Below are positions 1-33,042 of a DNA stretch of 33,042 bases, piece after piece (position 1 is the stretch's first letter; the number at the start of each line of letters is the position of its first letter). Location: NCBI GenBank assembly GCA_903847485.1, contig CAINDV010000809.1, positions 1 to 33,042 of the forward strand. The letters run 5' to 3'. A program made the position numbers and the translations under genes. Source of the DNA: an uncultured Verrucomicrobiota bacterium (lineage in GTDB: Bacteria; Verrucomicrobiota; Verrucomicrobiia; Limisphaerales; JAJXZI01). A model generated the notes under the pieces. That model saw only the letters and a list, made by a program, of their open reading frames with translations, did no database searches and was not told the origin of the DNA.

Positions 1-1
1 A

Positions 2-871
2 CACAACAGCCGTTATGAACATCGGAAGATAGAATTCCGCGACCGTTTGCTCCGCTTGAACTTCGATGACCTCCGGGCCGACACAGACGAGCATGTCGCT
101 GCCATCAAAACACAGGTCGCCGTGGCCCAGAACCAACTCGACAGCTTAAACGAAGAAAAAGACCTCGTGGTGAGCCAGATCGAGCACCTGGCCAGCCGCG
201 CTCGCTCCTGGTGTGAGCAAGCCAGCAAAGTCAGCACCATGAAGAGCAACATGGGTGCCTGGGCCAACTTGCCCTTCCTCGACATCCATATCGCCCGCCG
301 CCCCGATGCCGCCGAAAGGCGAACACTGCTCACCCGGCGCGTGGACGAATGGTTTGGCACCGAGGCCAACATCCCGAAGGGCGCGGAACTGGTGTTCGGA
401 TGTTTGCAGGCCCTCGGCGGCAATCGCCCGCCCACCATCAAGATTCTGAAGCCCCAGTGGGAGCGAGACGGAACCCGGCATGACATCACCAGCCTCGCCA
501 AGTTCTCTGACGGCGAGCGCCTCACCACCGCGATCCTCCTCTACTGCGTTCTCGTGCGACTGCGATCCCGACATCGCGGTAAAGACTCCGCAAACTGGGG
601 CAAAGACGCTGGCATGTTACTGCTCGATAATCCTTTCGGAAAAGCCACGCTGGCTGAGTTGGTGAACCTGCAGGTGCAAACCGCGCGCGAGATGGGTGTT
701 CAGCTCATTTACGCTACCGGCATCAATGATTTCGCCGCGCTGAAGCACTTCGGTCACATCGTGCGACTCCGCAACAGTTCCCGCAGCCGGAGCACCGGTG
801 ATTTTCATGTTACCCACGACGACAAGCCCATCGAAGCGGCTGTCGTGGGTTATCGTCCGGCAACCACATGA
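2..871 (+). CDS. SMC-type ATPase, C-terminal part (Wadjet JetC-like), 5' end outside window
   Basis: The frame is open from base 2 with no convincing start, so the gene begins upstream of the window; only about 290 C-terminal residues are seen. The visible part starts with a charged helical stretch typical of the returning coiled coil. A head half follows, with an ABC signature (KFSDGERLTT), a Walker B-like LLLDNPFG, and a distal segment (GVQLIYATGINDF) typical of SMC/MukB-like heads. The residue after the Walker B aspartate is Asn, where most ABC ATPases have catalytic Glu. In Wadjet systems JetC is the loop-extruding ATPase that, with JetA and JetB, presents small circular DNA to the nuclease JetD. 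The next gene starts inside the stop codon (ATGA), supporting the JetC-JetD pairing. JetA and JetB would lie to the left. Without the N-terminus an SbcC-like ATPase cannot be excluded. Confidence 0.8.
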   Translation, partial: HNSRYEHRKIEFRDRLLRLNFDDLRADTDEHVAAIKTQVAVAQNQLDSLNEEKDLVVSQIEHLASRARSWCEQASKVSTMKSNMGAWANLPFLDIHIARRPDAAERRTLLTRRVDEWFGTEANIPKGAELVFGCLQALGGNRPPTIKILKPQWERDGTRHDITSLAKFSDGERLTTAILLYCVLVRLRSRHRGKDSANWGKDAGMLLLDNPFGKATLAELVNLQVQTAREMGVQLIYATGINDFAALKHFGHIVRLRNSSRSRSTGDFHVTHDDKPIEAAVVGYRPATT

Positions 872-1887
872 GTCCGGAAGCCCAAAAACTCCTCACTGCC
901 CTCAAGCGGCGCCGCACTGAGAATCGTCGGCAAACGCTTGAAACTGTTATAGAAGCGTACTACCACGCCTTCCCGGAAAGGCGTGAACGTGCAGACCAGC
1001 GCGACCAGACAAGGAGTCTGCTGGTCGAACTCGAACAAGCCGGGGAGATTGTTCTACCCAAAGGGAAGGACGGTTGGCAGGCAGCACCAGCGCCGGCGCT
1101 GCCACTGTGGATTCAGTGGCCGGCTGAAGCGGCTACGAGCACACCAAAGCTCGACCACCGATCTTTCCCTTGGATAGCCGAACTGCGGTTCGTGGCGTCG
1201 TTCCCGAGCCTGCGCGATCCGGAAGTCCCCCGGAGAATTCACGATTTTCTCAAGGCCGACGGACGGCAGCGCCCCTTCGTCCCCATCAAGGAACGCTCCT
1301 GGGAACTCTTCGGTGAGGAGAAGGCACTCGAAACCATCAAGAAGGGTCCGCTATTCCAACCAGGGCGACTGAGCTTGGAGCATCTGCGTTGCTACGAAGT
1401 CGCCGCCAGCCTTCCCTGCCGCCCTGGCCCTCCAGGAGCCGCCGGCCCTTGGCTCATAGTGGAGAACGAGGCCACCTTTGACAGCTTCACCCGTTGGAAC
1501 AAGGAAGTGAAAGAGCACCGCGGGGTGATCCTTGGCAACGGCTTCACCGTCCAACGGGCCGAGTCCTTCCTCCTGGACCTGTTGGAGGGTGAAGGCGCGC
1601 AATACTTCGGAGACCTCGACGAACCAGGGTGCGAAATTCCCTACGAACTCGACCGCAAACACACGCGCAAGGGCGGCGGAAGAATCACGCCAGCGACGAT
1701 TTATTATGAGTGGCTGCTCGAAGCCTGCCGCGTTCCTGAAGTCACTGAACCTGTTGGTAATGCCAAGTCTTGGCTGGCATGGTTCCCAGAAAGCCTACGA
1801 AACCGAGTGCAGTGCGCCGTAGGGCTATCGAAACCTCCACCCCAGGAAGCCGTCGGTTGGGAATGGCTCTTGGCGCACTCCACTTAG
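868..1887 (+). CDS. Wadjet JetD-like Toprim nuclease (DUF3322/DUF2220 type)
   Basis: This 339-residue protein has an all-helical charged N-terminus and a C-terminal Toprim-like half. The acidic core is visible as LIVENE (Glu199 or Glu201) followed about 50 residues later by YFGDLDEPG (Asp249, Asp251), the Glu...Asp-x-Asp arrangement that binds the divalent metal in topoisomerase/primase-type nucleases. In Wadjet, JetD is the subunit that cuts plasmid DNA. ATG at 868 overlaps the upstream stop as ATGA, giving translational coupling. The stop at 1885-1887 faces the convergent end of the next operon 82 bases away. It is slightly shorter than the roughly 380-400 residues I recall for JetD, with no obvious internal deletion. 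Function is inferred from motif plus context. Confidence 0.85.
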   Translation: MSPEAQKLLTALKRRRTENRRQTLETVIEAYYHAFPERRERADQRDQTRSLLVELEQAGEIVLPKGKDGWQAAPAPALPLWIQWPAEAATSTPKLDHRSFPWIAELRFVASFPSLRDPEVPRRIHDFLKADGRQRPFVPIKERSWELFGEEKALETIKKGPLFQPGRLSLEHLRCYEVAASLPCRPGPPGAAGPWLIVENEATFDSFTRWNKEVKEHRGVILGNGFTVQRAESFLLDLLEGEGAQYFGDLDEPGCEIPYELDRKHTRKGGGRITPATIYYEWLLEACRVPEVTEPVGNAKSWLAWFPESLRNRVQCAVGLSKPPPQEAVGWEWLLAHST

Positions 1888-1924
1888 CCACAATGCACGC
1901 CGAGCGTGGTAACTGTGCGAGGGA

Positions 1925-1947
1925 TTGCCAACAGCCATGGTTAGCAA
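1925..1947 (-). terminator. Possible hairpin in the convergent intergenic gap
   Basis: TTGCTAAC and GTTGGCAA (minus-strand reading) can pair over eight positions with one G-U wobble around a 7-base loop, starting 22 bases after the stop of the AAA+ gene that ends at 1970. No T-run follows on either strand, so it is at best a weak or factor-assisted terminator between two converging operons. Confidence 0.3.
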
Positions 1948-1969
1948 GTGATAATCGAACCGTGTTTGC

Positions 1970-3334
1970 CTACAGTCGTGCTCTCTTCTGCATGAAATCA
2001 TCTGCTGCCAGATAGGTGCGACCATCTCGAATGGCGCGCTGGCAGGCGGCGCGGAACAGGTCCTCAAGCTGGCGGAAGTTTCCTTCCTCAAACCCGTGGT
2101 TCTTCACGAACTCGAACGCGCCTTGGCCGATTTCCCGGACAATCCCCCCTGAGTTCAGCGACTCTCGTTGGAGCAAGCAGTCGAGAATGAACGGGAGGTC
2201 ATCAACCCGCTCTTTGAGGAGCGGGATTTCGTGCCGATCAGTGAACCTTGCTAACAGGTCACGTCGGAAGCGGCCGTTCATCGCCTTCTCCGCCAGGTCC
2301 TGGTTGGTTGCAGCTACCACTAGCACCGGGCAGTAGAATGGGGTGCCCTCCCACTTGCGCGGTCTCACCCGGTAGTCGTCAAGAAACGCAAGAAGTTTGG
2401 CTTGCAAGATTTCATTGGCTTCGCCGATCTCATCGAAAAAGACGACTCCGCCTGCATTTTGAAGTAGCAGACCGTGGCTGCCCTCTTCCGTGCCCCCGGT
2501 ATAGGCACCCCGCGCGTAGCCGAATAGGTCGTATTCAAACATGTCCTCTTTGCCAAGGTATTCCGGGATGGGGACTCGTAGTGGACGCCCCTCGAAACCG
2601 CAGTTGCGGTGCAGGTAGCGAGCAATCAGTGTTTTGCCGACTCCGGTGGCCCCCCGGAGCAGCAGTTTCGGCAGGTGGTCGCTGAGATTCTCTACGCCGA
2701 GTTGCGGGACCTTCTCGCCAGGCGTTGGCTTGCCGGAGGCGAGGCTCTTGTCGATTTTGTCCAGATACGCAGACACTTCTTTCTTCTGCCGATCGAGTGG
2801 GCACGCCTGCCTGAAGCGACGAGCCACCAAATCCACCTGCGTCATCAAATTCCCCATGCTACCAAACATCATGGTCAGGAGTGAGGGATCGTCTTTGGCG
2901 GTAGGCTCGCTCGGCATGCGGACAAACTGCCCCTTCGATATCGAGACCGTCTCCCGGTCGGGAAATGTTGCAGCCCACGCATGGCAGGATTTCCGCACCA
3001 GTTCGCAAAAGCTCTCCTTGGTTGCTTCAATTTGGAGAAAGTTCATCTGAAGGTCCCAAGCTCCCTTCTCCATAGCCCATCCACGCCATCGGCCCACGTT
3101 CTCCAGATTGATTGGCAGTCCCTCGAAGACTACGAGAGCGCGGGTGAACGAAAGCTTCCCGCGCTCTGGTGGAAAGCCAAAACCAAAGTTGCCTGGTTCC
3201 GCGTTTTCGGAAACGCAAATCACACAGTAGGGTTTGCCCGCGAACTGCGCGCCCACCCATTCTCCAATTTGCTGCGCCAATCCCTCGCGATTTGCGAAGA
3301 TCATGGGATTTCTGGACTTCGTGTTCTTGCTCAT
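1970..3334 (-). CDS. Sigma54-activator-class AAA+ ATPase without DNA-binding domain
   Basis: Residues 1-200 of this 454-residue protein are an unrecognised N-terminal region, presumably sensory or regulatory. The rest is an AAA+ domain of the bacterial enhancer-binding protein class: Walker A GATGVGKT (228-235), loop-1 motif GAYTGG (276-281) in the place of GAFTGA, Walker B VFFDEI (298-303), and the arginine-finger segment GRFRRDLLARF (from 354). The protein ends just after the lid (GNFRQLEDLF), so the usual C-terminal Fis-type helix-turn-helix is absent. Such proteins remodel closed sigma54-polymerase complexes through the GAFTGA loop. ATG at 3334 overlaps the TGA of the sigma54-like gene (ATGA), and GGAAAGG lies just upstream as ribosome binding site. 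A much longer frame extends into that gene, but the overlap argues for this start. A paralogous AAA+ gene lies upstream in the operon. Confidence 0.85.
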   Translation of the reverse strand: MSKNTKSRNPMIFANREGLAQQIGEWVGAQFAGKPYCVICVSENAEPGNFGFGFPPERGKLSFTRALVVFEGLPINLENVGRWRGWAMEKGAWDLQMNFLQIEATKESFCELVRKSCHAWAATFPDRETVSISKGQFVRMPSEPTAKDDPSLLTMMFGSMGNLMTQVDLVARRFRQACPLDRQKKEVSAYLDKIDKSLASGKPTPGEKVPQLGVENLSDHLPKLLLRGATGVGKTLIARYLHRNCGFEGRPLRVPIPEYLGKEDMFEYDLFGYARGAYTGGTEEGSHGLLLQNAGGVVFFDEIGEANEILQAKLLAFLDDYRVRPRKWEGTPFYCPVLVVAATNQDLAEKAMNGRFRRDLLARFTDRHEIPLLKERVDDLPFILDCLLQRESLNSGGIVREIGQGAFEFVKNHGFEEGNFRQLEDLFRAACQRAIRDGRTYLAADDFMQKRARL

Positions 3335-4350
3335 GATGGCCTTTCCAAGAGTCTCGGGTGATACGCAGAAACGACATCTGTCCACTTGGCATTCGCCATC
3401 AGGTTGGCTTTGGCGATGAATTCGCCAAAATCCAGATGATCGACCGGTTTGCTCGACAGCAGTGTTTGCGCGTTTGCGCCGCGAGGCTTTGTGATGGTCT
3501 TGAAACGATCCAATACAGATTCCGTAAGGGCGTTTCCTTGGTGGGCCGCGAACTGCACAACTGCATTGGCCACCCACGCCATGCGCGCTTCAGGACCGAA
3601 AATAAAATCCAGGGGCAAAGTGCCGTCTTTCCAGACGAGAAAGCAATCGGTGGTGTGCCGAGAGAACTGGGAGGGCGCTTCGAGCTTGTCCAACCCCGTA
3701 AGCGCCAGGAACGAGCCTGGACTTACGGGGGCGTGTCCCCGGCGCATTTCGTTGAGTGCCTCAACCCCGAGCAGCCAAGGGTCGGGCGTGGCGAGAAATG
3801 CCTTCCTATTCAGCGAGAGCCAGCCTCCGATGTCACTCAGCACGTCGAACCTGCGCCCAATCTCGTCAAGAAATTCCTGCCCGCTGTCAGTACGCGGTTC
3901 GGCGCGCATCCAACTCGGCCGGTGGACGCGGCAGCACCCGTCGGCCACAAGCAGTTCAATTCTCATTGGCAACTCGACCGACTCGGGTTCCGTCACAATC
4001 CCCTTGCTGGGCACAAAAGCCCCGTCGCTGTTGTCATCCGTTGTTTCGTCCCATCCTTCCAGCCGCGGATCGTCATCATCTGAGAGTTCAATCTCTGCGT
4101 CGAGAGCGTCCTCAAGGTCGGCGGAGTCGAAATCAGTCGCCTCCGGTCCGCGGATGACATCTCCAGAATCTTCCAGATCCGCAAGGAGGGCAATGAGGTC
4201 GGTCGCCCGTCCCTCACGCGCTGTTTGCATCACAGCGCCCTTCCACGCTCTGGATTCCGGGGACGCCGTCCGAATCGGAGCTATCTTGGCCTTCGTGCCG
4301 GCTTGGAGTCCTGCACCGGCGCTAGAAGAAGATCGTGGTCTTGGTTGCAT
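3331..4350 (-). CDS. Reduced sigma54 (RpoN)-like factor
   Basis: I read this 339-residue protein as a diverged, shortened sigma54 (E. coli RpoN has 477 residues). Residues 167-185 match in spacing the RpoN segment reading R-x-D-x-L...A-F-F (here R-F-D-V-L...K-A-F-L). Residues 227-251 read S-x-F-S-R-x-T-T...L...G...L-x-F-I-F, against S-T-I-S-R-V-T-T...L...G...L-K-Y-F-F in RpoN. A very acidic stretch (75-110) resembles sigma54 region II. The Gln-rich region I and the core-binding FDPVGVAARDL region are not visible. The last 20 residues (AKWTDVVSAY...) sit where the RpoN box ARRTVAKYR would be but barely match. A sigma54-activator gene follows directly (ATGA overlap) and a polymerase gene precedes it by 14 bases. 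ATG at 4350 has no Shine-Dalgarno; ATG at 4230, after GGAAGGG, is an alternative start giving 299 residues. The relationship is from eye alignment only. Confidence 0.68.
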   Translation of the reverse strand: MQPRPRSSSSAGAGLQAGTKAKIAPIRTASPESRAWKGAVMQTAREGRATDLIALLADLEDSGDVIRGPEATDFDSADLEDALDAEIELSDDDDPRLEGWDETTDDNSDGAFVPSKGIVTEPESVELPMRIELLVADGCCRVHRPSWMRAEPRTDSGQEFLDEIGRRFDVLSDIGGWLSLNRKAFLATPDPWLLGVEALNEMRRGHAPVSPGSFLALTGLDKLEAPSQFSRHTTDCFLVWKDGTLPLDFIFGPEARMAWVANAVVQFAAHQGNALTESVLDRFKTITKPRGANAQTLLSSKPVDHLDFGEFIAKANLMANAKWTDVVSAYHPRLLERPS

Positions 4351-4364
4351 GGCTGAATGTCAGG

Positions 4365-7300
4365 TTAGGTCGCTGCCTTACCAAACCCACCGAACAGCAC
4401 CTTGGCGAACGGATTTGCTCGCGGGCATTCCTGGCCAGTCAAAGCGGCGAGCGCGATCTCCCGAGGCTGATCTCTGTGGGCCAAGCGGGTGATAGAATCC
4501 TGAGCAACAATGGCAGACAGCAGGTCTTTGTTTTGGCTCCAACTGAGTACTTTCCAAACGATTTCAAAATGCCTTGCGAGGACATCCTGGTAGGCATCCG
4601 ATCCCCTCAACTTCTTGAGAAATAGTTGTGCCTCGGCCGGATTGACGAATCGAAACTCTGGCGGCGGGAGCTTGGCACCAATCCCCAAAACCCTGCGGAC
4701 GTAATGAATATCCACGGCGCTCTGACCGGTATGAAAACTCTGCATGGAGAGCTGCGTGCCTCGCTCGCCGATGGACTGCGCAGCGATCAGGCCCGCTGGG
4801 AAGCCCATCTCCGGCAATGTGCCTCCAGGCAAAGCACCGTAACAGGCCGCACAAAAGCCGTCCTGAACGAGACAGGTGGCAGGATTCCTTCTCTGCTCCT
4901 TGCTGCCGCAATCCGCAGACACGATTCGGTAAGGCCAAAGAGCGAAGACAAGGGCACGTGTGAGCGCGCCAGCGTAACCAGTCCCGAGCTTCTTATCGCA
5001 CATTGAACTGCGTGCATTCATTGCTGCGAAGAAGGCCTCTTCCGGGCCAAGGCCGTCTACCAGGGATTGTCGGAAAAAGAACCGGCCCATATCCTCCCCG
5101 ACCTTGAACCCTGTGGTGCCCGGCTCCAGCAGGCCACGGGCGGCAATAATCTGCCGAACCTGCTTCTTTCCCCGAGCACCCGAGAGTGCCATCGCAGCGA
5201 AATGCAGGCCGGGGCACCCGAAATCCGACGGATCGGCGACGATCCTATCCAACGCCTCGCCTGAGATCTTTTGCAGTTCGTCGTTCGACTTGCCATTCTT
5301 GTTTTCGCACACTCGGGTCACGTCCGCTGCAATTCGGGATGCGATCTCCCGCAATTCATAGAACCCAAAGGAAACGCCCATTTTGGAGCAGGCTGCGAAA
5401 GCCATCCGCATCCACTCTGCAATGCATTGCGCCGCCTTGTCTGGATGGTTGGTAGCGAGATGTGACAGTAGCTTGATGCCATCGCCTTTCGACATCCGCC
5501 TGGCCGCGGGAATCAACGTGCGGCAGCAATCGCCGGGCAGGCTCGCTCCCAGAGCTGCATTCGTCTCATTCGCACCGACCGCGCCCAACCAGTAAGTGCC
5601 GAGAACAAAATCCTGGTCGAAATGTGCCAACACGTTTCCCGGAGCCTCGGTCGCCAGGGAAAACAGGTTGCGCGATGGGAGGAGGCGGGCAGCTTCCTTC
5701 TGGGCGTCGGCTCCCAGGGGCACATGGATGACCATTTCGTCGCCATCAAAATCAGCCGCGAAACCCTTGCAAGTCAGCGGGCACAACTGAATGACATCAC
5801 CGGCCTCGGGCGGCAGAGGGACAGGGTGAAAGGCTTGAAAGCTGTCGCGGTGCAGGGAGGGCTGACGGTTCAACAGCACCACAAAGTTCGGATGCGCTTC
5901 CAAATACTTCCGCAGACTGCGCTGGGCCTCTGCCAGTGCAAGCGGGTCCTCCTTCGGATGCAGCCACGACAAGCGAGCCAGATTTGCCATCGGCTCATGT
6001 GCCTTCTCAGTCGCGCTCCGCCCCTCCAGCCAGGCGGCGACCAGGTCGCCTATCAACTCCAGCAGCACGGTTGTGGGGATGCCAGCGTCGTCCCAATCGA
6101 GTTCCGGGTTGGGTGTGACAACGAGCCGTGCCGAGCGGTCCACCCGGCGTCCGAGTCCGTGCCGCCGAATCATCCCGGACTTGTGTCGGAGCGCTTCAAC
6201 AAGCATTTGGAACAGGGTCTCAACCTGGCGTTCGATCTGTGAGGCTATCTTGGTCCGCTGCTCATCATCCTTTGCGTGCTCGTAGCGCAGACAAGACTGG
6301 ACGAGCGGCGCATATCCTCGGCGCTCGATCACGTCGGCGATGAGTCCACCTTTTGTGTTGGCGGGCATCCGATAGCGGCTGGGCAGGACTGGAATTCTCT
6401 GGATCATTGGAATGGCCGGCCGTTCGATCTTGTGGACCTTGAGGAACGAATCGAAGGCCTTGGCTTGATCCTTAGGGGACCTGCTCGTGGTCAGGAACAC
6501 ATGCAATGGATAGGGAATCTCGATAGGCAGACCGATGTAACCCCAGCGGTTGGAGTTGCGATCCGTAGATGTCGGTATGCCGGACCCAAAGATGCGCGGG
6601 TCGAACAGTCCCCCCGGCGTGCCGCGGAGAACTTGACCGAAGGGCTTGGCCCCCGCCAACCGGGAGGTCGAGTGATCGGGACAAGTGATGCGCATTTCGG
6701 CGACCGATCGTTGCGCACCCTCTTTCTCGAACTCAGCCAGGAGATCATCTGCCGACCAGTTCTTCCCGTCGCCTTTGTCAAAGCGGCCGTAAAGATACAC
6801 TTCCTGTAAAGAAAGAGGCCAGCGCGTCGGCTGCTTCCCGGCAACGGGTCTCGCTACTCCCTTCAATTGGTCCGTGGCGGCGGTGAATTCGAATGACAAC
6901 ACCCCAGCCGCTTGGCCAGTTTCCATGTCCTTCAAAGCGAGTGCAAACGTAGCCTCGTCGCGCCGCAGCGCTCCGCCGGGGAGAAGGAGAAGATGGTCCA
7001 GCAGATCGCGCAAAGCGAGAGTGGGCGCCTTTGCTTGCCCGCCTTGGGTAGGCGGGGCGAACGCGATCTGGTCGCCATTCAGGAGGCGAAAGTCACACGG
7101 CTTCTTGTTTCCGCCCTGCCGACACGCGAAACTTGCTGTGACACACGAGTCGAGGCCTCGGGGAGAATTCACCTGTCCAGCAAAGGCGGGTAGAGTCGCT
7201 GAGTCAGAAAACGAGAGACGAACATGGTCGTCGCCAACGTCGAGGTTGATCAACAAGGCAGACAGCCAGTCCTGTAGCGTCCGGCTGTAACCGGTGCAAC

Positions 7301-9722
7301 CGGGCGGACCAGAAACGGGTTTGTCACAACCAGGGGAGGCGACCAACTCCGCACTTGATTTCAGACCGAGAAACTCTGCCAATACGGCCTCGGCACTATG
7401 GCCGGCCAGCGCCCAGATCTCCATCTCGCCCAATCGCTGACCACCGCCAAGCTTCCTGCCGTGAATTGCCTGACCGGTTTTGGTCGAATACAAAGCGTCT
7501 TGGCCTCCGCGGCGCGCCTGCGACTTCAATTCGGCGACATGCCTCAAACGGACGATGTGCTGGAACCCAACCGTCACTGGTGAGATCGTCATGGTGCCAT
7601 CCGGCAACACGAGACGGATGCGCCCGTAGGGGTCCAGACCGGTCTTCTCCAGCCATTGTTGCACTTTGTCATGGCTGAGCGCGTCGGAGAATGGTGCGGC
7701 CATGGGCGTGCTCTCCGCGAAACCTGGCTTGAGCAAATCGCCGGCTTGGCATTGCCCAGAGTGCAACACCCACCCAAGGTGCGTCTCGATGAGTTGTCCG
7801 AGATTCATCCGCGAGATGACACCGTGGGGATTGAGCAGCACATCAATCGTCCGTCCACGAAGTTCTTCTGGCAAAGTCTGAGAATCGGGGAGGCGGGGCA
7901 TCTTATCCGCGTGCAGGATCGCCCCGACAACGCCCTTGTTCCCGTGACGGCCCATGAGCTTGTCGCCGGGGCGGACGGGGATCGGTAGCTCCAGCTCGTA
8001 TTCGAGAACGCCACCGGTCCACTCCGATCTCCTGTCAAACCGGATCGCCTTTAGGATGGCGGGGGTCCGTTCCTCGTAGAGGATGGCAAGGCGTTTCGAG
8101 TCGGCTTTGCCTTCCCATACAAACGAGGCAAGAGGACTTCCCGCCACCAATTCGGTGCCCGCTTTGGCCAAGCCTTTCTCGCTCCACTTCCACACGGTCT
8201 GCTCGACCGGGTCTGCGGGCACCCAGCCCAGTTTGATCGGCCTGCGCACTCGTTTATAGAACGCGAGGTCCAGCAAACCCTTGTCCACGACCTGCTGGCC
8301 GAGCACGATGGCATCTTCGAAGTTCATTCCGTGCCAGGGCAGATATGCCACGAGCAGATCGTGTCCAAGACCGAACCCACCTTCGACCGAGATCGCTCCC
8401 GGACACACTCCGATTTCAACCAGCGGTCTTACGAATTCCTGGAGCACAACCTCCCGGCCTGTCGTGACAGCCGGTCGGCTCGGTTTTCGCACGGGAACCG
8501 CCTGCCGGAGGTTTTTCGCGCCCATCATGTTTCGGGCACCATCGTTGTGGGCAAAAAACGGCACCAAGGCCGCGCCGAAACCGATCTCCGCCGCACTCTC
8601 TGTGGCCGGATGGATGTGGCCATCGAAATCCACACTGGTGCCCGCCGCAAGCTGGAGCGATAAACCGACCTGTTCGGATTCCGGACTCTCGACCGGGCAC
8701 AGCCTGCCTCGGAACGACGGATGGTTTTGCCGGAACACGGCCGGAACTTCATCCAGCTTCGAGGCTGGCAAATGGACGCGGCGCACACGGGTGATGCGAG
8801 ACGCGAGGTCGAGCGGGTTGATTGGGTCAACCCAATCCGTCTTGTCCGCAGACTTGTGGGCGTGGATTGCCCAAACCAGACGTTGCGCCGCAGTCTGCTT
8901 CCCGCGCTGAACGGCGAGCCAAGCTTCCCGTGCAAGATCCAGGGTACCAGCCTCAACCCCCGAGAGGACAAGCGCGGCTCGCTTGCCAAGTTTCCCCTCA
9001 TTCTCTTCTAGCACCAGTTTGAGGAACTCACGGGCTATCCGATGTTTCAGCCAGACAGGATACGTAACAAGAATCCGATGGGAGAGATCATCCTCGTCCG
9101 AGGCCTCTGATGGGTTGGCGTGGATCGCTTCGATTACGGCGTCCCAATCCTTGGGCCGTCCACGCACTGGTAGATACGAGCGTAGCCAGCCCGGGTAGAC
9201 TGTAGCTGACCCAAAATAGCGTAGGAAATTCAACCGCTTTCGTTCCTCCGTGGTTGGCTTGTTCAACGTGGCCCCAACAAATCGGCCACCAGGCAACCCA
9301 ATCCGCCATTGAATGTTGTCCCGCCGCGCTTCACTGGTCGGCCGGACCAGCCGGAATCCTGGCTCCTCACCTAACCATGAAGCCCAAACCGACACCAACC
9401 CGTGTTGGAAATCGGGCCGGTGTGAAAAGAACGCACCATGGAACGGCATCGGGACCACCAGTTCTATTGCGTCGTCGCCCCACTGGCATCGAACGCATCC
9501 AGATAGATCGGTGTTTTCCTCAAATGCCCGCTTCGCTTCAGCGAATGTCGGTGGCCCAGTTTTAACTCGCAACCTGTCCACAACACGAGGACGCTCCTCG
9601 CTAGCCAGATCTCCGAGCCAGACAGAAATCGAGAAACCGCACGAATCCGCCCAATGCTGACCGGACAGTTCATCAATCCAGAGTCCGTGGTTGCTGTCAA
9701 TATTCATCTCCTTCGTCCTCAT
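4365..9722 (-). CDS. Single-chain RNA polymerase, fused beta and beta' subunits, reduced
   Basis: The 1785 residues contain both large polymerase subunits in one chain. Beta motifs: CPVESPESEQVGL (342-354), GMNFEDAI (465-472), GDKLMGRHGNKG (586-597, both catalytic-centre Lys kept), NPHGVISRMNLGQ (631-643), GGQRLGEMEIWAL (760-772). Beta' motifs: GGLFDPRIFG (1037-1046), GRRVDRSAR (1191-1199), LLNRQPSLHR (1283-1292), the catalytic loop ADFDGDEM (1323-1330) with all three Mg-binding Asp, the bridge-helix region (about 1560-1591), a four-Cys zinc site (1605, 1617, 1624, 1627) and a trigger loop (1648-1665, His1664). E. coli beta plus beta' total about 2750 residues, so about a third is missing, including the N-terminal beta' zinc ribbon. 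Residues 830-1005 fit neither subunit. No alpha or omega gene is seen. ATG at 9722 overlaps the preceding stop (ATGA). Not a housekeeping enzyme, judging by reduction and context. Confidence 0.95.
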   Translation of the reverse strand: MRTKEMNIDSNHGLWIDELSGQHWADSCGFSISVWLGDLASEERPRVVDRLRVKTGPPTFAEAKRAFEENTDLSGCVRCQWGDDAIELVVPMPFHGAFFSHRPDFQHGLVSVWASWLGEEPGFRLVRPTSEARRDNIQWRIGLPGGRFVGATLNKPTTEERKRLNFLRYFGSATVYPGWLRSYLPVRGRPKDWDAVIEAIHANPSEASDEDDLSHRILVTYPVWLKHRIAREFLKLVLEENEGKLGKRAALVLSGVEAGTLDLAREAWLAVQRGKQTAAQRLVWAIHAHKSADKTDWVDPINPLDLASRITRVRRVHLPASKLDEVPAVFRQNHPSFRGRLCPVESPESEQVGLSLQLAAGTSVDFDGHIHPATESAAEIGFGAALVPFFAHNDGARNMMGAKNLRQAVPVRKPSRPAVTTGREVVLQEFVRPLVEIGVCPGAISVEGGFGLGHDLLVAYLPWHGMNFEDAIVLGQQVVDKGLLDLAFYKRVRRPIKLGWVPADPVEQTVWKWSEKGLAKAGTELVAGSPLASFVWEGKADSKRLAILYEERTPAILKAIRFDRRSEWTGGVLEYELELPIPVRPGDKLMGRHGNKGVVGAILHADKMPRLPDSQTLPEELRGRTIDVLLNPHGVISRMNLGQLIETHLGWVLHSGQCQAGDLLKPGFAESTPMAAPFSDALSHDKVQQWLEKTGLDPYGRIRLVLPDGTMTISPVTVGFQHIVRLRHVAELKSQARRGGQDALYSTKTGQAIHGRKLGGGQRLGEMEIWALAGHSAEAVLAEFLGLKSSAELVASPGCDKPVSGPPGCTGYSRTLQDWLSALLINLDVGDDHVRLSFSDSATLPAFAGQVNSPRGLDSCVTASFACRQGGNKKPCDFRLLNGDQIAFAPPTQGGQAKAPTLALRDLLDHLLLLPGGALRRDEATFALALKDMETGQAAGVLSFEFTAATDQLKGVARPVAGKQPTRWPLSLQEVYLYGRFDKGDGKNWSADDLLAEFEKEGAQRSVAEMRITCPDHSTSRLAGAKPFGQVLRGTPGGLFDPRIFGSGIPTSTDRNSNRWGYIGLPIEIPYPLHVFLTTSRSPKDQAKAFDSFLKVHKIERPAIPMIQRIPVLPSRYRMPANTKGGLIADVIERRGYAPLVQSCLRYEHAKDDEQRTKIASQIERQVETLFQMLVEALRHKSGMIRRHGLGRRVDRSARLVVTPNPELDWDDAGIPTTVLLELIGDLVAAWLEGRSATEKAHEPMANLARLSWLHPKEDPLALAEAQRSLRKYLEAHPNFVVLLNRQPSLHRDSFQAFHPVPLPPEAGDVIQLCPLTCKGFAADFDGDEMVIHVPLGADAQKEAARLLPSRNLFSLATEAPGNVLAHFDQDFVLGTYWLGAVGANETNAALGASLPGDCCRTLIPAARRMSKGDGIKLLSHLATNHPDKAAQCIAEWMRMAFAACSKMGVSFGFYELREIASRIAADVTRVCENKNGKSNDELQKISGEALDRIVADPSDFGCPGLHFAAMALSGARGKKQVRQIIAARGLLEPGTTGFKVGEDMGRFFFRQSLVDGLGPEEAFFAAMNARSSMCDKKLGTGYAGALTRALVFALWPYRIVSADCGSKEQRRNPATCLVQDGFCAACYGALPGGTLPEMGFPAGLIAAQSIGERGTQLSMQSFHTGQSAVDIHYVRRVLGIGAKLPPPEFRFVNPAEAQLFLKKLRGSDAYQDVLARHFEIVWKVLSWSQNKDLLSAIVAQDSITRLAHRDQPREIALAALTGQECPRANPFAKVLFGGFGKAAT

Positions 9723-12700
9723 CCCTTCAGCAATTTATCTTTGACCACCTGCAGGAAGCGATCTCGATCAACCCTCAACACAACTCCCGTAACTTCATTG
9801 CCTCGGTCTCGAAAGAGTCGCGTGGGCCGGAAGTCTGCAGAGGTTGCTCCGGAAAACGCTCCCAGCCCAGAAGGTGCAATTTCTACGTAGTACGTATCAC
9901 TGGTGAAAAACTCTGGCCAAAGAACGTATCCCACAGCCATTGGGTCGTGAAGCGGACAGCCATCCATCGCTTGGTTCCGATTGTAAAACTCCATGTAATG
10001 AGCTGTAAGCGCTTGAATGAATTTCGCATAGTGATTCCCACTACGGCAAAGATCGTTCACCATACTCCTCTGCAAAACGGCACGATGCGTAATATCCAGT
10101 GGAATAAAATTATGTTCAATATCATGCTGCTGACAGAAAGCTAAAACAACCCTAGCGCTCTCCGGGTCTGAATGAATGTTGAATTCGGCTTTGGCCGCTC
10201 GATTCCCCGGTTCGTCAAATGCTCCGCCCATGATCACAATCGCTTTCAATTGCTTGACGGCCTCAGGACAGATCTGCGTGAGCTTTGCCAGATTCGTCAG
10301 TGGTCCGGTCGCAACGAATGTAATATCTCCTCTTTCATGCTGCGCAACCACACGGTCAAACCCAGCAGCCAAGTCACCCCACTCCGGCATCTTGAAATCC
10401 GGAATAAATTCGTCAATGTTACCTATTCCTTGTTTCCCGTGAACATTACTTGCGTCTGGTCTTGCTCCTAAAGGTGCAAACCCCTTGAAGAGGGGCGGCT
10501 TGGGAAACACGCCAGAGTAAGCGACAATCTTGGCGCTATTGGTTAAAACTTGCTCTAGGGAAACATTCCCCCCCACGGCGGACACCCCAACAACTTTACA
10601 GCGTTTAGGTGAGCGCAATGCCAAAAGTAACCCCATCGCGTCATCCACCCCCGTGTCAACATCAAGCCAGAGCACTTCAGGTGGTCGGCTATGTGGCGAC
10701 ATACGCAATGCTTGAGAGCAGCGTTCAATGCGCGACCTCTGGGTTTTGAAAAGCTTGAACGAGGCTGCAAGGATCTCCGAAAGATCGGCCACAACAGTGT
10801 CATCAGGGCTGACAATTTCAATTTCCTCGCACACCTCCAAAGGCTCGCCTTGGCTGTCATCTACGCGGAACATATCTACGCGGAAAATATCGAGATGCAA
10901 TTGAGCCCATTTACCAAGGCCATTACCAACGACTTCCAAGGTGCATCGTTCGTTCTCAATGACGGCAATGGGCTCGAACTTCTTCCCACAACTTTCCGAC
11001 AATTTCAAAGCTACATTCCTTGGAACCTGCCTTGGCCGCTTCTGCGCTTCGCATGGCTTTGTAAGCTTGCCACTTGTTGCGAATTTTAGGTAATCCTGCC
11101 CTTTCACAATCGGACGCTTAATTTCAAATGAGCTCTTCTTGTCGATCGTCCGCCACCGGCAGGAGATTCCTTTTGATGTAAGCGCAAAGCGCCCTTCTGC
11201 GTCTATCCATTCGTCGTAGTAAACGTCCTTGATTGCTCGGCGTTCCAGCCTCTCAACCGTGTAGTCTCCAAACCTTCCCATGCGTCCAATGAGGCGAAGC
11301 AAAGCCCTGGCAAAGTGCCTGGATTGGAAAACAAATTTGAATTCATATAGCTGCTTTGGCTCGTCTTTGTGTGGAACATCCTTCTGGTGCGCTTTGAGTA
11401 ATCGCTCCTGTCGGTTGATCACTACCTGCAAGAGGCTTATCTTTGTTAGCGTTTCGTCATTTCCCCACTCGGTGCCTCCCAAGCGGATAAATTGTGTCAA
11501 ATCACGGCCAACATTATCAATGGCATCAAACTCATCCACCACATCACAAATCACGCTGAGAGCCGCTATGAGTGATAAAGACTTTCCACACCTTCCTTCT
11601 TGGGCATTGTCCAGCCAGCCATCTAACGCGTCCTTGATTTGGCCTACCACTTCGACGTCTTTACTATTCCGTGGGATGTTGAATTGCTCCCGCAGAAACT
11701 GGAACACGTCGGTGACGAGCATCCCGCAGGCAAGCGACCATTCCTTGATTGGCTTGACACTTGGCCAAGGCCAAGGAACGTTCTTTACCGCGATGGGCAA
11801 CGGACAATTAAACCGGATGTTCACCACGCCATCCTCAATCACTACAGCAGAGACGACTTGACGTTTCAAATCCTCCCGATTCTGCATGTCGGCCCGGCCA
11901 TCGGCTTGCAACAAGAATGGAGCGGGAACTCTGGAGCTATCCATTTCAATGGCATCGGCAAATCGGAAAATCGTTGATAAGTGCCGCGCGGCTCGGCGGT
12001 CGGGCAAACGAAGCGTTCTCGCCGTTCTAGTGAGCAGTCGGCGCACCTTGGCTAAATCCAACTTGTATTGTCGGATCTTCTTCACACCGGATGAATCCCG
12101 CTTAAGTTGAGCGAATGTCTTCTTATCCAATGACAGAACACGCGAATGATAGGCCGAGATTATGGCTGCCAACGAATGGGACTTTGGTGAGATTTCCATC
12201 AACTTATGGACAAGCGCCAGCAGCTCCGGGTCCAGTTTGGTATTAGGATCATCGGGATCTACAAGCGCCAAGAAACTCGTCAAAGCATGTTGCTTGCGAG
12301 CCAGTTCAAGACCGCTGTGAGTGCGCTCCCCGAAACCCTCCGCCCCAAGTGGAAACATCCCGAATTCGTGGCAGAGCACAGCGATATACAGACCGAGCAA
12401 CTCCTCTTCATCAAACTGGATTGCGCTTTTGGCATCGCCATTCTGATTCAGTTGACCTCGCAACAGCAACGGGCGCAAGAGTTGTTCAATCTTCTCAAGC
12501 AGCGCAACGATGTGCCGTCCGCCGTGGTCGTTGAAGAATCGAAAGTAGCTGTCATCCACAGCATGGAATCCGTCCAGCAATTTGAGACACCACAGCGTGT
12601 AATCAACAGCAACCTTGCGAAGCGCGGGGGTAACAATCGTATGGTCGAAAAGGGGATTGAGTAGGGAGTAGTGACGACGAGCGTTGCCAACCGGAAGCCA

Positions 12701-14068
12701 CTCTTCAAAGACGGATGCGAGGTCTTGGATCGTGCTAGTCTTCTTGAACAGGTAGCCATTGTGAAGTGTAGCCGAAGCGGCCAGTTCGGAACTAAGTGAA
12801 GAAGTCCAAACAATCACCGGAAGCCATCTCACGCGCTTTCGAAGCCTCTCGATCAATTCAATTCCGCGTGTGCCTGGTAAATATACATCTTGCAACACCA
12901 GATCGTAACGTAAAATGAAGTTATCCAGATCTCCTCGGCCAATGATTGATTTGGCATCGGTGGAATAATCTATTTCGATTTTCACTGGCTTGCCGAGCTT
13001 CTTAGCCGCGATTGTTTCTGCCGCGAGTTTTGCTCCGAGGACAATAGTGCTGGACCAGCAGCTTGCATGATCGTCCACCACGAGAATCCTATAAACCGTG
13101 TCGCATTTGGGCACCCCAATTTCGTCTGGGGCGGGTTCCTCTAACAGGTTGATCGTGCTGGTGCTGGCGCCGGGTTCGCCCTTCGCTATTGAACGGATAT
13201 CCGTTAGCAACGACATCATCCGTTCGAGTTCCTGGACTTTATCTTTCAACCCATCAGTTTGCAGGTCTGGTGTGATACAAAGCCACTCGGCTAAGCGGCC
13301 CCAAGATTCGAAAAGTTGCGCTGCAAGTTCGTTGTAAAATGGTGATCTTGGGTCAAGGCGTTTATGGGGCCGCCGTTTCGGGGGCTTTTCTGCGTTGGGA
13401 TTTTCGTCATTTATCTCCTTTCGTGCGTCTCCCAGCTTCTTGCACGCATCCTTACGAGCTTTCGCACTCGACATTATCCAAGATTCCCATGCGTCCTTGC
13501 GATCCGTGTCCTCTGGCTTTTTTAGAATCAACATCCGCGCCGGCCCGAGCATGATGTTTGTGACATCGGTCGCACCGCCGTGGCTGAACTCTGGCAGGAG
13601 TTTGATTAGTTCTTTGGCGTCTGCCACTGGGCGACAGGGACGCAAGTTCAGCGCAAAGTCCTTGTTTACAGCTTTGAATCGTTCCTGAATCTCCTGCGAC
13701 AACAAGACGGCATTGGGCGTAACAGAGTTGCTACGTTGGCCACAGACGCCCCGCCAGCGTGGTTCTAATTCCACCCACGGTTTGCTGTGTTTATCTTCCG
13801 TTTGCCAGGTGACATGAATGAAGAACTCGCAACTGGCGCGTTCCAATTCAACAAACCGATTCCAGAAATCTCTGGCGTCTGGTTCGAAAGTGAGCGCAAG
13901 GCCAATTCGACACTCATCCTTGCCTTTGCTTTTCTGAATCGCCTCCCCGCAGTGCAGGACATCCTGTTCTTTCACCAACCCGTTCAGATACAAGGGCAAC
14001 ACCTGTCGCCAGGCCTTCCACGCAGGCGACTCGTTGGTGTCGGCGATGATGATCTTGAGATGACTCAT
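9719..14068 (-). CDS. Receiver / HD-like / nucleoside hydrolase fusion protein
   Basis: A 1449-residue fusion. Residues 1-300 are unrecognised. Residues 326-445 form a complete receiver: Asp332/Asp333, phospho-acceptor Asp394 (LQDVYLPG), Thr422, and a terminal Lys (GYLFKK). Residues 555-720 look like an HD-type phosphohydrolase fold with the HD pair changed to His-Glu (LCHEFG, 567-568), plus AYHSR (His641) and RFADAIEMD (702-710). Residues 720-1130 are unrecognised. Residues 1130-1449 are a full-length inosine-uridine-type nucleoside hydrolase: DVDTGVDD (1136-1143) for calcium and ribose binding, IMGGAF (1279-1284), AEFN (1294-1297), and CPLHDPMAV with His1374. Such enzymes cut the N-glycosidic bond of ribonucleosides. 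ATGA overlaps link it to the AAA+ gene before it and the polymerase after it. The gene looks more A/T-rich than its neighbours. The likely logic is a phosphorylation-controlled enzyme, but no kinase is visible nearby. Confidence 0.88.
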   Translation of the reverse strand: MSHLKIIIADTNESPAWKAWRQVLPLYLNGLVKEQDVLHCGEAIQKSKGKDECRIGLALTFEPDARDFWNRFVELERASCEFFIHVTWQTEDKHSKPWVELEPRWRGVCGQRSNSVTPNAVLLSQEIQERFKAVNKDFALNLRPCRPVADAKELIKLLPEFSHGGATDVTNIMLGPARMLILKKPEDTDRKDAWESWIMSSAKARKDACKKLGDARKEINDENPNAEKPPKRRPHKRLDPRSPFYNELAAQLFESWGRLAEWLCITPDLQTDGLKDKVQELERMMSLLTDIRSIAKGEPGASTSTINLLEEPAPDEIGVPKCDTVYRILVVDDHASCWSSTIVLGAKLAAETIAAKKLGKPVKIEIDYSTDAKSIIGRGDLDNFILRYDLVLQDVYLPGTRGIELIERLRKRVRWLPVIVWTSSLSSELAASATLHNGYLFKKTSTIQDLASVFEEWLPVGNARRHYSLLNPLFDHTIVTPALRKVAVDYTLWCLKLLDGFHAVDDSYFRFFNDHGGRHIVALLEKIEQLLRPLLLRGQLNQNGDAKSAIQFDEEELLGLYIAVLCHEFGMFPLGAEGFGERTHSGLELARKQHALTSFLALVDPDDPNTKLDPELLALVHKLMEISPKSHSLAAIISAYHSRVLSLDKKTFAQLKRDSSGVKKIRQYKLDLAKVRRLLTRTARTLRLPDRRAARHLSTIFRFADAIEMDSSRVPAPFLLQADGRADMQNREDLKRQVVSAVVIEDGVVNIRFNCPLPIAVKNVPWPWPSVKPIKEWSLACGMLVTDVFQFLREQFNIPRNSKDVEVVGQIKDALDGWLDNAQEGRCGKSLSLIAALSVICDVVDEFDAIDNVGRDLTQFIRLGGTEWGNDETLTKISLLQVVINRQERLLKAHQKDVPHKDEPKQLYEFKFVFQSRHFARALLRLIGRMGRFGDYTVERLERRAIKDVYYDEWIDAEGRFALTSKGISCRWRTIDKKSSFEIKRPIVKGQDYLKFATSGKLTKPCEAQKRPRQVPRNVALKLSESCGKKFEPIAVIENERCTLEVVGNGLGKWAQLHLDIFRVDMFRVDDSQGEPLEVCEEIEIVSPDDTVVADLSEILAASFKLFKTQRSRIERCSQALRMSPHSRPPEVLWLDVDTGVDDAMGLLLALRSPKRCKVVGVSAVGGNVSLEQVLTNSAKIVAYSGVFPKPPLFKGFAPLGARPDASNVHGKQGIGNIDEFIPDFKMPEWGDLAAGFDRVVAQHERGDITFVATGPLTNLAKLTQICPEAVKQLKAIVIMGGAFDEPGNRAAKAEFNIHSDPESARVVLAFCQQHDIEHNFIPLDITHRAVLQRSMVNDLCRSGNHYAKFIQALTAHYMEFYNRNQAMDGCPLHDPMAVGYVLWPEFFTSDTYYVEIAPSGLGAFSGATSADFRPTRLFRDRGNEVTGVVLRVDRDRFLQVVKDKLLKG

Positions 14069-15906
14069 GTGATTGTCCCTTCCCCTTCCGACTTACTACC
14101 GTTTGCGCGCGACATCGTAGGCTGGGACTTTGGGCGAAGGCGGTGGGCAATCGCGTGGGCTTCACGCAACGCGGGATCTTCAAGCAGACCGCTAGTGCTA
14201 GAAGCATTCTCCTTGAGTAAACGCTTCACAAGGTCCGCTGCTTTGGACGCGGTCAATGCGCGGTTTCCAGTCAGAAGCTTCATCGCGGGGTGAATCAGAA
14301 TCTTCCCTTCAGGTTCATCGAGTGAAGGACGCCGCGTGGCGGTAATGGCCGCCTTTACCAATTTGGCTGTCAATTGGTCGCAAGCACCTCGGATGGCGGG
14401 GAGTTTGCCAGCAATTTCAGAAGCACTCCACGCGTCTGCAGGCACGCTGTCCAACATTCGCAACAGATCCTCCAAATTTCTGGGCGACTGAAACCGCGCG
14501 GCCTTTCCGGGCTGCTGCGCAGTAGCTGATTGGCGGATTGTGGGCACACGGATGTGAGTCACTACTAGATGCTCTACATCGGGGTTGCTGTTCACCGCCT
14601 CAAAAATGCAGTTGCGAAGCTCACGGACATTTCCCGGCCAGTCATAAGCGCACAACTTCTCCATCGCATCAGCGCCGATATCCCGATGGATGGCAGCGGT
14701 ATTCTTGGCTTCGGCCTCCCGGACAAGTTTCTCAACCAGTAGGGGTATGTCGCTCCTCCGCTCGTTTAAAGGAGGTAGAAACGCCGTGCCGCCTTCACGC
14801 AAGCGATCCAACAAGTCAGGCCGAAATCTCCCAGTGGAGGCCAGTTCTTCGACGTCGGCATTCGTGGCCGAAAGAAACCTTACGTCCACGGGGATGGACG
14901 CTTTCGCGCCAACGGGAGTAACTTTGCGATCTTCAAGGACGCGCAGAATGCCCGCCTGAGCTTCCGGCGACATGTCACGGATTTCATCGAGGAACAAGTC
15001 GCCTCCTGAAGCGGCCGGAATTAATCCTCCACGACCCTCGACTCCAGTTGCCACGCGGTTTTCGATTCCGAAAAGCTCGCTTGCAAACAATGTGGGAGAC
15101 AACACTGCTGAATTGACCGCAAGGAATGGAGTGCTGGCTGACTTGCTCCCATGCCGCCAGATGTAACGCGCCAGCAATTCCTTGCCGACGCCGCGCTCAC
15201 CGCGGATCAGGACGTTTCGGCGCGCGGATGCAGCACGCCGAGCAGCACGCAAAGCCATTAGCAACGAGCGGGAGCGCCCGACAATTTCGCCAGTCTCATC
15301 CTGAATCAAACCATGCCGCCAAAGCATTTCCTTCAAGCGGTCTGCGCTGTGAGCATCTTCGCGAGGAAGAAATCCCAACGCGCCTTTGGAGGAAAACTCC
15401 CTGCTCACATTCTTCCTCGGCATACTGGACATGATAACCACCGGCAAATCAGGAAACTCCTTGTGAATGGCTTCCAGGATTTCCAAACCAAAATAATGCT
15501 TGGGCTGGTTGTCCCGCTCGCGGCCTTCCGGCATTCCCAACGCGCGGCGTTCGCTTTGCTTGGTCACTGGCCCAGTGTAGAAACACAAATCCAGCAGGAC
15601 CATTGACCAGCACGGATTCTCTGGCCTGGGTTCACCCCAGCCCTCGCGAATGACTGTCAGCGTGGCTTCAAGATCGCTTTCAACCGTGTCTCCCACCGTT
15701 GAACACGCGGGATTCTGACCACGGAAGAAAAAAACTTGCGCGACGGGTTGTTTGATCTTGAGCGTGCCGCCTTTGCCCTTCTCATCACCTGTCACATCCT
15801 CCAAAAGATATTGGCCGCAAAGATTGGCGCGCTCCTCATTCCGACGGTCGGAATGGGTCCGCCCGAACAGATCGTCAATGATAAGGATACGGGGCAAGTG
15901 CGTCAT
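14065..15906 (-). CDS. Receiver plus sigma54-activator-class AAA+ protein with altered loop 1
   Basis: A 613-residue protein. The N-terminal 190 residues form a receiver-like domain with an insertion (Asp11/Asp12, acceptor Asp106 in VLLDL, Ser160/161), but the conserved Lys is replaced (GFLPRED), so phosphorylation signalling may be altered. The AAA+ domain has Walker A GERGVGKE (236-243), Walker B LFLDEI (304-309), arginine fingers in GRFRPDLLDRL (from 359), and the lid WPGNVREL. At the GAFTGA position it reads RVATGV (284-289), losing the Phe that contacts sigma54 in studied activators. The C-terminal 150 residues are basic and helical without a clear helix-turn-helix. ATGA overlaps join it to the genes on both sides. 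It could be a divergent activator, a non-productive partner of the GAYTGG protein, or an ATPase with a different client. Confidence 0.85.
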   Translation of the reverse strand: MTHLPRILIIDDLFGRTHSDRRNEERANLCGQYLLEDVTGDEKGKGGTLKIKQPVAQVFFFRGQNPACSTVGDTVESDLEATLTVIREGWGEPRPENPCWSMVLLDLCFYTGPVTKQSERRALGMPEGRERDNQPKHYFGLEILEAIHKEFPDLPVVIMSSMPRKNVSREFSSKGALGFLPREDAHSADRLKEMLWRHGLIQDETGEIVGRSRSLLMALRAARRAASARRNVLIRGERGVGKELLARYIWRHGSKSASTPFLAVNSAVLSPTLFASELFGIENRVATGVEGRGGLIPAASGGDLFLDEIRDMSPEAQAGILRVLEDRKVTPVGAKASIPVDVRFLSATNADVEELASTGRFRPDLLDRLREGGTAFLPPLNERRSDIPLLVEKLVREAEAKNTAAIHRDIGADAMEKLCAYDWPGNVRELRNCIFEAVNSNPDVEHLVVTHIRVPTIRQSATAQQPGKAARFQSPRNLEDLLRMLDSVPADAWSASEIAGKLPAIRGACDQLTAKLVKAAITATRRPSLDEPEGKILIHPAMKLLTGNRALTASKAADLVKRLLKENASSTSGLLEDPALREAHAIAHRLRPKSQPTMSRANGSKSEGEGTIT

Positions 15907-16412
15907 ACTACTTTGATTTCGTGCGGGAACTCGCTCATGGCTGCTCCCACCTTTTGGCAGGCATCCCGGAATTGCTCAAACAGGTGACGATGCGGCTTCA
16001 TGCCCGCAAGCAACTCACCTTGCGGGCGAGTTCTCGCAACTCGTGAAAGCTCTGAATACGCTGCGTCCGCTGCTCCAACAGAACTTTCGGCGGTCGCGGT
16101 CAACTCTTTTGCGGAGACACGAACCAGCCAGAGTCCGTGAATCAATTCTCCCAACCAGCGCTTCGTCTGTCCGTCGCAACGGGAAAGTGGCGGTTCATTG
16201 AATAGTTGCCGAGGCGACATTTCCTTCTCGAAATCTTGGATCAACACGCTCACTTCGTCGCGTCGCGCTTCCCACTGGGGCAGCACTTCGGGCAGAAATG
16301 TTTTCTCCAAAATTGAATCCTCAATTGCTCCATCCAGCAAACGCAGACCTGAGTTCAAAGCCACAATGAACCGATTCTTCAACCAGTCGTGGTTAAACTC
16401 TCGTCGTCGCAT
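15903..16412 (-). CDS. Unrecognised 169-residue helical protein
   Basis: I do not recognise this protein. It is charged and predominantly helix-forming, with Trp-rich patches near the N-terminus (RREFNHDWLKNRF) and a central helix-rich part, no signal peptide and no metal motif. A longer frame begins at 16466 inside the preceding gene, but ATG at 16412 follows a strong GAGGGGAG ribosome binding site and lies 17 bases after the preceding stop, so I chose it. Its TGA overlaps the start of the receiver-AAA+ gene as ATGA. The size and helical character would suit a signalling adaptor or regulatory subunit for the neighbouring ATPase, which is inference from position only. Confidence 0.7.
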   Translation of the reverse strand: MRRREFNHDWLKNRFIVALNSGLRLLDGAIEDSILEKTFLPEVLPQWEARRDEVSVLIQDFEKEMSPRQLFNEPPLSRCDGQTKRWLGELIHGLWLVRVSAKELTATAESSVGAADAAYSELSRVARTRPQGELLAGMKPHRHLFEQFRDACQKVGAAMSEFPHEIKVV

Positions 16413-16429
16413 TTGCCAGCTCCCCTCTT

Positions 16430-17335
16430 TCACGATCTTGCTTCGAGTTGTTTTGCCAAGCAACAATAAGCTCTTGCCACGGTAGCTGGGCTATTCACAG
16501 ATTCACTTCGAATCAACGCAACAAGCGCGGATAAATCGTTGGGTACAGATTTGAAGGCGAGCCTGAACTTCCGTGTGATTAGGACCAGAGCATCCTCCTT
16601 TCTAGCATTGTGCTGATCGCTTTCTTCAACGAACACTCTCCACCACCAGTCTGGATTTTGCACCCTCGGCAGATTTGTCGTGAGGCTGCTTCTTGTGGGA
16701 TCGCGCTGTTCGCGGACAAAGGATTCCCACGCCATCACTTGCAGTGCGGTTTTAACATCGGATTCTAGTTCTACTGCCTGCTCAGTACTTTGAACGTGAG
16801 CAGCGAGGTATCCTTCACAAAGAACAGCCAAGGCAGACAGGCATACCGTTTCGTCTGGAGGCCATAGTAGGCGGCGGACATTTGGTGTTACTAGCTCCTG
16901 TAGCCTATTCGCGGATGGGCAATCCTTGGCATCAATTACAGCGGAGAGCATTTCCTTCCAATCGCCTTCTCGCAAGAAAACGGTCTCGCCCATTTCATTT
17001 CGAGACGGCCTTCTTCTGATGCCAAAAGCAAAGCATCGCGTGCCTAAAGCCGCATCAGACAATTCTCTTGGTTCGGCGTCCAAGCCATCGCTGCTCGCGA
17101 AAAGTAAGACTCCGCCCTTACCCATGCACTGCGGCACGGTTGTGCCTTCCATGATCGCCTCGTATGCCTGCGGTGAGTGGATGATAAGGCAATCCGCATT
17201 AAGAGGCTGTCTCATTCCTCCGGCTGGAAGATCCCTGAAAGCCACCCCAATGGCCTGCAACACATGCCTAATGGGGACAGTTTCCTCACGATGATTGTAG
17301 TAGTAGATGTTCATCGGGTTCATCATGCGATGCAC
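16430..17335 (-). CDS. Unrecognised 301-residue protein, N-terminal alpha/beta domain
   Basis: No family is recognised. The first 130 residues alternate hydrophobic strands and helices (DCLIIHSPQ, GGVLLFASSDG) like a receiver- or Rossmann-type alpha/beta domain, but no phospho-acceptor or nucleotide loop is clear. The rest is mainly helical and ends with SLTTNLP...WWWRVFVEE and a helical tail. The GTG start at 17335 overlaps the preceding TAG by one base (TAGTG). ATG codons at 17326 and 17323 would shorten the protein by three or four residues. It sits early in the polymerase operon, before the AAA+ genes, where sensory components might be expected. Confidence 0.7.
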   Translation of the reverse strand: MHRMMNPMNIYYYNHREETVPIRHVLQAIGVAFRDLPAGGMRQPLNADCLIIHSPQAYEAIMEGTTVPQCMGKGGVLLFASSDGLDAEPRELSDAALGTRCFAFGIRRRPSRNEMGETVFLREGDWKEMLSAVIDAKDCPSANRLQELVTPNVRRLLWPPDETVCLSALAVLCEGYLAAHVQSTEQAVELESDVKTALQVMAWESFVREQRDPTRSSLTTNLPRVQNPDWWWRVFVEESDQHNARKEDALVLITRKFRLAFKSVPNDLSALVALIRSESVNSPATVARAYCCLAKQLEARS

Positions 17336-18882
17336 TAAATCGCGGCGGCGATAGCCGACGTACTAAAGCTCCAGCTCAGGTGCAGAAATGGCGTGTCTGT
17401 GATAGTAAAGTGGGCAGAAATAATCGGATGTTGGCTTTTCCGGTTGAAGATCTCGATTATAGGAAAGGCCTTTTTATCTGCCGTAAGCGGTCGTGTGGGC
17501 ACACCATCACAGAGATTGCTGATTATTGATGTAATCTGTCCGCGTCCGCGTTCTGCAACACCCTTCGCCAACTTTTCAGCGCATATCTTGTCGTGCAACG
17601 CAAAGCTAAAATATACGAATCCTGTAGTCCCAACCGCGAGAACCTTGGCTAGGATGCTGGGATCTCTGGGCTGTGGTATTTGCTGACTTGGAGATTTTAA
17701 GGCATGGTACAGGTCATACATGCCGATGGCTGTAAAAACTCCAGGCTCGTACGGCCAGACGAACAAGCTGTCGTCCCCACCATCAACGTGCAATGAGATG
17801 CCAAAGCTCTTTTCGAAGAACACCTTGGTTTCATTTAACGTGGTGGCAACTTCATTGCTGCTGGGAGTGGATTTGTGAAGCACGCTGGGCTCTTTGAACA
17901 CGTAAGCGTCGCGCTCTATCTCGATCTTGGCCGTGTTGAACAGGCTTTTTTGGAACGAGATGGACGTTGCCGTATCAGTAAACGCTGGCGCGGCATGATC
18001 CCGGCTGTATTGCGCCGCGCTCCGGATCAAGCGACATTCCTTTCTGTGCCGCTTCTTAAACTCCGCACCATGAATCTTGCAACGTGCATCTGAACACGTG
18101 CCTTGGAAAAGATTCTCCGGCGCATTGTTGTCGCCGACTCTCAATGTGCTGACCAGTGCCTCAATCAAGAGGCTTGGCATATCGGCGTCCAATTTGGATG
18201 TGAGGGCCTTCAGATGTCTGCTTGTCTCAAGTAGAGACGTTGCGATTGACTTCACGAATGCCAACTCACTCCACACTTTTGATTCACCTTTGGCGACCAC
18301 AACAACCGCACCAAAATAGCCGTTACCGCCTTCGGGTCTGTGCTGCAGAAGTGGCACTAAGGCAGCACAGTAACCTTGCGGGATACAAAACTTGGCGGCC
18401 GTTCCGTAGTCAACTTCACAGACACTGGCGAGCAAGTTCGCGTTGATAAGCTTCATCAACAATTCGCGCTTGGATTTAAGTGAAGGAAACGGCGAGATGT
18501 CAGGGGGACTGCTGTATGGGTTTACGAAGATGTAAGGGGATTCTTTGTAGTGCTCCCACAATTTCAACGAGATATTTCCTTGTGAATGCGACCCTTCGGC
18601 CATTGTCTTTTCCTCAAGCGTCTCGATGCGAGATCGGGAATCGCACTTTGAGGTATTGCATGGGTATGCCGCCGGAGTGCAGTGTGAAGGCCCGAGCAAG
18701 TTGCATTTCTCGGTTAGACCTTGGCTGCCAGTGAAAATAAATGACTTCCAAACAATTCTAAAGTCATCTCCGAGCAAGCCAACCGAAATCCAGTGAATCG
18801 CATTGCCGAACGATCGCATTAAATGAGACGCGAGAGCGGTAAGAATTTCGTCATGCGTGCCGAAAGAATCGTGCGTGTTCAT
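17335..18882 (-). CDS. Cys-rich protein with GAF-like region, first gene of the polymerase operon
   Basis: A 515-residue protein of no recognised family. Residues 140-220 have the rhythm of a GAF sensor domain: a strand with CAALVPLL, then YFGAVVVVA, then a final helix LAFVKSIATSLLE. Cysteines are unusually frequent in the N-terminal half (60, 68, 75, 80, 155, 166, 172, 263, 268, 283). Two clusters could bind metal or an iron-sulphur centre (Cys60/68/75/80; Cys263/268/283 with His271). The C-terminal half is mixed alpha/beta with a hydrophobic tail. ATG at 18882 has no clear ribosome binding site and follows the methyltransferase stop by 12 bases, so read-through from that operon is likely. 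A sensory input role for the downstream receiver and AAA+ genes is inference. Confidence 0.65.
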   Translation of the reverse strand: MNTHDSFGTHDEILTALASHLMRSFGNAIHWISVGLLGDDFRIVWKSFIFTGSQGLTEKCNLLGPSHCTPAAYPCNTSKCDSRSRIETLEEKTMAEGSHSQGNISLKLWEHYKESPYIFVNPYSSPPDISPFPSLKSKRELLMKLINANLLASVCEVDYGTAAKFCIPQGYCAALVPLLQHRPEGGNGYFGAVVVVAKGESKVWSELAFVKSIATSLLETSRHLKALTSKLDADMPSLLIEALVSTLRVGDNNAPENLFQGTCSDARCKIHGAEFKKRHRKECRLIRSAAQYSRDHAAPAFTDTATSISFQKSLFNTAKIEIERDAYVFKEPSVLHKSTPSSNEVATTLNETKVFFEKSFGISLHVDGGDDSLFVWPYEPGVFTAIGMYDLYHALKSPSQQIPQPRDPSILAKVLAVGTTGFVYFSFALHDKICAEKLAKGVAERGRGQITSIISNLCDGVPTRPLTADKKAFPIIEIFNRKSQHPIISAHFTITDTPFLHLSWSFSTSAIAAAI

Positions 18883-18894
18883 AGGTCAGCTAGA

Positions 18895-19599
18895 TCAAGA
18901 TGATGGCGACGCACTCGCTCCGATCAAGGCGAGTTCCAAATTCCGAAATACGGTCTCTGCTGGCAGACCGACTCCGTTCAGCCACGCCACCATTTCGTCG
19001 GCAGAACTCGGAATATTGATGTAGTTCCAGTGATACGCCCACTTCTCGCGATACGCGGTGTCAGACACGTTGGCTTCGAGATGCCGCATCGTGTTTTCAC
19101 GCGCGATTTTGTGCAGGTGGGGCGAATTGAAAATCGTCCAGTCGAGCATCAAGAATACGCCGTCCGGTTTGAGCCGTTTTTGAATGGCGGCGAACAAATC
19201 CTTTTTGCCCTGTTCGTCCTGATGGTGGATGCAGAAGGCGCTCACGATTGCATCCACCTTCGTTTCGGCAGAGGCGAGGAATTTGGTGTTTTCGGATTGA
19301 ACCAGCGTCACACGATCCGCGAAGGGATTAATCCGGGGACGTGCTTCATCGAGCATCTCGGGAAAGAGGTCAACTCCGGTGACGCGCGCGTTCGGGAAGT
19401 TTTTCAGCACGTAAGCCGACGTGACGCCAGAGCCAACCCCCAGGTCAATGACCTCGATTTTCGCATCGCGGGGAAAGGGAAGGCAGGAAACCAAGAGCCG
19501 ATGAGCTTCGTGATAATGGGGCAACGCTTTCTCGGCGGTCAGATCGTAAGACCTGTCCGAGACGTAAAAAAAATCATCAATGCCCAAGACTTTACTCAT
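18895..19599 (-). CDS. Class I SAM-dependent methyltransferase
   Basis: A 234-residue protein with a Rossmann-type SAM-binding core. Motif I is EVIDLGVGSG (49-58), the acidic residue after strand 2 is in VTGVDLF (Asp77), and IVSAFCIHH and VFLMLDW follow in the usual positions for motif II/III strands. The C-terminus (residues 150-234) is a helical substrate cap. I chose ATG at 19599, which overlaps the ABC ATPase stop by eight bases (ATGAGTAA); a longer frame back to 19689 would run deep into that gene. Last gene of the transporter / radical SAM operon; it probably modifies the same small molecule the other genes import or alter. The substrate cannot be told from sequence. Confidence 0.85.
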   Translation of the reverse strand: MSKVLGIDDFFYVSDRSYDLTAEKALPHYHEAHRLLVSCLPFPRDAKIEVIDLGVGSGVTSAYVLKNFPNARVTGVDLFPEMLDEARPRINPFADRVTLVQSENTKFLASAETKVDAIVSAFCIHHQDEQGKKDLFAAIQKRLKPDGVFLMLDWTIFNSPHLHKIARENTMRHLEANVSDTAYREKWAYHWNYINIPSSADEMVAWLNGVGLPAETVFRNLELALIGASASPSS

Positions 19600-20383
19600 G
19601 GAACTTCCGAAATCGCGTTTCACGGAACGACTGCCAGTTCTGAACGGCCCCGTCATAGCCAATGAAGAACCGGGTTGTCGAGACTGCATCGGTGGTATCG
19701 GAGACGATGTTCGTCACTCGGTCAGCGCACGCGAGCACCCATTCGGGATCGTGGCTGACGATAACGACCATCCTGCCGGTCGAGGCGTAGAACCGGAGGA
19801 TTTCCGCAATGCGCGCCGACCAGTATTCGCTCTGTCCGCTCATGATTTCGTCGAGGAACAAGATTTTGGGGGCGATGGAAAGCGCCCGCGCAAGAACCGT
19901 GCGCTGCTGTTGCCCCGCCGAAAGCTGGTGCGCGTAGCGGGCTTCGAATCCCTGCAAGCCGAGCAACTCGAACAACGTCTTTGTGCGGTCGTTCGCGGTT
20001 TCCTTTGCGACTCCCTGATTCAACATCGGCAGAGTAATGTTTTCGCTGACGGACCAATGCGGCATCGGGCCGGCCTGCGTGACCAAGACTTGATCAAAGC
20101 CAGGGCGCGGCTCGAACGGCGACCAGGTGACGAAGCCCTCCCGTGGCAGTTGCAGACCCGCGAGCGTCCGCAGTAGCGTAGTTTTGCCGCAACCGTTCGT
20201 GCCGTAGATGCAGTGAACCTGCCGGGCCTGGATTTCGACGTTGGAAACGCGCAGCGAGAAGTGGTTGTTGCCCTTCGCAGCAGCCTGATACGTGAGCAAA
20301 ATATCGCCCAACTTGGCCGCGAACGGCTTCTCCACCGGCTGAAACAGTTGGGCCAGCGAATCTTTTTTAATCTCGGCGACCAT
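19592..20383 (-). CDS. ABC transporter ATP-binding protein
   Basis: A 263-residue nucleotide-binding subunit. Walker A is GTNGCGKT (61-68), the Q-loop Gln is at about 103 (VTQAG), the signature is LSAGQQQ (154-160; the canonical last motif residue Gly/Gln is kept), Walker B ends in LFLDE (Glu179), and the switch His is 211 (IVSHD). It is probably the ATPase of the amino-acid-type importer whose permease and binding protein lie upstream, although the radical SAM gene is placed between them. An N-terminal extension of about 35 residues precedes the usual first strand. ATG at 20383 is three bases after the radical SAM stop, and its own TAA overlaps the methyltransferase start. Likely a cytoplasmic, membrane-associated dimer. 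Confidence 0.9.
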   Translation of the reverse strand: MVAEIKKDSLAQLFQPVEKPFAAKLGDILLTYQAAAKGNNHFSLRVSNVEIQARQVHCIYGTNGCGKTTLLRTLAGLQLPREGFVTWSPFEPRPGFDQVLVTQAGPMPHWSVSENITLPMLNQGVAKETANDRTKTLFELLGLQGFEARYAHQLSAGQQQRTVLARALSIAPKILFLDEIMSGQSEYWSARIAEILRFYASTGRMVVIVSHDPEWVLACADRVTNIVSDTTDAVSTTRFFIGYDGAVQNWQSFRETRFRKFHE

Positions 20384-20386
20384 AAT

Positions 20387-21838
20387 TCAAGAACCGTTCG
20401 CGACCGCGAATGAATTGAAAATGTTCAGGCGCTCGTCAATGAACTTTGTGTAGCGACGAATCGTCGTTTCTTCTTCGGGTCGCTTCGCGATGCGCAACTC
20501 AAGGTGCGTTCTCCATTCGCGGCTCGTGTAATACTTGCGATAAAGTTCCTGCCGAAGAAGGACGAGTTCATCGGCTGGAATGCCGACATTCAGAATCGGG
20601 TGTTCGCAATCGTATTTGCTCCAATCGCGTTCCAGAATTCGGCCTTCCTTTTCGGCGCGTGTGAACAACGGCGTGCCGGGGAATGGGGTGAGAAAGCTGA
20701 CGTAAAGTTCGTCGGGATGAACTTCTTTCAGAAATTCAAGATGCCGGACAAATGTGGCTTCCGTGTCAGTCTCGTGCCCCACGATAAATCCGCCCCGGAC
20801 AAAAATGCCGTGCGATTGCGCCAGAGCGACATCTTTCGCAATTTGCTCGATGTGTCCTGCAAAACTCTTGCGGCGCAGACGGAGGGTGTCGGGATCGGAT
20901 GCCTCAATGCCGTAGAAAAGCATGTGGCAACCGGATTCCGCCATGAGGGCAACCGTTTCCGGTTTTACAGTCCCTACCACGGCGAAGGCCCGCCATTTTA
21001 TTCTCACGCCGCTTTTCAAAAGTTTCTGGCAAAACGAGCGGATCACACTTTCAGGGCCGAAGGTTTCGTCCCGGATATTCAGTGTGTTGACTCCGTGCTG
21101 GGATTGCAGGAAGCGGATTTCGGCAATCACCTTGTCGAAGTCACGGTATCCATGCCGACCATGAAAAACTTGCGGCGTGCAGCAAAAGTCACAATGGAAA
21201 GCACACCCGCGTCCAATCACGATGCAGGCAAGCCGGGTGTCAGGTAGATTCTCCCCCATGCTCATGGAGAAATACCTTTCCCTAGGCAATCGCTTCGGTA
21301 TGGGAAGCGTGTGGAGCGACGCACCCATAACATTGCATTTGATGGAAACGCTAAGGCCAGTCTCCGAGTCGCGGTACGCGCACAGTCCGGGGATGCTGTC
21401 GAGGTTCGGTCGCCCCGTTTGAAGGAACTGCACGATGTCCCGGCAGGGAAGTTCGCCTTCCCCTTTGACCACAAAATCGAAACCCGGCGGACAATCGGCA
21501 AGTCCGAGCACATGATAGCCCCCCAACACCGTGGCGGTCTCAGGAAGCGCCTGCTTGATGGCGGAGGCAATCGCCTGCGCATCGGGAAAACTGTAGGTCA
21601 TGCAGGAAAGGCCGACCATGTCCGGGCGAATGGAAACGATCTTTTCCACGACCTCCTCGTTTCCCTCATCAAGTTGATGGATGAGGGTCACATCATGTCC
21701 GTTTTGTTCGAGGTATGCCCCGATATACTCGATGGCCAAAGGCTCTAACACTCTCGCCATTTGGCTGAGTGGATTGCGGCGGTAGTGTGCCGCCGTCACT
21801 TCGATGAGCACGACTCTCATCGCTCTCATCGCTCTCAT
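20387..21838 (-). CDS. B12-binding-type radical SAM protein
   Basis: A 483-residue enzyme. The N-terminus (8-150) has the Rossmann rhythm of a cobalamin-binding domain (VVLIEV, VGLSCMTYSF, VLGGYH) but lacks an obvious DxHxxG base-off motif, as in many members. The radical SAM cluster site is GCAFHCDFC (Cys212, 216, 219), which binds the [4Fe-4S] cluster that splits SAM. GGFIVGHETDTEATF and FPGTPLF are typical of this superfamily. The product could be a methylase or a ring- or bond-forming enzyme; the substrate is unknown. The start is uncertain because three in-frame ATGs lie at 21838, 21829 and 21820 in a tandem repeat. The first overlaps the permease stop as ATGA and was chosen. An upstream frame extension to 21904 lies inside the permease gene. 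Confidence 0.88.
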   Translation of the reverse strand: MRAMRAMRVVLIEVTAAHYRRNPLSQMARVLEPLAIEYIGAYLEQNGHDVTLIHQLDEGNEEVVEKIVSIRPDMVGLSCMTYSFPDAQAIASAIKQALPETATVLGGYHVLGLADCPPGFDFVVKGEGELPCRDIVQFLQTGRPNLDSIPGLCAYRDSETGLSVSIKCNVMGASLHTLPIPKRLPRERYFSMSMGENLPDTRLACIVIGRGCAFHCDFCCTPQVFHGRHGYRDFDKVIAEIRFLQSQHGVNTLNIRDETFGPESVIRSFCQKLLKSGVRIKWRAFAVVGTVKPETVALMAESGCHMLFYGIEASDPDTLRLRRKSFAGHIEQIAKDVALAQSHGIFVRGGFIVGHETDTEATFVRHLEFLKEVHPDELYVSFLTPFPGTPLFTRAEKEGRILERDWSKYDCEHPILNVGIPADELVLLRQELYRKYYTSREWRTHLELRIAKRPEEETTIRRYTKFIDERLNIFNSFAVANGS

Positions 21839-21840
21839 CG
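21814..21840 (-). repeat. Three perfect 9-base direct repeats carrying alternative ATG starts
   Basis: CGATGAGAG (minus strand) occurs three times in a row. Each copy holds an in-frame ATG of the radical SAM gene, and the first copy also holds the permease TGA. Since the unit is a multiple of three, copy-number slippage would lengthen or shorten the protein by Met-Arg-Ala without a frameshift, and would change the number of possible start sites. Confidence 0.9.
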
Positions 21841-22524
21841 AGAGCCTCCAATCCAAAACCATTTGCGCGTCTTTTCGCCGTGCCGAAGACGATATTCCGC
21901 CCATTCAACTACCAGGGTGATTAGAAGCAGGGGAACAAACAGCAGAAGCGCCAGCATGGTATACATCTCCACCGGCTTGTTCGTCTGTTGGATGATGTCA
22001 GACGTTGTGTGGTAAATCTCCCGCACGGAAATGATCGCTGCGAGGACTGTCAGCTTTATCGTTTGGAGCACTTGGTTGAGGTAGGGGATGCTCAGATTCT
22101 TGAACGCCAAAGGAAGAATCACGCGCCGCCAAATTGCCATCCGCGAGAATCCTAAGAGTTGAGCCGCTTCGACATGCTCAAAAGGAACTTCCTCGACTGC
22201 CTTGCGAAATATCTCCGCACAGAAAGCCCCCATGTTCAGTCCCAAAGCGAGAACGGCCACCGCCCAGGGCGACAACTTAATTCCGAAAGCGATGGAGAAA
22301 GAGTAAAACCCCCAAACAAGGAGAACCATCACCGGCAAAATTCGGAAAGGGTTGATCAGAATCCATGCTCCCCATCGAAGATACCAACGCGAGGAAATCC
22401 GAGGAGGAACAAAGACGAGACCAACCAGTGTGCCGACTAAAATTACTTCAATCGAAAGGAGAGCTGTCAGCCAAAGACCATGCAAAAATTCCGGCAAATA
22501 GCGGAATGCGATGGTCAAGTCCAT
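21835..22524 (-). CDS. Amino-acid-type ABC transporter permease (HisM/GlnP family)
   Basis: A 229-residue inner-membrane protein with the polar amino acid permease layout. Residues 1-35 hold TM1, a hydrophobic helix around 50-80 includes the family-typical INPFRILPVMVLL segment, and further segments lie around 88-105, 155-175 and 195-215. The cytoplasmic EAA loop that docks on the ATPase is visible as EAAQLLGFSRMAIWRRVILP (about 118-137). A positively charged C-terminus follows. The length is normal for the family. AAGGA lies about nine bases before the ATG at 22524, and the gene starts 19 bases after the binding-protein stop. Only one permease gene is present, so it probably works as a homodimer. 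Confidence 0.9.
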   Translation of the reverse strand: MDLTIAFRYLPEFLHGLWLTALLSIEVILVGTLVGLVFVPPRISSRWYLRWGAWILINPFRILPVMVLLVWGFYSFSIAFGIKLSPWAVAVLALGLNMGAFCAEIFRKAVEEVPFEHVEAAQLLGFSRMAIWRRVILPLAFKNLSIPYLNQVLQTIKLTVLAAIISVREIYHTTSDIIQQTNKPVEMYTMLALLLFVPLLLITLVVEWAEYRLRHGEKTRKWFWIGGSR

Positions 22525-22543
22525 AGCTCAGAGTCCTTGACGG

Positions 22544-23440
22544 TTACCTCTCAATGGTTTTCCTATCCGTTCCGATGTCGAATTGGAACGACCGCTTTTC
22601 GTGGTAGAGGTATGGAATTTTGTATTGCTTCTCCCACGCCGCAATGCGACCGGTGTCCTCGTAGTGTTTCAAAGCCGTGTTCACAAACTCCAGCCACCGC
22701 GAATCGCTGGGCTTCACCGCCCAACAAACCCCTGTGAACTCCACTGGATTATCAACTAGAATTTCTCGCAGGTTGGCTTGTGGGTTATCCCGCAGGAAAG
22801 TGAAAACCGTTACCTGGTTCATCAGGCCAACATCGGCTTGCGCCGGAACGGCCGCCAAAGGAGCACTGAGTGCAGGCTGCTCCAGGGAAATGATTTGTGC
22901 CTTCTTGAAAACGCGGGTGACGTAATCGCCGATGGCGGAGCCTTGCTTGACTGCCACTCGGACTCCTGGTTGGTCCAGGTCCGCCCAAGTCTTGAATCTG
23001 TCAACCTTGTCGGCAGTCGTGATGCCAGTGTAGCCAAGGTAGAGTATTGGGCGCGTGAATGAAGCGCCGGATGCGCGACTGGGCGAAGAAAATGTTGGGC
23101 CAACGGAAATATCGAACTCGCCAGCTTCAATGGCAGCGGCGAAGTTCTTCAGATCAACCTGCTTGTATTCCACTTTCCAACGCATGTCTTTGGCGATCTG
23201 CTCGACAATATCAACAAAGGTTCCAGTCAATTTGCCGTTTTGGTCACGCATGATCATCGGCTCCATGAGAAAATAGCCCGCGCGGATAACGCCAGTTCTC
23301 TGAACTCTGTCAAAAGCACCCTGCTGTTGCGAGGCGCTTGGCGATTGTTGTGGCTGTGGATTGCAACCAACCAGCAGCATCAGCCACAGGCAGGCAATCA
23401 GCACCGACGTTAACGTTTTCATGTGTTCTTTCGTTTTCAT
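22544..23440 (-). CDS. Amino-acid-type ABC transporter substrate-binding lipoprotein
   Basis: A 298-residue family 3 solute-binding protein. The N-terminus is a lipoprotein signal (basic start, hydrophobic core, LLVGC lipobox with Cys26). It is followed by a Gln/Ser-rich linker and the bilobed domain: VIRAGYF at its start, TGTFVDIVEQIAK, then EAGEFDISVGPTF and a second lobe with the hinge-side VAVKQGSAIGDYV. It would capture a polar small molecule outside the inner membrane for import. A second ATG at 23422 would start a slightly shorter signal peptide; neither ATG has a strong ribosome binding site. First gene of the transporter operon, 126 bases downstream of a recognisable promoter. Confidence 0.9.
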   Translation of the reverse strand: MKTKEHMKTLTSVLIACLWLMLLVGCNPQPQQSPSASQQQGAFDRVQRTGVIRAGYFLMEPMIMRDQNGKLTGTFVDIVEQIAKDMRWKVEYKQVDLKNFAAAIEAGEFDISVGPTFSSPSRASGASFTRPILYLGYTGITTADKVDRFKTWADLDQPGVRVAVKQGSAIGDYVTRVFKKAQIISLEQPALSAPLAAVPAQADVGLMNQVTVFTFLRDNPQANLREILVDNPVEFTGVCWAVKPSDSRWLEFVNTALKHYEDTGRIAAWEKQYKIPYLYHEKRSFQFDIGTDRKTIER

Positions 23441-23566
23441 CTTTTCGACAGTTTCAAGGCCCTAAAGCACTTCGAATGCCAGTTTGGCCAACACACCATT
23501 CAGCGCCACTTTCGGCGCTCTTTTCACAGACTGCGACCGATCACAACGCACCGAAAAGATGCCGCA

Positions 23567-23595
23567 AGTATCTAAATAGATACCAATGGTGTCAA
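23567..23595 (-). promoter_or_regulatory. Sigma70-like promoter with overlapping palindrome
   Basis: On the minus strand TTGACA (23595-23590) is followed after exactly 17 bases by GATACT (23572-23567), a perfect -35 and a 4/6 match to the -10. A dyad, GTATCTA-TT-TAGATAC (23568-23583), covers the -10 and part of the spacer, so a dimeric repressor could block the polymerase there. The leader to the binding-protein start is about 120 bases and includes a small stem, AGCGCC/GGCGCT (23502-23519). Confidence 0.6.
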
Positions 23596-23608
23596 ATGCG
23601 AAATTGCA

Positions 23609-23989
23609 TCAGGAGCGCGACGCAAGCGGCGGTGCCGGCAGATGGTTCCCTAGCGAAAGAAGCTCCTTTGGAGGGACGCCTCTGGAAATGAGGTCGCGGA
23701 TCGAATATCCTTTCGGAACGAATTCTCCGGTTTGGCGTGCTGGCTGGCTTTCGCGACCAGCAACAATCAGTTCGGGTTCGTAAGCGAATCTAGTGCCGTC
23801 CCTGGCGATCTTACGGATCGCTTCAATAAAACGGTCGATGTCCTCCACGCTGTTGCATACACCGATGCTTGGACGGACCACGCCATAGACATCGACCATC
23901 TTGCCTCTTCCGACGACCTCTCTGACAACGTGGTGCCTTTGGCGTCGGTCGTAGCCAAGGAGGCGAGCCGCTGATCTTCGGCGACACAC
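23609..23989 (-). pseudogene. Fragment resembling the C-terminus of a class V (PLP) aminotransferase
   Basis: The last 120 codons read like the end of a class V aminotransferase or cysteine desulfurase-like enzyme: ARLLGYDRR, then GVVRPSIGVCN, then SVEDIDRFIEAI, the usual final strand and helix. No catalytic lysine or PLP-binding part exists upstream in this frame; a TGA interrupts it shortly before 23989. Its 5' part overlaps the last 74 codons of the neighbouring gene in another frame. I take it as a 3' remnant left by recombination, with the overlapped C-terminus of the neighbour being an accidental read-through. Confidence 0.55.
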
Positions 23990-25230
23990 CCCAAGAGAAT
24001 ACCGTCAGCACAAAAATCCGGGATTTCGTGGTTGAACAAACGTTGGACGCGGGCGGTCGAGATCGAGTCCAGGCTGGGAAACAACGAAGGCCATACCGCA
24101 CCCGACCGCAGACAGCAACTCAAGTCCAAGGCCTCTGCCTCCACACGAAATCCGCCATCACTGGTTCCGGCATCGCAGGATTCGACCAGTTCTGCTATCG
24201 CCTCCACGCGTGTCCCGAAAACGTCTTCTCCGACCATTTCCACGAATGAGTCAACTGGACGCTCTCTGGAGAGGATCGAACAGCGCACCCTCCCTCCGGT
24301 CGGATTTCGCAACCATTCCTGAAGCTGTTGCAGGACGTTGTCCGAGAGCCCCGGCTCGATGCCCGCAGTCGTCAACTGGGTCTGGAACTGGACAGGATTG
24401 CGGTGCATCCACTTCAAGGCTTCACTGGCAACGGCTCGCGATTCCTCATCCAAATCGAAACGAGTGAAATTGACGACAAGAAGGATTGGATTCGCGTTCA
24501 GAATGACGGCCTCAGCGAGGGAACGAAACGATGTCGGCCCGGAGCGGGGCAGCCCAATTCCAACGGACGTTTCGTTGGCCTGTGTTCCATGGTTGCCACT
24601 GCCAAAACCAAAGGCGCTTTGGGCGGGAACTTTCAGCGAGATTCGCCGAGGCACGATGTTTGTCTTCCATGAGGCCACGGTCGGCCCCGGTTGTTCGCGG
24701 GCGCTGAAAACCTTGGAGATAAAACTGAAACTGGGCTCGCTGGCCAAGATCATCTGCAAGCCTTGCCGGAGGCTTCCGGCCTCAGCTATGGCGATCTCCT
24801 TGGAGGCAGCATCGCGAACGATGCCCTGAATAGACCAGGAGAAGTTCGCGGCTGCCCCCCCGCCGAAGATGAACCGGACTTCCGCGTTCTTCCGCAGCAA
24901 AGGAAGCAGCCTTGAAGCGAGACGGTCGCCACTGGTGCCGAGTGTGTTCTCTCTCCGCTCGACATTGTTGCGGGTTCGACCGTTCCACACTACACCCGCG
25001 AGTTCGTAACTGAACTCCGCACGAAAAGTCGCGCGCTCTCGGTTCTCTGCGATGAGAAGAACACCGCCTTCCGCGCATCCGTGGATGGAAGCCGCTGGTG
25101 AGGCCTCAAGTTTTCGCTGCCGAAATGTTGGCGGGCCGAACTTCTCGATATTCATGCGCAATCTGGGCTGAAGTCTTTGGGGTTGCTCGATCAAGGGTTC
25201 AGCACGTTGGATATTCTCGATGCTCTGCAT
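23767..25230 (-). CDS. Unrecognised protein of the HerA/tubulin-like module, C-terminus probably replaced
   Basis: A protein of about 487 residues, not recognised. It is mostly mixed alpha/beta with stretches such as GGVLLIAEN, EVRFIFGGGAAANFSW, AVILNANPILLVVNFTRF, and acidic helices near 290-340. No ATPase motif is clear. Codon use and residue pattern look natural to about 'FNHEIPDFCADGILLG'. After that the protein becomes Ser/Arg/Thr-rich and out of phase with the aminotransferase-like frame, suggesting the true end was lost. I chose ATG at 25230, preceded by the same A/C-rich, Shine-Dalgarno-less leader seen for other genes in this module. A TTG at 25344, six bases after the preceding stop, would add 38 residues including a CPTC motif. 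It is the last gene of the module. Confidence 0.6.
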   Translation of the reverse strand: MQSIENIQRAEPLIEQPQRLQPRLRMNIEKFGPPTFRQRKLEASPAASIHGCAEGGVLLIAENRERATFRAEFSYELAGVVWNGRTRNNVERRENTLGTSGDRLASRLLPLLRKNAEVRFIFGGGAAANFSWSIQGIVRDAASKEIAIAEAGSLRQGLQMILASEPSFSFISKVFSAREQPGPTVASWKTNIVPRRISLKVPAQSAFGFGSGNHGTQANETSVGIGLPRSGPTSFRSLAEAVILNANPILLVVNFTRFDLDEESRAVASEALKWMHRNPVQFQTQLTTAGIEPGLSDNVLQQLQEWLRNPTGGRVRCSILSRERPVDSFVEMVGEDVFGTRVEAIAELVESCDAGTSDGGFRVEAEALDLSCCLRSGAVWPSLFPSLDSISTARVQRLFNHEIPDFCADGILLGCVAEDQRLASLATTDAKGTTLSERSSEEARWSMSMAWSVQASVYATAWRTSTVLLKRSVRSPGTALDSLTNPN

Positions 25231-25350
25231 GGTGGTTAGGTGTGGTTGATGGGTTTCTGGTTCCTGAACAACAGTGGTGTGAGCGCACGTCGGGCAATGA
25301 ATTGCCCGATGGCGTTTCAGCGACGCGGCGTTGCTGTTGTGCAACTGAGG

Positions 25351-25956
25351 TCAGTCTGCGGAATTCGACTTCTCCGCCTTGCCTTCTTCCAACGCCTCAT
25401 CCAGTCGCGCCTTGAGCGTGGTGGTGTCACCTTGAAAGTAGGCTTCTTCCACGGCGTCATCCCCCACCGCATTCCGGAGGACATGGGCTGACGTTCGCGC
25501 TTCCGGGTAAGCGACTGGATCGCCAGGCTCAGGTTCTTGCCCGGACGTTTCGACGGCCAAATCCTCGGTGATGCCTTCGCAAAGCTTCGTGCCCAAAATT
25601 TGCTCCGCTCGCGGATCGGCGAGTTGATGAAGCCGCTCATGCACCACGGTCTCGGGAACACCGGGCATGTCCCCGGTGCTGACGTGGGCCAGGTGACCGC
25701 GTTCCGTGTAGCCCACGACGCCAGGTTCTGGACGTTCGCCAAATTCGGCGCGATAATTTTTCACGAAATCCGCTGGCGTCTCGAATTGGGTGGGCAGGTT
25801 CGCCATGTGCTCCAGTCGTTCTGGCGGGACGAGGTGCCCGTATTTCTCGGCCAGCGCGTTGACGGTCTGTTCGTCCACGTCTTGGAAATAGGTCCGCAGC
25901 TTGTGGGTGTCGGCCCCCTCGGTTCGAGCTGCGTTCTCAATGGGATTATTGGGCAT
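25351..25956 (-). CDS. Small putative zinc metallopeptidase (HExxH)
   Basis: A 201-residue protein with a zincin-like core. HERLH (106-110) gives two His ligands and the catalytic Glu, and CEGITED about 17 residues later offers Glu127 or Glu131 as third ligand, as in gluzincins. The N-terminal 75 residues are helical and acidic, and the C-terminal 60 residues are acidic and helical. There is no signal peptide, so it should act in the cytoplasm. The start at 25956 overlaps the HerA-like gene by 11 bases, indicating coupling. A regulatory protease that cleaves a module partner or host target is a reasonable guess, but the fold is inferred from short motifs only. Confidence 0.6.
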   Translation of the reverse strand: MPNNPIENAARTEGADTHKLRTYFQDVDEQTVNALAEKYGHLVPPERLEHMANLPTQFETPADFVKNYRAEFGERPEPGVVGYTERGHLAHVSTGDMPGVPETVVHERLHQLADPRAEQILGTKLCEGITEDLAVETSGQEPEPGDPVAYPEARTSAHVLRNAVGDDAVEEAYFQGDTTTLKARLDEALEEGKAEKSNSAD

Positions 25957-28555
25957 GAGTGATCTCCTGGGGTTGGACTGCGGTGGTGGTGCTGTCGCGG
26001 TTTCTGCTGAGGTTGGTTCTCATTTCTTCGAGTGCTGCCTCCCCGAACCGCCCGAAAGCTGCGATGTTCATCAACAGGCAGTAGGCTGCTTGAGGTTTGT
26101 CGTTGACGGCGATCCGAGAGGAGGTGGCGAGGCCGAAATCCCAAAGGACATCCCAGCCCTTCCCGGCGGCCTTCTGAAAGCCTGGAGCCAGATTGTCTGC
26201 GGCCATCGCTCGAAGAATCGCAGGTCTGATGGTGCATCCGCCGCTTGCGCAACCGGGGCAAGGCGGGATGCCTGGGTGAGTCGATGGGTTCGACATGCAC
26301 CCCGGCGTCTCTGTTGTTCGGGGCATTTGTGGCAACCTCATCCGCATGTGCTGGACGACTTCCGCCTTGGTCGGCACGGCAGAGTTTGGCCGCAGTTGAA
26401 ACGAAGTGTTTGGCATCGCCACATGACAGGCCAATTCCCGCCCTTCCGCAAAGACGACTGCTTGGCCAGCCGGCAGGGTTGCCAGAAAGCGCTCGTGGCC
26501 GGGTGTCAGATTCATGGTGCCGCCGACGAGACTTCGATCCTCTTGAGCGGGCAGGCGGTGAACAATCTTCAGGTTGACGTTTTTCAGGAGATCGCTCACC
26601 AGTTTGCTGGGGATCTGCTCGGCGGCAACAACCCCCTGGCCATACGCGCGCACTTCGGCGAGGAGATTGCAGAATGTTTCCACCGCCTTGGCCCGGGGAT
26701 TGGCCATGTCGCTGACCGAGTGCGCCGGTGCGGCGGCGAGCAACCGGTGGGCCTCTTCAATCAGCAAGACGTGCTGAAGCCGGCCATCGGTCAGGCCAGC
26801 GGACTGACGGTGATGGGCGAGGCGCATCAGAATCGCGCCGAGGATGAACGCTTTTTCTTCGTCATTCCCGATGGCCGACAATTCCAGAATTGCCGGCTTG
26901 GACAGGAGGTCATCAAACGGCACTGAGACGCCAGAGTTCAGCATCCGCCCCTTCCCACCGGAGGTCAGGCTGGAAAGGCGGGTGATGAGACCGGCCCGAA
27001 TCGTGGAGGAGATTTCAGCGTTGTAGCCCAATTCTTGCACGAAAGCAGGAATCATCCGCAGCAAGTCCGACAGGGTGGGCTGCGCCTCTTGTGCGTAGCC
27101 CTTCGGATGCGTCCCTTGGACCAAGTCCCACCCACAGTTGAGGTAGAGCCGATGCACTGCCAGACTCAAGACTTCGGGCATCGGAGAAACCCAACCAAAG
27201 GCAGCGCCGAAGAGGGACAGCACGCCGTCAATCTGCGTCTGAACCTGGATTCCGGGCACGACCTCCAACGGGTTCAATCGAAACGGCACGCCGCTTTCAT
27301 CTCCCAAGGTGAAGATGCGAAGGTCGTCGGCGAGGCTCGATCGCAGAAGGCGGCGGTATTCGGATTTCATGGACGGCTCAATAACCAGCCACGGCGTGCG
27401 ATACTCGTTCCACAGTTGTAAGAGCAGGTGCTGGCAGGTGTTGGTTTTGCCTGAGCCGCTGGCACCCACCACCAAGGCGTGCCGGGCAAGATCGGTCAGA
27501 GGAATCGAGAACCAGTTCGCCGTCCGTTTTCCACCGTCGAGCACGGTGCCGATGTCCACCTTCGCGCCAGCGCCAACAACGGGCGCTGAAACCGCAAACC
27601 GGACGTATTCCCGCACTTGGTAACCGGAGGACTCTTCCTCCGGGAGCTTGGTGAGCGCGACGGTTTCGACGGTGTTCAGCCGGGTCTCCAGGGGAGTGCT
27701 CCCGGTGCGCTGGCAGTTCGTGCAGGGTTGCACACGAATAGGCTGTGGCCGGCTGCCGGCGCCAGAGAACGCCGAGTGCAAAGCCTGCCGACCGAAGAAA
27801 AGGTCCGCCGCCGTTTGGGTGCGAAGGTAAACTTGGACATCCCACATTCCAAGACTCAGACCGAGTTGATGATTGGTCCGGGCAGCCCGCAGGAGTTCGA
27901 GGCAATGCCTGGCTTGCGGATGGTTGTTCTCTTCGGCTGAACCCCGGCGCTGGAAATTGGAAACCAGCTCGCGTTCTTCAGACGCGAGCCAGTTGAAAGA
28001 TCCTTGGATGACATCCTGGGCAACGGGCCGGGCGAGGACCACATAGGCGAAATGCCGGCCAGCCATGTTTCGGAGCAACGTCTCCAGCCAGGCACCAGTC
28101 AGACCTTGGGAGTGCGGCGATTCCCCGCCAGCCGTGCCAACTGAAGGATTCCCGGTCAGAATCACGACCTGCCCCAGTGCTGAGACGCGCCGCTCAATCC
28201 CGGCGGAGTCGTCAGCTCCGCTGAACTCTGAACAAGGAAAACAGGAAGACAAGCGTGGCTCCCAGATGGAGCGCAGATCGCCGGGGCCGGGCAGCGCGAA
28301 GTAAACCGAAATGCCCGCGGCGGCGCCCGTAACCAGAAATCCCCAGGGACAACCGGCAGCATTGAGGCCAGACACGAAGGTTTGCTGGGCTTGAAACAGA
28401 CTGCCAGGCAGTGCTCCGGTGGGTTCTGGCGACCGTGCGATGCTCAGCACCTTGACGAAGCCCCAGCGTGCGCCGAAGTGTTGCGCCGGCTGCTGGGGCA
28501 GTAGGCTTTCGATTTTCGTTCCTTCGAGGAGTTGGATGCGTTCGATGATGTTCAT
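25946..28555 (-). CDS. HerA-like DNA- or protein-translocating ATPase
   Basis: An 869-residue protein. Residues 1-320 are an unrecognised N-terminal region ending with a CTNCQRTG knuckle near 278. The motor domain has Walker A GASGSGKT (364-371), a strand WLVIEPSMKSEY, Walker B VLLIEEAHR (596-604), and the sensor-type segment EQIPSKL (646-652), the arrangement of HerA/VirB4-type hexameric pumps. The C-terminus carries a Cys cluster (CPGCASGGC, 766-774). ATG at 28555 overlaps the stop of the zinc-ribbon membrane protein (ATGA). HerA-class motors move DNA or polymers through a ring. Here the partners are a membrane protein and a tubulin-like GTPase, suggesting a membrane-anchored pump or positioning machine. 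Nuclease partners typical of HerA-NurA pairs are not visible. Confidence 0.85.
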   Translation of the reverse strand: MNIIERIQLLEGTKIESLLPQQPAQHFGARWGFVKVLSIARSPEPTGALPGSLFQAQQTFVSGLNAAGCPWGFLVTGAAAGISVYFALPGPGDLRSIWEPRLSSCFPCSEFSGADDSAGIERRVSALGQVVILTGNPSVGTAGGESPHSQGLTGAWLETLLRNMAGRHFAYVVLARPVAQDVIQGSFNWLASEERELVSNFQRRGSAEENNHPQARHCLELLRAARTNHQLGLSLGMWDVQVYLRTQTAADLFFGRQALHSAFSGAGSRPQPIRVQPCTNCQRTGSTPLETRLNTVETVALTKLPEEESSGYQVREYVRFAVSAPVVGAGAKVDIGTVLDGGKRTANWFSIPLTDLARHALVVGASGSGKTNTCQHLLLQLWNEYRTPWLVIEPSMKSEYRRLLRSSLADDLRIFTLGDESGVPFRLNPLEVVPGIQVQTQIDGVLSLFGAAFGWVSPMPEVLSLAVHRLYLNCGWDLVQGTHPKGYAQEAQPTLSDLLRMIPAFVQELGYNAEISSTIRAGLITRLSSLTSGGKGRMLNSGVSVPFDDLLSKPAILELSAIGNDEEKAFILGAILMRLAHHRQSAGLTDGRLQHVLLIEEAHRLLAAAPAHSVSDMANPRAKAVETFCNLLAEVRAYGQGVVAAEQIPSKLVSDLLKNVNLKIVHRLPAQEDRSLVGGTMNLTPGHERFLATLPAGQAVVFAEGRELACHVAMPNTSFQLRPNSAVPTKAEVVQHMRMRLPQMPRTTETPGCMSNPSTHPGIPPCPGCASGGCTIRPAILRAMAADNLAPGFQKAAGKGWDVLWDFGLATSSRIAVNDKPQAAYCLLMNIAAFGRFGEAALEEMRTNLSRNRDSTTTAVQPQEITHAQ

Positions 28556-29445
28556 GGCCGACCTCCGAGTTCTTGCATCTTGTGCATCAGAGCACGGCTT
28601 GGTTCCCAGAAGAAGCAGACCAGAGCGAGAATGACGGTGACGGTGACGACAAAGCCGATCCAGGAATATGAGTTCTGAATCCCGATGCGGCTGCGGGTGC
28701 GATGATTGTAGCCGCGTATGACGAACAAAGTCCCTCCGCGCCATCTCCCCCGCAGGGAAACCAGATCGTCCGTTGAGATGTTTCCGAGGCGGAAATCCCC
28801 TTTGACTCGAACCATCCATTCGATTTCATCGTCATCGCGCACTCGAAAATACCGAACCGGGACCATCTCTCGCTCCTGTCGGCGAAAAGGACTGAGCACG
28901 GCGTGCAGATGCAGCAGGGAGAGCAGGCTGGTCGGCGTGATGAACCGGAGGAGATAGATCATCCCGGCGACCGCCAAGAGGGCCGGGAGTGCTCCGAGCT
29001 TCACCAACACTGCGTGAAGCAACAGAAACGGTGAAGCGACCAACAGCAGAAACCACATGAGCTTGGTGAAGAACCTATACCAATCGAAATCCGGTTTCTC
29101 TTGGTGCGGCGCCTCCATCATAATCACCCGCCCGGTCAGGTCGCTCTTGGGTCTCGAACCTGCCTCTCGCTGAGGTGCTGTGGGGGGAGGTTGCCTGTTT
29201 GGCTTTGTCATGATGGGAGCACCGATGACGGGGGCATCCCAGGGCCAGGGCTGCATCCCAGCAGGCTGTGATGTCGCAGATCCTTCGTTCCAAGTAGCGC
29301 GAACCGGCGCATCTCGGCCAGCAGTTTCGGCGAACAGAGGCAACATTGCTCCGCAAGTTTCGCAGGACGGAACGCTGCACGGATTGTTCAGACCACATTC
29401 CAGGCATCGCACTCTGGGCAGGCTTAGTTCGGTCGGTGGGTTCAT
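28552..29445 (-). CDS. Zinc-ribbon membrane protein
   Basis: A 297-residue protein. The N-terminus has two CxxC knuckles (Cys14/17 and Cys28/31), a zinc ribbon of the kind common in regulatory or adaptor proteins. A Pro-rich, flexible linker follows (about 60-115). Then come hydrophobic segments at about 130-148, 151-168 and 262-280, which I read as membrane helices. Between them (about 190-255) lies a small soluble beta-rich part (VRYFRVRDDDEIEWMVRVKG). It probably anchors the HerA-like motor or tubulin-like filament to the inner membrane. The start at 29445 has an A/C-rich leader with no Shine-Dalgarno. A strong hairpin lies between it and the tubulin-like gene, and its TGA overlaps the HerA-like start. 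Confidence 0.75.
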   Translation of the reverse strand: MNPPTELSLPRVRCLECGLNNPCSVPSCETCGAMLPLFAETAGRDAPVRATWNEGSATSQPAGMQPWPWDAPVIGAPIMTKPNRQPPPTAPQREAGSRPKSDLTGRVIMMEAPHQEKPDFDWYRFFTKLMWFLLLVASPFLLLHAVLVKLGALPALLAVAGMIYLLRFITPTSLLSLLHLHAVLSPFRRQEREMVPVRYFRVRDDDEIEWMVRVKGDFRLGNISTDDLVSLRGRWRGGTLFVIRGYNHRTRSRIGIQNSYSWIGFVVTVTVILALVCFFWEPSRALMHKMQELGGRP

Positions 29446-29545
29446 CGGTTTTGAGGGGTTGTCGGTTTCGCGTGGATCTCAGGCGGGTTCCAAGCAAAGG
29501 CGCGGCAAACAACCGGTCGCTGGATTGCCGCGTTTGGAGACAAAG

Positions 29546-29579
29546 GCCGCGAGAGGCAGGATCGCCCACCTCTCGCGGC
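29546..29579 (-). terminator. Perfect 11-base-pair hairpin after the tubulin-like gene
   Basis: GCCGCGAGAGG and CCTCTCGCGGC form a perfect GC-rich stem with a 12-base loop, beginning about ten bases after the tubulin-like stop. No run of T follows on the minus strand, so it could be a partial terminator, attenuator or 3' RNA-stabilising stem that lowers expression of the downstream membrane and motor genes. Confidence 0.6.
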
Positions 29580-29588
29580 GTAATTCGG

Positions 29589-32500
29589 TCAGCGGCCGAA
29601 GCCGTCGGCCCCGACCGGGAAGCGCTGGCTCATCACCGGCGCTTCCTCCCCACCTCCGACCTTCAGACCATGCTTCCGCATGAAAGCCAAAACCCGCTCA
29701 CGCTCGGCTACGTAAGCGGGATTATTCTGCGGATCACAGCCAGCAGACTCGGCCCTCAGAGTGTCGGTCTTCTGGTTGAGGTATTGCCGCAGTTGTCCTG
29801 CGAACTTGCCGCGATCCCCCGGACCCGCCCCACCCATGACGGTTTCGATGGCGTGTTCGATTTCGGACAGAAGGTCCGGGTTGTTCGCCAACTTGATTCC
29901 AACCGCCTCCACGGTCTTGCCCAACGGCATGGGTTGCTCTTCGCCCAGTTCTTTGATGTGGCGCAAGAAGGCGTAGAGCCGGTTCGGCGCGCCGTTTCCG
30001 CTCACAGAAGGGAAGTCGCGCTGGGAAATGAATCCCAGTGGAATCGAGACCGTTTGCACCATGCGCGCCCGCTCCAACACCTCCGATTGGGGCGGGAAGA
30101 GGTCTGGGTAGCATTCGGCCATGTCGTCCTTCACGATGTGGAGCGGCGTGGTGTTCGCCTGTTTCCGATGCTGCTCGTAGGACTCCTTCATTTCCACCAC
30201 GCCCTGCAGCGCGCGAAGCGGAAAGCCTCCACACTCCTGGAAGAACATGATCTGGCTGCCGTCCTCGACGGCGCGGACACCATCTCGGACGTTCCAGCCA
30301 TTTCGAGCCAGGCTAGCGATGACACGGGCGTGATCCTTGTCCGGGTCGTTGTCCTTCATGCCGCCTCCACGCAAACCGGCGCCGTCAATCGAGAGGAGGT
30401 CATTTCCGGGATTCCAGCCACCGTCTTCAACAGCCGGTGTCAGGCGGATGTAGGGAGCACTCTTCCGAATCACTTCGCGAAGCGAGCTGTCGAGCGTATC
30501 GTCGCCCTTGTGCGAGGCCGACAGCAGGTCGTGCGCCGCGAACTCGGTGTCTTCGAGGCCGGTTTCGGTCAAGTCTCCCACAGCTTCCAGTGCCGCCTCA
30601 ACGAGTCTGGCCATCAAGACGGGCACATCCGCGTGCTGTAGATCCCGCAGGTTTTGGCCGGTCGCTTGCAGGGCTTTCTGCGAAACCATGCTCGCCGAAT
30701 ACTGGTCGCCCCGCCGCTGACGCAGTATGGACTCCAACGTTTCGAGCAAGCCGGCGTCATACAGGAGGGTGCCCACATTCTGACTTTGTGTGGCCTTCTG
30801 GTTCCAGGCCCGAGCTTGCTTGAGAAGCTCTCCCTCCAGGTTGGCGAGAGTCGCCGCGTGACTGATCAACTCCTCCTCCAGTTCTCCGAGGAATTGCACC
30901 ACCAGATCCATCAGTTCTGCGGCCTCGCGACGTGCCCGTTCCTCCACCTTGGAGCGACACCAATGGGCACAGGTTTGGAGGTATTGGTAGGCGGCATCGC
31001 AGACTATCTTGCGCTTGCCGATGACGAACCACTCCCTCACGACTTCGTCCAGACGTGCCAGGTCTTTGCTGGCCTTGGCCTCGATGATGGCGGAAAGCGA
31101 CGGCCCCTTGTTGCCGGTGACGGCATCAATCACATACACGTCGCCCAAAGCGTTGGCGATCGCGTTGGCGTTGCCGGCCTCGCTGACGAGGATCTGCTTC
31201 AGTTGTCCAAGACCGGACTTGAGCTGCTGGAGGGCGCAGACAGCCCAGGCCGGGCCGAACTGGGCGGAATCCTCGAACAGCTTGTAAGCCTCCTCCCGGA
31301 AGAGCTTCTTGTAGGTCTTCAGGGCTGCAACCTTGTTCGCTTCGAGCTTGCGAATCCTCTCGCCCCACTGCATGCGGTCCGCGCCTTCGTCATTGAAGTC
31401 GGTGCGCCACTTCTCCCAGGCGTTTGTGACGCGGCCAATGAACATGTCGAACGGCCAGTTCTCGGCGATCCACTCCTGTTTCACCCCCTCGGCCAGCGAG
31501 TAAGGCGTATCCGTCAGCCGTTCCTGGTGTTCCTGAACGACGGTCGCGAACACGCCAGTCTGATTAAGGCCGTTGGCCTTCAGGAAATCCCGCACCAGCC
31601 AGCCGCGCACTGTCCCGACTAGCGATTGTTCGCGGGCCTTAGTTCGGATCGATCCCACCACGGATTGCGCAAGGTCGTCCTCCGCAGCATCGGCCGCAAT
31701 GATCGCCTTTACCGGTTTCGCCTTCTTGTCGATCCACTCCTGCACGGCTTGGAGGGCGAGTTGGTGGGCGAGCACCTGCCGGATTTCAGGGAGTGGCACC
31801 ATGGCGGTGGACTGGCCAAAGCTCATGAACCCAATTGGGCAGTCGGCACGATCATTCTGCGTCAACTGGTTCTTGATGTTGGCTCGCAGCGCCCGTTTGA
31901 AGGTCGCGAAGCTCCCCGTGAACTCGTGGTAAATCGCCGAGTCAATCATGTGGTAGATGTCCTTGCGATGCAGGTCCACATGGGCATTGCGGGCATCAAC
32001 GAGGTAGCAATACTCGAACGGAGGCTGCCGTTTGAACGCGACCCTGTTGATCGTATCGCGGAGGTAATCAGCTTCCCAAGTCGGCTCCCCAAACACAGGG
32101 GCGAGTTGGTTGGTCGATGAGTATAGGTAGCTGTAGTAGTTCAGCTCCTTGAGAATTGCGTATCCATTCGCGAGTGCATTCGCGCCCGTCAGGTCCTTGT
32201 AGGCTTGGGGCAGCACACCATATCCGACGATTTGATTCGAACCGGTTATGCCCATGTCCGTGAGGATCTTCCGAACCAGGTAGGCCGTGTCCAACCAAAG
32301 ACCGGAGCCAGTCCCACCGCCGAGGCCGGCGACGATGTAGATATTGATGCCTTCATCAAGTTGAATCCCGTGGTGAGTCCGCATGTACGTGGCCACCGAG
32401 TCGGGTTTGAGCGCACGGAGTTGACTCTCGATCGCGTCGCGGATCTTGGCATAGTGGAACCAAAAGGCGAGCCGGGCCATCTGGCGGACCGTGCCGGCTC

Positions 32501-32855
32501 CGTCCGTCACGCTCTTGAGGTTTTCGAGCTTCGGCAGGTCGAACCAATCGTAGTGCGGGTAGTTGCCGCGTTTCATGCCCCGATACAACTCCGACGCACC
32601 AGGGAACTGCATGTCCACGAATTCCTGATCCGAGAGGCGAATATGCTTCTCCACTCGCGATTGGTGCTCCTGCCACCACTTCGGATCGGTGTCGAGGTAG
32701 AGGTAGCGGATCATCGGCACGTTCTCCAGATTCCCATTCCTATCGATCATGCCACGCCGGTTGCCGACCAGGCATTCCGCCCCGGTGCCGCCGATGCCGA
32801 TCACCAGGCCACGCTGATGTTTGACCGATTGGATGCTGTATTCTGTTTTTCTCAT
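29589..32855 (-). CDS. Large tubulin-like GTPase
   Basis: A 1088-residue protein with an N-terminal GTPase fold of the tubulin/FtsZ class: an early glycine loop GIGGTGAE (20-27), a strand LYLDTDP (53-58), and the tubulin signature GLGGGTGSG (177-185). Its length and a long helical C-terminus (about 500-1088, with charged coiled-coil-like stretches near 650-760) set it apart from FtsZ and TubZ and fit the broad Tubulin_2-type group of uncharacterised bacterial proteins. Such proteins may polymerise with GTP. It leads the module with the membrane protein and HerA-like motor. I chose ATG at 32855; longer frames to 32975 would translate an A/C-rich low-complexity leader (NTTNQPTNNTHT), which looks non-coding. 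Confidence 0.85.
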   Translation of the reverse strand: MRKTEYSIQSVKHQRGLVIGIGGTGAECLVGNRRGMIDRNGNLENVPMIRYLYLDTDPKWWQEHQSRVEKHIRLSDQEFVDMQFPGASELYRGMKRGNYPHYDWFDLPKLENLKSVTDGAGTVRQMARLAFWFHYAKIRDAIESQLRALKPDSVATYMRTHHGIQLDEGINIYIVAGLGGGTGSGLWLDTAYLVRKILTDMGITGSNQIVGYGVLPQAYKDLTGANALANGYAILKELNYYSYLYSSTNQLAPVFGEPTWEADYLRDTINRVAFKRQPPFEYCYLVDARNAHVDLHRKDIYHMIDSAIYHEFTGSFATFKRALRANIKNQLTQNDRADCPIGFMSFGQSTAMVPLPEIRQVLAHQLALQAVQEWIDKKAKPVKAIIAADAAEDDLAQSVVGSIRTKAREQSLVGTVRGWLVRDFLKANGLNQTGVFATVVQEHQERLTDTPYSLAEGVKQEWIAENWPFDMFIGRVTNAWEKWRTDFNDEGADRMQWGERIRKLEANKVAALKTYKKLFREEAYKLFEDSAQFGPAWAVCALQQLKSGLGQLKQILVSEAGNANAIANALGDVYVIDAVTGNKGPSLSAIIEAKASKDLARLDEVVREWFVIGKRKIVCDAAYQYLQTCAHWCRSKVEERARREAAELMDLVVQFLGELEEELISHAATLANLEGELLKQARAWNQKATQSQNVGTLLYDAGLLETLESILRQRRGDQYSASMVSQKALQATGQNLRDLQHADVPVLMARLVEAALEAVGDLTETGLEDTEFAAHDLLSASHKGDDTLDSSLREVIRKSAPYIRLTPAVEDGGWNPGNDLLSIDGAGLRGGGMKDNDPDKDHARVIASLARNGWNVRDGVRAVEDGSQIMFFQECGGFPLRALQGVVEMKESYEQHRKQANTTPLHIVKDDMAECYPDLFPPQSEVLERARMVQTVSIPLGFISQRDFPSVSGNGAPNRLYAFLRHIKELGEEQPMPLGKTVEAVGIKLANNPDLLSEIEHAIETVMGGAGPGDRGKFAGQLRQYLNQKTDTLRAESAGCDPQNNPAYVAERERVLAFMRKHGLKVGGGEEAPVMSQRFPVGADGFGR

Positions 32856-32973
32856 GATGGTGTGTGTGTTGTTTGTTGGTTGATTTGTTGTGTTCAGTTG
32901 GCGACTGGCGAGTGACGGTTTCATGCGGCTTGGCGCAGGTCGTCCGCGAGCAAATCGGGGCATCTGGCCCAGC

Positions 32974-32995
32974 AAATTCGCGGGGCCACGAATTT
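32974..32995. promoter_or_regulatory. Inverted repeat upstream of the tubulin-like operon
   Basis: AAATTCG and CGAATTT are perfect 7-base arms separated by eight bases, about 120 bases upstream of the tubulin-like start. No convincing -35/-10 pair was found around it. It may be an operator, or simply a chance dyad. Confidence 0.3.
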
Positions 32996-33042
32996 CTTGA
33001 ACGCATGGGTTATTGGCAAAGACACGAGAAATTGGGGCCAGT

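Follow-up and report, generated by a model that had tools for sequence, protein, structure and literature searches.

The window analysed here, a stretch of 33,042 nucleotides from an uncultured Verrucomicrobiota bacterium, carries on its minus strand a run of three genes that form the subject of this study. P0001 (4365..9722) is an ATG-to-stop ORF of 1785 aa encoding a single-chain beta-beta' RNA polymerase, P0017 (3331..4350), directly downstream, encodes a sigma54-like partner of 339 aa, and P0018 (1970..3334) encodes a AAA+ ATPase of the sigma54-activator type (bEBP), about 455 aa long when read from the Met at 3334. Residues 300-800 of P0001 are beta-like and residues from about 1050 to 1690 are beta'-like. 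The beta domains found by Pfam, Rpb2_3 (307-362, 1.9e-8) and then Rpb2_6 (384-757, 1.1e-43), with Rpb2_7 (760-790) scoring slightly below the cut-off, are followed by the beta' domains Rpb1_2 (1191-1348, 7.9e-23) and Rpb1_5 (1557-1668, 1.5e-15), Rpb1_4 again scoring under the cut-off. The chain also aligns collinearly in sequence with bacterial beta and beta' chains of the PDB (E about 1e-45). Domain order, collinearity and an alignment of 18 family members bear out the initial annotation, which had read ordered motifs of both large subunits in one frame. That annotation had also described a reduced single-chain enzyme without naming a strand, and this description likewise holds: because Rpb2_1, Rpb2_2, Rpb1_1 and Rpb1_3 are not detected by Pfam on the chain, P0001 is, as far as sequence can tell, reduced relative to cellular enzymes, with the N-terminal beta domains and several parts of the clamp undetected.

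Both active-centre lysines, the three-Asp loop, the bridge helix, the trigger loop and a zinc site had been claimed for this frame, and all could be located on P0001. The family alignment places the beta motif GDKLMGRHGNKG at residues 586-597 (7932..7967, minus strand), with K588 and K596 separated by 8 residues, as are betaK1065 and K1073 of E. coli; the segment GDKLMGRHGNKGV, which holds both lysines, is kept with one-residue variants in all 16 members that cover this stretch. The catalytic DFDGD is found at residues 1324-1328 (5739..5753, minus strand) and occurs as ADFDGD in 17 of the 18 aligned members, the protein of genome G284 having DYDGD. The bridge-helix region, assigned from its position in the alignment, spans residues 1558-1593 (4944..5051, minus strand), and the trigger loop starts with QSIGERGTQLSM from residue 1649 on (4707..4778, minus strand), where it bears the family signature GERG; both elements are present in every member of the alignment. 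Between them lies a Zn2-type site formed by C1605, C1617, C1624 and C1627 (4842..4910, minus strand), whose C-x6-C-x2-C spacing is that of beta' Zn2 and which is kept in 16/18 members and lost in two. Judged from the alignment, a chance origin of this set of motifs can be excluded. A structure model of the 1200-aa core of a family member, made to look at the double-psi barrels of the active centre, is weak (mean pLDDT 63.5, pTM 0.40), and a Foldseek search with it returned bacterial beta' chains with E about 1e-18 over 740+ columns.

P0001 had been placed outside any housekeeping context, and the host genomes agree that it is not the housekeeping copy. The assembly to which the window belongs (9.0 Mb in 1379 contigs, 76% complete, 5% contamination) carries rpoB and rpoC as two distinct genes on contig C661, in frames of 1328 and 1412 aa respectively, and a separate housekeeping rpoB was found in 8/8 further host genomes tested, so that the single-chain enzyme is not the sole RNA polymerase of any of these hosts. 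Contamination of the assembly could have misplaced the contig, a concern that leaves the gene family unaffected. The fused rpoB-rpoC genes of Helicobacter and Wolbachia, whose subunits are of full length and which serve their hosts as the essential copy, resemble P0001 in having beta and beta' in one frame and differ from it in that P0001 is an additional enzyme. Fusion of the housekeeping genes is also seen closer at hand, as many genomes of the window's own order have rpoB and rpoC merged into a single open frame some 2670-2900 aa long; other members of the order have the two genes separate.

The polymerase is not unique to the window, as the neighbourhood search for homologues proposed earlier made clear. 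Single-protein scans of genome contigs and of viral contigs returned no homologues, and the members in Hydrogenedentes, Desulfobacula, Burkholderiales, Verrucomicrobia, Victivallales and Thermotogota came to light only with a profile built from the beta' part. Homologues of 1590-2023 aa occur in Verrucomicrobiota (including Verrucomicrobia), Kiritimatiellota, Lentisphaerota (Victivallales), Hydrogenedentes, Desulfobacula and Burkholderiales MAGs, and a sister clade of single-chain enzymes of 1270-1512 aa is made up of Thermotogota, including the isolate Athalassotoga saccharophila, and one Desulfobacterales MAG. A phylum-wide search gave single-chain homologues in genomes G344, G425, G428 and G284 and a fragment at a contig end in G263. 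Only housekeeping rpoBC was found in 146 order-level relatives, and only rpoBC and phage RNA polymerases in plasmid and phage records. Family members share the signatures NRQPSLHR and, at the trigger loop, GERG, in place of the housekeeping counterparts, NRAPTLHR and GEPG.

In a tree built from 826 beta and beta' columns the window family forms one clade (SH-aLRT 99) that groups with the Thermotogota and Desulfobacterales enzymes with support of 100, and the two together stand apart from housekeeping bacterial enzymes, mReC-type phage enzymes, large single-chain phage enzymes and archaea, a topology that did not change when the longest branches were removed. Placing the window family with mReC-type phage enzymes was rejected (p-AU 0.00015), as was placing it with housekeeping rpoBC (p-AU 0.002 (0.00195)), and the phylogeny against rpoB/rpoC and phage enzymes called for earlier thus yields a clade of its own. 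This result bears on the suggestion that P0001 is nothing more than housekeeping rpoBC in degenerate or recently fused form, with no function of its own; fused housekeeping frames in the same order give that suggestion some footing, but rejection of the housekeeping grouping, retention of the catalytic residues across great divergence, and co-conservation of the partner and activator genes make it highly improbable. A separate clade in the tree comprises other single-chain two-barrel RNA polymerases, of 2000-2330 aa, from seven loci on viral and Bacillus-MAG contigs.

The gene immediately downstream of the polymerase in the window, at every other family locus whose contig continues, and in Thermotogota encodes a small protein, strongly acidic over part of its length. 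The partner encoded at locus L057 is recognised by a match with score 46 (null 19), and that of G284, which is fused to the C-terminus of the polymerase, by one with prob 95 and score 61 (null 22). In P0017 N-terminal helices (31-61) precede a disordered acidic stretch (73-127) and an ordered region (131-339), and the AlphaFold model has 204 residues at pLDDT 90 or more. Three routes connect this protein to sigma54. One partner has Pfam Sigma54_DBD as its best match of 24736 families, with an E of 0.0016 that falls short of the cut-off. In profile-profile comparison the core of the P0017 family scores 41.3 over 84 columns against the core-binding/HTH region of RpoN (43 RpoN sequences), compared with 15.2 for the reversed control and 18.9 for the best of 59 shuffles; an earlier RpoN profile, of 14 sequences from one order, was too narrow. 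The partner pattern 'R..Y..IA.WL...FL ... S.fSRy....L.Wp.gslPL..lF' pairs in this comparison with 'R..TI..IA..IV..Q..Fl ... HEtTvSRa...KYm.TPqGiFemKyFF' of RpoN. Finally, ranks 1-9 of 350,542 chains in a Foldseek search with the P0017 model are all sigma54, with E values of only 0.03-0.5 (best match E 0.034, probability 0.84).

None of these tests is decisive singly, and together they make a strong case that P0017 is a distant sigma54 homologue, as the initial annotation had it. An RpoN-like core-binding/HTH region and an acidic region II (73-127) are present. An RpoN box of the ARRTVAKYR type, the element that addresses the -24 promoter element, is not recognisable in the P0017 sequence, and for this reason the protein is called sigma54-like rather than RpoN; the partners of Kiritimatiellae end before the position of the box. 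The Thermotogota partner matches that of the window family (27 against a null of 13) and gave no match when compared with RpoN directly (13 against a null of 19), and a profile search of the PDB by sequence with the partner alignment returned no sigma54. Short RpoN-like matches in two genomes (G154 and G156) were set aside, having no relative of the three genes nearby.

The activator gene that had been proposed is P0018, recognised by Pfam (5.7e-28) and by its motifs: Walker A GATGVGKT and Walker B VVFFDEI; its L1 loop reads GAYTGG, a partial match to GAFTGA. It has no C-terminal HTH, the chain ending about 175 aa past L1, and some known bEBPs likewise lack one. The bEBP is the next gene after the partner in the window, at loci L042, L043 and L057, and in Thermotogota, and at all of these it is without a C-terminal HTH; in Kiritimatiellae it lies close by, and the one Kiritimatiellae bEBP tested has an RtcR/CARF N-terminus (PF06956, 1.2e-17). 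No bEBP was seen near the polymerase of L041 or G284. Across these loci the Walker motifs are kept and the loops are mostly of GA(F/Y)T type. Across phyla, the conserved unit is exactly polymerase, sigma54-like protein and bEBP, and only this trio is constant; the accessory operon with its own sigma54-like and activator genes that the first reading described is one instance of a cross-phylum arrangement.

Upstream of P0001 in the window, the minus strand continues with P0002 (9719..14068), which overlaps the polymerase gene at an ATGA and whose 1449-aa product joins a receiver domain, an HD-CE domain and an inosine-uridine nucleoside hydrolase, then P0003 (14065..15906), assigned from Pfam and motif reading as a receiver-like N-terminus on a sigma54-activator AAA+ domain, and three unassigned proteins, P0004 (15903..16466), P0005 (16430..17335) and P0006 (17335..18882), of which P0004 has a 28% homologue at the same place in G263. 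The gene overlaps suggest a single tightly overlapping operon of which P0006 is the probable first gene, and no alpha-like gene was identified in it. G263 keeps the order P0004-P0003-P0002-P0001, with P0002 split into two ORFs; the GAFTGA loop of P0003 is degenerate (RVATGV) and is intact in the G263 protein, which is 51% identical. PADLOC defence-protein models gave no match for P0001, P0002 or P0017, and for both AAA+ proteins matched chiefly RtcR-type activators. On the plus strand beyond P0018 (47-1887) lie the C-terminal part of JetC3 and a JetD3 gene, with which a type III Wadjet defence system, truncated by the window edge, comes to its end. Further along the minus strand are a series encoding a solute-binding protein, a permease, a B12/radical-SAM protein, an ABC ATPase and a methyltransferase (18895-23440), and another (25946-32975), in which genes for a tubulin-like protein (PF13809) and a HerA-like ATPase flank one for an unassigned 297-aa protein containing a hydrophobic stretch, and which looks like another accessory system.

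The domain composition of P0002 and the defence-type genes nearby raise the possibility that the locus is itself a defence effector, in which the activated polymerase would act on phage DNA or drain NTPs while the nucleoside hydrolase and HD domain deplete nucleotides, leading to abortive infection. This is unlikely, as a dedicated sigma54-like factor and bEBP indicate promoter-specific, gated transcription, and P0002 is missing at most trio loci. The neighbouring genes suggest a role in stress or defence. In A. saccharophila (L068, 7877-21353) the trio, at 7877-11740, 11691-12581 and 12559-13950, adjoins type III-B CRISPR genes (Cas10/Cmr2 and RAMP), together with Cas_APE2256 (CARF) and an 861-aa HD-CE protein, and CARF-type and HD-CE-type genes stand alongside the trios of L066 and L072; to these may be added the RtcR/CARF bEBP of Kiritimatiellae, the HD-CE domain of P0002 and the type III Wadjet genes by the window locus. 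The neighbours at L043 are not defence genes.

Other loci have the look of mobile DNA. In G284 (L039, 2296-15662) ORFs read as an integrase, the fused polymerase-sigma54-like protein, Toprim, AAA and PolA-like genes lie beside mur/fts genes, a block that resembles a mobile element, and in L041 a phage integrase is directly upstream of the polymerase. Since phages and linear plasmids are where single-chain two-barrel RNA polymerases are typically found (PMC7281927, Table 1; PMC5467207), the trio could be a transcription module of mobile elements or prophages, its polymerase reading the element's own genes and several copies having become stranded in chromosomes. We regard this as rather unlikely, though less so than an effector role: capsid, terminase and tail genes were not seen around the window copy, the viral contigs that matched include no close relative of the family, a grouping with mReC phages is rejected, and the Thermotogota copies adjoin CRISPR-Cas or CARF-type genes.

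We favour the view that this locus specifies a parallel transcription machine that is complete in itself, is gated by its activator, and probably stays latent until stress or infection. This view builds on what the analysis shows: a second polymerase whose catalytic residues are all present, a partner homologous to sigma54, an ATPase with its loop motif and a trio that recurs across phyla. P0001 would be a catalytically competent one-chain core polymerase, to which P0017, a sigma54-type factor that is shortened and carries an acidic linker, would bind, holding it in the closed state at dedicated promoters. A signal received by the N-terminal domain of P0018 would then lead, through ATP and the GAFTGA-like loop, to opening of the closed complex, and the selected genes would be transcribed without the host polymerase. 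We infer the joint action of the trio, its gating, signal and targets, and its independence of alpha. A search for -24/-12 promoters stayed at chance level in the window and found none conserved upstream of the trio, and some Kiritimatiellae loci have sigma70 -10-like TATAAT/TAAAAT sequences upstream. Still more tentatively, such a second inducible system, working without the host core in bacteria of several phyla, might be wired to antiviral signals that sense nucleotides or RNA ends, and might sustain the transcription of defence genes once the host polymerase has been shut down or taken over.

Bacteria are held to have one core RNA polymerase shared by all sigma factors, a rule that would be broken by a second core that is conserved and comes with a sigma54-type factor and an activator of its own. 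Because the same three-gene set recurs in distant bacteria, it seems that a spare transcription machine, complete in its parts, is maintained in some of them, perhaps for use in emergencies, infection among them. The trio may serve as a minimal model of sigma54 activation that does without alpha, and would be an orthogonal transcription system of natural origin, for which at least one host, A. saccharophila, is in culture; a link to CARF or CRISPR signalling, if there is one, would make it a new immunity strategy.

Compared to cellular RpoB and RpoC, P0001 has the same collinear cores, two lysines, DFDGD, bridge helix, trigger loop and Zn2 site, and differs in being one chain of 1785 aa in which several N-terminal beta and clamp domains are unrecognisable, an extra copy, and a member of its own clade. 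With the RpoN holoenzyme and bEBPs of NtrC/PspF/RtcR type the trio shares a sigma54-like factor with an acidic stretch and HTH core, a AAA+ protein with a GAFTGA-like loop and, in Kiritimatiellae, the RtcR/CARF N-terminus, whereas its core polymerase is encoded alongside, its partner is reduced, with no RpoN box found, and bEBPs of the window type are without an HTH. RtcR-like activators unlinked to rtc genes have been predicted as sigma54-dependent regulators linked to restriction-modification, with no dedicated core (PMC4012209). YonO, crAss-like gp66 and P23-45 gp64 resemble P0001 in having both barrels in one protein. In YonO only a handful of catalytic residues are shared and a trigger loop cannot be recognised (PMC5467207), whereas P0001 has a trigger-loop start, long collinear homology and readily aligned core domains, and is accompanied by a sigma54-like partner and bEBP. 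The beta and beta' subunits encoded by mReC phages (PMC7481178) can be aligned with P0001, and viral relatives taken as mReC often share the GER trigger-loop signature, although their enzyme consists of two separate subunits and is found in phage genomes. A review table of single-subunit, two-barrel DNA-directed RNA polymerases lists only phages and linear cytoplasmic plasmids (PMC7281927), and a 2024 dendrogram mentions fused-barrel derivatives of cellular RNA polymerases, unnamed in the text (PMC10770324). No description of the trio was found in the open-access literature searched, in line with the initial annotation, which had known of no system of this composition; an earlier mention of the polymerase family is possible. 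With that reservation, and because of the comparison with the review table, YonO, mReC and the 2024 dendrogram, the trio is rated as a categorically new system.
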